Notes under the pieces: model-generated
The model's database searches: none
The model's input: the letters and a program-made list of their open reading frames with translations, nothing else
What the model was told of the DNA's origin: nothing
Part shown: positions 1 through 64,000 of the stretch, piece by piece
Position numbering within the stretch: position 1 is the stretch's first letter
Layout of the letters: the number at the start of each line of letters is the position of its first letter
Made by a program: the position numbers and the translations under genes
Assembly (NCBI GenBank): GCA_022799755.1
Contig: JAAWOU010000002.1
Coordinates: forward strand, 43,454-107,453
Direction: 5' to 3'
From: Lachnospiraceae bacterium
GTDB taxonomy: Bacteria; Bacillota; Clostridia; Lachnospirales; Lachnospiraceae
Length of the DNA stretch: 64,000 nucleotides

Positions 1-1230
1 GCCCTTGATGTCCGGCAGCCTGGAGGCCATACGGGCGATGCGCCTGCGCAGAGACTTGGGGAGCTTCTGGTACAGATGCAGTGCCTGGGGCTCGCAGTAG
101 ATGCAGTAGCCGCCGAAGAGCTCGTCGGAACCCTCGCCGGAGACCACCACCCGCACGTACCGGGAGGCCTCTCTGGACAGGAAATACAAGGCCACGGCAG
201 AGGAATCCCCGGAGGGTTCGTCCATGTAGTAGAGCACTTCCGGCACAGCCTCCCAGAATTCTTTCTCGGAGATGCGCTTGGTGTGCTGTTCCAGATGAAG
301 CTCTCCGGCCAGCTCCCTGGCCAGAGGGATCTCGTTATAGTAGCCGTCTTCCTTGCCGTAGCCCACGGTAAAGGTTTTGTCCCCTGTGAATTTCGCGGCG
401 ATCAGGCTGGAGTCCACGCCGCCGGAGAGGAAAGTGCCCACCTCCACATCCGCCGTCATGTGGGCCGTCACCGAGTCCGAGACGGCTCTGTCCAGGTCAT
501 TGATCCACTCTTCCTCGGATTTCTCTTTCCTTTTACCTGACCGGGCCGGCGTCAGCATAGGGAGGAAATAACGCTTCGGATACAGGGAAGCGCTGCCTCT
601 TTGAAAGGTGAGGAAGTGGCCGGGCAGGAGCTGACTGATGCCCTGGAAGAAAGTCTTCTCCAGAACGGAATATTGAAAAGAGAGATACTGCTCCAGCGCT
701 TCCGTATTCAGACGCTTTTCGTAGGCAGGATGCTGCAGGATTCCCTTGATCTCCGATGCGAAGATGAAACTGCCTCCTGCCACCGTATAGTAGAAAGGTT
801 TTATCCCAAAGGGATCTCTGGCTGCGAAGAGGGTCTGGGCCTTTTTGTCCCAGATGGCGAAAGCGAACATTCCCCGCAGATGTTCCGGCAGGTTTTCACC
901 CCATTCCTCGTATCCGTGGAGCAGCACCTCGGAATCTCCCTGGGTGGAGAAGCGGTGTCCGGCCGAGAGCAGTTCCTGCCGCAGCGCCTGATAATTGTAG
1001 ATCTCCCCGTTGAACACCAGCACCTTGTCCCCGGTCTCGTTAGCCATGGGCTGGGTGCTGCCGCCCGGGTCAATGATGGCCAGGCGTCTGAAGCCCAGGG
1101 CCGCTGGGCCAGAGAGCCAGCTTTTGCCCTGATCGGGGCCCCTGTGGGCCAGAGAGCTCATCATCCGGTCCAGAATCTCTTCTCCGGCGGGAGTGTCGTT
1201 TTTTTCTATAAATCCGCATATTCCGCACAT
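1..1230 (-). CDS. asnB: Asparagine synthetase (glutamine-hydrolysing), 5' part
   Basis: Converts aspartate to asparagine using ATP and glutamine-derived ammonia in the cytoplasm. The gene reads leftward and runs off the window edge, so 410 residues are visible. It starts at an ATG with AAAGGAG upstream and encodes MCGICGFIEKN, so Cys2 is the N-terminal nucleophile of the class-II glutaminase domain. Motifs RGPDQG, GFRRLAIID and FNGEIYN follow in the first 100 residues. The synthetase domain has the pyrophosphate loop SGGVDSS near residue 268 and SGEGSDELFGGY further on. The C-terminal part lies outside. It is the last gene of a minus-strand run, 135 bp after the lipoprotein gene. Family assignment is secure; whether it is AsnB or a relative such as AsnO cannot be decided from the fragment. 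Confidence 0.93.
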   Translation of the reverse strand, partial: MCGICGFIEKNDTPAGEEILDRMMSSLAHRGPDQGKSWLSGPAALGFRRLAIIDPGGSTQPMANETGDKVLVFNGEIYNYQALRQELLSAGHRFSTQGDSEVLLHGYEEWGENLPEHLRGMFAFAIWDKKAQTLFAARDPFGIKPFYYTVAGGSFIFASEIKGILQHPAYEKRLNTEALEQYLSFQYSVLEKTFFQGISQLLPGHFLTFQRGSASLYPKRYFLPMLTPARSGKRKEKSEEEWINDLDRAVSDSVTAHMTADVEVGTFLSGGVDSSLIAAKFTGDKTFTVGYGKEDGYYNEIPLARELAGELHLEQHTKRISEKEFWEAVPEVLYYMDEPSGDSSAVALYFLSREASRYVRVVVSGEGSDELFGGYCIYCEPQALHLYQKLPKSLRRRIARMASRLPDIKG

Positions 1231-1365
1231 GATCCATACTCCTTTGTCATTGAGATGTCTTTTGTTGTATGGATAAAGCATAGAATACGACTGTTTCTTA
1301 TTCACGGCATTTATGTAACCAAGTTGTATCAGGTTGTAAATTCTTTCGCAGGGTCCGGCGGGCGC

Positions 1366-2814
1366 CTACAGCTCCAGCAAAATACAGCGCCGCCTGCTTC
1401 TGTCCTGATCCTCGTAAGTCTCCAGGAGAATCCGGCCAGTGTCCGGATCATACTCCATGCCGATGAGATTCTGGAGATTCTTATATAACAGCTGTCCCTC
1501 GCCGGAGCCTGCGGGATACAGATATAGATCCGCGGACAGTACGCCCCAGTACTCCTGCAGGGCAGAGGGCAGGCTGTTTTCCCGTCCGCAGGTCTGCGCA
1601 TTGGACTGGGTGGTCTCGGTGTAGTTGCCCATGGTCTCCTTAATCAGGGCGACCAGCATATCCCCGGAGGGCAGCGCCAGGAAATCCCAGACATAGTTGG
1701 GAAAATCCCGGACAGAGGGCGTCTGCTGCAGGTGCGTCATATCTATGGTCCAGAGCATAAGCGGGTTCGACATATAGTAGAACGTCTCTCCGCCCGGGGA
1801 ATACTGACAGACCGGGTAGGGCATCCCCTCGTTACCCATCAGGTCCTGCTCGGTATATTGGATGTCGGAGGGCATGGACGCTTCCTCTATCAGGGAGAGG
1901 GTGGGCGTTATGGCGGTGCCCGGCAGAAACGAAGCCTTTCTCACATAGAGGCCGGCGCTTTGGGTCTCCGCCACAAGGCTGAAGAGCCCTGGTTGGGAGT
2001 CTTCGTCATAGAGACCTGTACTCCAGAGCATATTCCCGTCGCCGTCTGGGCCACAAGGCGTATAGAGCACCTGGTCCGGCGCAAGGAGCCTTGAACTGCC
2101 GATGGACCAGTAGTCATTCTGCCTGTCGGATCCGCCGGCTCCTGCAGGGGAGGAACCTTGGGACAATGTCCGGCCGCAGTCGTATATGGGGATCAGGAGG
2201 GTGGGATCCGTGGAGATGCCGGAGGCGTCAAAGGTCACCCATCTGCCCTCCGGGGAAAAGCTTCCCAGGAAGTAGCCGAGATAATCCGAGGTATTCTCAT
2301 ACAGAAGCAATGGCTCCTGCTCTCCCAGCGTGCAGAGCAGGACAGCGTTCGCGTTGCGGTAAGCGGAGCGGAGATAGATTAACAGCTGCTTTCCGTCCGG
2401 GGAGGGCAGGAGCTGCTCCATGTACACGCTGTCCCCCATCTCTGCGCCCAGCGGACTGTTCCGGTTCTCCCAGGTCTTGAAAAAGCCCCCGGCCACGTCA
2501 TAGAAGCCATATCTATAGTCAACCTGCCGGTACTCCAGTATTGCTTCGTCATTGTCCCCGGCTGTGGAGAGGATATGGATTTCATTGTCGCCGCAGCCTG
2601 CCAGAAAGGCGCTTTTATTCAAATCATACAGGGTATCATAGGTGTAGGTATATATTTTTTTCACCGTGAAGTCCCTGTCCGCAGGGCTGTCCTGGCTCTC
2701 GCTCTCCGCGGAGGAGGCCTGGGGGAGCAGCATGGTCTTCTCCTCCGGCGTGCACGCGGTGAGGAGTGCCGTAAAAAGAAGCAGGGGGGGCATGTACTTT
2801 GCAGCGCTAGGCAT
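1366..2814 (-). CDS. Lipoprotein with beta-propeller-like repeats, third gene of a two-component operon
   Basis: A 482-residue exported protein. The chosen ATG overlaps the end of the kinase gene by 8 bp and gives a short signal peptide ending in the lipobox LTAC with Cys21, so it is probably membrane-anchored on the outside. A longer upstream reading would bury the signal peptide behind about 30 basic residues. The body has repeated segments of TolB/PD40 type, such as LLPSPDGKQLLIYLRS, GSFSPEGRWVTFDASG and QYSPGGETFYYMSN, which suggests a beta-propeller. No catalytic motif is visible. Overlap with the kinase gene suggests a role as its accessory or ligand-binding partner; that is inference. 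Confidence 0.72.
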   Translation of the reverse strand: MPSAAKYMPPLLLFTALLTACTPEEKTMLLPQASSAESESQDSPADRDFTVKKIYTYTYDTLYDLNKSAFLAGCGDNEIHILSTAGDNDEAILEYRQVDYRYGFYDVAGGFFKTWENRNSPLGAEMGDSVYMEQLLPSPDGKQLLIYLRSAYRNANAVLLCTLGEQEPLLLYENTSDYLGYFLGSFSPEGRWVTFDASGISTDPTLLIPIYDCGRTLSQGSSPAGAGGSDRQNDYWSIGSSRLLAPDQVLYTPCGPDGDGNMLWSTGLYDEDSQPGLFSLVAETQSAGLYVRKASFLPGTAITPTLSLIEEASMPSDIQYTEQDLMGNEGMPYPVCQYSPGGETFYYMSNPLMLWTIDMTHLQQTPSVRDFPNYVWDFLALPSGDMLVALIKETMGNYTETTQSNAQTCGRENSLPSALQEYWGVLSADLYLYPAGSGEGQLLYKNLQNLIGMEYDPDTGRILLETYEDQDRSRRRCILLEL

Positions 2815-4405
2815 GCCGCCCGGAGCTTTTCCTCGGAGCCGTCTGTCCTGCTTTTCGATTTGCCGGCGGGGATTTCTCCCGTGGAACTGCCTGCGGTATG
2901 TCATGTGCTGCCTCCTTTTCTTCTCTCAGGCGGATGTAAAATATGGTCTGGGCATTGGGGTTGCTTTTCACGCCGATGAGGCCGTCGTGCTCCTCCATGA
3001 TTTTTCGGCAGATGGAAAGGCCCAGTCCCGAGCTTCCCTGTTCTCTGGAATAGGACTTGTCCACCCGGTAAAAGGGTTCGAAGATCCGCTCCTGCTCTTC
3101 GGGGACAAGGCCCCGGCCCCGGTTTCGGACGAACAGCCATACGGAGCCGTTTCGCCTGGAACCGCTCAGGAGAATGGTGGAGTGGCTGTCACCGTATTTG
3201 ACGGCATTGTCTACCAGATTGACCAGAACTTGGCGCAGCCTTTCCTCCACACCGTTGGCCCAGAGGGGTTCCGGCAGATCCGTCTCGATCCGCATCTCAT
3301 AGCGCTCTGCCTTAATCCGCAGCGCCTCCGCCACGCTTTTGGCGATGAGGGTGAGATCCACGGGACGCATCTCCATATAGATGCCCTTGTCGGACATGTC
3401 CAGCAGCTGGAGCACCATCCGGTGCATTCGGGTGCTCTCCTGCAGGATCTGGCGCAGGCCCTGGCTGTTTAGCTGCCGGTCCGCCCCCCGGTCCGCCTCC
3501 AGGAGCTGGGCATAGCCCTGAATGGTGGTCAGGGGGGTCTTCAGCTCATGGGTCATGTTGTTGTAGAATTCCTGCCGGCTTCCCAGGAGGGAGACGATCC
3601 GCTCCTTATCCGCCTGCATCTTCTTAAACTGGGAACCGATGGTCTCAAGCATGACGCTGAAGTTCCGGGACAGCTCTCCCACCTCGTCCCTGCGCCCGGA
3701 GTCCGCCAGCTGGGCCAGCATCTGCATGTCCACCTGCTCCTTGGGGAGGTCCCGGACCACCTGGCGGGTGATCTCGGTCAGCTTCCCCACGGGCACCAGC
3801 AGCCGGTTGACGAAAAAGGCCAGCAGCAGGAAGATCAGAGCGTATACAACGGCAGTGATCTGATAGACCAGCTGTTCGTTCTGCCTGATCTGAACATAGA
3901 GTCCGGAGGTGTCCATGCGGTATCGGATGATGCCGATGGTGCGATTTTCGATGGTCACGGGCATGGAGAGATAGACCAGCATGGTGTCCGCGTCCGGATA
4001 GGTCATGGTAAAAGCCGCGTTTCCGCGGATGGCCTCCTGAAGATCCGTGCCGGTCTTTTCCTCCGGAATCTGTCTGTTTCCCTTCAGGAACTGTCCCTGG
4101 GTGTCCAATACGCTTAAGCCCTGACCGCCCAGAATGCGCAGCTCCCGGACAATGTCCTCCGCAATCTGCCGATACCCCTCCTCGTCGTTGTTGGCGCCCT
4201 TGAGCATAAGGAGCTGGCGGATGTAGATCAGGGTGTTCTCCTGACGGCTCTGGAGCTCGCGCACGATCTGCGCCTCCAGACCCTGCCAGAGCTTTGCGTG
4301 TATACCGCTGCTAAGGATTCCGCCCCCTGCCAGGAAGAGTCCCAGGATGATAAGCATCATCTGCCGCCGGATTCCCAGGCGGCACTTTTCCTTACTGCGG
4401 GACAT
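2807..4405 (-). CDS. Sensor histidine kinase
   Basis: A 532-residue membrane kinase. Transmembrane segments lie near residues 16-33 and 184-202 and enclose an extracytoplasmic sensor of about 150 residues. A HAMP linker follows at about 200-255. The dimerisation/phosphoacceptor helix carries NNMTHELKTPLTTI with His286 as the predicted phosphorylation site. The ATPase domain shows NLVDNAVKYG (N box) and SSGLGLSICRKIM (G2 box). It starts inside the 3' end of the response regulator gene with a 14-bp overlap, so the two are translationally coupled. The overall form is PhoR/ResE-like. The stimulus is unknown. Confidence 0.93.
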   Translation of the reverse strand: MSRSKEKCRLGIRRQMMLIILGLFLAGGGILSSGIHAKLWQGLEAQIVRELQSRQENTLIYIRQLLMLKGANNDEEGYRQIAEDIVRELRILGGQGLSVLDTQGQFLKGNRQIPEEKTGTDLQEAIRGNAAFTMTYPDADTMLVYLSMPVTIENRTIGIIRYRMDTSGLYVQIRQNEQLVYQITAVVYALIFLLLAFFVNRLLVPVGKLTEITRQVVRDLPKEQVDMQMLAQLADSGRRDEVGELSRNFSVMLETIGSQFKKMQADKERIVSLLGSRQEFYNNMTHELKTPLTTIQGYAQLLEADRGADRQLNSQGLRQILQESTRMHRMVLQLLDMSDKGIYMEMRPVDLTLIAKSVAEALRIKAERYEMRIETDLPEPLWANGVEERLRQVLVNLVDNAVKYGDSHSTILLSGSRRNGSVWLFVRNRGRGLVPEEQERIFEPFYRVDKSYSREQGSSGLGLSICRKIMEEHDGLIGVKSNPNAQTIFYIRLREEKEAAHDIPQAVPREKSPPANRKAGQTAPRKSSGRHA

Positions 4406-5072
4406 ACTTGTATCCCACGCCGAAGACCGTCACCAGCATGCCCTCCAGCCCGGCCTTTTTGCGGATACGCTGGACGTGGATATCCACGGTTCTGGTGTCT
4501 CCCAGGAAATCATAGCCCCATATCCGGTCCAGCAGGGCGGTTCTGGTGAATACCTGACGGGGATGCTTTAGGAAGCAGATCAGCAGTTCGTACTCCTTGG
4601 GAGTCAGATTCAGCAGTTCGTCATGTTTATAGACGCTGTGCTCCTGCTCCGCCACGGTGAGATGCCCGCAGACCAGGGGCGTATCCTCCGGGAGGCCCCG
4701 GGCTTTGTCGAACCGGCGCAGTATGGTGCGCACTCTGGCCACCACTTCGCGCAGGTCAAAGGGCTTTGTAATGTAATCGTCCGCCCCGGATTCCAGGCCG
4801 TAGAGCTTATCCTCCACGCTGCCCCTGGCGGTCAGCATGATAATCGGGATCCGGTACTGTTCGGCCAGCATCCGGCATACGTCCACGCCGTTTATGTCGG
4901 GCAGCATCCAGTCCAGGAGCACCAGGTTCGGGGGATTCTTGCCGGCCATGACAAAGCCCTCGCTGCCCGTATAGGCGCACTGTACCTGAAAGCCCTCCTT
5001 TTCAAAACCGTATTTTAAAATGTCCGCAATGGGTTTCTCGTCCTCAATGACCAAAATCTTCTTGTCTTCCAT
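4392..5072 (-). CDS. OmpR/PhoB-family response regulator
   Basis: A 226-residue DNA-binding regulator. The receiver domain has acidic residues at 10-11, the phospho-acceptor Asp54 in LVLLDWMLPD, and the conserved Lys in ADDYITKPF. The C-terminal winged helix contains LTPKEYELLICFLKHP and RTVDIHVQRIRKK. The start at 5072 was chosen because AAGGGGGA lies just upstream and the protein then begins MEDKKILVIEDE, as the family requires; an upstream ATG would add ten atypical residues. It heads the operon with the kinase and lipoprotein, and a minus-strand promoter lies about 85 bp upstream. Confidence 0.94.
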   Translation of the reverse strand: MEDKKILVIEDEKPIADILKYGFEKEGFQVQCAYTGSEGFVMAGKNPPNLVLLDWMLPDINGVDVCRMLAEQYRIPIIMLTARGSVEDKLYGLESGADDYITKPFDLREVVARVRTILRRFDKARGLPEDTPLVCGHLTVAEQEHSVYKHDELLNLTPKEYELLICFLKHPRQVFTRTALLDRIWGYDFLGDTRTVDIHVQRIRKKAGLEGMLVTVFGVGYKYVPQ

Positions 5073-5156
5073 CGTATCCCCCTTGTGCGCTCCGGCGCGC
5101 ATGCCAATCCGCTTTTTTGGACAGACTTCTTATTTGTACTCGAATTGTATAACATA

Positions 5157-5186
5157 AGTATAACGCGGATGTCTCGGAAATGTAAA
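5157..5186 (-). promoter_or_regulatory. Sigma-A promoter for the response regulator operon
   Basis: Read on the minus strand there is TTTACA, an 18-bp spacer and TATACT, placed upstream of the regulator gene. It is back-to-back with the promoter of the Cys-rich gene on the other strand. No transcription data; the call is by consensus match. Confidence 0.55.
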
Positions 5187-5197
5187 GAAAATGTAAC

Positions 5198-5226
5198 TTG
5201 ACATTTATTTCCCATGGATTTATACT
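5198..5226 (+). promoter_or_regulatory. Sigma-A promoter of the Cys-rich membrane protein gene
   Basis: A near-perfect promoter: TTGACA at 5198-5203, exactly 17 bp, then TATACT at 5221-5226. Transcription would begin around 5233, inside the palindrome that follows. Confidence 0.8.
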
Positions 5227-5230
5227 GAAA

Positions 5231-5245
5231 TGAGAATGATTCTCA
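5231..5245. promoter_or_regulatory. Fur-box-like operator
   Basis: TGAGAATGATTCTCA is a perfect 7-1-7 inverted repeat. It differs from the Bacillus Fur/PerR-type core TGATAATNATTATCA at one symmetric position per arm. It sits just downstream of the -10 box, where a bound repressor would block transcription. The downstream product belongs to a family linked to ferrous-iron transport, which supports an iron-responsive (Fur) or related (PerR, Zur) operator. Confidence 0.65.
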
Positions 5246-5271
5246 AATAAATCAGGCGGAGGAGAAGACAT

Positions 5272-5421
5272 ATGGCGGATGTGATCATTACAGGGGCCCT
5301 GGCGGTTATTGTATTCTTGATTGTCCGGGGGATGGTCCGGCGGCGCGGCCGGGGGGATTGCCCCGGGGGATGCAGCGGCTGCAGCGGGAGCGGCTGTCCG
5401 GGCTGCGGCGGGAGAAAATAA
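5272..5421 (+). CDS. FeoB-associated Cys-rich membrane protein
   Basis: A 49-residue protein with GGAGGAGAAG upstream of the ATG. Residues 5-19 form one hydrophobic helix (ITGALAVIVFLIV), followed by a basic stretch and a tail rich in Gly and Cys with five cysteines at 30, 34, 37, 42 and 45. This is the form of the small FeoB-associated Cys-rich proteins found beside ferrous-iron permease genes, thought to help Fe(II) handling. Unusually there is no feoB or feoA next to it in this window; it stands alone under its own promoter and palindromic operator. Confidence 0.72.
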   Translation: MADVIITGALAVIVFLIVRGMVRRRGRGDCPGGCSGCSGSGCPGCGGRK

Positions 5422-5484
5422 TATTCTAAAATTATATTCTTTTGCTTCTTTTTTCATTTTTGTCTTTCCCTGAAAAGAGGAATA

Positions 5485-5493
5485 TGTTATACT
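5485..5493 (+). promoter_or_regulatory. Extended -10 promoter for the deacetylase gene
   Basis: TGTTATACT is an extended -10 element (TG-N-TATACT) in an AT-rich stretch about 40 bp upstream of the deacetylase start. The -35 region is poor, as is common for extended -10 promoters. It could also drive pyrH and the genes downstream. Confidence 0.45.
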
Positions 5494-5531
5494 AAAATTT
5501 AAGAGTGCAGCAAATTGGACCAGGAGTGAAT

Positions 5532-6869
5532 ATGTCAGAGCGAAATATGCCAAAAGACCATATTTCGAAAGATAAAAGGACAGCGGGGAACAGACAGAGA
5601 GTTGACATATCAAAGGACAGAGCAACACAGGCCTCCGGAACCGAGAGAGCCGGAAAGTCCGGTGAGGCGGGCAGGGCCGGAAAGACAGGAAAGTCCGCTG
5701 AGGCGGGCAGAAGCGGAAAAGCCGGAAAGCCCGGTGAGACGGGCAGGGCCGGGAAGACAGGAAAGCCCGGTGAGTCAGGCAGAGCCGGAAAGACAGGAAA
5801 GCCCGCTGAGGCGGGCAGATTCGGAAAGTCGGTAAACCTTGGTAAGTCGGGCAGAGCCGGGGGAAAGAGAGAGGGACTTTCGGCCGGGAAAAGCGCCGGG
5901 AAGCATGGGCAGAGGATCTGGATCTGGGTGTGGATGCTGTTATGCGGGATCTTCCTGCTGCGCATCTGGGATCTGAACCACACCGTGGAGACCATGAAAG
6001 ACAAAATCAATCAGCTGACCCGGTTCGCCGCACAGCAGCAGGAGAGGCTGCAGTCGCTGACGGAGACCCTGGAGGAAGAGAGGGACCTGCAGAGCCGGGG
6101 AGACACCCGCGGGCAGGGAGCCGGTTTCACCGGGGACGGGACGGACGGGCAGGCCGGAGACAGGTTGGAGGGGGAAGCGTCCGAGGCCGCGGCGGTAAGC
6201 GGACAGGGAGTGGCCCACAAAGTCTACCTGACCTTTGACGACGGGCCCAGCGAGAAGACAGAGGAAATTCTGGAAATTTTGGACAGATACGATGTAAAAG
6301 CCACTTTTTTCGTGGTGGGCAAGGAGGGCGATCAGGCCCGGGAGACCATGCGCAGAATCGTGGAGGCAGGGCATACCCTGGGAATGCATTCCTACACCCA
6401 TAAATATGACGAAATATACGCGTCCGTGGAGAATTTTGCGGCGGATTTTGAAAAGCAGCAGGACTACCTTTATGAAGTCACCGGGGTGAAGAGTATGATA
6501 TACCGCTTTCCCGGGGGCAGCTCCAACACAGTCAGCAAGATTGACATGAGGCGGTTCGCGGAATACCTGGACAGCCAGGGCGTGCGTTTCTTTGACTGGA
6601 ACATCTCCTCCGGCGACGGGGGAAGCTTTCTGGTTCCCGTGGAGACGCTGATAGAGAACTGCACGGAGACCATCGGAAACCACGACACGTCCGTGGTGCT
6701 GATGCACGACGTGCCCGGAAAGACTACAACCAGAGAGGCACTGCCTGAGATCATCGAGAAGATCCAGGCTATGGAGGACACGGTGCTTCTGCCGATTACG
6801 GAGGATACGGCGCTGATTCAGCATATAGAGTGGCAGGATGAGGAGTCGAAAAAAGAAAGGATGTGGTGA
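5532..6869 (+). CDS. Membrane-anchored polysaccharide deacetylase (NodB domain) with collagen-like N-terminus
   Basis: A 445-residue protein starting after AGGAGTGAAT. Residues 41-112 are Gly-X-Y triplets, mostly basic, of cytoplasmic location. One transmembrane helix lies at about 128-147, then a coiled-coil-like helix (150-185), an acidic Gly-rich linker, and a NodB domain from about 229. The NodB motifs are all present: TFDDGPS with the catalytic Asp pair, HSYTHKYD with the two metal His, RFPGGS, FDWNISSGDG and VVLMHD. It therefore probably removes N-acetyl groups from peptidoglycan or another wall polysaccharide outside the membrane. Its stop overlaps the pyrH start. The exact substrate cannot be read from sequence. 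Confidence 0.88.
   Translation: MSERNMPKDHISKDKRTAGNRQRVDISKDRATQASGTERAGKSGEAGRAGKTGKSAEAGRSGKAGKPGETGRAGKTGKPGESGRAGKTGKPAEAGRFGKSVNLGKSGRAGGKREGLSAGKSAGKHGQRIWIWVWMLLCGIFLLRIWDLNHTVETMKDKINQLTRFAAQQQERLQSLTETLEEERDLQSRGDTRGQGAGFTGDGTDGQAGDRLEGEASEAAAVSGQGVAHKVYLTFDDGPSEKTEEILEILDRYDVKATFFVVGKEGDQARETMRRIVEAGHTLGMHSYTHKYDEIYASVENFAADFEKQQDYLYEVTGVKSMIYRFPGGSSNTVSKIDMRRFAEYLDSQGVRFFDWNISSGDGGSFLVPVETLIENCTETIGNHDTSVVLMHDVPGKTTTREALPEIIEKIQAMEDTVLLPITEDTALIQHIEWQDEESKKERMW
5652..5867 (+). repeat. 36-bp coding repeats making a collagen-like region
   Basis: About five imperfect 36-bp tandem units encode 12-residue blocks of the type GRAGKTGKPGES. In the triplet frame 21 of 24 triplets begin with Gly. 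Copies differ by scattered substitutions, so the tract could expand or contract by slippage or recombination. Confidence 0.8.
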
Positions 6870-7567
6870 CAACGCAGAGGATATTATTGAAATTGAGCGG
6901 CGAAGCCCTTGCGGGCCAAAAGAAGACCGGGTTCGACGAGGAGACGGTGCGGAAAGTGGCCCTGCAGGTAAAGGAGCTTGTGGATCACGGCACCCAGGTG
7001 GGTATCGTCATAGGCGGCGGGAACTTCTGGAGAGGCAGGACCAGCGAAACCATCGACCGCACCAAGGCGGATCAGATCGGCATGTTGGCCACGGTGATGA
7101 ACTGCATATACGTATCGGAGATTTTCCGCTTTACAGGCATGCAGACCAGCATTCTGACGCCTTTTGAGTGCGGGTCTTTTACCACGCTTTTTTCCAAGGA
7201 CAGGGCGCTGCGGTATTTCTCCCAGGGGCAGGTGGTATTCTTTGCAGGCGGCACGGGACATCCGTATTTTTCCACGGATACAGGCGTGGTGCTGCGGGCC
7301 ATTGAGGTGGAGGCGGACGTGATTCTGCTGGCCAAGTCCATCGACGGCGTGTACGACGACGACCCGGCAGAAAACCCGAATGCCAGAAAGTACGACGAAG
7401 TCACCATCGACGAGGTGATTGAGAAGAATCTCCATGTGGTGGATATGACCGCCTCCATTCTGGCCAGGGAAAACAAGGTTCCCATGTGGGTGTTCGGGCT
7501 GGGGGAGGAGAACAGCATCGTCAACACTGTAAGAGGAAATTTCAACGGCACGAAAGTGCTGGTATAG
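6863..7567 (+). CDS. pyrH: UMP kinase
   Basis: Phosphorylates UMP to UDP with ATP in pyrimidine nucleotide synthesis. The 234-residue protein has the amino-acid-kinase-fold signatures LLKLSGEAL, VIGGGNFWRG, TVMNC and AGGTGHPYFSTDT. Translation starts at a GTG (6863, or the GTG at 6866) within the last codons of the deacetylase gene, with AAAGAAAGGA as ribosome binding site, so the two are coupled. In most Firmicutes rpsB and tsf precede pyrH; here they are absent and the deacetylase takes their place. Bacterial UMP kinases are hexameric and regulated by GTP and UTP. Confidence 0.97.
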   Translation: MVTTQRILLKLSGEALAGQKKTGFDEETVRKVALQVKELVDHGTQVGIVIGGGNFWRGRTSETIDRTKADQIGMLATVMNCIYVSEIFRFTGMQTSILTPFECGSFTTLFSKDRALRYFSQGQVVFFAGGTGHPYFSTDTGVVLRAIEVEADVILLAKSIDGVYDDDPAENPNARKYDEVTIDEVIEKNLHVVDMTASILARENKVPMWVFGLGEENSIVNTVRGNFNGTKVLV

Positions 7568-7601
7568 GTATAGCAAATACGGAAAAGGAGAGGATAGAAC
7601 T

Positions 7602-8153
7602 ATGGACGCTAGATTGCAGCAATATGAAGACAAGATGAAAAAGGCCATCGAATTTCTGGAGGGGGATTACAACGGCATTCGCGCGGGACGAGCCAATCCC
7701 CATATCCTGGACAAGCTCCGCATTGACTACTACGGGACGCCCACGCCCATTCAGCAGGTGGGCAATGTGACGGTGCCGGAGGCGCGCATCATCCAGATCG
7801 CGCCGTGGGAGAAGTCCCTGATCAAGGCCATCGAGAAAGCGATACTGACCTCTGACATCGGCATCAATCCCTCCAATGACGGCAGCGTGATCAGGCTTGT
7901 GTTCCCGGAGCTCACGGAGGAGCGCAGAAAGGATCTGGTGAAAGATGTCAGGAAAAAGGCCGAGGAGGGCAAGGTAGCCATCCGCAATATCCGCAGGGAC
8001 GGCAACGATTTTCTGAAGAAGCTGGGCAAAGGGGAGGTATCCGAGGACGAGATCAAGCTGCTGGAGGATCAGCTCCAGAAGACCACGGACAAGTATATCA
8101 AAGAAGTGGATGTGCTGATGGAGAAGAAGTCCAAGGAGATCATGACGGTGTAA
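7602..8153 (+). CDS. frr: Ribosome recycling factor
   Basis: Splits post-termination ribosomes together with EF-G. At 183 residues it has normal length. Typical segments are GRANPHILDKLRIDYYGTPT near the N-terminus, NDGSVIRLVFPELTEERRK in the middle and RNIRRDGND in the third helix. It follows pyrH by 34 bp with GGAGAGGA as binding site, the usual order. Confidence 0.98.
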   Translation: MDARLQQYEDKMKKAIEFLEGDYNGIRAGRANPHILDKLRIDYYGTPTPIQQVGNVTVPEARIIQIAPWEKSLIKAIEKAILTSDIGINPSNDGSVIRLVFPELTEERRKDLVKDVRKKAEEGKVAIRNIRRDGNDFLKKLGKGEVSEDEIKLLEDQLQKTTDKYIKEVDVLMEKKSKEIMTV

Positions 8154-8331
8154 GGCATCGGAAAAACATTCAAAAGACAGCGCGAATATGTATGGGGGAG
8201 CGGAAGAGAATGTCTGTTCTCCCATATTTGCAGTAAACGATAACAGAACAAAAAACGTGCGGTTTAATGAATGCTTGTGCGGAGGAATGTCCCAAAGAGA
8301 GACATTCTTCATCCGGATTATGGAGGATGGA

Positions 8332-9051
8332 ATGGGCGAAGAATTAAATATGCCGCGGCATGTGGCGATTATATTGGACGGAAACGGCAGATGGGCCAAA
8401 GCCAAAGGGATGCCGCGCAACTACGGCCATGTGCAGGGGGCGAAGACCGTGGAGACCATCTGCGAGGACGCCTACCGGATGGGCATCCAATATCTGACGG
8501 TGTACGCGTTTTCCACGGAGAACTGGAATCGTCCCGATGACGAGGTGGACGCGCTGATGAAGCTGCTTCGGAATTATATGAAGACCTGCCTGAAGACCGC
8601 GGAGAAGAACCGCATGTGCGTCAGGGTGCTGGGAGAGAAATCCCGGCTGGACGAGGACATTCGAAAGAGGATTCTGGAGCTGGAGGAGGCCACGAAGTAC
8701 AACGACGGCCTGCATTTCCAGATAGCCATCAACTACGGGGGCAGGGACGAGATCGTGCGGGCCTCCAGGAAGATGGCGGCGGCCGTGGCGGAGGGAAAGC
8801 TTCTGCCGGAGGAGATCACGGAGGATACAGTGGGGCGCTATTTGGATACAGCGGGCATTCCGGAGCCGGATCTGCTGATCCGCACCTGCAACGAACAGCG
8901 GATCTCCAATTTCCTGCTGTGGCAGCTGGCTTACACGGAATTTTATTTTACGCCGGTACTGTGGCCGGATTTTACCAAAGAAGAATTGATAAAAGCTGTG
9001 GAAGCATATAATCATAGAGACAGAAAGTACGGCGGGCTGAAGCGGAGCTGA
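8332..9051 (+). CDS. uppS: Isoprenyl transferase (undecaprenyl diphosphate synthase)
   Basis: Condenses isopentenyl diphosphate onto farnesyl diphosphate to make the C55 lipid carrier for wall synthesis. The 239-residue protein has the cis-prenyltransferase motifs HVAIILDGNGRWAKAKG (catalytic Asp), YAFSTENWNRP, INYGGRDEI and DLLIRT followed by EQRISNFLLWQ. The start at 8332 is set by GGAGG five bases upstream; a longer frame from 8188 has no support. A 178-bp gap separates it from frr and contains a small stem-loop (arms 8285-8291 and 8301-8307) of unknown purpose. Asn-Glu replaces the common Gly-Glu in the RTxxEQR motif. Confidence 0.96.
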   Translation: MGEELNMPRHVAIILDGNGRWAKAKGMPRNYGHVQGAKTVETICEDAYRMGIQYLTVYAFSTENWNRPDDEVDALMKLLRNYMKTCLKTAEKNRMCVRVLGEKSRLDEDIRKRILELEEATKYNDGLHFQIAINYGGRDEIVRASRKMAAAVAEGKLLPEEITEDTVGRYLDTAGIPEPDLLIRTCNEQRISNFLLWQLAYTEFYFTPVLWPDFTKEELIKAVEAYNHRDRKYGGLKRS

Positions 9052-9134
9052 CAAAAAGGGCTCCGGGCGGAGTGCGGGCGCAGAAATGGGTTCCGAAAGA
9101 GTCGGGGCTGCCCGGACAGATAGGGGGATTGGTT

Positions 9135-9968
9135 ATGTTTTGGACCAGACTGGCAAGTGGTATAGTGTTGTTGATAATCGCTATAGGCTCCATAAGCTAT
9201 GGCAGAGCGCCGCTGGCAGCGCTTCTGTGCCTGGTCTCCCTGGCGGCCTTTCGGGAACTGACGAAAGCGCTGAAGTGCGCCGACGGGGAGAAATCCGGTA
9301 CCCGTATGCCGAACGGGCTGGAGTGGGCGGGTTTTTCGGGGATCGCGGCATATTATGCACTGCTGTATTTCGCGGGGGAGGACACGTTTCTGCTGATGTG
9401 CATTGTCGGGACATTCCTGGCGGTGATGTTCGTCTATGTGCTCGCCTTTCCGAAATACAGCGCGGATCAGGCAGTGGCGGCAGTGTTTTCCTTTCTGTAC
9501 GCGCCGGTGCTTCTGTCCTTTGTATACCGGACGAGGATGGCGCCTCAGGGCATCTATACTGTGTGGATGATCCTCATCAGCTCATGGGGCTGCGATACCT
9601 GCGCCTATGCGGTGGGGAAGCTGATAGGCAGGAAGAAGATTTTCCCGGCGCTGAGTCCCAAGAAATCCCTGGAGGGCTGTGTGGGCGGCGTGCTGGGGGC
9701 TGCTCTGCTGGGATGGCTGTACGGATTCTTCTTTGTGGAAAAGGCCTTTCCGGACCAGACAATCGCATGGATGATCGCGGTGATCTGCGCCGTAGGCGCG
9801 GTGATGAGCATGGCGGGCGATCTGGCGGCATCCGCCATCAAGCGGAATCACAATATCAAGGACTACGGAAAGCTGATACCGGGGCACGGCGGTATCATGG
9901 ACAGATTTGACAGTATGATCGTCACGGCGCCCATGACTTACTTTTTGACGCTGTTTATGCTGCTGTAA
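9135..9968 (+). CDS. cdsA: Phosphatidate cytidylyltransferase
   Basis: Makes CDP-diacylglycerol from phosphatidate and CTP for phospholipid synthesis. The 277-residue polytopic membrane protein ends with the family signature, visible as SAIKRNHNIKDYGKLIPGHG followed by GIMDRFDS, which holds the metal and substrate ligands. The start at 9135 follows GGGGGATTGGTT. It lies between uppS and dxr as in other Firmicutes. Confidence 0.96.
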   Translation: MFWTRLASGIVLLIIAIGSISYGRAPLAALLCLVSLAAFRELTKALKCADGEKSGTRMPNGLEWAGFSGIAAYYALLYFAGEDTFLLMCIVGTFLAVMFVYVLAFPKYSADQAVAAVFSFLYAPVLLSFVYRTRMAPQGIYTVWMILISSWGCDTCAYAVGKLIGRKKIFPALSPKKSLEGCVGGVLGAALLGWLYGFFFVEKAFPDQTIAWMIAVICAVGAVMSMAGDLAASAIKRNHNIKDYGKLIPGHGGIMDRFDSMIVTAPMTYFLTLFMLL

Positions 9969-9994
9969 CAGACTGGAAAGAGACAGGTATTCAT

Positions 9995-11200
9995 ATGAAA
10001 AACATAGCAATATTGGGATCCACCGGCTCCATCGGCACCCAGACGCTGGAAATCGTGAGAAATCATCCCGACCTGCGGGTGGTGGCGCTGGCTGCAGGCC
10101 GCAGCGTGGAGAAAATGGAGGAGCAGATCAGGGAATTTCATCCGCTGAAAGCGTGTATGTGGTCAGGGCAGGCTGCGGCGGATCTGCGGGCCCGTGTGGC
10201 GGATTTGGAGGTGGAGATTCTGGCGGGCATGGACGGCCTGCTGGAAATCGCGGTTTTGCCCCAGAGCCAGGTATTGGTGACGGCTATTGTGGGCATGATT
10301 GGTATCAGGCCCACCATCGCTGCCATTGAGGCCGGAAAAGATATCGCCCTGGCCAACAAGGAGACGCTGGTGACTGCCGGGCATATCATCATGCCCCTGG
10401 CTGAGAGACAGGGCGTGGAGATTCTGCCTGTGGACAGCGAACACAGCGCCATCTTCCAGTCACTGAACGGAGAGCTGGCAGGCAGAAGCGGGAGGCGAAG
10501 CGCCCTGTACCGGGAAATCGGCATCGAGAAGATTCTGCTGACCGCATCGGGAGGTCCCTTTCGGGGCAAGACCAAAAAAGAGCTTGAGAACATGTGCGCC
10601 CGGGACGCGCTAAAACATCCGAACTGGACCATGGGCCACAAGGTTACAATCGATTCCTCTACGCTGGTGAACAAGGGCCTGGAGGTCATGGAGGCGAAAT
10701 GGCTGTTCGGGGTGGAGCTGGACCGGATTCAGGTGGTGGTTCATCCCCAGAGCATCATTCACTCGGCGGTGCAGTACGAGGACGGCGCCATCATCGCGCA
10801 GATGGGCGTGCCGGACATGAAGCTTCCCATTCAGTACGCGCTTTTTTATCCAGGGAGACGGCCCATGGCGGGCAGGCGGGTGGATCTGTTTGAGCTGGGT
10901 CAGCTCACCTTTGAGAGGCCGGACACGGAGACTTTTCCCGGGCTGGCCCTGGCCTACCGGGCGGCGCAGGCAGGGGGCAGCATGCCCACTGTGTACAACG
11001 CGGCCAATGAAAAGGCGGTGGAGCTGTTTCTGAAAGGAGAGCTGTCCTACCCCGGAATCGCCCGGCTCATAGAGGAGGCCATGGAGCGGCATAAGGTCAT
11101 TGCAGACCCCACGGTGGCGGAGATCCTGGACACAGAGCAGGAGACCTACGGGTATCTCTCAGACAGACAGCCCGGCTCCGGCCGCAGGGGACGGATTTGA
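9995..11200 (+). CDS. dxr: 1-deoxy-D-xylulose-5-phosphate reductoisomerase
   Basis: Second enzyme of the MEP isoprenoid pathway, producing MEP with NADPH. The 401-residue protein starts with the dinucleotide fold ILGSTGSIGTQTLEIV. Active-site segments include ALANKETLVTAG, PVDSEHSAIFQ, LTASGGPFR, HPNWTMGHKVTIDSSTLVNK and NAANEKAV. It sits 26 bp after cdsA. This organism therefore uses the MEP route and feeds isoprenoid units to the neighbouring uppS product. Confidence 0.97.
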   Translation: MKNIAILGSTGSIGTQTLEIVRNHPDLRVVALAAGRSVEKMEEQIREFHPLKACMWSGQAAADLRARVADLEVEILAGMDGLLEIAVLPQSQVLVTAIVGMIGIRPTIAAIEAGKDIALANKETLVTAGHIIMPLAERQGVEILPVDSEHSAIFQSLNGELAGRSGRRSALYREIGIEKILLTASGGPFRGKTKKELENMCARDALKHPNWTMGHKVTIDSSTLVNKGLEVMEAKWLFGVELDRIQVVVHPQSIIHSAVQYEDGAIIAQMGVPDMKLPIQYALFYPGRRPMAGRRVDLFELGQLTFERPDTETFPGLALAYRAAQAGGSMPTVYNAANEKAVELFLKGELSYPGIARLIEEAMERHKVIADPTVAEILDTEQETYGYLSDRQPGSGRRGRI

Positions 11201-11250
11201 AACCGAAGATCTTTGAAATGCAATATGGACTTGGGAGGATTGACAGATAA

Positions 11251-12318
11251 ATGATGACTTTTATTTTGTTCATTGTGATATTCGGGGTGGTGGTCATAGC
11301 CCATGAATTCGGACATTTCCTGCTGGCCAAGGCAAACGGCATCCATGTGGTGGAGTTTGCCGTGGGCATGGGCCCCACTCTTTGGTCCGTTCCGAAAAAT
11401 GGCACGAAGTATTCGCTGAAGCTGTTCCCCATTGGGGGCGCCTGCATGTTCGAGGGCGAGGACGGACTGCTGACCAAGGAGGGGGAGGAGAGCGAGGGAT
11501 CTTTTCTGAAAGCCAGCGTGTGGAGCAGGATTTCCACGGTTCTGGCAGGGCCGGTCTTCAATTTCATCCTCGCGTTCGCCATCGCGCTGATCATGGTGAA
11601 CATGACGGGCATCATAGCGATTCGCGACCCCGTTGCCTCCAAGGTGGCGGAGGGCGGAGGCGCCCAGGCGGCCGGACTTATGGATGGGGACCGGATCCTG
11701 TCCATCAACGGCGAGAAAGTGCGGCTGTTTAGTGAGATTCCCCTCTATATGCAGACATCCTACACAGGCGGCGATCTGGAAGTGGTCTATGAGCGGGACG
11801 GCAATGCGTATACGGCCGTGATAACGCCTCAGCAGGACGCCACAACCGGAATTTACCTGCTGGGGATATCCAATGACGCGTTTCTGCAGCCCAAAGGGGT
11901 GGAGACCTTTAAATACGCCTGGTATGAGATGCGCTATTCCGTAAAAGCCACCTATAAGAGCCTGGGAATGATATTCCGGGGCCGGGTCAGCCGCCAGGAT
12001 ATCGCCGGGCCTGTGGGCATTGCGGTGAATGTGGTGGGCAAGACCTACGATGAGGCCAAGGAGTACGGCTGGCAGAGCGTGCTGCTGAGCATGCTGAACA
12101 TCACCCTGATGCTGTCGGTGAACCTGGGAATCCTGAATCTACTGCCGGTGCCTGCGCTGGACGGGGGCAGGCTGGTATTTCTGCTGCTGGAGGTCATCCG
12201 GGGGAAGCCTGTGCCGCCGGAGAAAGAGGGCATGATTCACTTCGTGGGGCTTATGTTCTTTATGGTGCTGATGGTGGTGATTTTCTTCAATGATCTGTCC
12301 AATATTTTTATGAAATAA
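11251..12318 (+). CDS. rseP: RIP metalloprotease (site-2 protease)
   Basis: An intramembrane zinc protease of 355 residues that cleaves anti-sigma factors or signal-peptide remnants in the membrane. The zinc site HEFGH lies at residues 18-22, and LLPVPALDGGRL near residue 300 supplies the third ligand. One PDZ domain (about 115-200) carries SKVAEGGGAQAAGLMDGD. The start follows GGGAGG. It closes the conserved uppS-cdsA-dxr-rseP series; ispG, often next, is missing. Confidence 0.96.
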   Translation: MMTFILFIVIFGVVVIAHEFGHFLLAKANGIHVVEFAVGMGPTLWSVPKNGTKYSLKLFPIGGACMFEGEDGLLTKEGEESEGSFLKASVWSRISTVLAGPVFNFILAFAIALIMVNMTGIIAIRDPVASKVAEGGGAQAAGLMDGDRILSINGEKVRLFSEIPLYMQTSYTGGDLEVVYERDGNAYTAVITPQQDATTGIYLLGISNDAFLQPKGVETFKYAWYEMRYSVKATYKSLGMIFRGRVSRQDIAGPVGIAVNVVGKTYDEAKEYGWQSVLLSMLNITLMLSVNLGILNLLPVPALDGGRLVFLLLEVIRGKPVPPEKEGMIHFVGLMFFMVLMVVIFFNDLSNIFMK

Positions 12319-12343
12319 CAGGGCGGATTTCGCGTTCGGAGGA

Positions 12344-12404
12344 GGCGGGAAAGGCAGCGGCATATGCCATGGGAACCCTTTTCCGCCCGGGACCGAAAGC
12401 TTTT
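12344..12404 (+). terminator. Possible terminator after rseP
   Basis: An 11-bp stem (12344-12354 with 12377-12387, one G-T pair) is followed about 12 bases later by a run of six T. The distance to the T-run is larger than ideal, so this is tentative. The rest of the 230-bp gap before the kinase gene shows nothing clear. Confidence 0.35.
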
Positions 12405-12550
12405 TTCTATCAATTTCAACTAAGGCTCTCTGTCGGGGAGGGCTGTCATGAATTCTGAGCTGTAATCGGATTTTTCACATTTTTCAGACAAGCAATTATG
12501 ACATGCATGTATCTGGGCATTTGTCTGCGCACTGAGATGGGGGCTTGCAT

Positions 12551-13435
12551 ATGAAATACGAGAGGCTGGACCGCAGAGGCAGGGAGCGGTATCTGGACAG
12601 GGTCGTGCTGGCCGGGCGGGGGTATGTGCGCCGCAGGCTTTTGGGACAGGGAGCGTTTTCGGACGTGTACTGCGTGGAGGAGGCGGAAAGCGGCAGGCGG
12701 TATGCCTGCAAGATCAGCGCCCGGGCAGGAATGCTGGAGCGGGAGGCGCGGACGCTGGCGGGACTGCGGCATCCCCTGTATCCGGAATTCGCGGCGTTCT
12801 GGAGAGAGGGGGAGCTGGGAATCCTGCTTCGGGAGTATGTGCAGGGGGACAGCCTGGAGGAAATGCTGAAACGGCGGCGCTTTTCCCCGGTTCAGACAGT
12901 GCGGACGGGTCTTTCGCTGGCTGAGGGACTTCTGTATCTACATGAGCTGCCGGAGAGACTGTTGTTTCGGGACGTGAAGCCTGCCAATGTGATCGTCACG
13001 GAGGACGGAGGGATCAAGCTTATCGATCTGGGCTGTGTCTGCTCCATGGCCGGGGAAGTTGCGTCCCGCGCCGGGTCCCCGGGCTTTGCCCCGCCGGAAC
13101 AGCTCAATGGCACGCGGCTTCTGACGCCGTCCTGCGACGTGTACGGATTGGGAAAGACGCTGGAGGCCATGCTGGGGCAGGAACGCCGGGGCCGGCGGCA
13201 CACCGGCGCCTGGCAGCAGGGAGGACAAAGGAGAATCGGAAGATCCTGCCCGGGACCGGGGAGGGTGATATGGCCGGGCGGCGGCCGGGGAATATCGGCG
13301 CACCCACGGGCAAGACAGCGGGCGCAGGCGCAAAAAAAGCTCCTCCGGATACTGAGGAACTGTACCCGGGAGGAGGCGGCAGAGCGCATGGCGGATATGA
13401 GGAGAGTCATGGAGGCATTTGCACGGATCCTGTAG
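12551..13435 (+). CDS. Small Ser/Thr protein kinase-like protein
   Basis: A 294-residue Hanks-type kinase. Visible elements are the Gly loop LLGQGAFSDVY, the Lys in YACKIS, the catalytic loop LLFRDVKPANVIV (Phe replaces His of HRD), the metal motif as DLG instead of DFG, and GFAPPEQ in place of APE. The C-lobe is short and contains about 60 Gly/Arg/Pro-rich residues before a final helix. There is no transmembrane segment and no PASTA domain, so it is not the usual PrkC. All catalytic residues remain, so activity is likely. Start chosen at the ATG after GGGGGCTTGCAT. It converges with the MgtC-like gene, with only 6 bp between stops. Confidence 0.8.
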   Translation: MKYERLDRRGRERYLDRVVLAGRGYVRRRLLGQGAFSDVYCVEEAESGRRYACKISARAGMLEREARTLAGLRHPLYPEFAAFWREGELGILLREYVQGDSLEEMLKRRRFSPVQTVRTGLSLAEGLLYLHELPERLLFRDVKPANVIVTEDGGIKLIDLGCVCSMAGEVASRAGSPGFAPPEQLNGTRLLTPSCDVYGLGKTLEAMLGQERRGRRHTGAWQQGGQRRIGRSCPGPGRVIWPGGGRGISAHPRARQRAQAQKKLLRILRNCTREEAAERMADMRRVMEAFARIL

Positions 13436-13441
13436 GCTCTC

Positions 13442-14137
13442 TCAAAGCGCTTTCATCAGAAGCACTCCGTCCAGAGCGCCGTAAGTCTCTACGACCTGTA
13501 TGTAGTCGATGGCTTCGGGAAAGTGCATCACCATGGTGGCGGACACCGCGCAATCCTTATCCGCAGGATTGGAGCGGCTCATCTCCAGGTTCGTAATGGT
13601 GCAGCCTTTCTCCCCCGCCAGGGTCATGAACGCGCTCAGGGCGCTTAATTTGGTGAATTCCACATAGAGGGGAACGGTTTTGGCATGGGTCTGGAGTCTT
13701 CTGTCCACGAAGCGCAGAATCTGGATCGAGATCCAGAGAGCGGCGAAGCAGACCACGGCTCCCGAGTAAAAGCCTGCGCCCAGCGCCAGGCCGATGCAGG
13801 CCACGGCCCAGAGTCCGGCCGCAGTGGTCAGCCCCTTTACCTGATTCTGCCTGGTGACCAGTATGGTGCCTGCGCCCAGAAAACCGATGCCGCTGACCAC
13901 CTGGGCACCGATGCGGCTGGCATCGGAGGAGCCCGTGATATCCGTCACATAGATTCCCACCATCATGGCCAGGGCGGAGCCCAGACACACCACCATATAG
14001 GTGCGGAATCCCGCGGGCAGATGCTTTTTCTCGCGCCCATACCCCAGGACACCGCCGAACACCATGGCGAGAAACAAACGGACCAGAACGGAGAAAAAGT
14101 TGAGTTCATACAGTATCTGGCAGAGCATGTTTATCAT
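13442..14137 (-). CDS. MgtC/SapB-family membrane protein
   Basis: A 231-residue protein with four or five hydrophobic helices in the first 140 residues, including LAMVFGGVLGYGREKK and the family core SGIGFLGAGTILVTR and GLTTAAGLWAVACIGLALGAG. A cytoplasmic ACT-like domain of about 80 residues follows. Members act in low-magnesium or acid adaptation, in some species by inhibiting the ATP synthase; the role here is not known. It is monocistronic on the minus strand. Confidence 0.88.
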   Translation of the reverse strand: MINMLCQILYELNFFSVLVRLFLAMVFGGVLGYGREKKHLPAGFRTYMVVCLGSALAMMVGIYVTDITGSSDASRIGAQVVSGIGFLGAGTILVTRQNQVKGLTTAAGLWAVACIGLALGAGFYSGAVVCFAALWISIQILRFVDRRLQTHAKTVPLYVEFTKLSALSAFMTLAGEKGCTITNLEMSRSNPADKDCAVSATMVMHFPEAIDYIQVVETYGALDGVLLMKAL

Positions 14138-14193
14138 TTGTAACCCTTCCTTAAACTTTTATGATATTCCGATGACGCATGCGTCTTAATTTC

Positions 14194-14218
14194 CCGGCAT
14201 CCGGCGTTCGTATGCCGG
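14194..14218. other. Stem-loop between two minus-strand genes
   Basis: CCGGCAT at 14194 pairs with ATGCCGG at 14212 and is followed on the plus strand by a T-rich stretch. Genes on both sides read minus, where no T-run follows, so it does not fit a terminator for them. Confidence 0.35.
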
Positions 14219-14266
14219 TTCCTTTTGCTTTTCTTATTCTATTATGAGACCGGAGGCAAAGCAAGT

Positions 14267-15130
14267 CTAATGCAATTTATCGTCCGGTAAAAGCTTTGCC
14301 AAAAACTTCGCCGCCTCCGCATACAAAACCGGCGAGGTCTGCGGATATGTAAGCTCCTGGGGGAGCGTGTCAAACAGCCCGGTCTCTCTTATTTCGCTTT
14401 CGGGAAGCTCACCCGGTGAGCGGACCACCGCAAGGAAGACCATTCCGTTTGAGCAGTCCCGGGAGTTGAACCCCCAATAGTCGCACACGGGATAAATGCG
14501 GGCATCCCTGATACCGCTTTCCTCAAAAAGCTCACGCTTCGCGCATTCGAGAGGCGTTTCGCCCTCTTCGATGTGACCGCCCTGGGTTTCCCAAGTGCTG
14601 CGATCCCTGTGCCTTGAGAGGAGCCATTTGCCCTGATACCAGGTACAGACAACCGTGTACTTATATTGCGCAAGGGAGTCGAGCGGATAAACTCTGCATC
14701 GGAGGTCCCGGCGGAGAGGTTTGGGATCAACCGCCGAAGCATTGGGATCAATACCCAGCTCCCTGCATTTTTCCATGGCAAGGTCGTGACCCTGCAAGGC
14801 CGCCTTTCGATACCAAAAGACCGCCTGCTCCATATCCCGCTCCACGCCTGTGGCATCCTCGTAAAACCAGGCGAGATTATACTGGCCGTCACGATCTCCG
14901 TGGTGGGCGGCTCTGCGAGTCCAATAAACCGCTTTTTCAAGGTCTTTCTCTGTGCCCAGACCGTCGTAATAGAAATACCCGACCTGACACTCGGCCAGAG
15001 GATAACCCTGCCTGGCGAGAGCCAGATGTCCCTCAAAGCATTTTTGGTACTGCCGTGTTTGAAAATATTTTTTGATCAGCTCGTTGCAGATCTGGAGCTC
15101 TCTGCAGGGCTTGTAGTATTGTTCTGACAT
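14267..15130 (-). CDS. Sel1-repeat / Nudix hydrolase fusion
   Basis: A 287-residue cytoplasmic protein. Residues about 45-125 contain two Sel1-like repeats (YFYYDGLGTEKDLEKAVYWT and NLAWFYEDATGVERDMEQAV). Residues 155-280 form a Nudix domain with a complete Nudix box: G185, E191, then RELFEESGI at 199-207. It should hydrolyse a nucleoside diphosphate-linked compound, with the Sel1 part as a protein-binding module. The start at 15130 was chosen because a strong promoter with its -10 at 15160-15155 makes every longer start impossible. The ATG at 15142 is an alternative. Confidence 0.85.
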   Translation of the reverse strand: MSEQYYKPCRELQICNELIKKYFQTRQYQKCFEGHLALARQGYPLAECQVGYFYYDGLGTEKDLEKAVYWTRRAAHHGDRDGQYNLAWFYEDATGVERDMEQAVFWYRKAALQGHDLAMEKCRELGIDPNASAVDPKPLRRDLRCRVYPLDSLAQYKYTVVCTWYQGKWLLSRHRDRSTWETQGGHIEEGETPLECAKRELFEESGIRDARIYPVCDYWGFNSRDCSNGMVFLAVVRSPGELPESEIRETGLFDTLPQELTYPQTSPVLYAEAAKFLAKLLPDDKLH

Positions 15131-15154
15131 TACGTTCACCATGCTTTCATGCCT

Positions 15155-15184
15155 ATTATAACATGAGTCCCCTCTTTCTGTCAG
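15155..15184 (-). promoter_or_regulatory. Promoter of the Sel1-Nudix gene
   Basis: On the minus strand: CTGACA at 15184-15179, an 18-bp spacer and a perfect TATAAT at 15160-15155. The leader to the start codon is very short (about 18 bases). Confidence 0.7.
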
Positions 15185-15241
15185 CCCTCTTTTTATGCCG
15201 TGATAACGGATGCCCGCTTTATTACTGTTTGCGGCTTCGCT

Positions 15242-15264
15242 GCTCACAGCAACGTGATACACAC
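15242..15264 (+). repeat. Dispersed 23-bp repeat, copy 1
   Basis: This 23-bp stretch (core CAGCAACGTGATAC) recurs exactly, in inverted orientation, at 56203-56225. Both copies lie between genes. The rest of the 317-bp gap 15131-15447 holds the two divergent promoters and an operator. Confidence 0.75.
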
Positions 15265-15374
15265 ATACAAAAGAATGCAAAATGCGCAACGATGCGGTCC
15301 TGGAGCTTGAGGGATACGGACCGTGCCTGGAGGGAAGTTTGGGAACGAGTTTGGGAAAGAAACAGAATTTTGAG

Positions 15375-15403
15375 TTGACAAAGCAGAAATGGAAATGTAT
15401 AAT
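15375..15403 (+). promoter_or_regulatory. Promoter of the BlaI/BlaR1-type operon
   Basis: Perfect consensus: TTGACA at 15375-15380, a 17-bp spacer and TATAAT at 15398-15403. Confidence 0.85.
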
Positions 15404-15413
15404 TTAACTGTGT

Positions 15414-15423
15414 TACAAGTGTA
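15414..15423. promoter_or_regulatory. BlaI/MecI-type operator
   Basis: TACAAGTGTA contains the TACA/TGTA half-sites used by BlaI/MecI repressors, with 2 bp between them. It lies at the expected transcription start, so autorepression by the first gene is likely. Confidence 0.6.
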
Positions 15424-15447
15424 GAACGGAGAGGGGGAAAAGGAATC

Positions 15448-15831
15448 ATGAGGACAGTCAATTTTAAGATTTCCGACGCAGAACTTGAGGTAATGAGAAT
15501 TCTCTGGCGGGAGAAACAGGCGGTATCTTTCGGCGATATCCGCACAGAACTGAGCGAAAAAACAGGCTGGGAGAAATCCACCATTGCAACACTTATAAGA
15601 CGCCTGCAGAAAAAAGGCGCTGTTTCGGTTCGGGAGAAAGAGGTTCATTACTATATGCCGAATCTGACAAAAGAAGACTATATGATGCAAAAGAAGAGGA
15701 GCCTGATAGACAAGCTTTATGACGGCAGTACAAAGAATTTTGTTGCGGCCCTCTGCCAGAGCGGGGAACTTACGGAAGCGGATATCGATGAACTGAAAAT
15801 GTATTTCCAAATGGGGGGCGGGAATAAATGA
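15448..15831 (+). CDS. BlaI/MecI-family repressor
   Basis: A 127-residue winged-helix repressor. The N-terminal DNA-binding part has ISDAELEVMRILWREK and WEKSTIATLIRRLQKKGAV, and the C-terminal helices mediate dimerisation and carry the proteolysis site in the family. It is coupled by an ATGA overlap to the metalloprotease sensor gene, the usual blaI-blaR1 layout. There is no beta-lactamase gene nearby, so the regulon is unknown. Confidence 0.92.
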   Translation: MRTVNFKISDAELEVMRILWREKQAVSFGDIRTELSEKTGWEKSTIATLIRRLQKKGAVSVREKEVHYYMPNLTKEDYMMQKKRSLIDKLYDGSTKNFVAALCQSGELTEADIDELKMYFQMGGGNK

Positions 15832-17135
15832 CGGTTGGTGAAGCATATTGCGCAGAGATCATCAAGCTTCTTTTTTCTATGACATTTACAGGCAGCATCA
15901 TATCACTTGTTCTGTTTTTCCTAAAACCGGTTATGAAAGGTAAGCTGCCGCAATCGTTCCAATATTATATGTGGCTTTCGGCAGTGACAGCCTTGCTGCT
16001 GCCCCTGTCAAGAATCATTGTGATTCCAAAAACGGATGCTTCGGCAGTATCGCCGCCGCATGATATTGCGCGGCAGATTTCTGATGCGGTGTCTGAAAAG
16101 CTTGCAAATCCTGCATTCGTGATGCGGCCGACTTTTCTTCCGGGTACCGCGGTTATTTTATACGCGATCTGGCAGTCAGGAATGATTCTTGTCCTTGGAT
16201 TTCATATTTTATGCTATGTGTCTTATGTCCGAAAGCTAAGCAGGCATAATATCAGTGCCGACCAGAAGGAAAGGGGGCTGGCAGTTCGCCTGTCAGGAAA
16301 GAAAAAAGCGCTGCGGTTATATAAGAACGCAATGGTGAACACCCCCATTTTAATTGGGTTCTTCCGCCCTGCGGTTATCCTGCCTGACAGAAAATATGAA
16401 GATGTGAAGCTGCGGAATATTCTCCTGCATGAGATGACACACAAAAAAAGGCATGATATTTTCATTAAGTGGCTGTTGATTTTGGCCGGGGCAGTCCACT
16501 GGTTTAATCCGCTTGTCTATTTCATGCGGCGGGAGATGAATAAAGCATGTGAATTAGCCTGTGACGAATTTGTCATAAAGGGATTTGACAGGAATGAAAT
16601 GCAGCAGTATGGCGATACCTTGATCGCAGTCGCTGCCGATTCCGTCAGAAAGATACCCCTTTTAATCGCTATGTTTGAAGACAAAAAGAATCTGAAAGAG
16701 AGGTTAGGAGCCATTATGAAACATAAAAGATATTCCAAAAGAACAGTGATTGCAGCAAGTGTTATTTTAGCTACTGTTATGTGTGTTATTTTCGGAATTT
16801 GTGCATTATTCAGCGCACAAGACGGATATGCTTACATGGATAAGTATTCTCTCGAAGACAAAATGCAAATAAAAGAGAGTGAATTGGGAAGAGCTTTGTA
16901 TCATTATGATAAAGAGAATATTGATTCGGCAATTGTGCATTTACAGTATTCAGATGATGGCGAAATCACCAGGGTCTATACCTATATTACAGGCCGGGAA
17001 AAAAATCCTGATACTGAAATGCTGAGCGGAATCATAGCTTTCATATCTGAAGATCTTGGCTTGGACATCTCTAATATAAGCCTGGATTATATAGATGCCG
17101 AAACATTGACTCTGAGGGCAAGCGTAGGGGAATGA
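15828..17135 (+). CDS. BlaR1/MecR1-type M56 membrane metalloprotease
   Basis: A 435-residue membrane protein. Hydrophobic helices lie at about 12-32, 45-62, 103-130 and 303-325. The zinc motif HEMTHKKRHD lies in the large cytoplasmic loop, followed by the downstream Glu in CELACDEFVI. After the last helix there are only about 110 extracellular residues, with no penicillin-binding Ser-x-x-Lys domain, so the sensed signal is not expected to be a beta-lactam bound covalently. On signalling it should cleave the BlaI-like repressor. The gene is AT-richer than the 5-13 kb region. Confidence 0.88.
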   Translation: MTVGEAYCAEIIKLLFSMTFTGSIISLVLFFLKPVMKGKLPQSFQYYMWLSAVTALLLPLSRIIVIPKTDASAVSPPHDIARQISDAVSEKLANPAFVMRPTFLPGTAVILYAIWQSGMILVLGFHILCYVSYVRKLSRHNISADQKERGLAVRLSGKKKALRLYKNAMVNTPILIGFFRPAVILPDRKYEDVKLRNILLHEMTHKKRHDIFIKWLLILAGAVHWFNPLVYFMRREMNKACELACDEFVIKGFDRNEMQQYGDTLIAVAADSVRKIPLLIAMFEDKKNLKERLGAIMKHKRYSKRTVIAASVILATVMCVIFGICALFSAQDGYAYMDKYSLEDKMQIKESELGRALYHYDKENIDSAIVHLQYSDDGEITRVYTYITGREKNPDTEMLSGIIAFISEDLGLDISNISLDYIDAETLTLRASVGE

Positions 17136-17232
17136 GCCGAAAAATATTTGATTGGAGAGGGGGGAATGCCAACGAAAATGTGATTGTTGTAGATAGGTAG
17201 ATATTGGATTGTTATTTTGGAAAGGAGAGGAA

Positions 17233-17436
17233 ATGAAAAAATTATTACAAAGTGTTTCAACGTGATTGTGTGCAATATTTATTGTGGTATCGCCGATGGA
17301 GGTCAAAGCAGAAAGCCTTACTGAGCAAAGACCTGTATACTACGATACAGAACAAGGCAGATTCGTTAACAATCTTGAGGAGTACATGTCACAGTTAAAT
17401 GATGGGGTGATTCAATGTCAGTTAGTTAAGTATTAG
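17233..17436 (+). pseudogene. Exported small-protein gene interrupted by a stop codon
   Basis: A strong binding site (GGAAAGGAGAGG) precedes ATG at 17233. The frame reads MKKLLQSVST, then TGA at 17263-17265, and continues open for 56 codons to TAG: a hydrophobic core, a likely signal cleavage at VKA-ES, and about 45 polar residues. Without the TGA this would be a typical secreted protein of 67 residues or a truncated longer one. It follows the BlaR1-like gene by 97 bp and was probably its co-transcribed exported partner. No homologue is recognised. Confidence 0.6.
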
Positions 17437-17896
17437 ATTCTGCTATAGGGGTCTAACCTAAATTTTTATGAAAAATCAAAAAATGGTTGACAAAAACGCT
17501 AAAATGTGCGGCCGCGCTCACTACTGATGAAATTTAGAGGTAGTGAGCGCGGCCCTTTGGTCAGAGGATAAAACCATCTAACCAAAGGAGGCGGTAGTGT
17601 TTTTAATTTTGTGTCTTTGCCTTTCCACCTTATTCCAGAGGCCGGGTGTGGGCGGAGCCCACGAAGCCTTGTAAATGCTGGATTTCTTGGTATTTTAATG
17701 GACATAAATCCTCGTCAGAAAAAACACAAAGACACAAGATTATTTACACCCTCGCTTTCAGGGTTCCGGTCACTGTTGTTTTCTGCATAATATCGCACAT
17801 CCTCAGCATTTCTGCTTCTTAGATATAAAATCCCGAAATACCAATACTTTCTTCTAAATCAAGTCTGTCCCCTGAATGCTATATTGTCTGTAGATT
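17437..17896. other. Gene-free stretch with several strong inverted repeats
   Basis: The 460-bp gap contains: 15-bp perfect arms at 17509-17523 and 17539-17553 enclosing 15 bases; CCTTTGGT (17553-17560) with ACCAAAGG (17581-17588); a 6-bp stem with a 3-base loop near 17647-17661 (GTGGGC/GCCCAC); and TTGTGTCTTTG at 17609-17619 facing CAAAGACACAA at 17727-17737. No convincing coding sequence is seen. It could be a structured RNA, a small non-autonomous mobile element or the end of a larger insertion. Confidence 0.55.
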
Positions 17897-18760
17897 TTAT
17901 TCTTTTTGAAGTTTTAATATCGTTTCTTTAGAAAGCCTTGAGTATTTAATGATTTTTTCTAGCGGCTCATTATTCAGCAACATCTCTTTAGCTGTCTCAA
18001 TCCTTTCGTCATGCCTTTCACTTTCCACATATGAACGCATGATTTCCTCCTCATCATACAATAACATCATGATATCCACTACCTCCTTCTCTTTGCTGCT
18101 CAAATACTCTTTCAGTACATTTCTGTCCTTACAGATACGAATCGCTTCCAAGACAGCCTCCTGTGTTCTCCCGTGAAGCGCCATCTGCTCGTTGCATACT
18201 TTTGTAAACATGACATACTGATTGGTAATATCCCCCTCTTCACCATCATATATCATCTTTACTTTTACATCAATACAGCTCTGTTTTCCATCGAAGAACT
18301 CCTGTGCCAGTGAAACCTCCGCAGGCCTCGTCGTTCTGTCACCGGTATAGATTACATAAATCTCAGGTACTGGTATTTTTACTTTTTTGCTCTTGTAGAG
18401 ATTTTGACTGGTTCGGCTAAAATAATCGTGGTAGGTCTGCACCATATACATCAATGCTCGGATAATGATATTCATCGTCCAGGTTGACTGTGCTTCCGCC
18501 AAGATTACCATTCTGTGTTCAACAATAAAACCCAAGTCATTATTATATATATTATCTGTCAGCACATTCTTGATGGTGATGTCTGTCAGCTTATCTTCTG
18601 TAGTATCAGTATCTTCTGGATGGAGCGCTTTATACAGCTGCAACAGGTACTTTTTATCCTGAAACAGGTTTGTGAAGACGCTGTCCTTGATTGTACGCTT
18701 CATCACATCCGCACGTTGCTGTTGTCCTTCTCCCAAAGATACAGCATTGTTATCCGCCAT
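17897..18760 (-). CDS. Rpn-family recombination-promoting nuclease / PD-(D/E)XK transposase-like protein
   Basis: A 287-residue protein of the family annotated as PD-(D/E)XK nuclease transposase. The N-terminal motif SVFTNLFQDKKYLLQLYKAL is typical, and the nuclease core is visible as NDLGFIVEHRMVILAEAQST with the Asp, the Glu and the E-A-Q segment. The C-terminus has a helical region ending in KYSRLSKETILKLQ. It probably cuts DNA and stimulates recombination. It lies among mobile-element remains and is AT-richer than the housekeeping genes. Confidence 0.85.
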   Translation of the reverse strand: MADNNAVSLGEGQQQRADVMKRTIKDSVFTNLFQDKKYLLQLYKALHPEDTDTTEDKLTDITIKNVLTDNIYNNDLGFIVEHRMVILAEAQSTWTMNIIIRALMYMVQTYHDYFSRTSQNLYKSKKVKIPVPEIYVIYTGDRTTRPAEVSLAQEFFDGKQSCIDVKVKMIYDGEEGDITNQYVMFTKVCNEQMALHGRTQEAVLEAIRICKDRNVLKEYLSSKEKEVVDIMMLLYDEEEIMRSYVESERHDERIETAKEMLLNNEPLEKIIKYSRLSKETILKLQKE

Positions 18761-18812
18761 CTGTCCACATCCTTTCCACCCTGATTGGTTACATAATCCT
18801 ACCTATGTATTA

Positions 18813-18841
18813 ATAGTACCATAATCTCTGCCGTCTTTCAA
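18813..18841 (-). promoter_or_regulatory. Promoter of the Rpn-family gene
   Basis: Minus strand: TTGAAA (18841-18836), a 17-bp spacer, TACTAT (18818-18813). It lies about 55 bp upstream of the start codon. Confidence 0.55.
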
Positions 18842-18966
18842 TGAAATTTACTATACATCATAAGCAGCATTACGATAAACGCATCAATTTTCCATCTTTA
18901 CCCTATTGACTTTTTTGTAAATTTCTGCATACCCCGTCCATTTCTGATACATTTATGGTATAATGA

Positions 18967-18983
18967 ATTACATATTATGTAAT
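18967..18983. promoter_or_regulatory. Palindromic operator candidate before a transposase-associated gene
   Basis: An 8-1-8 perfect palindrome, ATTACATA-T-TATGTAAT, lies 12 bp after a TATAAT box (about 18955-18960) and overlaps the expected transcription start of the next gene. Confidence 0.45.
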
Positions 18984-18998
18984 ACCTTGGAGGCTATC

Positions 18999-19643
18999 AT
19001 GGCAAATTATCCAGACTGGGTTCTTGCGCATAAAAAGAAAGGCACCTATATCAATAAGGTCGGCGACAGGTACTACCTTTATGCCGCCCATTCCGAACGG
19101 GTACCCGGCACAAAAAAAGTAAGGCGCGTATGTGACGGGTACCTCGGCAGGATCACACAGGACCAGGGGCTGATTCCTCCCAGGGACAGGCCGGGGACCG
19201 TCTTCTGCTCCGTTGAATACGGCCTCTCCTCCCTGATCCTTTCCCTCTGTGGGAATATTCACAGCGGATTCCGCCGGACATTTGTGGTGAACGGGGATTT
19301 CATCATGGCCGCTTCCATACTGAATTATATATACGGGTGCTTCTCGCAGGAGCTCTTCCAGCATTCCTGGCTGTCCATGCACTTCCTCGGGCTTTCCTTC
19401 CCTGACCGGACAACCCCGCAGCAGGAAACCGGCATACAGCAGGGAACGCGCATGATAGCAGAGACCCTCTCCAGGACATTCGGGGACAGCCTTGCCTATG
19501 TAACGGCAGTATTCTCCCTTGTCACCCTGGTCTCTTCCGGAAAAGGGTTCCACTGTTCCAGACTGCCGGAATCTGTACCTGTTTTTGTAGAACGATACGC
19601 TTTATCCTGGAGGGCTGACCTATGGCAAAAATCAACCACGTAA
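18999..19643 (+). CDS. Transposase-associated protein
   Basis: A 214-residue protein starting after TTGGAGG. The first 70 residues (AHKKKGTYINKVGDRYYLYA and KVRRVCDGYLGRITQDQGLI) resemble the N-terminal region that precedes the catalytic domain in several DDE transposases of Clostridia. The rest is helical with no DDE triad visible. Its end overlaps the start of the decayed ISAs1-type frame by 22 bp. It may be the first gene of a two-gene insertion element or a truncated transposase. Confidence 0.55.
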   Translation: MANYPDWVLAHKKKGTYINKVGDRYYLYAAHSERVPGTKKVRRVCDGYLGRITQDQGLIPPRDRPGTVFCSVEYGLSSLILSLCGNIHSGFRRTFVVNGDFIMAASILNYIYGCFSQELFQHSWLSMHFLGLSFPDRTTPQQETGIQQGTRMIAETLSRTFGDSLAYVTAVFSLVTLVSSGKGFHCSRLPESVPVFVERYALSWRADLWQKSTT

Positions 19644-20144
19644 TCATGGAATATGCAGATATCCTTTCACAGCCAGGTCGAGACCAGACGGTTCTACCGT
19701 GTGCCGGCCAGCTGTGGGAAGGAAGAATGGGCCGGCATGAAAAGCTTCATCTGCTATGAAAAGCATATCTTCAATATCATAACAGGACAGGAACAGGCAG
19801 AATGCAGGTTCTATATCTCAAGCCTGCAGGATGTGGCTTTAATCGCCCAGGCTATCCGCGGGCACTGGGCAGTGGAAAACAATCTGCACTGGCACCTGGA
19901 CTATTCGTTTTCGGAAGACGGGCAGACCACTATGGATAAGCAGGCATTCCAGAACATGAGTCTGATCAATAAACTGGTGCTGTCACTCTGCAAGCTTGCC
20001 CAGCCTCTAATGAAGGACAGCATTCGGGCCATCCGGCTTCGCTTTTCCTGGAACTTCGAAGATAACCTGGCAATTCTACTGAATGTTTTTGATACTGATA
20101 CAATCAAAAAATGTTTAGAATCTGCAATCCCTGCCGGAAGATAA
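19622..20144 (+). pseudogene. ISAs1-family transposase, internally deleted and frameshifted
   Basis: The frame opens at 19622 with MAKINHVIMEYADILSQ, an ISAs1-like N-terminus. It then joins out of frame to the C-terminal third, read from about 19653 to the stop at 20144. That part contains the family hallmark AQAIRGHWAVENNLHWHLDY followed by SFSEDGQT. Full ISAs1 transposases have about 370 residues, so roughly 200 residues including the N-terminal catalytic Asp residues are lost. The element cannot encode an active enzyme. Confidence 0.75.
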
Positions 20145-20199
20145 GGGTTATTCAGGTATCCCTGTTTTTCAGATACTTTTTGTGAATAGAGAAAAAACG

Positions 20200-20248
20200 A
20201 AAGCCAGATACAGAAACAGTTAAATCCAGTTTCTATCTGGCTTTTTTT
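20200..20248 (+). terminator. Intrinsic terminator after the transposase remnant
   Basis: AAAGCCAGATA pairs with TATCTGGCTTT around a partly paired loop, followed by seven T. Downstream, 20288-20312 contains a 12-bp tandem duplication (ATCAATGGTGGA twice). Confidence 0.8.
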
Positions 20249-20433
20249 ATATCCTACATTTAAAATGGTGCGTTTATCCTAAGATATCAATGGTGGAATC
20301 AATGGTGGAAACTACGGGGCCGGGTTTTGGAAAGGTGCAGGGAAATTTGGGAAAGAAACAATTAGGTGGAAAAAGAGAGGCGGATATGGTAAAATATCAT
20401 TGAACTCAAATATCTTTGGAAGGAGGAGTTGGC

Positions 20434-21684
20434 GTGGGCTTGTTTGACAAGTTTAAGAAAAATACGGTTCCGGAGCGGGTAAAAGGGGCGGGGATGCTCT
20501 TCTGCCCGATTCCGGACTGCAAAGAGGTTCTGGACCGAATAGAGGAGCTGTTTCAAATCCGGCATGTGGGCGACGGGAACAATATCACTTTGCGCCAGGG
20601 CGATATGGAAATCATTTTCCTGGCTGCCTCGCCGGAGGGGGAGGGAGAGGATGCCCGGTACGCCAAAGAGCAGCTTCAGGGGGTGGCGGGCTATGTCTAT
20701 CACAACGAGACGCCCCTGCTGGAGATAAAGCGCAACCTGTTCTACCACCTGCGCCAGTGCAAAAGCCTGGTTCAGATTATCTACTCCTTTGACAGCGCCG
20801 GCCCCAGGGAGACAAAGGAGAAAGAGGGGCAGATTATGTCACCCGTTCTGGCCGTCACGGAAAAGCTCCTGGGAGTGGTCACGTTCGGGGACGGTATGAC
20901 CCTGCAAAACGGCAAAGGCCAGGTGATCCTGGACAAGGCGGGCAAAAGCGAACTGGACTTTTATATGCCCGCCGAGCGCCCCGTGCCGGAGGACTGGGCC
21001 AAAGACGCGCCCCCGGAGAGCGTGGAGCGGAGAAACAGGTCCATGGAGCTGCTGCAAAAGAAGCATGTCTATGTGACGCCCTGGCTGCCTTTGCTGGCGG
21101 AGAGGGCGGAGGAGCCGGGCCGCACTGTGGAGGAGGTCTGCGGCCGGGCAGCGGCGCTATTGATCTTGTCGCTGTACTCCGAGTGCCGGGTGGGAGACCA
21201 TATGTCCTACCAAGAGGCCAGGGAGTTTGTGGCGCCCATCCTTGCGGGGTATGGGGCGGAAGCGTATTTCTCGCCGGCGGAAAAGAAGTACCTGGACAAT
21301 CCCGATTCCACGGAAAAGGAGCAGATTCAGTTTGCGTGGCAGTACGAGAATCTGTGGGTAATGGAATGGGCCCTGGGGCTTACCGATGATCTGTTCTGGC
21401 CCGACCGCATCTGCGATGTCCCCGGTTCGGTACGGCTGATGAAGCGCTGTCCCGACATGGAGTCCCTGCTGGCGGCGGCAAAGCTTCGTCCCCGGAAAGA
21501 GCTGCTGGAGCAGGCCGATCTGATTTACCGGCTTCACTGGGCCTGTGTGGACGCCCGGGTAATGGGGATGCCTGCGCCTCAGAAGCTGGAGGCGGGCGTG
21601 GTCATGGAGCGCCATCATTCCCTGTTCTGGCTGGCGGGCTGCGACAATATGTGCCCCTGGGATGAGGTGGATCTGTCCACCTGA
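20434..21684 (+). CDS. DUF4272-domain protein
   Basis: A 416-residue soluble protein. The GTG at 20434 is chosen as start since AAGGAGGAG precedes it by five bases and the protein then begins MGLFDKFKKN. The N-terminal 150 residues form a separate alpha/beta region. From about residue 185 there is a DUF4272 domain, with SVERRNRSMELLQKKHVYVT and, near the end, LYRLHWACVDARVMG-type segments (seen as DLIYRLHWACVDARVMG). The family is of unknown function, often near contact-system or bacteriophage-type genes, but nothing here supports that. Monocistronic or co-transcribed with the transaldolase gene 93 bp downstream. Confidence 0.75.
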   Translation: MGLFDKFKKNTVPERVKGAGMLFCPIPDCKEVLDRIEELFQIRHVGDGNNITLRQGDMEIIFLAASPEGEGEDARYAKEQLQGVAGYVYHNETPLLEIKRNLFYHLRQCKSLVQIIYSFDSAGPRETKEKEGQIMSPVLAVTEKLLGVVTFGDGMTLQNGKGQVILDKAGKSELDFYMPAERPVPEDWAKDAPPESVERRNRSMELLQKKHVYVTPWLPLLAERAEEPGRTVEEVCGRAAALLILSLYSECRVGDHMSYQEAREFVAPILAGYGAEAYFSPAEKKYLDNPDSTEKEQIQFAWQYENLWVMEWALGLTDDLFWPDRICDVPGSVRLMKRCPDMESLLAAAKLRPRKELLEQADLIYRLHWACVDARVMGMPAPQKLEAGVVMERHHSLFWLAGCDNMCPWDEVDLST

Positions 21685-21777
21685 CAAAGCCTGCAGGAGG
21701 AGCCGGATAAAAGTATTTGTGTTTTGTACAACAATCCCAAAGAGGATAAAATCCTGGGATGGAAAGGAGAGTTCAGT

Positions 21778-22431
21778 ATGCGTTTTTTCATTGACACGGC
21801 AAAGGTGGAGGATATCAGAAAGGCAAATGACATGGGTGTCATCTGCGGCGTCACCACAAATCCCTCCCTGATCGCAAAGGAGGGCAGGGTATTCAGTGAG
21901 GTCATTGCGGAGATTGCATCCATTGTGGACGGGCCTATCAGCGGCGAGGTAAAGGCCACTACCGAGGACGCCCAGGGAATGATCCGGGAGGGCAGGGAGA
22001 TCGCTGCCATTCATCCCAATATGGTGGTAAAGATTCCCATGACCGTGGAGGGCTTAAAGGCCTGCAAGGCATTGTCCAACGAGGGCATCAAGGTAAATAT
22101 GACATTGATCTTCACGGCGAATCAGGCGCTTTTAGCCGCAAGGGCCGGAGCCGCTTTCGTCTCCCCTTTCCTGGGACGCCTGGACGACATCAGCCAGAGG
22201 GGCGTGGACCTGATCCGGGAGATCGCGGATATCTTTTCCGTCACCGACTTAGAGACCCAGATCATTGCCGCCAGCGTGCGCAACCCGGTTCATGTCACCG
22301 ACTGCGCTCTGGCCGGGGCGGATATCGCCACGGTGCCCTACGGCGTTATCGAGCAGATGGTGAAGCATCCGCTGACGGACGCAGGAATCGCCAAGTTTCA
22401 GGCGGATTACAGAGCTGTATTCGGAGAGTGA
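21778..22431 (+). CDS. fsa: Transaldolase-like fructose-6-phosphate aldolase
   Basis: A 217-residue TIM-barrel Schiff-base enzyme, the short form of the transaldolase family. It begins [17 protein letters not shown] after GGAAAGGAGAG. Visible features are [15 protein letters not shown] with the active-site Lys, [19 protein letters not shown] and SPFLGRLDD. It either transfers dihydroxyacetone units or cleaves fructose 6-phosphate; sequence alone does not decide between the two. Length matches the short family well. Confidence 0.9.
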
Positions 22432-22447
22432 GGAACACAAATAGAAA

Positions 22448-22484
22448 GCTGCCATGGCTTTGCGCTTTGCATTGCCATGGCAGC
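22448..22484. terminator. Bidirectional stem-loop between convergent genes
   Basis: An 11-bp perfect stem, GCTGCCATGGC with GCCATGGCAGC, sits between the stops of fsa and the spore-protein gene. On the minus strand it is followed by TTTCTATTTG, so it best serves as terminator of the spore-protein gene. Confidence 0.65.
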
Positions 22485-22519
22485 CTCTTGTCTCTAAGCG
22501 ATTATCGGCTCAGGGAACC

Positions 22520-22720
22520 TTATTTCATCTGCTCTTCCTGCTTCTTGATCATACGACGTACCATCTCGCCGCCGATAGAACCGGCCTCGCGGGAAGTCAG
22601 GTCGCCGTTGTAACCCTCTTTCAGGTTCACACCCAGCTCGCTGGCAACCTCAGTCTTGAAACGATCCATAGCTGCCTTAGCTTCGGGTACCTCTACTCTG
22701 TTTGTCTTAGATCCGGACAT
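22520..22720 (-). CDS. Alpha/beta-type small acid-soluble spore protein
   Basis: A 66-residue DNA-binding spore protein that coats and protects the chromosome in dormant spores. The start has GGAGGTGAAAAAC upstream. The protein contains FKTEVASELGV, matching the germination-protease cleavage region, and LTSREAGSIGGEMVRRMI, the conserved C-terminal block. Its presence is the direct sign that the organism makes endospores. Expression in the forespore under sigma-G is expected from the family. Confidence 0.95.
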   Translation of the reverse strand: MSGSKTNRVEVPEAKAAMDRFKTEVASELGVNLKEGYNGDLTSREAGSIGGEMVRRMIKKQEEQMK

Positions 22721-22759
22721 GTTTTTCACCTCCAATACTGTATCTTTTCTTTTATCTAT

Positions 22760-22794
22760 CTTCAAGATAAGTGCCGCCCGCACTTATCCTGAAG
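22760..22794. other. Stem-loop upstream of the spore-protein gene; rest of gap empty
   Basis: CTTCA and GATAAGTGC pair with GCACTTATC and TGAAG around CGCCC, with one mismatch (14 pairs). A partial second copy of the motif follows at about 22800-22828. From there to 23097 I see no convincing gene; a 53-codon frame from 22834 lacks a binding site. Confidence 0.45.
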
Positions 22795-23097
22795 TTCAGA
22801 AGTAAGTGTTTCGCTGCGACTTATCTTGGTCTTAGTATGACCTGGCGGAAAGAAAATATGTTGGAAAGATTTGGGGATAATGCGGCGGAAAGAACAAAGG
22901 CCCAAACAACGCGCAAAGATACCCGAATGGATTGCATTTACCTGAAAGATGTGTTAGAATCGAAATATTCGTACATGCTTATAACAGGCTTATAAAAAGC
23001 GGCGCCGGAAACGGGGCGCAGCGAATGACTTAAAATTGTTAAAGAACGAAAAGCGCCGTGCCGCCGGGGTGCGGGGATACGGCCGTATGGGGGTCAT

Positions 23098-24063
23098 ATG
23101 TTACACAATATTATTTCCGGAGGGCATACCTCTATGCTTGCCTTGTGCGGCATCTTGTTTGCATTTATCGTCACAGTGTTTGCCACAGCAAAGTTTTCCG
23201 GGTATCTGCCAAAGGACGCGGGCCGGGAATTTGCCGTTGACGGCAAGCTTTCGGCGGGAAAGCCCAGAGGGGCGGGAATCATCTTTGTCCTGGCCTTTGC
23301 GGCCGCGGCGCTTCTCTTTGTCCCTGTGAAAGCGGAGCTTGTCATATACCTGGTCCTGCTGGTCATCAGCATGCTCACGGGCTTTTTGGACGATGCGTCG
23401 GACAAGCCCTGGGGGGAGCTGAAAAAAGGCCTGCTGGATCTGTGCGTGTCCGTGCTGGTGGCCATGACGTTTCTTCATTATAATGACAATACCATCCGGC
23501 TGGCCCTGTTCCACCAGGAGCTGGTAATTCCAAAAGTTTTATTCGGCATTCTGATCGTGGTGCTGGTATGGACCTCCGTAAACGTGACCAACTGCGCTGA
23601 CGGTGTGGACGGGCTGTCGGGGACGCTGACCATTATTACCGTTATGAGCTTTTACCTGGTGGACCGGATTCTGGGGACGGGGGAGGACTTTTCTTTCCTG
23701 ATCCTTTTGTTCGCCGCATGCATATTGGGGTATCTGTGGTACAATGCCACGCCCAGCAGGCTTCTGATGGGGGATGCGGGTTCCAGGGCCATGGGCCTGT
23801 TTATCAGCATCGCCGCCCTGAAAAGCGGCAGTCCCGTGCTCTATATCCCGGTTGCCTTTGTCCTCATGCTGGACGGCGGGCTGGGACTTGTAAAGGTAGG
23901 CCTGATTCGGGTCTTTCACGTCCGTATCCTGAAAAAGGTGCGCACGCCCCTCCACGATCAGGTCCGCAAGGTGTGGGGCTGGTCCAACACCCAGACCGTA
24001 TTTCGCTTTGCCATCATCCAGATTATTCTGGCCGTGGCGGTGGTATACGGAATCGGACTGTAG
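23098..24063 (+). CDS. MraY-type phospho-N-acetylmuramoyl-pentapeptide transferase
   Basis: A 321-residue polytopic membrane enzyme of the polyprenyl-phosphate N-acetylhexosamine-1-phosphate transferase superfamily. Motifs are GKPRGAGI, LTGFLDDASDK (Asp pair), NVTNCADGVDGLSG, LLMGDAGSRAMG and TPLHDQVRKVWGWS, in the order seen in MraY. It should attach a sugar phosphate to undecaprenyl phosphate at the inner face of the membrane, with UDP-MurNAc-pentapeptide the best guess. It lies outside a division-wall cluster, so it may be a second MraY or a wall-polymer initiator. Confidence 0.82.
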   Translation: MLHNIISGGHTSMLALCGILFAFIVTVFATAKFSGYLPKDAGREFAVDGKLSAGKPRGAGIIFVLAFAAAALLFVPVKAELVIYLVLLVISMLTGFLDDASDKPWGELKKGLLDLCVSVLVAMTFLHYNDNTIRLALFHQELVIPKVLFGILIVVLVWTSVNVTNCADGVDGLSGTLTIITVMSFYLVDRILGTGEDFSFLILLFAACILGYLWYNATPSRLLMGDAGSRAMGLFISIAALKSGSPVLYIPVAFVLMLDGGLGLVKVGLIRVFHVRILKKVRTPLHDQVRKVWGWSNTQTVFRFAIIQIILAVAVVYGIGL

Positions 24064-24236
24064 ATCCCAGCGGCATTGCGGAAAGGAAGCCAGGAAAAAC
24101 ATGAATGTGTGAATGTCCCTGTCAGCAGGCTGACCGGCTATGACTGAGAAAAGAGAAAGACATGGGATTGAAAGATAGGAAGTATAAGCACATTTCTGCG
24201 ATACAGATATAGAACCAAAATAGAGGTAAAATTATT

Positions 24237-24740
24237 ATGTACGACCAATTGACACCCAGCGATATCAAGAAAATGGAAGAGGAAATCGAGCACCGCAAGC
24301 TTGTGGTGCGGCCCAAGGCTTTGGAGGACGTAAAGGAGGCCAGAGCCCAGGGGGATTTAAGCGAGAACTTCGAGTACTACGCGGCAAAAAAGTACAAGAA
24401 CCAGAACGAGAGCCGCATCCGCTATCTGGAGCGCATGATCAAGACCGCCAGGGTCATCTCCGAGGATTCCGCCGAGGACGAGGTGGGCATTAACAATACG
24501 GTTACCGTGGAGTTCTTAGAGGACGGACTGGAAGAGACATTCAAGATCGTTACCACCGTCAGAGGGAATTCCCTGGAGAACCTGATCAGCAATGAAAGCC
24601 CCCTGGGCAAAGCGCTTCTGGGGAAAAAAGAGGGGGACACGGCCCATGTGCAGGTAAACGCTGCCACCGGCTATGATGTAAGAATTGTCAGTATCGAAAA
24701 AACCGTCGACGACGGCAGTGATAAGATTAGGAGCTTTTAA
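24237..24740 (+). CDS. greA: Transcription elongation factor GreA
   Basis: A 167-residue factor that rescues backtracked RNA polymerase. The N-terminal coiled coil carries ARAQGDLSENFEYYAAKKYK with the Asp/Glu tip residues, and the C-terminal FKBP-like domain has ESPLGKALLGKKEGDT. The length and both domains are normal. It immediately precedes the HAD-CPBP gene with no gap. Confidence 0.95.
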   Translation: MYDQLTPSDIKKMEEEIEHRKLVVRPKALEDVKEARAQGDLSENFEYYAAKKYKNQNESRIRYLERMIKTARVISEDSAEDEVGINNTVTVEFLEDGLEETFKIVTTVRGNSLENLISNESPLGKALLGKKEGDTAHVQVNAATGYDVRIVSIEKTVDDGSDKIRSF

Positions 24741-26243
24741 ATGAATAAAAAATATCTCTTGTTTGACCTGGACGGAACCCTTACAGACCCTAAGATCGGT
24801 ATCTGCACCTGCGTTCAGTACGCGCTCTCTTCCTTTGGAATCGAAGAGCCTGACTTAGACAAGCTGGAACCCTTTATCGGGCCCCCCTTAAAGGACAGCT
24901 TCATGAAGTATTACAACTTTGACGATGCCCGGGCGGAGGAAGCCATTGAAAAGTACAGGGAGCGGTTCCGGGACATCGGCATTTTCGAGAACAAGCTTTA
25001 TGACGGCATCCCCCAGATGCTGAACGCCCTGAATTCCCAGGGAATGTACATGGCGGTGGCCTCCAGCAAGCCCACGGAATTCGTCCGGCGGATTCTGGAC
25101 CATTTCGGGATCGGGAAATATTTCAAGGTTGTAGTCGGAAGCGAGATGGACGGTACCAGGGTGAAAAAGGAAGAGGTCATCCAGGAGGCCCTGAAGCAAT
25201 TGTTCGGCAACTGGCCCGTGGAGAAGACGAAAGTTTACATGATCGGGGACCGCTGCTATGATGTGGAGGGCGCCCGAAAGGCGGGCGTGGAATGCGTGGG
25301 CGTTACATACGGCTACGGCGGCATGGAAGAGCTGCGGGAGGCGAAATGCGACTACATCGTCCGTTCCGTGGAGGAACTGCAGAAATTCCTGCTGCGGGGG
25401 ACGCAGAAGCCGGAGCGGACCACCATGTCCCAGCGGATCTGGCAGATGGTGCTTCCTTTTCTGATCTTCATTCTGGCCAGGAATATTGCCATGAACGTAG
25501 GCGCCATTCTGTTAGCCAACATAGGGAACACTCTGCCCAACAGTGACTTCCTCTTCGTGCGAAACGCCCAGGGAGAGCTGGTAAGTCTCACCGGAAACGG
25601 TGCTGTGCTGCTCACTGCCTTTTCCTTTTTGGTAGGAGGGTTCTCTGTCTGGAATATAGCGAAAAAGACCCTGGCCAAAACGGCGGAGGACATGAAGCTT
25701 CTGCACATTAAGGCGGAACCGCCCCGAAACTACGCTCTCCTGGCAGGCGCTACGGCAGGGCTTGCCCTGGGGCTGAACGTGCTGCTTTTGCTGGTCAGCG
25801 TCGTAGAGAATTCGGACAGCTATCAGCAGGTGGCCCAGGACCAGTATGCGGCGTGGTTCCCCTTAGGGCTGATCTGCTTCGGTCTCATTGCGCCCATTGC
25901 AGAGGAGCTGGTGTTTAGAGGCGTGGTCTTCGGCTGTGTCAGGCGCTATATGAAACTGTCCGCCGCCATGCTGGTCTCCGCAGTGCTGTTTGCCCTCTAC
26001 CACGGGAATTCCGTGCAGGGGCTCTATGGGGCTGTGATGGGCTTCCTGATGGCCTATGCATATGAATATTTCGGAGATTTCCGGATGGCTGTGGCAGTGC
26101 ATATCCTGGCCAATGTGCTGAGCTATGTGCTCAGCTTCATACCTGCGGTCTCCGGGCTGGTGAACTGGCCCGTATGCCTGGTGAGCCTTGCCATCGGGGG
26201 AGCATGCGCGTGGATGCTGCACAAGCAGAAGAAGATTTTCTGA
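24741..26243 (+). CDS. HAD-like phosphatase fused to a CPBP intramembrane protease
   Basis: A 500-residue two-domain protein. Residues 1-218 are a phosphoglycolate-phosphatase-like HAD domain with FDLDGTLTD (Asp9, Asp11), VASSKP (Ser109) and MIGDRCYDVEGARKAG. Residues 235-495 are a polytopic membrane domain with the CPBP (CAAX protease and bacteriocin-processing) motifs: Glu388-Glu389 with Arg393 in AEELVFRG, His421 in ALYHGN, and His454 with Asn458 in VHILANV. Both halves keep their active-site residues. It starts one base after the greA stop. Joint function unknown. Confidence 0.87.
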   Translation: MNKKYLLFDLDGTLTDPKIGICTCVQYALSSFGIEEPDLDKLEPFIGPPLKDSFMKYYNFDDARAEEAIEKYRERFRDIGIFENKLYDGIPQMLNALNSQGMYMAVASSKPTEFVRRILDHFGIGKYFKVVVGSEMDGTRVKKEEVIQEALKQLFGNWPVEKTKVYMIGDRCYDVEGARKAGVECVGVTYGYGGMEELREAKCDYIVRSVEELQKFLLRGTQKPERTTMSQRIWQMVLPFLIFILARNIAMNVGAILLANIGNTLPNSDFLFVRNAQGELVSLTGNGAVLLTAFSFLVGGFSVWNIAKKTLAKTAEDMKLLHIKAEPPRNYALLAGATAGLALGLNVLLLLVSVVENSDSYQQVAQDQYAAWFPLGLICFGLIAPIAEELVFRGVVFGCVRRYMKLSAAMLVSAVLFALYHGNSVQGLYGAVMGFLMAYAYEYFGDFRMAVAVHILANVLSYVLSFIPAVSGLVNWPVCLVSLAIGGACAWMLHKQKKIF

Positions 26244-26310
26244 ATAATGCGAGACAGATAGAAAACAGAATGCAAAAATGTCGGAAAATTTCGGGGAAAA
26301 TATAGAATAG

Positions 26311-26331
26311 ACAAATTATCTGACAATTTGT
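26311..26331. promoter_or_regulatory. Palindrome upstream of the gltB promoter
   Basis: ACAAATT and AATTTGT are separated by 7 bp, 14 bp upstream of the -35 box. This is a plausible activator site in an AT-rich stretch; the protein is unknown. Confidence 0.4.
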
Positions 26332-26344
26332 GAAAAAGTCTATA

Positions 26345-26373
26345 TTTACAATTTGCGGAAAATATTGTATAGT
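26345..26373 (+). promoter_or_regulatory. Promoter of gltBD
   Basis: TTTACA at 26345-26350, a 17-bp spacer and TATAGT at 26368-26373. The transcript would start near 26380, only a few bases before a terminator-like hairpin. Confidence 0.7.
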
Positions 26374-26382
26374 AAGAAAAAC

Positions 26383-26430
26383 AAAGACGCAATGGAGCGC
26401 GGAAACGGCTTCCTTGCGTCTTTTTCTTGT
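26383..26430 (+). terminator. Promoter-proximal terminator, probable gltB attenuator
   Basis: AAAGACGCAA pairs perfectly with TTGCGTCTTT, with further partial pairing inside, followed by TTTTTCTTG. Since a good promoter ends 10 bp upstream, this hairpin lies within the gltB leader rather than merely ending the upstream gene. It could act as attenuator, or end upstream transcription as well. Confidence 0.7.
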
Positions 26431-26471
26431 TATTATGTTTTGAAAGAAACCATAGGGAAAGGAGCACCACT

Positions 26472-29400
26472 ATGTTTGATGTGAAGAGAGAAGTTCCACA
26501 GGCGCCCCTCTACAGAGAGACATTCGAGCACGACAACTGCGGCATCGGAGCCTGCGTCAACATCAAAGGGGAAAAAAGCCGAGCTATTGTGGAAAACGCG
26601 CTGAAGATCGTGGAGAATTTAGAGCACAGGGCAGGAAAGGACGCGGAGGGCAAGACCGGGGACGGCGTGGGCGTCCTCACCCAGATTCCCCATCCATTTT
26701 TCTCCAGAGTGATGAAAGTTTTGGGGGTGGACCTGGGAGGAGAGAGAGAGTACGGCATTGCCATGATCTTCTTCCCCCAGGAGGAACTGCGCCGGAACCA
26801 GGCCAAGAAAATGTTCGAGATCATCGTTCAAAAAGAGGGGCTGGAGTTTTTGGGCTGGCGGGAAGTGCCCACCTTTCCGGACGTCCTGGGACAAAAGGCA
26901 GTGGAGTGCATGCCCCGGGTTATGCAGGGCTTTGTGAAGAAGCCCGGAAACCTGGAAAAAGGGCTGGAGTTCGACCGAAAGCTTTACATCGCCAGGAGAC
27001 TGTTCGAGCAGTCTTCTGAAGATACCTATGTAGTATCCTTTTCCAGCCGGACCATTGTGTACAAGGGCATGTTTCTGGTAGGGCAGCTGCGGACCTTTTA
27101 CGCAGATCTCCAGAGCCCGGACTTTGTGTCTGCCATCGCCATGGTGCACTCCCGCTTCTCCACCAATACCAATCCCAGCTGGGAGCGTGCCCATCCCAAC
27201 CGCCTTATGGTGCACAACGGCGAGATCAACACCATTCGGGGCAATGCGGACAAGATGCTGGCCAGGGAGGAGAACATGGCCTCGGAGCATTTGAAAGGCC
27301 AGATGCACAAGGTATTGCCTGCCATCAACAAGACCGGTTCCGATTCCGCCATGTTGGACAATACATTGGAATTTTTGGTGATGAGCGGTATGGACCTGCC
27401 TCTGGCGGTGATGATCGCCATTCCGGAGCCCTGGGCCAACGACAGGGCCATGTCCCAGAACAAACGGGATTTCTACCAGTATTACGCCACCATGATGGAG
27501 CCCTGGGACGGTCCGGCTTCCATTCTGTTCTCCGACGGGGATATCATGGGGGCGGTGCTGGACCGCAACGGCCTGCGGCCCTCCCGGTACCTGATTACGG
27601 AGGATGATACATTGATTTTGTCCTCCGAGGTGGGGGTGCTGGACATAGACCCGGCGAAAATCTGCCGCAAGGAGAGGCTGCGTCCGGGCAAGATGCTGCT
27701 GGTGGATACGGTGCAGGGCAGGGTCATTGCCGACGAGGAGCTGAAAGAGAAGTACGCCTCCAGGCAGCCTTACGGCGAGTGGCTTGACAACAATCTCGTC
27801 TTCCTGAAAGACCTGACCATACCGAACCAGCGGGTGCCGGAATATGCCGGAGAGGAGCGCCAGCGGATGCAGAAAGCTTTCGGCTACACCTATGATGAGC
27901 TAAAGACCAGCATCCTGCCCATGGCAAAGAACGGGGCGGAGGCCATTGCGGCTATGGGTGTGGACACGCCGCTGCCGTGCTTAAGCAAGACCATCCATCC
28001 CCTGTTCCACTATTTTAAACAATTGTTCGCCCAGGTGACCAATCCCCCCATCGACGCCATCAGGGAAGAGATCGTCACCTCCACTACCGTATACATAGGC
28101 ACCGAGGGCAATATCCTAAAGGAGACACCAAAGAACTGCAATGTGCTTAGGGTGAACAATCCCATCCTGACCAACACGGATTTGCTCAAGATCAAGAATA
28201 TGAAAGCCGAGGGCTTTAAAGTAGAGGTGGTGCCCATCACCTATTATAAAAACACCAGTTTGGAGCGCGCCATTGACAGGCTCTTCGTGGAGGTGGACAG
28301 AGCCTACCGGGACGGGGTGAACATCCTGATCCTCTCGGACAGAGGCGTGGACGAGAACCATGTGCCCATGCCCTCCCTCTTAGCGGTGTCCGCCCTGAAT
28401 CAATACCTGGTAAGGACGAAAAAGCGCACGAGAGTGGCGCTGATCCTGGAATCCGGGGAGCCCAGGGAGGTGCACCATTTTGCCACCCTCTTAGGGTACG
28501 GCGCCTGCGCCATCAACCCCTACCTGGCCCAGGAGTCCATCCGGGAATTGATAGAGAACCATATGCTGGACAAGGACTACTACGCTGCTGTGGATGACTA
28601 CAATAACGCGGTGCTCCACGGCATTGTAAAAATCGCCTCCAAGATGGGCATCAGCACCATACAGTCCTATCAGGGCTCCCAGATTTTCGAGGCCATCGGC
28701 ATTGCGCCGGAGGTCATAAACCGGTATTTCAGCAATACGGTCTGCCGGGTGGGAGGCCTGACCCTAAAGGACATCGAGGCCCAGGTAGACGAACTCCACT
28801 CAAAAGCCTTTGACCCCCTGGGCCTTGGAAGCGACCTGACCCTGGACAGCCCGGGCCATCACAAGATGCGAAGCGGCGGGGACGAACATCTCTACAACCC
28901 GGCCACCATCCACATGCTCCAGGAGTCCGCCAGACGGGGGGACTATGAGATGTTTCGAAAGTACACCGCCATGGTAAACGCGGAAGAAGCGCATTCCGGC
29001 GAGACCTCCGTGAAAAACCTCAGAGGCCTTTTGGACTTCCGGTATCCGGAGAAAGCCCTGCCATTGGAGGAGGTAGAGCCGGTGGAGACTATCGTCACCC
29101 GGTTTAAGACAGGAGCCATGTCCTACGGCTCCATCTCCAAGGAGGCCCACGAGACCCTGGCCATTGCCATGAACCGCCTCCACGGCAAGAGCAATTCCGG
29201 CGAGGGCGGGGAGAACGCGGAGCGGCTGACCATAGGACCGGACGGCCTGGACAGGTGCTCCGCCATCAAGCAGGTGGCCAGCGGACGCTTCGGCGTCACC
29301 AGCCGCTACCTGGTCAGCGCAAAGGAGATCCAGATCAAGATGGCCCAGGGCGCGAAGCCCGGCGAGGGCGGCCATCTGCCCGGGGGAAAGGTATATCCCT

Positions 29401-31037
29401 GGATCGCCAAAACCAGGCATTCCACCCCGGGGGTGTCCCTGATCTCCCCGCCGCCCCACCATGACATTTATTCCATCGAGGATCTGGCTCAGTTGATCTA
29501 CGATTTGAAAAACGCCAATAAAGATGCACGGATTTCCGTAAAATTAGTGTCGGAGGCCGGCGTGGGAACCGTTGCGGCGGGTGTGGCAAAGGCAGGAGCC
29601 CAGGTGATCCTGGTCAGCGGCTATGACGGCGGCACCGGGGCTGCCCCCAGAAGCTCCATCCACAACGCAGGCCTCCCCTGGGAGCTGGGGCTGGCGGAGA
29701 CCCATCAGACCTTGATTCAAAACGGACTGCGGGGCAAGGTGCGCATCGAGACCGACGGCAAGCTCATGAGCGGCCGGGACGTGGCCATTGCGGCCATTTT
29801 GGGAGCCGAGGAGTTCGGATTCGCCACCGCGCCTCTGGTGACCATGGGCTGCGTCATGATGCGGGTGTGCAATCTGGACACCTGCCCGGTGGGCGTGGCC
29901 ACCCAGAATCCGGAACTGCGGAAGAATTTCAAGGGAAAGCCGGAGTATGTGGAGAATTTCATGCGGTTCATTGCCCGGGAGCTGCGGGAATACATGGCTG
30001 CTTTTGGCGTGCGCAGCGTGGATGAGCTGGTGGGACGCACGGACCTTTTGAAAGTCCGGGAGGGCTTAAACAGGAGGCAGTCCCAGATCGACCTGACCCA
30101 GATTTTGTCAAATCCCTATGAGGGCACAAAGCAGAGGGTGACCTTTGACCCCGGGCAGGTATACGACTTTGAGTTAGAGAAGACCATGGACGAGAGGGTG
30201 CTTCTAAAGCAGCTTAAGAAAGCCATTGACACAGGCCGGAAAAGGAGCCTGGAGGTGGACGTGTCCAACACGGACCGGACTTTCGGCACGATTCTGGGAA
30301 GCGAGATCACAAAGCGCCTGGGGGACGATCTGGAGGAGGATTCCTACCGGGTGCTGTGCAGAGGCGCAGGCGGGCAGTCCTTTGGAGCCTTTATTCCGAA
30401 AGGGCTGACGCTGGAGCTGGTGGGAGACAGCAACGACTACTTCGGCAAGGGCCTCTCCGGCGGGAAGCTCATCGTGTATCCGCCCAAGGCCAGCAAATTC
30501 AAAGCCTGCGAGAACATTATCATCGGGAACGTGGCTCTCTATGGGGCTACCAGCGGCAAGGCCTTTATAAACGGCGTGGCGGGAGAGCGGTTCTGCGTGC
30601 GCAATTCCGGCGCCACGGCGGTGGTGGAGGGCGTGGGTGACCATGGCTGTGAATACATGACCGGAGGGCGTGTGGTGGTGCTGGGAGGCACCGGCAAGAA
30701 CTTTGCCGCAGGCATGAGCGGCGGCATCGCATATGTGCTGGATGAGGGGAACGATTTGTATAAACGGCTGAACAAGGAGATGGTGTCCTCCGGGGAACTG
30801 ACCGGCAAGTATGACGTGCTGGAGCTGAAAGGCATGATACAGGAGCATGTGGCGGCTACCAACTCGGCCAGGGGCAAGGAGATACTGGAGCATTTTGAGG
30901 CGTATCTGCCGAAGTTTAAGAAGATCATTCCCCATGATTATGAGCGGGTGATGAAGACCATTGTGCAGATGGAGGAAAAGGGGCTGAGCGCGGAGCAGGC
31001 GCAGATCGAGGCTTTTTATGCGAATACCAAAAGGTGA
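26472..31037 (+). CDS. gltB: Glutamate synthase, large subunit
   Basis: Transfers the amide of glutamine to 2-oxoglutarate to make glutamate. The 1521-residue protein follows AAAGGAG and has a short propeptide before Cys23 (HDNCGIGACV), the Ntn-type glutaminase nucleophile. The FMN/synthase domain shows TGAMSYGSISKEAH, KPGEGGHLPGGKVYPWIAKT, VSGYDGGTGAAP and MRVCNLDTCPVGVATQ, the last two cysteines belonging to the 3Fe-4S cluster. The beta-helical GXGXG domain with GGAGGQSFGAF and GATSGKAFINGVAGERF ends the protein. Together with gltD it forms the NADPH-dependent enzyme. Confidence 0.97.
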   Translation: MFDVKREVPQAPLYRETFEHDNCGIGACVNIKGEKSRAIVENALKIVENLEHRAGKDAEGKTGDGVGVLTQIPHPFFSRVMKVLGVDLGGEREYGIAMIFFPQEELRRNQAKKMFEIIVQKEGLEFLGWREVPTFPDVLGQKAVECMPRVMQGFVKKPGNLEKGLEFDRKLYIARRLFEQSSEDTYVVSFSSRTIVYKGMFLVGQLRTFYADLQSPDFVSAIAMVHSRFSTNTNPSWERAHPNRLMVHNGEINTIRGNADKMLAREENMASEHLKGQMHKVLPAINKTGSDSAMLDNTLEFLVMSGMDLPLAVMIAIPEPWANDRAMSQNKRDFYQYYATMMEPWDGPASILFSDGDIMGAVLDRNGLRPSRYLITEDDTLILSSEVGVLDIDPAKICRKERLRPGKMLLVDTVQGRVIADEELKEKYASRQPYGEWLDNNLVFLKDLTIPNQRVPEYAGEERQRMQKAFGYTYDELKTSILPMAKNGAEAIAAMGVDTPLPCLSKTIHPLFHYFKQLFAQVTNPPIDAIREEIVTSTTVYIGTEGNILKETPKNCNVLRVNNPILTNTDLLKIKNMKAEGFKVEVVPITYYKNTSLERAIDRLFVEVDRAYRDGVNILILSDRGVDENHVPMPSLLAVSALNQYLVRTKKRTRVALILESGEPREVHHFATLLGYGACAINPYLAQESIRELIENHMLDKDYYAAVDDYNNAVLHGIVKIASKMGISTIQSYQGSQIFEAIGIAPEVINRYFSNTVCRVGGLTLKDIEAQVDELHSKAFDPLGLGSDLTLDSPGHHKMRSGGDEHLYNPATIHMLQESARRGDYEMFRKYTAMVNAEEAHSGETSVKNLRGLLDFRYPEKALPLEEVEPVETIVTRFKTGAMSYGSISKEAHETLAIAMNRLHGKSNSGEGGENAERLTIGPDGLDRCSAIKQVASGRFGVTSRYLVSAKEIQIKMAQGAKPGEGGHLPGGKVYPWIAKTRHSTPGVSLISPPPHHDIYSIEDLAQLIYDLKNANKDARISVKLVSEAGVGTVAAGVAKAGAQVILVSGYDGGTGAAPRSSIHNAGLPWELGLAETHQTLIQNGLRGKVRIETDGKLMSGRDVAIAAILGAEEFGFATAPLVTMGCVMMRVCNLDTCPVGVATQNPELRKNFKGKPEYVENFMRFIARELREYMAAFGVRSVDELVGRTDLLKVREGLNRRQSQIDLTQILSNPYEGTKQRVTFDPGQVYDFELEKTMDERVLLKQLKKAIDTGRKRSLEVDVSNTDRTFGTILGSEITKRLGDDLEEDSYRVLCRGAGGQSFGAFIPKGLTLELVGDSNDYFGKGLSGGKLIVYPPKASKFKACENIIIGNVALYGATSGKAFINGVAGERFCVRNSGATAVVEGVGDHGCEYMTGGRVVVLGGTGKNFAAGMSGGIAYVLDEGNDLYKRLNKEMVSSGELTGKYDVLELKGMIQEHVAATNSARGKEILEHFEAYLPKFKKIIPHDYERVMKTIVQMEEKGLSAEQAQIEAFYANTKR

Positions 31038-31095
31038 AGGAACCACACCCTTTAGTGCTGTCGCGCAGCGACTTAAAATAGGAGGAACAAAAAGA

Positions 31096-32589
31096 ATGGG
31101 AAAGCCGACAGGGTTTATGGAATATAGCAGAGAAGTGAGTAAGGCCCGGGAGCCGTTGGAGCGGATAAAGCATTTCAATGAGTTCCGCGAGCATCTGCCA
31201 CAGGAGCGGCAGCAGCTCCAGGGGGCCAGGTGCATGGAGTGCGGGGTGCCGTTTTGCCAGGCGGGGATGATGATCTGCGGCATGGCCAGCGGGTGTCCGC
31301 TGCACAATCTGGTGCCGGAGTGGAACGATTTGGTGTATATGGGGAATTGGGAGCAGGCTTATAGGAGGCTTCAGAAAACCAATCCTTTTCCGGAGTTTAC
31401 CTCCAGGGTGTGCCCGGCGCTTTGCGAGGCGGCCTGTACCTGCGGGCTGATCGGGGAGCCGGTGGCCACCAGGGAGAACGAGTATGCCATTATTGAGCAT
31501 GCATATGAGCAGGGGTATGCGGCTCCCAGACCGGTTAAGGTGCGCACGGGGAAGAAAGTGGCCGTGGTGGGCAGCGGGCCCTCCGGCCTTGCGGCGGCAG
31601 ACCAGTTGAATAAGAGGGGACATTCCGTCACGGTGTATGAGCGGTCTGACCGCATCGGCGGGCTGTTGATGTACGGAATTCCGAATATGAAGCTGGAGAA
31701 GCGGATTGTGGACAGGAAGCGCAGGGTGATGGAGGAAGAGGGGGTTGCCTTTGTCACCGGCGTGGACGTGGGGAGGGATGTTAAGGCGGAACAGCTTTTG
31801 CGGGAGTTTGACAGGGTGATTCTAGCCTGCGGGGCGTCAAATCCCAGAGATATCCAGGCTCCCGGGAGGGATGCAAAGGGGATATATTTTGCGGTGGATT
31901 TTCTGAAAGCGAATACCAAAAGCCTGCTGGATTCGGAGTTTGCGGATAAGGCATATGTGGATACGAATGACAAGGATATAGTTATTATCGGAGGCGGCGA
32001 CACGGGCAATGACTGTGTGGGCACTGCCATCCGCCATGGGGCGAAGAGCGTCACCCAGATCGAGATGATGCCGAAAGCGCCGGATACCAGGGCCCAGGAC
32101 AATCCCTGGCCGGAATGGCCGAAAGTGTGCAAGACGGATTATGGCCAGCAGGAAGCCATTGCGGTGTACGGGCATGACCCCAGGATCTATGAGTCCACCG
32201 TGAAAGAATTCGTGAAAGACAAGGAGGGAAAGCTGGCGGCGGTGAAGACCGTGAAGCTTTCCTGGGAAAAGGATGAGGCTACAGGCCGGATGAACATGAA
32301 AGAGGTGCCGGGCAGCGAGGAGACGCTTCCTGCGGATATTGTGCTGATCGCGGCGGGCTTTCTGGGGGCCCAGAGCTATGTGGCGAAAGCTTTTGGAGTG
32401 GAGCTGAACCAGCGGACTAATGTAAAGACGGAAGCCGGGCAGTACCAGACCGACAGGGAGAAGGTGTTCGTTGCCGGGGACATGCACAGAGGGCAGTCTC
32501 TGGTGGTCTGGGCCATCAGGGAGGGGAGGGAAGCCGCGAAAGCCGTGGACGAGAGCCTGATGGGGTATTCGGGGCTGACGGTGCAGTGA
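31096..32589 (+). CDS. gltD: Glutamate synthase, small subunit
   Basis: A 497-residue NADPH-oxidising subunit that passes electrons to GltB. The N-terminal cysteines CMECGVPFC, SGCPLHN and VCPALCEAACTCG bind iron-sulphur clusters. GSGPSGLAAADQL binds FAD and GGGDTGNDC binds NADPH. The start follows AGGAGG. The gltB-gltD junction contains a small stem-loop (GTCGC-GCA-GCGAC at about 31059-31071). Confidence 0.96.
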   Translation: MGKPTGFMEYSREVSKAREPLERIKHFNEFREHLPQERQQLQGARCMECGVPFCQAGMMICGMASGCPLHNLVPEWNDLVYMGNWEQAYRRLQKTNPFPEFTSRVCPALCEAACTCGLIGEPVATRENEYAIIEHAYEQGYAAPRPVKVRTGKKVAVVGSGPSGLAAADQLNKRGHSVTVYERSDRIGGLLMYGIPNMKLEKRIVDRKRRVMEEEGVAFVTGVDVGRDVKAEQLLREFDRVILACGASNPRDIQAPGRDAKGIYFAVDFLKANTKSLLDSEFADKAYVDTNDKDIVIIGGGDTGNDCVGTAIRHGAKSVTQIEMMPKAPDTRAQDNPWPEWPKVCKTDYGQQEAIAVYGHDPRIYESTVKEFVKDKEGKLAAVKTVKLSWEKDEATGRMNMKEVPGSEETLPADIVLIAAGFLGAQSYVAKAFGVELNQRTNVKTEAGQYQTDREKVFVAGDMHRGQSLVVWAIREGREAAKAVDESLMGYSGLTVQ

Positions 32590-32606
32590 GAATTTGGGGC
32601 CGTGAT

Positions 32607-32647
32607 ATGACAGGGGAGCCGTCTTGTTTCGTTCCCCTGTCATTTTG
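32607..32647 (+). terminator. Terminator of gltBD
   Basis: ATGACAGGGGA pairs perfectly over 11 bp with TCCCCTGTCAT and is followed by TTTT. It lies 17 bp after the gltD stop. Confidence 0.8.
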
Positions 32648-32686
32648 CACGATGAGATTTCAGGCTGAGACCTACCTGGCCAGGCA

Positions 32687-33619
32687 TCAGTCACGATAGA
32701 ATTCCATGAGAATATTTTGGGGATAATCCCCGAATTTCTCCCCGAAAAGGTTGAAGCCCCCGCAGAATTCCGCGTTCTCCTTTACCTCCAGCTTCAGCCG
32801 GATGTTTTCCGCCTGGAGCAGGCCCAGGGAGGACAGGTTCTCGCTGGAGGACAGGGTCTTGTCGATATAGCAGCCGTGGGAGGTGATCTCCACGGTGCGC
32901 AGCAGCCCGTACTGGGTGGAGGAGGGATTCCACCAGCCGGGATTGAGCTTGCCGGGCCGGTCTCCGTAATCTCCTGTAGAGTGCAGGATGCCGATTTCCC
33001 GGCCGTTGATGCTTACGGTAATGTCCGAGGGCCAGTTGTTATTGTAGCCTAAGGCTTCGGAGCAGATCTCAAAGGAGAACCGGATGCGGTTCACGGGATT
33101 TGCCGTCAGGAAGCTGTTGGAAAACCGGTATTCCAGGAAACCCATGCTGAGCCATATGAGCTGGGCCTTGAAGCGGTCCGGGCTGGTAAATACGCTCAGG
33201 GTATCCTCATATCCGATGTCCCCCTGCACGCTGGAGGCCATGCCGCAGGAGGGAATCGCCCTGTAGTCAAAATAGCATCCCACAGGCATGGACTCCCGGT
33301 AGAGGCATTCCGGCTTGTTGTCCGGGGCGAAAGGGAAGATTTGGACAGAGAGCATATCTGTCTGCAGCCCGCAGAGCCGCTGGGAGCCCTTGGAGTCGGG
33401 GATGGTCTGGGTGAAGATCAGCCCCGCAGCCTCCAGGTTCTTGATGTACAGGGCGGCGCTGGAAAGGGGGATGCCGAATTCTTCTGCCACATCCGTGATG
33501 ATGGCAGGTTTTTTTGCCAGAAAATTCAATACGTCTATGCGGATAGGCGAGGAGAGCGCTTTGCATATGTTGATGATCTTCTCCTTGTCGTCCAGTGTCA
33601 GTGCCAGATTCTGCTTCAT
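32687..33619 (-). CDS. ArsR-type regulator with a large C-terminal domain
   Basis: A 310-residue protein. The first 90 residues are a winged helix of ArsR type (ICKALSSPIRIDVLNFLAKK, ITDVAEEFGIPLSSAALYIK). There is no metal-binding CxC motif as in ArsR/SmtB. The remaining 220 residues are rich in aromatic residues and beta-prone, for example NNNWPSDITVSINGREIGIL and NPGWWNPSSTQYG, and look like a carbohydrate-binding beta sandwich; this is inference. It is divergent from the glycan operon and probably controls it in response to a sugar. Confidence 0.75.
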   Translation of the reverse strand: MKQNLALTLDDKEKIINICKALSSPIRIDVLNFLAKKPAIITDVAEEFGIPLSSAALYIKNLEAAGLIFTQTIPDSKGSQRLCGLQTDMLSVQIFPFAPDNKPECLYRESMPVGCYFDYRAIPSCGMASSVQGDIGYEDTLSVFTSPDRFKAQLIWLSMGFLEYRFSNSFLTANPVNRIRFSFEICSEALGYNNNWPSDITVSINGREIGILHSTGDYGDRPGKLNPGWWNPSSTQYGLLRTVEITSHGCYIDKTLSSSENLSSLGLLQAENIRLKLEVKENAEFCGGFNLFGEKFGDYPQNILMEFYRD

Positions 33620-33649
33620 AGATAAATGCCTCTGTTTTTTTTCATATTT

Positions 33650-33669
33650 TATGTTTTTCTATAAACATA
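33650..33669. promoter_or_regulatory. Operator candidate in the regulator's own leader
   Basis: TATGTTT and AAACATA form a 7-6-7 inverted repeat about 5-25 bases after the expected start of the regulator transcript, suited to autorepression. A second repeat, TTTTGTA-TTTC-TACAAAA, lies at 33710-33727. Confidence 0.45.
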
Positions 33670-33674
33670 CTGTA

Positions 33675-33703
33675 ATTATATCTATTTTTCCAGTGTATTG
33701 CAA
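33675..33703 (-). promoter_or_regulatory. Promoter of the ArsR-type regulator
   Basis: Minus strand: TTGCAA (33703-33698), a 17-bp spacer and a perfect TATAAT (33680-33675). Confidence 0.65.
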
Positions 33704-33900
33704 TGGATTTTTTGTATTTCTACAAAATTTGTGTTTTAAAACTCTGTATTGGCCGGGATTCTCCTGGAAACAGGGCGGGGCTGCAAAGCCTATATTTATA
33801 AAAAATGCACATAAACCCCTTTTAAAACATAATATATATAGAAAAGAATCGCTATATTTTGTGAGAAATTGCCAAAATTTAAAATATACTCCGTTTTATA

Positions 33901-33929
33901 TTGACATTATGCCTTGATAGAGATAATAT
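33901..33929 (+). promoter_or_regulatory. Promoter of the glycan-utilisation operon
   Basis: TTGACA at 33901-33906, a 17-bp spacer and TAATAT at 33924-33929. The 386-bp gap around it is strongly AT-rich and holds no gene. Confidence 0.75.
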
Positions 33930-33931
33930 TA

Positions 33932-33948
33932 ATACATAAATTGTGTAT
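33932..33948. promoter_or_regulatory. Operator candidate at the operon start site
   Basis: A 17-bp near-palindrome, ATACATAAATTGTGTAT, matches its own reverse complement except at the centre and one symmetric pair. It lies directly after the -10 box, a position suited to repression by the divergent regulator. Confidence 0.45.
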
Positions 33949-34005
33949 ATAAAAATTAAATACATAAAATATAAAGATAAAAATCGCAGACAAAGGAGTG
34001 GCAAC

Positions 34006-35736
34006 ATGCAGAAAAATTATCCAAGGCCGCAGTTATGCAGGGAAAACTGGAAAGACTTAAACGGGAAGTGGCGTTTTCTCTTTGACGATGAGGACAGAGG
34101 CGAAAGCAGGTGCTGGTACAAGGACGTGTTTTCGGACTACAGGGAGATCATAGTCCCCTTTTCCTATGAGACCCGGGCCAGCGGAATCGGGGACGGCAGG
34201 CTGCACCGGATAGTCTGGTACCAGAGGGATGTGGAGTGGGAGCCCTCCGGAAAGCGGACATTATTGCATTTCGAGGGCGTGGACTATGTGGCAAAGGTCT
34301 GGGTCAACGGCAGATGCGCCGGCAGCCACACAGGGGGCTATGCCAGGTTTTCCATGGACATCACCCCGTATCTTACGCCTGGGACCAACACCCTTACGGT
34401 CCGGGCACAGGACAGTGACAGCTGCGTTCAGCCCAGGGGAAAGCAGAGATGGAAGCGGGAGAATTTCGGCTGCTGGTATGTCCAGACCACGGGAATCTGG
34501 AAGACGGTGTGGATGGAGGAGGTGCCGGAGCATTATATCCAAACCATCAAGGTCACGCCGGATATTGACAGGGCCAGAGCGGTATTTTCCCTGACCCTGA
34601 ACCAAAAGCCCGAAGAACCTCTGGAGCTGGAATGCAGGATCCTGTACCAGGGCAGCTGCGTTTCCAGACAGAGGATCTGCGCGGAAGGACAGTCTGTGGC
34701 CTTTGAGCAGCCGGTATGCAATCCGGAGGAGCCATGGCAGGTGGAGTATTGGAGCCCCGGCCATCCCGCCCTTTACGATGTGGAGCTGACTTTGGAGGAC
34801 GGCAGGCAGCAGGACCGTGCGGACAGCTACTTCGGCATGCGCAAGATCTCCGCGGAGGGCGGGAAAGTGCTCCTGAACAACCGTCCCTTTTACCAGAGGC
34901 TGATCCTGGATCAGGGCTACTGGAAAGAATCCGGACTGACGCCGCCCTCGGAGGAGGCCCTGATCAGGGATATTGACCTGATTCTGCAGGCAGGCTACAA
35001 CGGCCTGCGCAAGCATGAGAAGATAGAGGACGAGAGGTTCCTGTACTGGTGTGACGTAAAAGGGCTTGTGGTATGGTGCGAGATGCCTTCCCAGTATACA
35101 TTCCACGATCGGGCCATGGAGACCTATGCCGTGCAGTGGATGGAGATTGTGAGGCAGAATTACAGCCATCCCTGCATTATCACCTGGACGGCTTTCAACG
35201 AAAGCTGGGGGATTGAGCATGTGTATACGGATGAGGCCCAGCAGAAATTTACCGAGGCGGTGTACCATCTGACCAAGGCTTTTGACGCCATGAGACCCGT
35301 GATCGTAAACGACGGGTGGGAGCATACGGTGTCCGATATCCTGACCCTCCATGACTACGAGGAGGACGCCCGGGCATTCAGGGACCGGTACGGGGACATG
35401 CAGGCTCTGGTGGAGAACCGGATTCCTTTTAATAAAGAAAGATATGCGCTGGCAAGAGGCTTTGTCTACCGGGGCCAGCCCGTGCTCCTAAGCGAGTACG
35501 GCGGCATCGCTTTCTCCACAGAGGAGGGATGGGGCTATGGCAGGCAGGCGGATTCCGAGGAGGCTTTCCTGAAGCGCTTCGGGGAGATGATGGAGGCCAT
35601 CAGGGACACACCTTATCTCACCGGATTCTGCTACACCCAGCTGACGGATGTGGAACAGGAGGTCAACGGCCTGTGCACCATGGAGCGGGAGCCGAAAGTG
35701 GATATGGACGAAATTAAGAAGATCAATATGCTCTAG
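34006..35736 (+). CDS. Glycoside hydrolase family 2 protein
   Basis: A 576-residue enzyme without signal peptide, so cytoplasmic. Domains in order: jelly-roll sugar-binding domain (about 15-175), immunoglobulin-like domain (180-275) and TIM barrel (290-576). The acid/base Glu399 lies in TAFNESWG and the nucleophile Glu497 in LLSEYGG. It is shorter than LacZ and close to the beta-glucuronidase/beta-galactosidase-like short forms; the exact linkage cleaved is not readable. It is the first gene of the operon, with AAAGGAGTGG before the ATG, and probably breaks down the imported oligosaccharide. Confidence 0.9.
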   Translation: MQKNYPRPQLCRENWKDLNGKWRFLFDDEDRGESRCWYKDVFSDYREIIVPFSYETRASGIGDGRLHRIVWYQRDVEWEPSGKRTLLHFEGVDYVAKVWVNGRCAGSHTGGYARFSMDITPYLTPGTNTLTVRAQDSDSCVQPRGKQRWKRENFGCWYVQTTGIWKTVWMEEVPEHYIQTIKVTPDIDRARAVFSLTLNQKPEEPLELECRILYQGSCVSRQRICAEGQSVAFEQPVCNPEEPWQVEYWSPGHPALYDVELTLEDGRQQDRADSYFGMRKISAEGGKVLLNNRPFYQRLILDQGYWKESGLTPPSEEALIRDIDLILQAGYNGLRKHEKIEDERFLYWCDVKGLVVWCEMPSQYTFHDRAMETYAVQWMEIVRQNYSHPCIITWTAFNESWGIEHVYTDEAQQKFTEAVYHLTKAFDAMRPVIVNDGWEHTVSDILTLHDYEEDARAFRDRYGDMQALVENRIPFNKERYALARGFVYRGQPVLLSEYGGIAFSTEEGWGYGRQADSEEAFLKRFGEMMEAIRDTPYLTGFCYTQLTDVEQEVNGLCTMEREPKVDMDEIKKINML

Positions 35737-35760
35737 CACATATGCGGGGAAGGAGATACC

Positions 35761-38637
35761 ATGAAGAGAGGAAGAAAATGGATTGTGCTGTGCTGCGCAT
35801 TTGTGTGCGGGGCTGTGGTTTTCTTCATTTCAGGCGTAAGGAAGGGCACACAGACAGCAGACCTGCAGCAGGCCATGGAGGCCATGGAAGAGCTTCTGTT
35901 TTCCCAGGACGGCATTGACACGGAGAATTACAAGAAATATATCGCCGGATACCAGTCGCAGGTCTACCAGGGAGAGGACATCCGTTTTGACTTAAGCGAA
36001 CTTCCTGAGGAGGAAAGGACGGCAGGCGCGAGAGAGGGGATGGACTTTCGGCTGGAGGTGGAGGAGGCCGGCCTGTATACGGTAGGCTTCCGCTACAAAT
36101 GCACCGGGGACAATATTCTCCAGACCAGTATGGCGCTTGCGTGCAACGGAGCCTATCCCTATGAGGAGCTGCAGCGCCTGTTCTTCCCGGATACCTGGGT
36201 CTCCGGAGAGAAGCAGTACGACCGGTATGGGAACGAATGCATCGCCATGCCCGGGAGGCAAAACGCCTGGAGCTTTACCTGGATGCGTGACATTTCCTTT
36301 TTGCAGAACGCGCCCCTTATGGTGTATTTAAATCAGGGGGAAAACGAATTTTCCCTGACGGCCAACGAGGGCAGCGTGGTCATCGAAGAAGTGGTGCTGG
36401 CGGCGCCTGTGAGCGTGGCCGGGGACGGGGAACAGACAGCCGCAGGCTCTGCCTGCATTGAGATTGAGGCAGAGGACTTTTGCTATCGGAACTCCCCCAA
36501 CATTCGCACAGAGAGCTCTTTCAATCCTGACGTCACTCCCTGCGACGGGACGCTGAAGCTTCAGAACGTGATCGAGGAGGCCTCCTTTCGGATCGGGGGC
36601 ACCAGCGTGTCCTATGAGGTGGAGGTGGATACGGAGGGGTACTATTATCTTGCCTTTGACTATCAGCAGAGCTCCAAATCCAATTTTACGGTGTACCGGA
36701 ATCTCTATATCGACGGTGCCATTCCCTCGGCTTCCTATGAGAACATAGGCTTTCCCTATACCAATGCCTATGAGCGCAAATGCCTGGAGGCGCCGGTGTA
36801 CCTGACGGCGGGAACCCACGAACTGACCCTTGAGGTGTCTCTGGCGCCCTATGGGGACGCGGTGGCCATACTGGACGCCATTGTAGCCAAGATCAATGAC
36901 ATGGCCCTGTCCGTGAACAAGATCACCGGAGGCAATACCAGCAAATACAGGGACTTTGACCTGGACGAGTATGACTTGGACATTGCGGGTAATCTAAGTG
37001 TCTGGGCGGACACCATAGAGCAGGTATACGGGATCCTGACCCGGGCGGACCAGTTCGGGGAGAAGAACGGGGAGATCAAGCTGCTGGACACTGCGGCGGT
37101 ATCCCTGCGGGAGCTGGCGGCAAAGCCCAATGAGCTGCCCCAGAATATCAACCGCTTCTCCTATGGGGACAGCTCGGTGCGCCAGTACCTGACCACAGTG
37201 TCGGAGAATCTCAGCATGGGAGACTGCTCTTTTGACAAAATCTATCTCTATCAGGAGGACGGGGCGCTTCCGGCCCGAAAAGGCTTTTTCGAAAAGCTTT
37301 CCCTGCGGGCGGAGCACTTCATCGCCTCCTTTACCCAGGATGACTATGCGCCCGGCTATGGGGACTCGGATACCCTGGAGATCTGGGTGAACCGGCCCAG
37401 GCAGTATCTGGAGATGATCCAGAGGATGGCGGATACGGACTTTACGGAGCGCACGGGCATCAAGGTGAACCTGTCTATTGTGCCGGACCAGCAGAAGCTG
37501 ATCCTGGCCAATGCCTCAGGGAAAGCTCCCGACGGCGCCATCGGCATCAGCGCAGGATATGTGTATGACCTGGCCGTGCGAAAGGCTTTGGCAGATTTGA
37601 GGCAGTTTGGGGATTTTAAGGAGGTGGGCAGGCGCTTCGCCCCGGGGATGCTGATTCCCGGCGTATGCGATGAGGGCGTCTACGCCATCCCGGAGACCTT
37701 TAACTTTTATGTCCTGTTCTACAGGACGGATATTTTTGAGAAATTAAATCTCCCTGTGCCGGACAATATGGATCAGGTCAGGGACCTGCTGCCGGAGTTA
37801 AACCGGATGGGGCTGGGCTTCAATACCCATGTGGCCAATCTGCCCACCAAGACCTTTGCCGCCACGGCGCCTTTCGTATTCCAGAGCGGCGGCAGTCTCT
37901 ACGAGGAGGGAGCCATGACCTGCAGGCTGGACTCGCCGGAGGTGATAGAGGGCTTTCGGTATCTCACGGAGAATTTCACGGTCTATGACATGGACTATGA
38001 GATTCTGAGCTTTTACCAGTCTTTCCGGGACGGCCGGACTCCCGTCGGCGTGTCCAACTACGGAACCTACAACCTGTTAACCAACGCTGCACCGGAGCTG
38101 AACGGCTGCTGGGACATTGCGCTGTATCCGGGGCTGGTGCAGGAGGACGGAACCGTAGACCGCTCCACCTCCGGGGCCGCGGAGAGCTGCGTGGTCTTCG
38201 AGGCCTCGGCGCAGAAGCAGGCTGCATGGGAATTCATCAGCTGGTGGATGTCCGATGAGGTACAGACGGAATTCTCCTTTATGCTCCAGGCTACCTTGGG
38301 CAATGAGTATATGTGGAACTCCGCCAACTTAAACGCCATTGCGGCAGCGCCCTGGAGCACCGACCACAAGAGGATCATCATGGAACAGCTTAGCTGGACC
38401 GACGAGATGCCTCCGGTGCCCGGAAACTATATCGTGGAGCGGGAAATGGGCAATGTGCTGGTGAATGTGGTGACATCCAATGTAAATCTGCGGACAGCCA
38501 TTGACGATGCCCAGAAGCGCATCAATGCGGAGCTTTTGCGCAAGCTGGAGGAATTCGGTTATATCGACGGCGGGGGGAACCGGAAGAAAGAGCTGGTCAT
38601 ACCGGACATAGAGACGATTGAGGGGTGGTTGGAATGA
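35761..38637 (+). CDS. Modular extracellular solute-binding protein
   Basis: A 958-residue surface protein anchored by an N-terminal helix (about 7-26, no lipobox). Two beta-rich modules follow at about 60-225 and 235-385; the second opens with CIEIEAEDF and looks like a CBM6/35-type carbohydrate-binding module. A helical linker reaches to about 530. The last part is a type-1 sugar-binding-protein fold ([58 protein letters not shown]). It is more than twice the usual size and probably captures a polysaccharide-derived ligand directly at the surface. The permease gene overlaps its stop by 4 bp. Confidence 0.82.
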
Positions 38638-39524
38638 AGAAAAGGAGATTCAGGGTAAATGCTGCCGTATGGTTTCTGCTGCCGTATTTATTGATGTTCG
38701 TCACTTTCATCGTGATACCGGTGCTTGCGGCAATGGTTCTAAGCTTTACGAACTACGATGCGGTGCAGACGCCGAAGCCGGCGGGGTTCCTCAACTACAT
38801 CAATCTGCTGACCCAGGACGAGATCTTCATGCAGTATGTTCTGCCCAATACCTGTGTGTTCGCTTTCGTCGTGGGACCGGTGGGATATATGCTTTCCTTT
38901 CTGCTGGCATGGATGCTGGCCCAGATCAGCAAGGTGCCCCGGACCATCCTGGCCCTTTTGATCTACTCCCCCTCCATGACTTCAGGGGTGGCTATGGCGG
39001 TGGTCTGGAAAATCATCTTTGCGGGAGACCAGATGGGCTATGTGAATTCCCTGCTGATGAATTTAGGGATCACAAACCAGCCGATTCTCTTTACCTCCGA
39101 CGCGAGATTCCTGCTGCCCATTATGATCGTGGTATCTCTGTGGAGCAGTATGGGCGTGGGTTTTCTGGCCATCCTGGCGGGAATCCTGAATATCAATCCG
39201 GAGTACTATGAGGCGGCTGCCATAGACGGGATACGCAACAGATTCCAGGAGATTTTCTATATCACCATTCCCCAGATGAAGCCTCAGATGATGTTCGCGG
39301 CAGTGATGGCGGTGGTGAACACTTTTTCCGCCGGGGCCATAGGCGTGCAGCTAAGCGGCTCCAATCCCACGCCGGCCTACGCGGGACAGTTAATTGTGAA
39401 TCACATTGAGGACTACGGCTTTATCCGGTATGAGATGGGGTATGCGTCGGCGATTTCGGTGGTGCTGCTGGCAGGGGTCTACACCATTTCCAGGGTGGCC
39501 GGCAGAGTATTTCGAGAGGACTAA
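38634..39524 (+). CDS. Sugar ABC transporter permease, MalF/UgpA type (first)
   Basis: A 296-residue membrane protein with six helices. The coupling motif that contacts the ATPase is visible as [20 protein letters not shown]. The start is within an ATGA overlap with the modular binding-protein gene, so the pair is translationally linked and presumably works together. The partner MalG-type subunit must be one of the permeases further down the operon. Confidence 0.9.
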
Positions 39525-39538
39525 AGGAGGTGGGCTGT

Positions 39539-41578
39539 ATGAGGGTAAAAGGCAATCGAATCAGAAATGTCTTGCTGTGGGCGGTCTGCTTGTGCCTGTT
39601 AGGCTTCCCGATGGGGGTAAAGGCCCAGGGAGCCCCTTACACATCGCTCACCATAGACAAAGACGGCTACCCCGTGCGGACTGTGGACGGCTACATCCCG
39701 GGAGGACTCTGGGACAAGATCGGAGAGGAACAGCTTAAGAAGCCGTCGGATCTCTTTATCTCAAAAGAGGACGAAATGTACATAGCGGACACGGGAAACA
39801 GGCGGATTCTGGTATGCAGTCTGGAGGGGGAGTACCTAAGGGAGATCAGCCAGGGGCTGGAAGAGCCCGCGGGCGTATTCGTGACCGAAGAGGGTCTGGT
39901 CTATGTGGCGGATACAAAAGCCGGGAAAATCCTGGTGTTTGACAGGGAGGGCGCTTTGGTAAAGGAGTTCGGCACGCCGGTAAGCCCCCTGTTTGGCAAG
40001 TCGGCAAAGTACGCGCCCACCAAGCTGGTGGTAAACCGCTCCGGCACCATATACGCGCTGTCGGAGGGCAATGCGGAGGGAATACTGACCATTTCCGACT
40101 ATGGAGATTTCTACGGATATTTCGGCGCCAACGAGACTTATATGTCTTTGGCCAACCGCATCAGGCGGGCCCTGTTTACCGAGGAACAGTTAAAAAGCAT
40201 GCAGAAAAGCGTTCCTCCCTCCGCCTGCAATATCGACATGGACAGCACGGGCCTGATTTACACAGTGACCCAGGGGTCGGAGGGGGACGGCCTGAAGAAA
40301 TTCAATATGGCCGGAAACAACATGCTCGGCGATATTTTCGTGGATACTTTGGTGACGGATGTGGCGGTGGGAAGCATTGACAATATCTTCGCCGTATCCA
40401 AACAGGGATACATTTACGAGTACACCAGGGACGGAGAGCTGCTGTTCCATTTCGGCGGCACCGACGACGGCAACAATCGGATGGGCCTGTTCACCACGGC
40501 CCAGGCCATTGAGGCGGACTCCCGAAACCGTCTGTACGTGCTGGATTCCGGAAGAGGAGACATTACCGTCTTCCAACCGACGGAGTATGCGGACACGGTC
40601 CATCAGGCCCTGGCGCTGTACCAGGAGGGACTTTACACCGAGAGCAGGGAACCCTGGGAGAGGGTGCTAAGGCAAAACGGCCTGTTTGACTATGCCTACC
40701 GGGGCATTGCCCAGGCCCAGTACAAGCTGGAGGACTACGGAGGCGCCATGGAGGCGGCCAGGCTGGGCGGAGCGGGAGATACCTACTCCAGCGCATTCTG
40801 GCAGATCCGCAACCGGTGGCTGAGGGACCATATTGTGGCAGTGTTCTGGATCCTGCTTGGGCTTGTCTGTCTGGGAAAAATATGGCGCAGATGGGGAGAC
40901 CGGATTCCGGTTATCCGCAGGATTCGCGCAGGTCTGCGCTTTCTGGGCCGTACCAGAGGCGTAAGAGAACTTGGATTTCTGCGCTATGTGATCAAGAACC
41001 CGGCGGATGCTTTCTACGGCATCAAGCATGAGGGAAAGGTGTCCGTGGCCACGGCCACAGCGGTATATCTGCTGTTTTTCCTGCTGTTCGTGGCAGGCAA
41101 ATACGGCAGCGGCTTTCTCTTCAAGACAGTGCCGGACGGGCAGTATGACATCGGAGGGGACATGGTCCGCACCCTGGGGGTCATGATTTTGTTCGTGGTC
41201 TGCAGCCATATGATCTGTTCCATCCGGGACGGAGAGGCCACCCTGAAGCAGAATTACTGCGCTTTTATATACTGCTTCATGCCATATCTGTTCCTGAAGC
41301 CCGCGGCATTTGCGCTGAGCCATGTACTTACCTACAATGAAAGCTTCCTGATCGGCATGCTGAACTTTATCATGGTGGCGGGGACGGGGATTTTGATCTA
41401 TTTCTGTATCAAGGAGATACAATGCTATACCTACAGGGAGACCTTTATCAGCATCTTCCTGACATTGTTCACCATGTTGATCGTGGCGGCGGCAGGCTTT
41501 ATCCTGTTTGCGCTGATGCGGCAGGTATGGGATTTCGCCATAGGGATTTATAAGGAGGTGTACTACCGTGGCAGATAG
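39539..41578 (+). CDS. NHL-repeat propeller / YIP1-domain membrane protein
   Basis: A 679-residue protein preceded by AAAGGAGGTGGG. A signal peptide (about 1-32) leads to six or so NHL-type repeats, for example KPSDLFISKEDEMYIADTGN and EPAGVFVTEEGLVYVADTKA (70-370). A short TPR-like stretch (385-425: ALALYQEGLYTESREPWERV) is followed by a helix and then a YIP1-like membrane domain with five or six helices (about 430-670). The propeller is expected outside the cell. Function unknown; it sits between a permease and DUF5696 gene and may organise the transporter or bind ligand. Confidence 0.82.
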   Translation: MRVKGNRIRNVLLWAVCLCLLGFPMGVKAQGAPYTSLTIDKDGYPVRTVDGYIPGGLWDKIGEEQLKKPSDLFISKEDEMYIADTGNRRILVCSLEGEYLREISQGLEEPAGVFVTEEGLVYVADTKAGKILVFDREGALVKEFGTPVSPLFGKSAKYAPTKLVVNRSGTIYALSEGNAEGILTISDYGDFYGYFGANETYMSLANRIRRALFTEEQLKSMQKSVPPSACNIDMDSTGLIYTVTQGSEGDGLKKFNMAGNNMLGDIFVDTLVTDVAVGSIDNIFAVSKQGYIYEYTRDGELLFHFGGTDDGNNRMGLFTTAQAIEADSRNRLYVLDSGRGDITVFQPTEYADTVHQALALYQEGLYTESREPWERVLRQNGLFDYAYRGIAQAQYKLEDYGGAMEAARLGGAGDTYSSAFWQIRNRWLRDHIVAVFWILLGLVCLGKIWRRWGDRIPVIRRIRAGLRFLGRTRGVRELGFLRYVIKNPADAFYGIKHEGKVSVATATAVYLLFFLLFVAGKYGSGFLFKTVPDGQYDIGGDMVRTLGVMILFVVCSHMICSIRDGEATLKQNYCAFIYCFMPYLFLKPAAFALSHVLTYNESFLIGMLNFIMVAGTGILIYFCIKEIQCYTYRETFISIFLTLFTMLIVAAAGFILFALMRQVWDFAIGIYKEVYYRGR

Positions 41579-43736
41579 AAGATACAGGCTCCTGGGGGCA
41601 ATAACGGCGGCCGTGCTCTGCTTTTTTGCCGCACCCGTCCATGCGCGGGCCGGCGGGTCGGAAAGCGTACACCAAAACCTGCCCGGGGAGAAGCCGGACA
41701 TGGGAAACGAGAGATATCAGCTGCTTTTGGACGAAGAGACTCTGGGCATTACGGTTCTGGATAAGGCGTCCGGGGAGGACTGGAAAACCGTGCTGGACTA
41801 TACGGAGGGCAACGAGATCTGGAACGGCCTGTGCAATTCCGGAATCACTCTGGAATTCTACCAGGGAGGCTCTACGATTCCGGTATCCGTATCTGTGTAT
41901 AACGAAAAACCGGACTTGGAAATTTCTTATTATGAGGACGGCTTTGACGCCGATCTGCACTATGAGGCTTACGATTTCCGGATGCGGCTACAGGTTCGGA
42001 TAGAGGATGACGCTCTGAGCGTCTTCGTTCCGGGGGAATCCATAGAGGAGGGGGAGGAATATCTGCTGGGCGCAGTCTGGCTCTACCCTATGTTCGGTGC
42101 GAACGCTCCCGGGGAGGAAGAGGGATACATGGTCATCCCCGAGGGCGCGGGCGCCACCATTGACCTGGCGGATAATCACGGAAAATTCAAGACGCCTTAC
42201 ACCAAGCGGATTTACGGCAGCAATGTGGGCATAGATCCCATTGCCGCCAGCCGGTACAATGTGCCCGTGGTGACAGAGCCCCAGACCATATCCCTGCCCG
42301 TGTGGGGGATGGTGTACACAGGCAAAGAGAGGGGCTTTTTGGGAATCATTACGGACGGAGAGTATAACGCGCAGCTTCTGGCCTATCCAAACGGCGTGAC
42401 CACGCCCTACAACTGGGTCAGCGCCAAATTCCTGGTCCGGGAGATCTACACCCGCCAGACAGCCAAATCCAGCGGCGTCCCTGCCGTGGAGAGCAAAGGG
42501 GACATCCGGGATATGGGGGTGCGGTATCTGTTCGCGGACGGGGAGGAGGCAGACTACGCGGGGCTTGCAAAGGCCTATCAGACCTATCTGGCGGCACGGG
42601 GAATCCTTGGCAGACAGGAGGATGCTTTCCGGATCAAGCTGGATTTTCTGGGGGCGGACTCCAAAAAGTGGTTTCTTTTCAACCAATTGGTGCCAATGAC
42701 CACTTTGGAGGATATGGATGAGATTCTGGAGGAACTGGAGAGCCGGGGCGTCCGGGACGTGATGCCCGTATACTTTGGATGGCAGAGGGACGGAGCCACC
42801 AGATCCCTTGGAAGCGGGGATTTCCGGATCGCTCCCGGCCTGGGCTCCGCAGAGGAACTGGAGCGGCTGATGGAAAAATGGGACAGAAAAGGGAGCGGAC
42901 TTGTCTTACACCAGGATTTCCTGCTGGCCTGCACGGACAGGCTCTACAATACCTCCACGGATATCGTCAAGTCCGTGAGCCAGACGCTGGTAGAGATCCC
43001 CACCAACCAGAAGCTGTTCAAAACCATGTACTATATGACGCCGCTCAGAACGGCCCGGATGATGGAGCGCTTTACGAAACAGTATAGGGACACGGTTCTG
43101 TCCCATGTAAGCATAGAGGGTGTGACGGACAATCTGTATTCCTACTATTCCTCCGGCGTGACCTATACCAGGGAGGAATGCGCCAGGCAGCAGATGCAGG
43201 CCCTGGAGGAGCTTACCTTTGCCCGGATCGGAATGACCGCTCCCAATGTGTACCTGTGGGAGGATATGGCGGAGTATTACGATATGCCCATGACCACCTC
43301 CAAGTACAATATGATCGATAAGGAGATTCCTTTCCTGCCCATGGTGCTGCGGGGGTATGTGCCCTACTGGGCGTCCTATACCAACTTTGAAGCCAATGAA
43401 AAGGAGTTCTTCCTGAAGCTTTTGGAATACGGGGCCTATCCTGCATTCCTCCTGACCAAGGAACCGCCGGTGGAGCTGCGCAACACCAACTCCTCCTATA
43501 TCTACACTTCCGAGTTCTCCGTGCTGGAGGAAAAGATCCTGCGGTATGACAGAGAGATCGGGGAGGTCCTGCGGCAGGTGGAGGGAGCGGGCATCACAGC
43601 CCATGCGTATCTCACGGACCGGGTGGTCAGGGTGGAATATGAAAACGGAGTCAAGCTTGTGATCAATTATGGAGACGGGGATTATGCGTACCGGGGCGAG
43701 AGCATTCCCGCCTGCTCATATAGCCTGATTCAGTAG
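41568..43736 (+). CDS. Secreted DUF5696-domain protein
   Basis: A 722-residue exported protein. Translation begins at GTG 41568, ten bases into the end of the previous gene, with AAGGAGG upstream. A signal peptide (1-27, cleavage near VHARA) is followed by a beta-sandwich part (about 45-330) and a region of alternating strands and helices (345-690) with segments RGVRDVMPVYFGWQRDGATR, GSGLVLHQDFL and SIEGVTDNLYSYYS. This arrangement resembles glycoside hydrolases that join a beta sandwich to a TIM barrel, but that is inference. No lipobox. Confidence 0.8.
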   Translation: MADRRYRLLGAITAAVLCFFAAPVHARAGGSESVHQNLPGEKPDMGNERYQLLLDEETLGITVLDKASGEDWKTVLDYTEGNEIWNGLCNSGITLEFYQGGSTIPVSVSVYNEKPDLEISYYEDGFDADLHYEAYDFRMRLQVRIEDDALSVFVPGESIEEGEEYLLGAVWLYPMFGANAPGEEEGYMVIPEGAGATIDLADNHGKFKTPYTKRIYGSNVGIDPIAASRYNVPVVTEPQTISLPVWGMVYTGKERGFLGIITDGEYNAQLLAYPNGVTTPYNWVSAKFLVREIYTRQTAKSSGVPAVESKGDIRDMGVRYLFADGEEADYAGLAKAYQTYLAARGILGRQEDAFRIKLDFLGADSKKWFLFNQLVPMTTLEDMDEILEELESRGVRDVMPVYFGWQRDGATRSLGSGDFRIAPGLGSAEELERLMEKWDRKGSGLVLHQDFLLACTDRLYNTSTDIVKSVSQTLVEIPTNQKLFKTMYYMTPLRTARMMERFTKQYRDTVLSHVSIEGVTDNLYSYYSSGVTYTREECARQQMQALEELTFARIGMTAPNVYLWEDMAEYYDMPMTTSKYNMIDKEIPFLPMVLRGYVPYWASYTNFEANEKEFFLKLLEYGAYPAFLLTKEPPVELRNTNSSYIYTSEFSVLEEKILRYDREIGEVLRQVEGAGITAHAYLTDRVVRVEYENGVKLVINYGDGDYAYRGESIPACSYSLIQ

Positions 43737-43748
43737 GGAGGTGGTCCA

Positions 43749-44699
43749 ATGAAAGGATTTCAAGGGAAGAAAAAAGTGCCTGCCGCGGCGGGCAAAGGAA
43801 GCGGGCGGCATCTGACCATGTCCCGGAAGAAGAGCCTGGTAGGGCTGCTGTTCGTGACGCCGTGGCTGGCGGGGTTTTTCGTCTTCTTTGCCTCTCCGCT
43901 GCTGCAGGCCGTAAACTATAGCCTGAACAAGGTGACTATCACGGCCACGGGCAGGAAGATGACCTATGTGGGGATTGGGAACTATCAGGATATTTTCCTA
44001 AAGGACGCCTATTTCGTGGACAGACTGCTGAATTTTTTAAAGGAGATTATCCTGCAGCTGCCGTTGATACTGGTATTCTCTCTGGTGATCGCCATTCTGC
44101 TCAATCAGTCCGTGAAAGGGAAAGGGATTTTCCGGACCCTGTTCTTTCTGCCCATCATCGTGGTCAGCGGACCCGTGATGCAGATGCTGATCAGCTCCGG
44201 CTCCACCACCATTCCGCTGATAGAGCAGTACGGGCTCTACGAGATGATAGAGGAGACGGTGCCGAAGTTTCTCAGAGAGCCTGTCACGGGACTGTTTGGC
44301 GAGCTGCTGCTGATCTTATGGTATTCCGGCGTGCCTACCCTGATCTTTCTGGCGGGGCTGCAGAAGATCGATACCACGCTGTACGAGGCGTCCTATATGG
44401 ACGGAGCTTCCTCCTGGGTGGCATTCTGGAAGATCGTGCTTCCCTCCATCCGGGGCATGATCCTGATCAACAGCATTTATGTGACGGTGTTCCTGGCCAC
44501 CTCGGAGCTGAACGAGGTCATTGACCTGATTCGCAGCAATATGCTAAACGCCAGCAAGGGATTCGGCATTGCCTCTGCCATGGCGTGGCTCTACACCATA
44601 TGCATCCTGGTCATCATCGGTCTGTGCTACGCGCTCTTCGGCCGGACCCGGGACGGGGAGAAGCCGAAAAAATCCGGCGGAAAGGGGCGGAAACCATGA
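43749..44699 (+). CDS. Sugar ABC transporter permease, MalF/LplB type (second)
   Basis: A 316-residue six-helix permease with a basic N-terminal tail of about 28 residues. The start of the membrane part is VGLLFVTPWLAGFFVFFASP. The coupling motif is seen as TLYEASYMDGASSWVAFWKI. It overlaps the next permease by 4 bp, so those two form an obvious pair. Confidence 0.92.
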   Translation: MKGFQGKKKVPAAAGKGSGRHLTMSRKKSLVGLLFVTPWLAGFFVFFASPLLQAVNYSLNKVTITATGRKMTYVGIGNYQDIFLKDAYFVDRLLNFLKEIILQLPLILVFSLVIAILLNQSVKGKGIFRTLFFLPIIVVSGPVMQMLISSGSTTIPLIEQYGLYEMIEETVPKFLREPVTGLFGELLLILWYSGVPTLIFLAGLQKIDTTLYEASYMDGASSWVAFWKIVLPSIRGMILINSIYVTVFLATSELNEVIDLIRSNMLNASKGFGIASAMAWLYTICILVIIGLCYALFGRTRDGEKPKKSGGKGRKP

Positions 44700-45670
44700 A
44701 AAAGAAATTTGCGGGCCACTATGCTTCCCTGCGGGCAAGGCTTGTGGGGAGGCCCGGCCACAGAGGGTGGCTGTTCAAGGCAATGATCTATGTGCTGCTG
44801 GTGTCCATCGGATTCGTATATCTGTATCCGGTGCTGAGCATGTTCGTCACCAGCCTCATGGGGCTTCCGGATCTGCTGGACGCGGCGGTGAAATGGGTGC
44901 CCACGGCAGTGACCCTGGACAATTACAGAGAGGCGCTGGATGTGATGCGGGTGAAAGAGACCCTGATCAACTCCGTGGTGGGAGCCCTGCTGCCGGCCCT
45001 GGCCCAGACGGCGGTGTGCGCCCTGACGGGGTATGGTCTTGCCAGATACCAGGTGCCGCTGAAAAAGCTGATCATCGGACTGCTCATCGTCACATTCGTA
45101 GTGCCGCCCTATGTGCTGCTGGTGCCCAATTACGTCATGTTCTCCGATTACGGGCTGCTGGGGACTTTGAAGACGCTGATCTATCCGGCCATGCTGGGAC
45201 AGGGGATGAAAAGTGCGATCTTTGTGCTGATCTTCATGCAGTTCTTCCGCCAGACCCCGCTGTCTTTGGACGAGGCGGCCCGGGTGGACGGCGCGGGCGA
45301 GGCCAGGATCTTTTTCGGGATCGCGGTACCCCTGGCAGTGCCGGCGTTTATCATCAGCTTCCTGTTTTCCTTTGTGTGGTATTGGAACGAGACCTATTTC
45401 ACCGCCCTGTATTTAAACGGGAACAATATCGGGGATACCACAAAGGTCAGCACCATGCTGCTGGAACTGCAGAATTTCGACGCCATGTACAAGCAGCGGG
45501 TTCAGCAGGTGGCAAGCTGGGGTGCTTCCGTCATGGGGGAATCCGTGGCCAATGAGGCCGTTAAGATGGCGGCCACGGTGATCACCATTCTGCCTCTGCT
45601 GATTTTATACTTCTGTCTCCAGAAGTATTTCGTGGAGGGAATCGACAGAACCGGTATCACCGGCGAATAG
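44696..45670 (+). CDS. Sugar ABC transporter permease, MalG type (first)
   Basis: A 324-residue permease with six helices, beginning at an ATG that overlaps the previous stop (GGAAAGGGG as binding site). The coupling motif is SLDEAARVDGAGEARIFFGI. The long loop after the first helix (GLPDLLDAAVKWVPTAVTLD) is typical of MalG-type subunits. It forms a pair with the preceding permease. Confidence 0.92.
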   Translation: MKKKFAGHYASLRARLVGRPGHRGWLFKAMIYVLLVSIGFVYLYPVLSMFVTSLMGLPDLLDAAVKWVPTAVTLDNYREALDVMRVKETLINSVVGALLPALAQTAVCALTGYGLARYQVPLKKLIIGLLIVTFVVPPYVLLVPNYVMFSDYGLLGTLKTLIYPAMLGQGMKSAIFVLIFMQFFRQTPLSLDEAARVDGAGEARIFFGIAVPLAVPAFIISFLFSFVWYWNETYFTALYLNGNNIGDTTKVSTMLLELQNFDAMYKQRVQQVASWGASVMGESVANEAVKMAATVITILPLLILYFCLQKYFVEGIDRTGITGE

Positions 45671-45733
45671 AAAACGAGCAAAAAGCGTTCACTCCGGCGC
45701 TGCCGGACGAATTGCAATGGAAAGTGCCTGAAC

Positions 45734-45771
45734 GGCTTCCCTGCGGGAAGAAAGCTTCCCTGCAGGAAGCC
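45734..45771 (+). other. Stem-loop upstream of the lipoprotein binding-protein gene
   Basis: GGCTTCC and GGAAGCC form a 7-bp stem with a partly paired loop. No T-run follows, so it is not a classical terminator. It lies in a 148-bp gap within the operon and may protect the downstream transcript or dampen read-through. Confidence 0.5.
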
Positions 45772-45818
45772 TGACAGAATAGATGTGAAATCAAAAAAAT
45801 TTTTAAAGGAGGTTTTTT

Positions 45819-47306
45819 ATGAAAAGAACCAAGAAAGCAATTGCGTTGGCATTGGCAATGTCCCTGACGGCGGCCGCGGCAGGCTGCGGGAATTCCGACT
45901 CCGGAAGCGCTGCTTCGGATAGCCGGGAGAGCAAATCCCAGGAGAGCAAAGCGCCCGAGGGCGCAGAGGGCGGGGAAGAACAGAGCCCGGAGGCAGCCGC
46001 CCAGGGAGAGGACGGGGCAGAGAGCGTACAGGGCGAGAGCGGACTTCCGCCCATGACCGAGGAGGAGATCACCCTGACTTATGCCTGCTGGGGCCTTGCG
46101 GAAAAGGGAGAGATTGAGGCAAAGGATAAGCAGATCGAGGCTTTCGAGAAAGCCTATCCCAATATCCATGTGGAGTTCGTCACCATCGACCAGGCCACCT
46201 GGGACGACAGTCTGACCTCCATGGCTGCCACGGGAAGCCTGCCGGACGTGTTCTGGGTATTCAGCGCCACCAATGCCGTGGCCAATGAATGGGCCCTGGA
46301 TGTGACGGACTATTACGAGGCGGATCCGGACGCAAGGGAAGTATACCCGGAGATGGTGGAGAACGCCAAATTAAACGGCAGGCTCTACTGCATGCCCACG
46401 GTCATGTTCCCGTACCTGGTATTTTTGAACAAGACATACTTTGAGAAGTACAATGAGCCCCTGCCCTCCTATGACTGGACCATGGATGAGTTCAAGGAGA
46501 TCGCGGAGAGGATCACCCATCCGGAGGAGTTTTACTTCGGTACCTCCAATCCGAACTACATTGACTACTTCCCGGCGCTGTACGAGGGATATTCCAACAG
46601 AGGCTGGGACGGAGAGGAGTATCATTTTGACCAGGTATGGGTGGATGCCCTGAACCTGAAGTATGACTGGATCGACGACGACACTCTGGAGTGGGAGTCC
46701 GCGGAGGATAAGCTGCGTTACTTAGGCGATGAGGGCGCATGGCCTCCGGCATTCGGAAGAAGCGCCATGCACTTTGACTGGAGCTGGACCATTGCGGCCT
46801 TTGAGGATGCCTACACGGCCCAGTCCGGCTGCGAATTCCTGTATTACCCCCAGCCCGCCGGCCCCTCCGGGGCAGAGATGGCCGTGGTGGACTACGGCGT
46901 GATCTCCGCTGCCACAGAGCATCCCAGGGAGGCATGGGAACTGCAGAAATGGACCTCCTGGGGCAAGGAGGGCGTGCTGAACCGCTATGAGGGGTATAAG
47001 CAGGCAGGGCTCACCGCAATTTCCCGTATGCCGGTCACAAGCAACAGCGAAGCCTGGGCTGCGGTGAAAAGTTTTACGGACAGGGAGGACTTCTTAGCCC
47101 TCTACGATCATCTGGAGAAGACCAACATCGTCTCCAGCACCACCAGCGTAGCGCCGGGTTACAATGAGATGACTACCTGGATGGATGAGAACGGGATCTG
47201 GGGAAAACTGGACAGCCGGGAGGTCTCCCCTGCGGATGTGGCCGCGGAGCTTACCCAGAAAGCCAATGAATTAAAGGATGAATGGCTGGCGAATCATGTA
47301 AAGTAA
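45819..47306 (+). CDS. Sugar-binding lipoprotein
   Basis: A 495-residue extracellular solute-binding protein of type 1. The signal peptide ends at AAAGC with Cys23 as lipidated residue, and a long Ser/Glu-rich tether (25-75) follows. The binding fold starts at ITLTYACWGLAEKG and includes FEKAYPNIHVEFVTID and GSLPDVFWVFSATNAVANEW. AAAGGAGG precedes the start. It delivers its ligand to the neighbouring permeases. Stem-loops lie on both sides of the gene. Confidence 0.93.
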   Translation: MKRTKKAIALALAMSLTAAAAGCGNSDSGSAASDSRESKSQESKAPEGAEGGEEQSPEAAAQGEDGAESVQGESGLPPMTEEEITLTYACWGLAEKGEIEAKDKQIEAFEKAYPNIHVEFVTIDQATWDDSLTSMAATGSLPDVFWVFSATNAVANEWALDVTDYYEADPDAREVYPEMVENAKLNGRLYCMPTVMFPYLVFLNKTYFEKYNEPLPSYDWTMDEFKEIAERITHPEEFYFGTSNPNYIDYFPALYEGYSNRGWDGEEYHFDQVWVDALNLKYDWIDDDTLEWESAEDKLRYLGDEGAWPPAFGRSAMHFDWSWTIAAFEDAYTAQSGCEFLYYPQPAGPSGAEMAVVDYGVISAATEHPREAWELQKWTSWGKEGVLNRYEGYKQAGLTAISRMPVTSNSEAWAAVKSFTDREDFLALYDHLEKTNIVSSTTSVAPGYNEMTTWMDENGIWGKLDSREVSPADVAAELTQKANELKDEWLANHVK

Positions 47307-47315
47307 ATCGGGTCA

Positions 47316-47345
47316 TGCCCTGCCGGTGGCTGTGCCGGCAGGGCA
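47316..47345 (+). other. Strong stem-loop after the binding-protein gene
   Basis: An 11-bp perfect stem (TGCCCTGCCGG with CCGGCAGGGCA, 8-base loop) starts 10 bp after the stop codon. It lacks a T-run, so it more likely stabilises the upstream mRNA end and lowers expression of the following permease than terminates fully. Confidence 0.65.
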
Positions 47346-47362
47346 CAGAAAGGGAGGTTGTC

Positions 47363-48226
47363 ATGAAAGGTGTTACCATCAATCCGAAAGGCTTCCATAA
47401 GGGACAGATTAAATTCTACGTGGTGCTGATCCCCCTTGCGCTGTTCATGGCGCTGCCCATTGTCTATATTATCAGTCATGCCTTTAAGCCGCCAAGCGAG
47501 CTGTTCGCGTTTCCCCCCAGGTTCTTCGTAAAGTCTCCCACCGCGGACAATTTCCGGAATCTGGCCAAGGTATCCGGAGGCTCGGTGGTATCCGTGGGCA
47601 GATATGCCTTTAACAGCATTCTGGTGACGGTGTCGGTGGTGTGCGCCAACATGGTGGTGGGCTCCATGGCGGGTTTTGCCCTGTCCAAGCTGGACTTTAA
47701 GGGGAAGAAAGTTCTCTTTGAGATCAATACCCTGTCCATGATGTTCGTGCCGGCAGCGGTGCTGATTCCCAGATACCTGGTCATGGACAGAATCCATATC
47801 ATGGACACGTATTTCGCCCATATCCTGCCACTGCTTGCCATGCCCGTGGGAATGTTTCTGGTAAAGCAGTTTATCGACCAGGTGCCGGACGAGCTCATCG
47901 AGGCGGCGGTGGTGGACGGGGCGAATAAGTTCACCATATACAGAATCGTGATCCTGCCCCTGATCAAACCGGCCCTGGCCACGGTGTGCATCCTGTCTTT
48001 CCAGCAGGTCTGGGGGAATCTGGAGACCTCCAACATGTTCACCACCAAAGAGAGCATGCGGACGCTGGCGTTTTTCATGAATACGCTGATCAATGCCAAT
48101 GCCTCCGTGGCGGGACAGGGAATCTCCGCTGCCGCGGCGCTTATTATGTTTGTGCCGAATATCGTCCTGTTCATCATTCTCCAGAGCAATGTGATGAACA
48201 CTATGGCATATTCGGGAATCAAGTAA
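47363..48226 (+). CDS. Sugar ABC transporter permease, MalG type (second)
   Basis: A 287-residue six-helix permease after GGGAGGTTGTC. The N-terminus FYVVLIPLALFMALPIVYII and the loop SHAFKPPSELFAFPPRFFVK are typical of MalG-type subunits. The coupling motif is ELIEAAVVDGANKFTIYRIV. With two MalF- and two MalG-type subunits in the operon, it may pair with the permease at 38634-39524. Confidence 0.91.
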   Translation: MKGVTINPKGFHKGQIKFYVVLIPLALFMALPIVYIISHAFKPPSELFAFPPRFFVKSPTADNFRNLAKVSGGSVVSVGRYAFNSILVTVSVVCANMVVGSMAGFALSKLDFKGKKVLFEINTLSMMFVPAAVLIPRYLVMDRIHIMDTYFAHILPLLAMPVGMFLVKQFIDQVPDELIEAAVVDGANKFTIYRIVILPLIKPALATVCILSFQQVWGNLETSNMFTTKESMRTLAFFMNTLINANASVAGQGISAAAALIMFVPNIVLFIILQSNVMNTMAYSGIK

Positions 48227-48260
48227 GGAGGCTGCGGCATAACGCAGGTCAGGAGGGCGT

Positions 48261-50789
48261 ATGGGGAAGAGGAGAATGAAAGGCATGGGAGGGGCTGCCC
48301 TGGTTCTGGCCTGGACTCTGACGGCAGGTTTGTGCGCCTGCGGGGATGAGGATGCCGGGCAGCGAAATGATACGGCGCGAAACGGCGGGGCCCGGACAGA
48401 GACTTTAGCCACGGAATCGGAGGAGACAATGGAAAGGATAAGCTATCTGCAGAACCCCATTTCCGGCGTCAGGGAGGACACCTGGTATGACTACGGTACC
48501 GGGGATCCTTTTGTGATGCGGTACAATGGGGCGTATTATCTGTACATGAGTACAAGGGACACGGAGAGCGGGGTGAAATGCTTCCGCTCGCGGGATCTGG
48601 TAAACTGGAGCTATCAGGGGCTGTGCTGCACGGAGGAGATCACAAAGGGAGCCTACGCCCCGGAGGTGGTGTACTACAACGGCAGCTTCTACATGTACAC
48701 CTCCCCGGCAGGAAACGGGCATTATGTGTTAAAGAGCGACTCCCCCACGGGACCGTTTCTGAAAGATTCGGATAATTTCGGGCTGTCTATAGACGGCTCT
48801 GTCTTCATAGACGACGACGGAAAATGGTATTTTCTCCACGCCGGAGACAACTGCATCCTGGCAAACGAGATGACGGCGCCCAACGAGGTAAGCCCGGTGT
48901 CCAAATCCACCAACACCTCCATGGGAGGCTGGACGGAAGGGGCCATGACCGTCAAACATGACGGCCGTTACTATATGACTTATACGGGGAATCATGTGTT
49001 CAGCAAAGGATACCGCATCAACTACGCGGTGGGAGACAGCTTCGCAAATGTGGCTCCCTCGCCGGACAATCCGGCCCTGGTCCATACCCTGGGGGAGACT
49101 TACGGCATCGGACACAGCTCCACGGTAAAGGGCCCGGATCTGGACAGCTATTATATCGTATACCATACTTTGACGGGACGCGCCAGGGAGGGCATGCCCA
49201 AACGGGAGATGAATATAGACAGAATTGTCTTCAACGGGGACAGGATGGAGATCCTGGGACCTACGGTCACGGAGCAGCAATTCCCTGACTTTCCGGAGAT
49301 TTACGCCTGGTTTGAACAGGGGGAAGATCTGGCGGGCTGGGAGATACAGGGAGAGGGTGCGGTGACAGAAGACGCCGGGACCGGAGGAGCGCTGCATTTG
49401 ACAGCCGGGAGCCGGATCCTGAGCAAAGAGTCTCTGGGGGACGAATTCACGGCAGAGTACAATTTGCGCTCCCCGGACGGATGCGGCCGGATAGGAGGCT
49501 ATTTCCACTACATGGACGAGGACAATTACGGAGCCTTTGAGATCGACTTAGGCAGCGGAGAAGTCCGGGCCGTTACCGTGGAGGCAGGCAAGGCCGCAAG
49601 GCAGGAGATGACATTGCCGGAGAGCTTCGGGGAGCCTGCGGACTTCGGGGTGAACCAGACCTTTCAGGTGGAGAAGAAAAACGGCGTGTATACCCTGTAT
49701 TTTCAGGACAAAGCGCTGGGGACTTTCCGGTGCGGGCTGCAGGCGGGGGCGTTCGGGTACTTTGCGGAGGGCTGCGAGGCTGTCTTCGGGTACATCGGAG
49801 CCAGTGGCGCTGCGGGCGGAGACAGCGCCTGTACCTATGAGAAGCCTCTGCCCGGGAGGGTCCAGGGGATCCATACCTGCAATCTGTCCGGTCAGGCCCG
49901 GCCCGGGGAGGGGATCGAGGGAAGCCAAAGCCTGTTCCTCGGCGCTGAGGGCAGCTACGGGGAGTATCGGGTGAGAGTGGAGGAGGACGGACTTTACAAT
50001 TTCTCCGTGCTGTATGCGGCGGAGACGGACGCGGCGTACGATATTTACCTGGACGGGACGGCGCTTCTAAGCCAGGCGGCGCCGGCGCCCGGGACCCAGG
50101 GGGATTACCGCACCGCCTGTCTGCAGGCCCTGAAGCTGGAAAAAGGGACCCACACCCTGAGGCTGGAAGTGCGCCGGGGCGCCCTGGCCGTATCCTCGTT
50201 TACGGTCTCTCCCTATGAAGAGGTGGAGGAGCTTGTGGTGGAATATGAGGTCATGGCGGACGATGCGCTGCTCTATTCCGACGGCACATGGCGGATACAG
50301 GACGGGGTCTTAAAGCTGACGGATCCCTCCAGGCCTGTGGGAAAGCGCCTGTATGGAAGCGAAGCTTACGGGGATTACGCGGCGGAGGCGGATATTACGC
50401 CGCTGGACGAGGACATGGATATAGGCATTCTGTTCCGGGCGGGGAATCCCGCCAAGGGAGGCGCCGGGGACGACGCGGTCAAAGGGACTTATTTTGTCCA
50501 GGGATATTACGCGGGGATGACCCGAAACGGTCTCTGCCTGCTGAAGATAAACTACGGGCGGGAAGAGCTAGCAAAGGTACCCATGGAGTTTGCCGCAAAT
50601 GAGACATATCATATGAAAGTGGAGGCGGAGGGCTGCAGGATACGCGTCTACATCGGGGACAGACTCTGCCTGGAATATGAGGACCAAGAGAGGCCTTTCC
50701 TCTGGGGAAGCGCGGGAGTGAGGGGGTTTCTGTGCGAAGCACAGATCGACCGTTTCCGGATAGCGGGGCCAGACCGAAATCCCAAGTAA
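48261..50789 (+). CDS. GH43-family lipoprotein with C-terminal binding modules
   Basis: An 842-residue surface enzyme. The lipobox LCAC places the lipid on Cys27. Residues about 60-350 form a five-bladed GH43-type propeller with the catalytic base Asp82 (TGDPFVMRYNG), the Asp178 that tunes acidity (SIDGSVFIDDDG) and the acid Glu226 (GGWTEGAMT). The remaining 490 residues are beta-rich, with at least one domain like a concanavalin-type module (350-520) and two further sandwich modules. Substrates in the family are arabinosides and xylosides, sometimes beta-galactosides. It trims the glycan outside before import. AGGAGG precedes the ATG; last gene of the operon. Confidence 0.88.
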   Translation: MGKRRMKGMGGAALVLAWTLTAGLCACGDEDAGQRNDTARNGGARTETLATESEETMERISYLQNPISGVREDTWYDYGTGDPFVMRYNGAYYLYMSTRDTESGVKCFRSRDLVNWSYQGLCCTEEITKGAYAPEVVYYNGSFYMYTSPAGNGHYVLKSDSPTGPFLKDSDNFGLSIDGSVFIDDDGKWYFLHAGDNCILANEMTAPNEVSPVSKSTNTSMGGWTEGAMTVKHDGRYYMTYTGNHVFSKGYRINYAVGDSFANVAPSPDNPALVHTLGETYGIGHSSTVKGPDLDSYYIVYHTLTGRAREGMPKREMNIDRIVFNGDRMEILGPTVTEQQFPDFPEIYAWFEQGEDLAGWEIQGEGAVTEDAGTGGALHLTAGSRILSKESLGDEFTAEYNLRSPDGCGRIGGYFHYMDEDNYGAFEIDLGSGEVRAVTVEAGKAARQEMTLPESFGEPADFGVNQTFQVEKKNGVYTLYFQDKALGTFRCGLQAGAFGYFAEGCEAVFGYIGASGAAGGDSACTYEKPLPGRVQGIHTCNLSGQARPGEGIEGSQSLFLGAEGSYGEYRVRVEEDGLYNFSVLYAAETDAAYDIYLDGTALLSQAAPAPGTQGDYRTACLQALKLEKGTHTLRLEVRRGALAVSSFTVSPYEEVEELVVEYEVMADDALLYSDGTWRIQDGVLKLTDPSRPVGKRLYGSEAYGDYAAEADITPLDEDMDIGILFRAGNPAKGGAGDDAVKGTYFVQGYYAGMTRNGLCLLKINYGREELAKVPMEFAANETYHMKVEAEGCRIRVYIGDRLCLEYEDQERPFLWGSAGVRGFLCEAQIDRFRIAGPDRNPK

Positions 50790-50812
50790 TCCTTACACTT
50801 CTGTCAGATTCC

Positions 50813-50842
50813 TTGGCATTGCCTGAGAGAATATGGTACAAT
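50813..50842 (+). promoter_or_regulatory. Promoter of the second two-component operon
   Basis: TTGGCA at 50813-50818, an 18-bp spacer and TACAAT at 50837-50842. The -10 box lies within a large palindrome. Confidence 0.55.
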
Positions 50843-50858
50843 GGACTGTACCATATTC
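50829..50858. promoter_or_regulatory. Large palindrome over the -10 box
   Basis: Two 12-bp perfect arms, GAATATGGTACA and TGTACCATATTC, are separated by 6 bp. The position fits a repressor operator or an RNA hairpin at the very 5' end of the transcript, just before the GGAGGAGG of the regulator gene. Confidence 0.65.
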
Positions 50859-50876
50859 CCCGGAGGAGGCGATTGG

Positions 50877-51554
50877 ATGGACACTGTATTTTTGTTGGAG
50901 GACGATGAGGCCATGTGCCGGGGCATTGCTCTGGCCCTGGTCGGCCCGGAGCGGACCGTGGTCTGTGCCGAAACGCTGCAGAAAGGAAGAGAGATTCTCC
51001 GCACAGGAGAGTTTCAGCTGGCGATTCTGGACGTAAATCTCCCGGATGGCAGCGGCCTGGAGCTTTTAAAGGAAAGCAAGAGCCGGTATCCGGATCTCCC
51101 CGTGATCCTCCTCACCGCAAATGACGGGGAGATTGACCAGGTCACGGGCCTGGAGGCCGGGGCGGACGACTATATTACCAAGCCTTTTTCCCTGGCGATT
51201 CTGCGGGCAAGAGTGAATGCCCAGCTGCGCAGGAAAGGCACGGAAAGAAAGGCGATCTGGGAGATGGAGCCTTTTTTGTTTGACTTTGGACGAATGGATT
51301 ACCGGAGGGAGGGCAGACCCATCGACCTGAGCAAAACGGAACAGCGTCTCCTGCGGGTTCTGGTGGAGAATCAGGGGCATGTGGTTCCACGGGAGACCCT
51401 GCTGGACAGAGTCTGGACGGACGGAGCGGAATATGTGGACGAAAACGCCCTGTCGGTGACGGTGAAGCGGCTGCGGGGCAAGCTGGAAGAGAATCCGTCC
51501 CAGCCCAGATGGCTGCGGACAGTCTACGGAATCGGATATATCTGGGAGATATGA
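50877..51554 (+). CDS. OmpR-family response regulator
   Basis: A 225-residue regulator: receiver with LLEDDEA, phospho-acceptor Asp52 (LAILDVNLPDGSG) and ADDYITKPF, then a winged helix with LSKTEQRLLRVLVENQGHVV and LSVTVKRLRGKLEE. The start at 50877 follows GGAGGAGG. It heads a set with the kinase and an ABC exporter, the usual layout of peptide-antibiotic response modules in Firmicutes. Confidence 0.94.
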   Translation: MDTVFLLEDDEAMCRGIALALVGPERTVVCAETLQKGREILRTGEFQLAILDVNLPDGSGLELLKESKSRYPDLPVILLTANDGEIDQVTGLEAGADDYITKPFSLAILRARVNAQLRRKGTERKAIWEMEPFLFDFGRMDYRREGRPIDLSKTEQRLLRVLVENQGHVVPRETLLDRVWTDGAEYVDENALSVTVKRLRGKLEENPSQPRWLRTVYGIGYIWEI

Positions 51555-51582
51555 AAGCGAAGTAGGGAGGCGAGAAATCGAG

Positions 51583-52512
51583 ATGAATCTTTGGCTTGGC
51601 CTGATTGCCGTTATATGCAGCGCGGCGGGAGTCTTGGCGCTGCTCTGCGCCCGGTTATCTGTCCGCCGTTCTAATCTGCGGCTGGAAGAGATGCTGGAGG
51701 CGGCCATGGGGGGGACTTTCCGGGAAAAGAGCTTCAGCGAGGATGTACACTCTGTCACGGAGGCCCGCATGGCTCAGTATCTGGCCTCCAATCAACTTCA
51801 CATCCGGAGGCTGGAGGAGCAGTTGGCTCAGATCAGCGGCCTCCTTTCGGATATTTCCCACCAGGCCCGCACGCCCATGACCAATATCAGTCTCTATGCC
51901 CAGCTTCTGGAGGAGCAGGAGCTGTCCGGGGAGGGCCGGAACCTGGCGGCAGAGCTGGAACGGCAGACGAACAAATTACAGGGCCTGATTGAGGCATTGG
52001 TGCAGTCTTCCCGCCTGGAATCAGGCCTGCTGGTGCTCCATCCCGTCCACGGAGATCTCTCCGCCGCCGGAGCGCGGGCTGCAGAGCAGTACAGGAGCCG
52101 GGCGGAGGAGAAGAGGATTTCCATTGTCCTGGAACTGTGCACGGCTCCTGCCGTGTTTGACGAAAAGTGGACCGAGGAGGCTGTCTGCAATCTGCTGGAC
52201 AATGCCGTGAAGTATACGCCGGAAGGGGGATGTATTACGATTCGCAGTCAAAGCTACGAGCTGTTTTCCAGAATCGATATCGCCGACACAGGCCCCGGCA
52301 TTCCGGAGGAGGAGCAGGCGAAGATTTTCGGGCGGTTCTATCGAGCCTCGGGAGCCTGGAAGCAGGAGGGAATCGGGATCGGCCTCTATCTCACCCGCAA
52401 GATACTGGCCGGCCAGGGGGGCTATGTGAAAGTGAGCAGCGCCCCTGGCCGGGGGAGCACTTTCTCCGTGTTTCTGCCGAAACTTTCGGAGCATTCCGAG
52501 AGGCACACATGA
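51583..52512 (+). CDS. Histidine kinase with a single membrane segment
   Basis: A 309-residue kinase. One hydrophobic helix at residues 4-23 is followed directly by cytoplasmic sequence, with no extracellular sensor. His93 in SDISHQARTPMTNI is the phosphorylation site. The ATPase domain has NLLDNAVKYTPEG, DTGPGIP and GIGIGLYLTRKIL. Small kinases of this kind usually receive the signal from their partner ABC transporter, here encoded just downstream. Confidence 0.92.
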   Translation: MNLWLGLIAVICSAAGVLALLCARLSVRRSNLRLEEMLEAAMGGTFREKSFSEDVHSVTEARMAQYLASNQLHIRRLEEQLAQISGLLSDISHQARTPMTNISLYAQLLEEQELSGEGRNLAAELERQTNKLQGLIEALVQSSRLESGLLVLHPVHGDLSAAGARAAEQYRSRAEEKRISIVLELCTAPAVFDEKWTEEAVCNLLDNAVKYTPEGGCITIRSQSYELFSRIDIADTGPGIPEEEQAKIFGRFYRASGAWKQEGIGIGLYLTRKILAGQGGYVKVSSAPGRGSTFSVFLPKLSEHSERHT

Positions 52513-52643
52513 GCGCCGAAGAACTGCAGGCCCTGAAGAGCATCCATGGCCGGGAAGCAGAGAGAGAACGGCGCCTGCAGCCGGCGGAAGCCCTGCAGAA
52601 ACGCAAGTTTGCTCCACAGGCTGTCCGAACAGTCACAATATGA
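52509..52643 (+). CDS. Possible 44-residue protein
   Basis: An ATG overlaps the kinase stop in an ATGA junction and opens a charged 44-codon frame beginning MSAEELQALKSIHG. There is no separate binding site and no recognised family; it may be chance. Confidence 0.2.
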   Translation: MSAEELQALKSIHGREAERERRLQPAEALQKRKFAPQAVRTVTI

Positions 52644-52698
52644 CAGTTCCGTTATATTTCAGAAAGATCCCGGAAAGATTTCTCTGCTATAGTAAGTA

Positions 52699-52707
52699 TG
52701 TTATAAT
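52699..52707 (+). promoter_or_regulatory. Extended -10 promoter before the ABC exporter genes
   Basis: TGTTATAAT is an extended -10 box with a perfect hexamer. The -35 region is weak. It would allow the transporter genes to be transcribed separately from the regulator genes. Confidence 0.6.
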
Positions 52708-52737
52708 GCAGATATTCGATTCGGAGGTATATGGAAA

Positions 52738-53490
52738 ATGACCGTATTGGAGACAAGAGGACTGAAAAAGTACTACGGAACAGGAGAAAACCAGGTGCGC
52801 GCCCTGGACGGGGTTGACCTGCGGATAGAGGCCGGGGAATTCCTTACGATCGTGGGCACGTCCGGCTCCGGGAAATCCACGCTGCTTCACATGCTGGGAG
52901 GACTGGACAGACCTACCGACGGTAAGGTGGAGGTGGAGGGCAAGGATATCTTTGCCATGAAAGACGAGGCTCTGACCATCTTCAGGCGGCGGAAGATCGG
53001 ATTTGTGTTCCAGGCCTATAACCTGGTGCCCGTCCTGTCGGCCTGGGAGAATATCATCCTGCCTGTCCAGCTGGACAGAGGGCGGGTAGATCAGGACTAT
53101 GTGCGGCAGATCGTCGAACTGCTGGGCCTGGAACAGAAGCTGCACAGTCTTCCAAGCCAGCTCTCCGGCGGCCAGCAGCAGAGGGTGGCGATTGCCCGTG
53201 CGCTGGCCGCGAAGCCCGCCATTCTCTTAGCGGACGAGCCTACCGGGAATCTGGATTCCCGGACCAGCCAGGATGTTTTAAGCCTGATGAAGGTCACATG
53301 CCGGACCTTTTCTCAGACCATGGTGGTAATCACCCACAACGAGGAGATTGCCCAGCTGGCCCACCGGATTGTCCGCATCGAGGACGGGCGGATTGCGGGA
53401 AGCTCGTACGGGAAAGGGCGGGAAGATAGTTCCCTCCCCACAGGCACGCCGCAGCGCGGGAGCGGTGACAAAACAGGAGGTGCGAGATGA
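52738..53490 (+). CDS. ABC transporter ATPase, MacB/BceA type
   Basis: A 250-residue ATPase with Walker [11 protein letters not shown]-loop [12 protein letters not shown], signature [15 protein letters not shown] and Walker [13 protein letters not shown]. It belongs to the LolD/MacB group that works with FtsX-type permeases and does mechanical work on lipids or peptides rather than classical transport. Its stop overlaps the permease start by 4 bp. Confidence 0.95.
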
Positions 53491-56159
53491 TTCGAGTACA
53501 GAACAGAAAGCCCCTGAATCTCATCTCCCGTAAGACATTGAGAGCTTTCGGCGGGCGCAATCTCATCGCCCTGACCGCCATCGCCCTGACATCTGTGCTG
53601 CTCACCGCCCTGTTTACCATCGGAGGCTCCATGCTGGAGACAGTGCAGCAAAGCGCATTCCGCCAGGTAGGCGGGGACTTTCACGGCGGCTTCAAGCGCC
53701 TTACCCTGGCACAGACGGAGGAACTGCGCTCGGACAGTCGGATTCGGGAAAGCGGCGCCCGGCTGGGGGTGGGCGTGCTGAGGAACGCGCCCTTTGACAA
53801 GCAGTACACTGAGGTGAGCTACATGGAGGAAGCGTACGCGGAACACGGCTTCTGCGTGACGACGGAAGGCAGACCGCCTGTCTCCGGAAAGGAAGTCGCC
53901 TGTGACACCCGTGTGCTGGAACTGCTGGGAATTGCGCCAAAAGCAGGGGCGGAGATTTCCCTGACCATTACCCTGGGCGCAGGAGCCGACATGTGGGAGA
54001 TCTCAGATACCTTTACGCTCACCGGCTGGTGGGCCTTTGACGAGGCGTCCGCGGCGGCCAATGTCCGCGTGACGAGAGACTATGCCGAAAGCATCTTCGA
54101 AGACTATGACGTACCGGGGAACAGCGAATTCTCCGGCAGCTGGTTTCTGAATGTGTTTTTATCCTCCTCATCCCATATCCAGGAGGAGCTGCAGAGTCTG
54201 GCTTCGGACCATGGATACCAGAACCGGTCCATGGGAGAGGACGGATACGTGGACATAGGTGTGAACTGGGGATATCTGAAAGAATATAACGACAATACTG
54301 CCGTCAATGATTTGCTGGTGCTGGGCTTCCTGCTTCTGATCGTGATGCTGGCAGGGTATCTGATCATCTACAATATTTTTCAGATTTCCGTCACCAATGA
54401 CATTCGTTTCTACGGCCTGTTGAAAGTCATTGGTACCACGCCGAGACAACTGCGGGGTATCATCAGGCGGCAGGCATTTATCCTCTCCCTGGCGGGCATC
54501 CCCGCGGGACTTATGCTGGGGTGGCTTTTGGGGGGCTGGATTGCTCCCATGATGCAGAATCTGGGGTATTACCGGATTTCCGGTGTCAGCACGGATTTTC
54601 GAATCTTTGTCTTCGCGTCCGCATTTTCCCTCCTTACCGTATTCCTCTCCTGCGCCAGACCGGGCCGGATGGCGGGGAAAGTATCGCCCATCGAGGCGGT
54701 CAGGTACACGGAAGCGGGCCAAGTGGCAGGCAAAAACGGAAAACGAGCTGCGGGCGCAGCTAAGGGCAGGAAGCGATCCAGGGAATACAGCGCCACGCCT
54801 CTTGGCATGGCTGCGGCAAATCTGAACCGAAACCGGAAAAAGACGCTGCTGGCGGTACTCTCCCTGTCTCTGGCGGCAGTGCTGTTTCAGACGGTTTATA
54901 TCCTGGGAAGCGGCTTCGACATGGACAAATTTCTGCAGAAATTTGTGATCACCGACTTTGTGGTGGGGGATGCAAGGTATTTCAGCCAAGACTACAGAGG
55001 CAGTTCCCTGACAGAAAAGGATGTGCAGGAAATCGCCGCCACCGGTTATGCGGCGGAGGGAGGCATTGTCTGGCAGGAGCTGCATGTATCCGCCTCGGTA
55101 TCGGCATCTTATTACCGGGATCAGTGGGGCAGATTCTATGACCCGCAGACACTGGACATGCGCATGGAGCGGCTCCTCCAGCCAGACGGCGGATACAGCC
55201 ACGAAATACAGCTCTATGGCCTGGAGGCCTTTCCCATGGAACAGCTGACTGTCCTGGAGGGGAGTCTGGAGAGCCTGACGGTTCCGTCCGAAAACGCCAT
55301 TGTGGCAATCTATCGGACAGACGATTACGGAACGGTCAGAGAAAGTAGCAATTACGTCTCAGTGGGCGATACGGTGACCGTCCGCTATGAGGAGGACTGG
55401 GTCGTGCGGGCATGGGAGGACGGCAGGGAGCTGACGGCCGAGGAGACCCAATCCACAAATCCGGAGGAATACTATGTTTCGGCCAGCCGATACAGGGAAG
55501 TGACCTATACCGTGGCGGCGCTGGCGACAATGCCGGAGGTTATGGGCAGTCGATATATCAGCGGCCCGGCATTTGTATTGGGGGCGGACGTTCTGCGGCG
55601 GGACAGCAGCGCCCCGGTATGCCTGAACTACCTCTGCAACGTGAAAGAGGGAAAGCTGGAGGACATGGGCAGGTTCCTGGACGGGTATACGAAGAATACG
55701 GCACCGAATCTGGATTACGAGAGCCGGGACAAGTACGATCAAATGTTCGCCGGCCTCAGGAATACGGTGCTGCTTATGGGAGGCATCCTCTCCGGGCTGT
55801 TGATGATCCTGGGGGTGCTGAACTTCCTGAACGGGGAGCTGACATCCATTTGGGCCAGGAAAAAGGAATTTGCCATGCTTCAGGCCGTGGGAATGACCGG
55901 GCGGCAGCTGAAGTGTATGCTGGCGGCGGAGGGAATTTTCCGCGCCCTGCTGGCAGGAGGGATTTCCCTGGTACTGGGGATTTTATCGGGACAAGTGCTG
56001 GCCGGCACGGTGAGCAGGCTGCTCTGGTTCTTCACGTTCCGGCCCAATTTCTGGCCTGTCCTGGGGTTGGAGCTTGTCTACCTGGCTTTGGGTGCGGTCA
56101 TTCCCCTGGCTGTCTATCATTTTGCTGCCAGGCAGACAGTGGTGGAGCGGCTGCGCTAG
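53487..56159 (+). CDS. FtsX-type ABC transporter permease
   Basis: An 890-residue membrane protein. The first helix (about 25-47) is followed by a 220-residue outer domain, then three helices with an FtsX motif (275-395: LIIYNIFQISVTNDIRFYGL, LKVIGTTPRQLRGIIRRQAF). A second half repeats this plan: a helix at about 450-470, a 290-residue outer domain and three final helices (760-880, with EFAMLQAVGMTGRQLKCML). Ten or fewer helices in two FtsX halves fits peptide-detoxification or signalling permeases. Substrate unknown. Confidence 0.9.
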   Translation: MIRVQNRKPLNLISRKTLRAFGGRNLIALTAIALTSVLLTALFTIGGSMLETVQQSAFRQVGGDFHGGFKRLTLAQTEELRSDSRIRESGARLGVGVLRNAPFDKQYTEVSYMEEAYAEHGFCVTTEGRPPVSGKEVACDTRVLELLGIAPKAGAEISLTITLGAGADMWEISDTFTLTGWWAFDEASAAANVRVTRDYAESIFEDYDVPGNSEFSGSWFLNVFLSSSSHIQEELQSLASDHGYQNRSMGEDGYVDIGVNWGYLKEYNDNTAVNDLLVLGFLLLIVMLAGYLIIYNIFQISVTNDIRFYGLLKVIGTTPRQLRGIIRRQAFILSLAGIPAGLMLGWLLGGWIAPMMQNLGYYRISGVSTDFRIFVFASAFSLLTVFLSCARPGRMAGKVSPIEAVRYTEAGQVAGKNGKRAAGAAKGRKRSREYSATPLGMAAANLNRNRKKTLLAVLSLSLAAVLFQTVYILGSGFDMDKFLQKFVITDFVVGDARYFSQDYRGSSLTEKDVQEIAATGYAAEGGIVWQELHVSASVSASYYRDQWGRFYDPQTLDMRMERLLQPDGGYSHEIQLYGLEAFPMEQLTVLEGSLESLTVPSENAIVAIYRTDDYGTVRESSNYVSVGDTVTVRYEEDWVVRAWEDGRELTAEETQSTNPEEYYVSASRYREVTYTVAALATMPEVMGSRYISGPAFVLGADVLRRDSSAPVCLNYLCNVKEGKLEDMGRFLDGYTKNTAPNLDYESRDKYDQMFAGLRNTVLLMGGILSGLLMILGVLNFLNGELTSIWARKKEFAMLQAVGMTGRQLKCMLAAEGIFRALLAGGISLVLGILSGQVLAGTVSRLLWFFTFRPNFWPVLGLELVYLALGAVIPLAVYHFAARQTVVERLR

Positions 56160-56202
56160 GGGTGACGGGCAGAGTTTGCGGGTAGTTCCGCGAGGTGTTT
56201 TC

Positions 56203-56225
56203 GTGTGTATCACGTTGCTGTGAGC
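56203..56225 (-). repeat. Dispersed 23-bp repeat, copy 2
   Basis: Exact reverse complement of 15242-15264. After this copy GGGCA follows at once, whereas in copy 1 (read in the same direction) GGGCA comes 26 bp later, so the copies seem to differ by an internal indel. The gap 56160-56320 holds no gene. Confidence 0.75.
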
Positions 56226-56274
56226 GGGCAGAAAGAGAGAGGAGCTTCCTGCCCGGAATATAATGCCGTTTTAC

Positions 56275-56315
56275 GGGGAATTGCCCGGCAATTTGCCCGG
56301 CAATTTGCCATCCCC
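56275..56315. repeat. Short tandem repeats upstream of a promoter
   Basis: Two or three copies of a 12-bp unit (AATTTGCCCGGC) are flanked by GGGG and CCCC. Each unit is partly self-complementary. They end just before the -35 box of the acyltransferase gene. Confidence 0.5.
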
Positions 56316-56320
56316 CCGGC

Positions 56321-56349
56321 TTGACACGCATTTTTTACCATGTTATGAT
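56321..56349 (+). promoter_or_regulatory. Promoter of the acyltransferase/glycosyltransferase genes
   Basis: TTGACA at 56321-56326, a 17-bp spacer and TATGAT at 56344-56349. Its position rules out the longer reading frame that begins at the same place. Confidence 0.75.
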
Positions 56350-56407
56350 GAATGCAGTCAACAGGCGGTTGCGCCTATACAATTGCGAAAGGAACAGAAA
56401 GCGCGAA

Positions 56408-57037
56408 ATGACTACATTCCATAAGATTTTGTTTGTGTTAAAGGCATTCAGGACGATCCCGGCGTACATCATATGGAAAACGTCGAAGAACAAAAACATC
56501 ATTTACCAGGACATGTGTTTTTGGAAAGAAATCAAGCACATGAATATCGAAAATGAATTTGTGCTGTACAGCACCCTGCTGCTGGAGACGGAGGCCTTTC
56601 GGAATGTGGTGCATATGCGGCTGGGGCAGTGCGGCGGTATGGGCAGGATTTTCTTCAGGTATGTGTTTCCCCCTATGAAGACCCTTTCCATCGGCTGCGG
56701 GCATGTAGGGCCAGGGCTGTACATTCAGCATGGTTTTTCCACCATCATAGCCGCGAAATCCGTGGGCGAAAAGTGCTGGATCAACCAGCAGGTCACCATC
56801 GGATTCGAGCAGGACAGACAGCCGGTGATCGGGAATCATGTGCGGGTCTGCACCGGTGCCATTATCATAGGCGACGTTACGGTGGGGGACAATGCCATCG
56901 TCGCGGCGGGAGCGGTAGTGACCCACGATATTCCCGCCGGGGAGATCTGGGGGGGCGTGCCGGCCCGGTTTATCAAAAAGGTGAAAGGATCCTCCTTTGA
57001 CGACCAGAGCGGATCCCATGCGCCGGCACAGGAGTGA
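56408..57037 (+). CDS. Hexapeptide-repeat acyltransferase, serine acetyltransferase-like
   Basis: A 209-residue protein with a helical N-terminal third and a left-handed beta-helix made of isoleucine-patch hexapeptides: VGPGLYIQHGFSTIIAAKSV, IGNHVRVCTGAIIIGDVTVG and DNAIVAAGAVVTHD, ending in GVPARFIKKVK. The catalytic His lies in IQHGF. Related enzymes acetylate serine or sugars in surface polysaccharides; the neighbouring glycosyltransferase favours a sugar acceptor. The ATG at 56408 is used because the promoter lies directly upstream; the binding site is weak. Confidence 0.8.
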   Translation: MTTFHKILFVLKAFRTIPAYIIWKTSKNKNIIYQDMCFWKEIKHMNIENEFVLYSTLLLETEAFRNVVHMRLGQCGGMGRIFFRYVFPPMKTLSIGCGHVGPGLYIQHGFSTIIAAKSVGEKCWINQQVTIGFEQDRQPVIGNHVRVCTGAIIIGDVTVGDNAIVAAGAVVTHDIPAGEIWGGVPARFIKKVKGSSFDDQSGSHAPAQE

Positions 57038-57145
57038 GTGGAAATTTCGGAGGAATTCCCAAAAGTATTCCCGGTACTTTGGGGGATTCCTTTTTTCGTG
57101 ACAGAGGACAGGTTATTCTGCGGATTGCAGGCGAGGAGGAAGCCC

Positions 57146-57976
57146 ATGAAGATTTCCGTGATTACGGTATGTCTCAATGCCGGAGAGAAGCTCCGGGAGA
57201 CGCTGGAGAATATATTGGAACAAAGCTGCATGGATCTGGAAGTGATCGTAAAGGACGGGGGCAGCACGGACGGTTTTTTGGAAAGTTGGCAGCGGGAGAA
57301 TGCTGCCGGATCCGGGGCGGAAAGGGTCAGGGTCTTCGTGGAAAAGGACAGGGGCATTTACGATGCCATGAACCAGGCCGTGGCCCATGCCAGAGGGGAG
57401 TTTCTGCTGTTTTTAAACTGCGGGGATCTGCTTGATGACAGAGATGTCTTAGAACGGACCTGCAGAGCGCTGGAGGAAGAGGCGAAAGCGGGGACGGACA
57501 TGGACAGACTGATTCTGTACGGGGATACCAAAGGGGAGAAGAATGATGTGGCCATCGCCTCGGCCCCGCAGATTACCGGCTTTACCTGCTACCGGAACAT
57601 CCCCTGCCACCAGTCCTGCTTCTACAGCGCGGCTCTGTGCAGGGAGAGGCCCTATGACTTACGGTACAAAATCCGGGCGGATTACGACCATTTCCTCTGG
57701 TGCTTCTACCGGGCGGGGGCGAAGATGCGCCATATGGACTTCCCGGTGGCAGTCTATGAGGGCGGCGGCTTTTCGGAGCAGCGGGAGAATAGGGCCCTGG
57801 ACAGACAGGAGCACAGGGAGATCACGGCGAAGTATATGGGCAGGTGGGAACTGCTTGGGTACCGGGCCATTATGGCCTGCAGCCTTGCGCCCCTGCGGAC
57901 GGCACTGGCAGAGAGCAGGATGTTCTCCGGATTTTATCACCGGCTGAAAGAGAGGATCTACAGGAGGAAATCTTAA
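57146..57976 (+). CDS. Family 2 glycosyltransferase
   Basis: A 276-residue GT-A-fold enzyme starting MKISVITVCLNAGEKL after GAGGAGGAA. The nucleotide-sugar motifs are DLEVIVKDGGSTDG, EKDRGIYDAMNQAVAHARGE and FLNCGDLL (in place of DxD). It resembles WcaA/colanic-acid-type enzymes. It probably adds a sugar to a capsule or wall polymer, together with the upstream acyltransferase. Confidence 0.88.
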   Translation: MKISVITVCLNAGEKLRETLENILEQSCMDLEVIVKDGGSTDGFLESWQRENAAGSGAERVRVFVEKDRGIYDAMNQAVAHARGEFLLFLNCGDLLDDRDVLERTCRALEEEAKAGTDMDRLILYGDTKGEKNDVAIASAPQITGFTCYRNIPCHQSCFYSAALCRERPYDLRYKIRADYDHFLWCFYRAGAKMRHMDFPVAVYEGGGFSEQRENRALDRQEHREITAKYMGRWELLGYRAIMACSLAPLRTALAESRMFSGFYHRLKERIYRRKS

Positions 57977-58011
57977 TTGTCCTGCCATGGGACTTTCGGG
58001 AGATGCATGAA

Positions 58012-58458
58012 ATGATGAAATTAGTGAAATTGAATGTGACAGACAAAAACCAAGTAAAAAGCTTTTTTAGAGAAGTATTTACACAAGAGCCCTGGAATGA
58101 TGATTGGAGTAATGAGAAACAGCTGGATAACTATATGGTTGATCTAATCGGAAATGGTAATTCATTGACATTGGCCTATTTTGATGGGGATGAGCTAGTG
58201 GCTCTTGCAATGGGACATATAAAGCATTGGTATTCGGCAACAGAATATTATGTGGATGAATTATGTGTCAAAACCCGGCGACAGGGGCAGGGCATAGGCG
58301 GAAAATTTATCAGCGCAATTGAACAATATCTTGTAAAGCATGATATAAAAGCAATATTTCTATTGACCGAAAGGGATGTGCCGGCATATGGCTTTTATAA
58401 AAAATGCGGTTTTGAGGAACAGGAAAACAATGTAGCGTTTGCGAAATGGCTGTCTTGA
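58012..58458 (+). CDS. GNAT-family acetyltransferase
   Basis: A 148-residue enzyme. The acetyl-CoA site is seen as VKTRRQGQGIGGKFI, and the C-terminal GNAT block as AYGFYKKCGFEEQ. The start at 58012 is chosen for its distance from GGGAG; ATG at 58003 or 58015 is possible. It is clearly AT-richer than the genes on both sides and is likely acquired. Substrate unknown. Confidence 0.85.
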   Translation: MMKLVKLNVTDKNQVKSFFREVFTQEPWNDDWSNEKQLDNYMVDLIGNGNSLTLAYFDGDELVALAMGHIKHWYSATEYYVDELCVKTRRQGQGIGGKFISAIEQYLVKHDIKAIFLLTERDVPAYGFYKKCGFEEQENNVAFAKWLS

Positions 58459-58658
58459 CTTCTGCAATGATATAGCCCCCTTAAGTGTGCATCTGGAATC
58501 CGCATCCTGCCCGGACGGGATTTCACCGTAGGCGAGGATGCCGCGGCGGTTTCGGGCGCTTACCGGGCCAGAAGCGTGTACGAAATCTCAGACTGACGGC
58601 TTTTATTGCGCAAAAGCTTTGCAGGACAGCAACCGCTTATTCACGCGTTCATGTTTTG

Positions 58659-59489
58659 CTATTTTTCCGCCGAGAAGTCGGTGACTTTCTCCCGCTCTCT
58701 GTATTTCCCGGGGGAAAGACCTGTGTACTCCCGAAAGACTGCGCCGAAATAGCTTTGGGAATGGAAGCAGAGGTACTGGGCGATGGCGCTGATATCGGCA
58801 TCGGAATATTTCAGCATGTTCCGGGCGGCCTGGATGCGGCTGCGCCTGGTGTATTCCGCGATTCCCATGGACTCATACTCCTTGAATTTTCGGGAGAGAT
58901 AGGAGGGGCTGATGCCGATTTCATCTGCCATGTCTTTTAAGGCGAACTCCCGGTTCAGATGGGTGGCGATGTAATTTTTGGCCTGCTCCAGATAGGATAT
59001 CCTGGTCTTTTCCTGGCGGGCGCCACGGACGGCCCTGGCGAAGCCGAACTTGGCTTCCTCCAGGAGGCTCAGGATCTGGCCGGCGGTCTGGCATTTCGCC
59101 AGGCGCTGCAGATAGACATCAGATATGGAATAGGCGGTGTCTGCGTTCAGTCCGCCCTCTACCGCGGCCCGGGTGGCCAGAGTGACAAAGGAGCAGCAGG
59201 CATATTCCAGCTGCTTTAAAGGGGAGTCGGACATCCGGCCCAGGCGATGCAGGTCGTCCGGGCTGCCTTTGGCGCTGGACTCCTGCAGCGCCTCCAGATT
59301 GCCGGTTCGGATCTGGTTCAGCAGAATCTGCTCTTCCTGATAGGAGACATGGGCGTCTTGGTTTTCGCTGCGCTCCATCATATATTTCTGTATCCGGCTG
59401 CTGTGGGCGGGATTGTCCGTGGCAAAGGAATTGTCAGGCCTGCGGATGAGCTGTCGGATCAATCGGTTCAGGTCGTTTTCTTTTGGCAT
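58659..59489 (-). CDS. AraC-family transcriptional regulator
   Basis: A 276-residue protein. The N-terminal 170 residues are helical with no cupin motif. The C-terminal 100 residues hold the double helix-turn-helix: FALKDMADEIGISPSYLSRK and SDADISAIAQYLCFHSQSYF, ending GLSPGKYREREK. It is divergent from the GH3 gene and probably activates it. The 200 bp between this gene's end and the GNAT gene contain nothing I can identify. Confidence 0.9.
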   Translation of the reverse strand: MPKENDLNRLIRQLIRRPDNSFATDNPAHSSRIQKYMMERSENQDAHVSYQEEQILLNQIRTGNLEALQESSAKGSPDDLHRLGRMSDSPLKQLEYACCSFVTLATRAAVEGGLNADTAYSISDVYLQRLAKCQTAGQILSLLEEAKFGFARAVRGARQEKTRISYLEQAKNYIATHLNREFALKDMADEIGISPSYLSRKFKEYESMGIAEYTRRSRIQAARNMLKYSDADISAIAQYLCFHSQSYFGAVFREYTGLSPGKYREREKVTDFSAEK

Positions 59490-59538
59490 AAGTATTCCCC
59501 TTGGTCGAATGCGTTTCTTTCATGGTTGTCTGCCGTAT

Positions 59539-59544
59539 ATTATA
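59539..59544 (-). promoter_or_regulatory. -10 box of the AraC-type regulator gene
   Basis: A perfect TATAAT on the minus strand, about 50 bp before the start codon, with a T-rich but weak -35 region. Confidence 0.5.
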
Positions 59545-59571
59545 CAGGATTTTTTCAAAAAACAAAATATA

Positions 59572-59601
59572 TTTACAAAAAAGTAAAAAAAACAATAGAA
59601 T
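59572..59601 (+). promoter_or_regulatory. Promoter of the GH3 gene
   Basis: TTTACA at 59572-59577, an 18-bp A-rich spacer and TAGAAT at 59596-59601. Confidence 0.6.
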
Positions 59602-59674
59602 GGGCATGAGAATCAGGGTATCATGAAAACAGAAGCCACGGTGCGGTGGAGAATAGATACCAGGAGGTATGGAG

Positions 59675-61924
59675 ATGGACATCAGGAAATGGATTGCGGA
59701 AATGACATTGGAGGAGAAAGCAAGCCTGTGCTCCGGGCGGGATTTTTGGCACAGCCAGAATGTGGACAGGGTGGGCATTCCCTCGGCGATGATGTGCGAT
59801 GGGCCTCACGGCCTGCGCAAGCAGAAAGGGGAGGGAGACCATCTGGGCATCAACGTGAGCATCGAGACAGTGTGCTATCCCACGGCCTCTGCCCTGGCGG
59901 CTTCCTTTGACAGGGATCTGCTGCGCGACCTTGGAGCGACTCTGGGGGAGGAGTGCCAGGCGGAGGATGTGGCCATGCTGCTGGGGCCTGGCCTGAACAT
60001 GAAGCGCAGCCCCCTGTGCGGACGGAATTTCGAATATTTTTCCGAAGACCCTTATCTGGCGGGAGAGCTGGGTGCTTCCTATATCCGGGGGCTGCAGGGC
60101 AAGGGGGTCGCTGCCTGCGTGAAGCATTTCGCAGCCAACAACCAGGAGACCCGCCGGATGTCCGGTTCCTCCAATCTGGACGAGAGGACGCTGCACGAGA
60201 TCTATCTGCCCGCCTTTGAGGCTGCGGTGAAGAAAGGGAAGACCCGGAGCATCATGTGCGCCTACAATGGCATTAACGGCACTTTCTGCGCGGAGGATAA
60301 GATGCTGCTCACCGATATCCTGCGGGAGAAGTGGGGATATGACGGATTTGTAGTTACTGACTGGGGCGCGGTGAAAGACAGGGTGAAAGGCATTGTGGCA
60401 GGACTTGACCTGGAGATGCCGGGAGGCCTGGGCGTGCAGGACGGGGATATCGTAAAAGCAGTTCAGGAGGGGCGGCTGGAGGAGGCGAAGCTGGACCAAA
60501 CCGTGGAGAGGATTCTGGTATTTCTGCGGGATTACCTGGATGCCAGGAAGCCGGAGACCGTAGCTGACAGAAAGGAAATGTCAGAAAAAAGCGGCGCTTT
60601 CGCGGCTCAGTGCGCGGTGCTTTTAAAGAATGAGGGCGTTCTTCCCATTGACAGGACAAAGAAAATCGCGTTTATCGGCGAGTTCGCGGACAGACCCAGA
60701 TATCAGGGGGCAGGTTCCAGCCATATCAATGTGCCCCATGCCATAAGCGCCCTGGAGACGGCATCAGGGCTGGATGTCACCTACGCTCAGGGCTTTGACG
60801 TGCACAGGGAGGAACGAAACGACGCGCTTTTGCAGGAGGCCCTGGAGGCGGCTTGGGCGGCGGATGTGGCAGTGATTTTCGCAGGGCTTCCCGATGCATA
60901 TGAGACGGAGGGCGCGGACAGGGACGACATGGGGATGCCGCAGGCCCAGAACCGCCTGATTGCGGAGGTGGCAAAGGTGCAGAAGAATGTGGCGGTGGTG
61001 CTCCACGGCGGTGCGCCCATGGAGCTGCCCTGGGCAGATCAGGTGGGAGCCATCCTGTGCATGTACTTAGGCGGCGAGCGTGTGGGAGAAGCGGCAGTAA
61101 AGCTCCTCACCGGGGAGGAGAACCCCTGCGGCAAGCTGGCGGAGACATGGCCTCTGAGGCTGGAGGACAATCCCTCTTACCTGAACTTTCCAGGTGTGGA
61201 CGGACAGGTGGACTACCGGGAGGGCATTTACATTGGCTATCGCTATTATGATAAAAAGAAAATGGAGACGCTGTTCCCCTTTGGGCATGGGCTCTCCTAC
61301 ACGGAGTTCGCCTACAGCGATTTGCGGCTGGATAAGGCTGCCATACCGGATACGGAGGCCCTGACTGTGACCTGCAAGGTGAAGAATGTGGGCAGCATGG
61401 CCGGGAAAGAGGCGGTGCAGCTGTATGTGCGGGAGGAGAATCCCCATGCAGCCCGTCCGGTGAGGGAACTGAAAGGGTTCGAAAAGGTAAGCCTCAGGCC
61501 CGGCGAGGAAAAGGAAGTGCGCTTCGTGCTGGACAAGAGGAGCTTCGCCTACTATGAGGAGAAGATTCATGACTGGTATGTGGAGAGCGGGGCGTATGCG
61601 GTGGAAATCGGCGCTTCCAGCAGGGACATCCGCCTGGAGGGCAGCGTGCAGGTACAGGGCACGGTGGAGATTCCCATGACATTCACTTATGAGTCCGCCG
61701 TAGGGGATTTGCGAAAGACAGCCAAGGGCAGGGTTTTCCTGGAACAGATGACGGCCCAGAGCAGCCGGGCGTCTATTCAGGAAGACACGGAAGCCATGGG
61801 AGAGGGCAGTTCCAAGATGGACGAGAGGATGATGTTCGAGATGCCTCTGCGCTCCATTGTGTCCTTTGGACGGATGACCATGGATCAGCTGGACGGGCTG
61901 CTGGCTGTATTGAACGCAGAGTAG
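59675..61924 (+). CDS. Glycoside hydrolase family 3, beta-glucosidase-like
   Basis: A 749-residue cytoplasmic enzyme without signal peptide. The (beta/alpha)8 domain (1-300) has KHFAANNQETRR and the nucleophile Asp229 in DGFVVTDWGA. The alpha/beta sandwich (310-510) includes VLLKNEGVLPID and GLPDAYETEGADRDD, whose Glu is a candidate acid/base. A fibronectin III-like domain closes the structure (550-650), followed by a 90-residue tail. It removes terminal beta-linked glucose or related sugars. The ATG at 59675 is preferred over 59669 because AGGAGG then sits 7 bases upstream. Confidence 0.93.
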   Translation: MDIRKWIAEMTLEEKASLCSGRDFWHSQNVDRVGIPSAMMCDGPHGLRKQKGEGDHLGINVSIETVCYPTASALAASFDRDLLRDLGATLGEECQAEDVAMLLGPGLNMKRSPLCGRNFEYFSEDPYLAGELGASYIRGLQGKGVAACVKHFAANNQETRRMSGSSNLDERTLHEIYLPAFEAAVKKGKTRSIMCAYNGINGTFCAEDKMLLTDILREKWGYDGFVVTDWGAVKDRVKGIVAGLDLEMPGGLGVQDGDIVKAVQEGRLEEAKLDQTVERILVFLRDYLDARKPETVADRKEMSEKSGAFAAQCAVLLKNEGVLPIDRTKKIAFIGEFADRPRYQGAGSSHINVPHAISALETASGLDVTYAQGFDVHREERNDALLQEALEAAWAADVAVIFAGLPDAYETEGADRDDMGMPQAQNRLIAEVAKVQKNVAVVLHGGAPMELPWADQVGAILCMYLGGERVGEAAVKLLTGEENPCGKLAETWPLRLEDNPSYLNFPGVDGQVDYREGIYIGYRYYDKKKMETLFPFGHGLSYTEFAYSDLRLDKAAIPDTEALTVTCKVKNVGSMAGKEAVQLYVREENPHAARPVRELKGFEKVSLRPGEEKEVRFVLDKRSFAYYEEKIHDWYVESGAYAVEIGASSRDIRLEGSVQVQGTVEIPMTFTYESAVGDLRKTAKGRVFLEQMTAQSSRASIQEDTEAMGEGSSKMDERMMFEMPLRSIVSFGRMTMDQLDGLLAVLNAE

Positions 61925-62040
61925 TTAAGGACTGAAAGCCGGCAAGGCCGCTCGCATCATGGAATGATTGCCAATGCTGCGGGCGGGTGTGGGGCAACGG
62001 TGTCTGTCCGTCAAAACGGAACTCGGACAGGGCGGTAAGC

Positions 62041-62142
62041 GAGACCACATGGGCTGCATTTGTAGAGGAGATGAACTCCCTGGGCGTGGAGGAGTGCACC
62101 CGGATTCAGCAGGAGATATATGACAGATATATAAGCAAGTAA
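62041..62142 (+). pseudogene. C-terminal remnant of an extracellular solute-binding protein
   Basis: The frame ending at TAA 62140-62142 reads TTWAAFVEEMNSLGVEECTR then IQQEIYDRYISK, the typical C-terminal helices of LplA-like binding proteins. No start or upstream domain is present. It lies between the GH3 stop and an insertion sequence and probably survives from a deleted transporter operon. The rest of 61925-62286 holds only a stem-loop. Confidence 0.5.
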
Positions 62143-62163
62143 ACGTAAAATAGTTTTCGGAGA

Positions 62164-62208
62164 GGGCTGCTGCATGGGACGGTTTTGAACTGCATGGGGC
62201 AGCCCTTT
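62164..62208 (+). terminator. Terminator-like stem-loop
   Basis: GGGCTGC and GCAGCCC form a 7-bp stem with a partly paired inner loop (TGCATGG twice), followed by only three T. It could end GH3 or the lost gene. Confidence 0.5.
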
Positions 62209-62286
62209 CAAGTGCGAAAAATGGCTGCCAGCTTAACAAAATATCCTGTTTTCCCTTTAAGGAATCTATGCTAAACTATACTCAAT

Positions 62287-64000
62287 GATGTAAGGGTCAA
62301 AAGAGTTGGCAAACAACTCCATAACCCTCCATATAGTACCTTGAAAATTTCACACAACCGTTTTAAAGCCGCTTGCTTTGTATCCTGCCACGCAATAATC
62401 CCCTGACCGGCATCGTGTCTGCACGGTACAGCCGTCTGAGCATGGATGGTATTGTCTCCACGCCATTGCGTATCCTGAAAAGGCTGCGGAACTCCTCAGT
62501 CCCCATGAACCTCTGCTGCTTTGCCCGTTCATGGGCCTTTATGGATACGGTCACTGAACTGACGCGCTTGTGGAGCTTCGCCCTGCACCGGTCTTTGTTC
62601 GGGCATCCCGCACACTGCTCCCGGGTGAAGGACACATGGAGCTGCTGGGACTTCCCTCCTGTATATCCGCAGGATTTCGGTTCATGTCCGGCAGGGCATC
62701 TGAGCACCTTTGTCCCGGATTCGTTGAACTCGAAATCGGCGAGGATGTCGTCCACTGCCTTGCCGGACAGGTCTGTATTGACAAGACGGATGTTCTTTTC
62801 AGAGGCAAGGTCATGGTTCTCTTTTCCGGAATAAGCCCCGTCTGCCACAAGGGTCACCGTCTCTTCCTGCGGTGGCGTGCGCTCCAGGCTGTCCTTCAGG
62901 AACTGGCTGTCGCTGTAGTTGTTCTGTTCATACTGGTAGTCCGTGACCACAGACCCTCCGCTCCCGACGGTTTCCTCCAGGTTGGCCACATACCCCTGGT
63001 ATTCCTTCCCGGCCTTTGTCCGGTAGGTCGCGTCCGGATCCGATGGGCTCTGGAGCATGCCGGAATGCAGGCCGCCGTCTTCTTTCGTGCGCAGGCGCCG
63101 GACAGCCCCCTCCACTACCGTCTGTTCTGAAAGGCAGCGTACCAGGAGCTGGTATTCCGTCACTTCGTCATAATCCGACCCGCAGATGGACAGCAGCCTG
63201 TCCGCGTCCTCAAGGATGGTCTTCAGCTGCTCTTCCGTACTGGAGCTGGGATTATGATAGAAAGTCTTATTGTAGTCATTTGGGTCGCAGTAATGTTCAA
63301 GCCCCTTGATGGATTCGTCCTGCCCGTTTTTGTGGAAGTGGATGGCCAGCTTCGCCACACAGGTATAGAGCAGCTCCACCCGGCTGAGCTTACGGATGTT
63401 CGCCGCGATCATCATGGAATCCATACGTTTTATGCGGGGGCTGATGTCCATCATCTTTGCAATCTTGCCGCCAAGGTCAGTCATGCAGCCATGGAGCAGG
63501 TCCACACCGTAGGCGGACTCATAATCATAACAGCGTTTCCGGAAACGGGAGAGCGTCTTGTCGCTCAAGGGCTGTTCCTCAAAGCTTGTCGTATGGAGCG
63601 CATACTGGTAGCGTGGGTCCAGCATCAGGTTCTCTACCACCTCATCGTCGGAGAGGCTGAAGAGCTCCTTGATGATCAGGGCACCGATGCATATGTTCAC
63701 AGGGGTGTTCGGCCTGGAAGCGCTGCCCGAATACAGCGCACGGAAAGGCTCCTTATTTATGGAAGGAAAGATGTCTTCAGCAAATGTCCTTGCCCAGGAG
63801 TTTTCCAGGGCTTTCTGCTCCCGGGAAGTAAGTCCGTTAAAACTGTCGGTGAAAGATATCTGTTGGCTGGAATTTGTTCTAAATGACATATTTATCAACC
63901 GCCTTTGTTTGATAGATATAGTATACCACATTTGGCGGTTGATGGGAATCTGTGTGAAGTTTTCAAGGTGCTATATTAGGGGACTTTTGACCCTTACATC
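62287..64000 (-). mobile_element. IS1182-family insertion sequence, apparently complete
   Basis: 17-bp perfect terminal inverted repeats (GATGTAAGGGTCAAAAG) lie at 62287-62303 and 63984-64000, the last base of the window. Inside them a second shared block (ACCTTGAAAA...TTCACACA) is conserved on both ends. The left end alone carries an extra segment with a GAGTTG/CAACTC hairpin (62303-62319). A target-site duplication cannot be checked since the right flank is outside. Confidence 0.88.
62363..63889 (-). CDS. IS1182-family transposase
   Basis: A 508-residue DDE transposase of full family length. N-terminal region: NTPVNICIGALIIKELFSLS and PLSDKTLSRFRKRC. The catalytic Asp candidates are in KRMDSMMIAANI and TLVADGAYSGKEN. 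A Cys cluster CAGCPNKDRC follows, and the Glu is in RNGVETIPSMLRR. The start at 63889 (MSFRTNSS) is preferred; an ATG 14 codons upstream would fall near the end repeat. No frameshift or stop is seen, so it may be active. Confidence 0.92.
   Translation of the reverse strand: MSFRTNSSQQISFTDSFNGLTSREQKALENSWARTFAEDIFPSINKEPFRALYSGSASRPNTPVNICIGALIIKELFSLSDDEVVENLMLDPRYQYALHTTSFEEQPLSDKTLSRFRKRCYDYESAYGVDLLHGCMTDLGGKIAKMMDISPRIKRMDSMMIAANIRKLSRVELLYTCVAKLAIHFHKNGQDESIKGLEHYCDPNDYNKTFYHNPSSSTEEQLKTILEDADRLLSICGSDYDEVTEYQLLVRCLSEQTVVEGAVRRLRTKEDGGLHSGMLQSPSDPDATYRTKAGKEYQGYVANLEETVGSGGSVVTDYQYEQNNYSDSQFLKDSLERTPPQEETVTLVADGAYSGKENHDLASEKNIRLVNTDLSGKAVDDILADFEFNESGTKVLRCPAGHEPKSCGYTGGKSQQLHVSFTREQCAGCPNKDRCRAKLHKRVSSVTVSIKAHERAKQQRFMGTEEFRSLFRIRNGVETIPSMLRRLYRADTMPVRGLLRGRIQSKRL

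Follow-up and report, generated by a model that had tools for sequence, protein, structure and literature searches.

What two proteins of no described role are doing in the middle of a run of putative glycan-uptake genes is the question raised by a locus in a draft Lachnospiraceae genome (G000; 3.74 Mb in 146 contigs), to which Acetatifactor is close, the best named relative being 84% identical. The window, meaning the whole 64,000-nt stretch analysed, spans positions 43,454-107,453 of the forward strand of contig JAAWOU010000002.1, and the locus occupies positions 32687-50789 within it. A preliminary description had placed ten plus-strand genes here, facing a divergent regulator on the minus strand. 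Every gene was found where it had been put, and only three start codons had to be revised: that of GH2 moves from 33943 to 34006 (an ATG with AGGAG), that of the first MalG moves to 44696, shortening its overlap with MalF from 115 to 4 bp, and that of the second MalG is probably 47363. The features are as follows, A and B denoting the two importers proposed below.

32687-33619, minus strand: winged-helix regulator with a putative ArsR/SmtB-like HTH, below the Pfam cut-off; local, not core
33901-33929, plus strand: sigma-70-like promoter candidate upstream of GH2, TTGACA-17-TAATAT (10/12), a consensus match only
34006-35736, plus strand: GH2 enzyme without signal peptide; local accessory
35761-38637, plus strand: SBPL, large binding protein of 958 residues; core, importer A
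38634-39524, plus strand: MalF-type permease with EAA loop; importer A
39530-41578, plus strand: NHL-TPR-Yip1 protein, start at GTG 39530 or ATG 39539; core
41568-43736, plus strand: DUF5696 (PF18952) protein with signal peptide, beta-sandwich, TIM barrel and C-terminal beta domain; core
43749-44699, plus strand: MalF-type permease with EAA loop; importer B
44696-45670, plus strand: MalG-type permease; importer B
45733-45770, plus strand: stable RNA hairpin without T-tract (z -3.2)
45819-47306, plus strand: SBPS, solute-binding lipoprotein with lipobox AAGC; importer B
47363-48226, plus strand: MalG-type permease at the operon end, paired by phylogeny with the first MalF; importer A
48261-50789, plus strand: GH43 lipoprotein that also carries modules of CBM6-like and laminin-G-like (3keto-disac_hyd) type; local accessory
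50813-50842: promoter-like site downstream of GH43, TTGGCA-18-TACAAT with TG, a consensus match only

With the corrected starts, the run is tight from GH2 to SBPL (24 bp), SBPL to MalF (-4 bp), MalF to NHL-Yip1 (14 bp, if the latter begins at ATG 39539), NHL-Yip1 to DUF5696 (-11 bp), DUF5696 to MalF (12 bp) and MalF to MalG (-4 bp). It opens to 148 bp before the binding lipoprotein and closes again to 56 bp between the lipoprotein and the second MalG and 34 bp between the latter and GH43.

Whether the two orphans form a unit with the importer genes was addressed by a search for joint occurrence in a phylum sample of 398 genomes. DUF5696 (PF18952, strong matches defined by E below 1e-100) is present in 37 of them, and both NHL-Yip1 and SBPL accompany it in all 37. 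A profile for NHL-Yip1, which separates true matches (above about 150 bits) from generic NHL proteins (below 75 bits), retrieves these same genomes and one other (G243), and the SBPL family profile retrieves them together with two more (G104 and G154) as full-length or contig-cut matches. The three additional genomes were rejected as genuine carriers of single parts: in the first, only a truncated YIP fragment stands at a contig edge, and in the other two, the contigs stop just past SBPL-MalF. The Fisher p for co-occurrence is about 1e-50 with genomes counted as independent, which they are not. For 26 loci, the distance matrices of SBPL, NHL-Yip1, DUF5696 and three permeases additionally show correlations of r 0.88-0.96, against a null maximum of 0.33. 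The 37 of 37 genomes, the Fisher p and the distance correlation together led us to reject a chance neighbourhood; the arrangement goes far beyond chance and recurs across the phylum. The correlated cassette distances owe part of their agreement to common species history. Within the window's own family, DUF5696 occurs in 32 of 150 genomes, and the genome of the window alone holds five copies.

Gene order, too, varies little. Fifty loci were read: the window, four further copies in its genome, five from named genome records and forty from the phylum sample. In every one, DUF5696 is immediately preceded on its own strand by NHL-Yip1, whose NHL and Yip1 parts are two adjacent genes in about a third. 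The next gene downstream of DUF5696 is MalF in 42 loci, and the eight without a clear MalF there are accounted for by contig ends or ambiguous ORF calls. The orphan families are thus the opposite of mostly separate from ABC importers, and the proposal that they are integral to the importer genes stands, on both the shared genomes and the near-constant order. The commonest arrangement is SBPL - MalF - MalG - NHL-Yip1 - DUF5696 - MalF - MalG - SBP. Some lineages carry SBPL-MalF-MalG downstream or elsewhere in the genome, and therefore a single complex is not required. Independent NCBI annotation gives the same block in Butyrivibrio fibrisolvens and in Paenibacillus cellulosilyticus, the latter with a ugpC ATPase within the cluster.

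The transport genes resolve into two importers. Permease trees form two clades split by gene position, and the last MalG of the window falls in the upstream clade, making it the displaced partner of the first MalF. Both MalF/MalG pairs keep their EAA loops in the loci checked, and they occur with SBP_bac_1/8 binding proteins, the combination characteristic of CUT1. SBPL, whose family measures about 950 residues, begins with a hydrophobic stretch (anchor or signal) and continues through two CBM35-like modules and a helical linker to a CUT1 solute-binding domain (about 555-870) nearest to Lin1841; inspection of SBPL for a lipobox gave no clear one. The operon had been described as a complete path for a glycan, a claim that fails because no ATPase gene lies within it. 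A MalK-type OB domain is encoded elsewhere in the genome and would supply the MalK/MsmX/UgpC-type ATPase expected of a CUT1 system.

The enzymes at the locus, earlier placed among the members of this path, are not core, and other copies of the cassette pair with other enzymes. GH2 is predicted to be cytoplasmic, and its nearest solved relatives are a named beta-glucuronidase (7xyr) and a beta-D-galactofuranosidase (9j6n); GH43 resembles xylosidase/arabinofuranosidase types. The two are found together only in the nearest relatives of the window's genome, and their candidacy as core parts was rejected on the narrowness of this joint recurrence. Orthologues of the regulator are likewise confined to the closest relatives (L001 and L002), and AraC, LacI or two-component regulators stand at other loci. 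Elsewhere the cassette adjoins GH35, GH5, LacZ-type GH2, GH26 with CBM27, GH3, other GH43, GH28 and GH10 enzymes. Because the neighbouring enzymes vary, the core resembles an all-purpose uptake unit that is adapted to differing substrates. The window's locus itself has the co-localised regulator, importer genes and CAZymes by which Gram-positive polysaccharide utilisation loci are recognised, and its substrate would be a glycan.

The copy in Paenibacillus cellulosilyticus, whose neighbours are not hydrolases but aldo/keto reductases and flavin-dependent oxidoreductases, could be taken to mean that the cassette is not glycan-specific at all and serves as a dual importer for another class of solute, or in envelope assembly, with glycoside hydrolases nearby by coincidence. 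The permeases and binding proteins are nevertheless of the CUT1 carbohydrate type, SBPL carries CBM35-like modules, and glycoside hydrolases of several families adjoin many copies, so that we regard this explanation as very improbable. Carbohydrate import is what the cassette most plausibly performs, and the two orphan proteins are read here as part of it.

The first of these, NHL-Yip1, is predicted by AlphaFold2 (pLDDT 85.9) to comprise a signal or transmembrane segment at 9-24, a six-bladed NHL propeller at about 35-350, TPR-like helices at 352-425, a transmembrane segment at 426-455, then cytosolic helices and finally the Yip1 membrane domain. The propeller finds its best fold match in the NHL domain of Lin41 (Z 28.9, 264 residues aligned), and Yip1 (PF04893) scores 39.7 bits over a cut-off of 28.6. 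All 28 full-length members that were aligned are hit by the NHL and Yip1 models, and many also by TPR models. The product is predicted to be polytopic in the membrane, with its propeller outside the cell. It shares with the sensor domain of PknD (1rwi; Z 26.2) a six-bladed NHL propeller outside the membrane, but here TPR helices connect the propeller to a Yip1 membrane domain and no kinase is present.

This layout invites comparison with a sensor or gate, in which NHL-Yip1 and DUF5696 would detect a glycan and, via Yip1, control both importers or signal inward. A propeller, TPR arm, transmembrane segment, cytosolic helices and membrane domain in series fit signal transfer, as does the position of the pair between two permease pairs in most loci. 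However, the protein carries none of the known output domains (kinase, anti-sigma or others), and the loci possess separate regulators (the HTH protein in the window; AraC, LacI or two-component systems elsewhere), which makes a sensory role improbable. A structural role for NHL-Yip1, presenting its propeller at the cell surface as part of glycan capture, is the reading pursued here, and adjacency and co-inheritance suggest that its contact there would be DUF5696.

DUF5696 itself is a full-length member of its family, PF18952 matching at 547.6 bits over model positions 5-612 of 612, above the curated cut-off. The predicted structure (pLDDT 89.9, pTM 0.89) has a GH129-type three-domain fold, so the protein is not foldless. 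The nearest fold is ZgGH129/DagB (8rzk; Z 30.4, 3.8 A, 576 residues), followed by NagBb (5wzn; Z 29.6, 564 residues), and scores fall to Z about 20 for GH13, GH36 and GH101. Compared with GH129 and GH129-like enzymes (NagBb, 5wzn; DagB/ZgGH129, 5opq and 8rzk), DUF5696 thus shares the fold over nearly the whole chain, but identity is only 14-16%. Sequence profiles do find GH129 relatives (E 3e-10), this weak similarity lying chiefly in the N-domain and the first half of the barrel; a profile of the C-terminal half, which contains the second half of the barrel, matched no GH129 chain. Across the family, PF18952 matches 43 of 43 members and PF11308 (Glyco_hydro_129) none of 43; a search with PF11308 over 149 genomes gave no match, but the control genomes were likewise silent, so that this result is no evidence of absence. 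An apparent 1,887/3,221-residue DUF5696 'fusion' in one genome (G040) was rejected, the ORF running through 8 kb of masked N.

The putative active site differs from those of the enzymes. Conserved positions on the barrel face are W405, N560, P588, F589 and N606, and across the family no universal acid is present on this face, with strands 4, 5 and 6 of the barrel checked at their ends, nor is an acid conserved at the expected place of the catalytic Asp (D435 of NagBb, D486 of DagB). The lack of a universal acid on the face suggests that the barrel is a binding pocket more than a hydrolytic site. The acids that are near-invariant stand elsewhere: D192 (97% D/E) and D219 (86% D) in the N-domain, and D584 (79% D/E) after strand 6. 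D526, the best candidate, is kept in 75% of the family and is Tyr in the window's protein. Since these positions were mapped by secondary-structure position and family conservation and not by residue-level superposition, catalysis via D192, D219 or D584, or via D526 where present, may still occur.

DUF5696 might on these grounds be an active exo-glycosidase of a new GH129-related family, using residues other than the GH129 pair to trim non-reducing ends at the surface before import, with the other parts of the system unchanged. Such an enzyme would draw on the full-length GH129 fold and on the near-invariant D192, D219 and D584, and a precedent for unorthodox residues exists in ZgGH129/DagB, which retains just one of NagBb's two catalytic residues and borrows an Asp from the N-domain of the partner monomer, its activity needing D486, E517, E531 and that partner residue, D202 (PMC5698469). 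The lack of any family-wide acid at the ends of strands 4, 5 and 6, the loss of D526 from about a quarter of the family and from the window's protein, and the absence of GH129 sequence similarity in the catalytic half argue against it, and we judge hydrolysis by DUF5696 unlikely.

The account we favour, with confidence a little above even, is a dual CUT1 importer for complex oligosaccharides, to which a propeller anchored in the membrane and a glycan-binding lobe of GH129 fold, probably non-hydrolytic, are added. The locus would be one lineage's form of a conserved Bacillota cassette for the uptake of such oligosaccharides. Importer A would be made up of SBPL, the MalF that follows it and the MalG at the far end of the run, and importer B of the remaining MalF and MalG together with the binding lipoprotein. 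NHL-TPR-Yip1 would sit in the membrane with its propeller and TPR arm exposed on the outer side, where the secreted DUF5696 is most likely anchored by or docked onto it in a surface complex. The barrel of DUF5696 probably holds the end of a glycan without cutting it, and the protein probably passes chains or fragments on to both binding proteins. Import would be powered by a shared MsmX-like ATPase encoded elsewhere, and GH43 outside and GH2 inside the cell may trim the substrate particular to the window's lineage.

Much of this plan is shared with the CUT1 (MalEFG/MsmX-type) importers of Gram-positive loci, which likewise have MalF/MalG with EAA loops, extracytoplasmic binding proteins, a regulator and GH genes, and a MalK/MsmX-type ATPase encoded elsewhere. 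The cassette differs in having two permease pairs co-inherited as a unit with a CBM-bearing binding protein of the SBPL type. For NHL-Yip1 and DUF5696, we know of no counterpart in known CUT1 systems. In the Sus-type systems of Bacteroidota, polysaccharide is delivered to an importer by binding proteins at the surface, some of which have folds derived from enzymes, and a comparable capture logic is proposed for the cassette, which in contrast is Gram-positive and uses ABC importers and a Yip1-anchored propeller; no SusC/SusD homologues were seen. More tentatively, and on balance doubtfully, the cassette may be an undescribed Gram-positive glycan-uptake machine in the full sense, with two CUT1 importers arranged around the Yip1-anchored propeller and a catalytically dead DUF5696 receptor, as a functional counterpart of Sus.

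Searches of the literature by family, by product and by close binding-protein structure entries gave no description of the cassette, and DUF5696 is mentioned in no paper of the open literature searched, subscription literature lying outside that scope; the earlier remark that the two orphans have no known role is borne out to this extent. A cassette without a described function in that literature is consequently present in roughly one tenth of the sampled phylum genomes, in up to five copies each, and its carriers include many gut, rumen and soil bacteria. A true glycan-capture importer would explain the uptake of several plant glycans by Bacillota of these habitats, would give both DUF5696 and a family of bacterial NHL-Yip1 proteins a function, and would provide a further example of an enzyme fold turned receptor.

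Scans of the window against Rfam and for tRNAs gave no matches. The gene run plausibly ends near 50789, because the promoter-like site stands 3' of GH43, and the hairpin at 45733-45770, which lies in the 148 bp ahead of the binding lipoprotein, is a possible element of differential expression.

The cassette of two CUT1-type importers with an NHL-Yip1 and a DUF5696 protein occurs in four further copies in the window's own genome (loci L011, L012, L013 and L014), where its neighbours are GH35-like, GH5 or polyol/uronate dehydrogenase genes. On a plasmid of Paenibacillus cellulosilyticus (L086, 5915-24088), the cassette is instead accompanied by four LLM-class flavin-dependent oxidoreductases, together with an NADPH-dependent oxidoreductase and aldo/keto reductases, in place of glycoside hydrolases; its substrate there is possibly a sulfonated or otherwise modified sugar. 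The apparent sole exception to co-occurrence of NHL-Yip1 with DUF5696 is a lone, truncated N-terminal fragment of NHL-Yip1 at a contig edge in genome G243 (L088, 7682-8536), which lacks a DUF5696 partner.

Within the window, the last gene of the operon encodes a lipoprotein with additional C-terminal modules:

48261-50789, plus strand, GH43 lipoprotein; C-terminal CBM6-like and 3-keto-disaccharide-hydrolase-like modules

The binding lipoprotein of importer B (45819-47306) is related to five solved entries, 22hh-22hl (E 4e-32), for which the sole name given is "extracellular solute-binding protein family 1". The ligand of these structures could reveal the substrate class. A stable hairpin without a T-tract (45733-45770) lies between this gene and that of the importer B MalG permease. 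Many other loci have a gap of ~70-220 nt at the equivalent place, and these gaps fold better than shuffled sequences in about half of cases.

Glutamate synthase large and small subunits are encoded directly upstream (26427-32589). After the operon, a group of genes (50841-56159) with its own promoter-like site, comprising a response regulator, a histidine kinase, an ABC ATPase and an FtsX-type permease, resembles a peptide-antibiotic sensing/export module.
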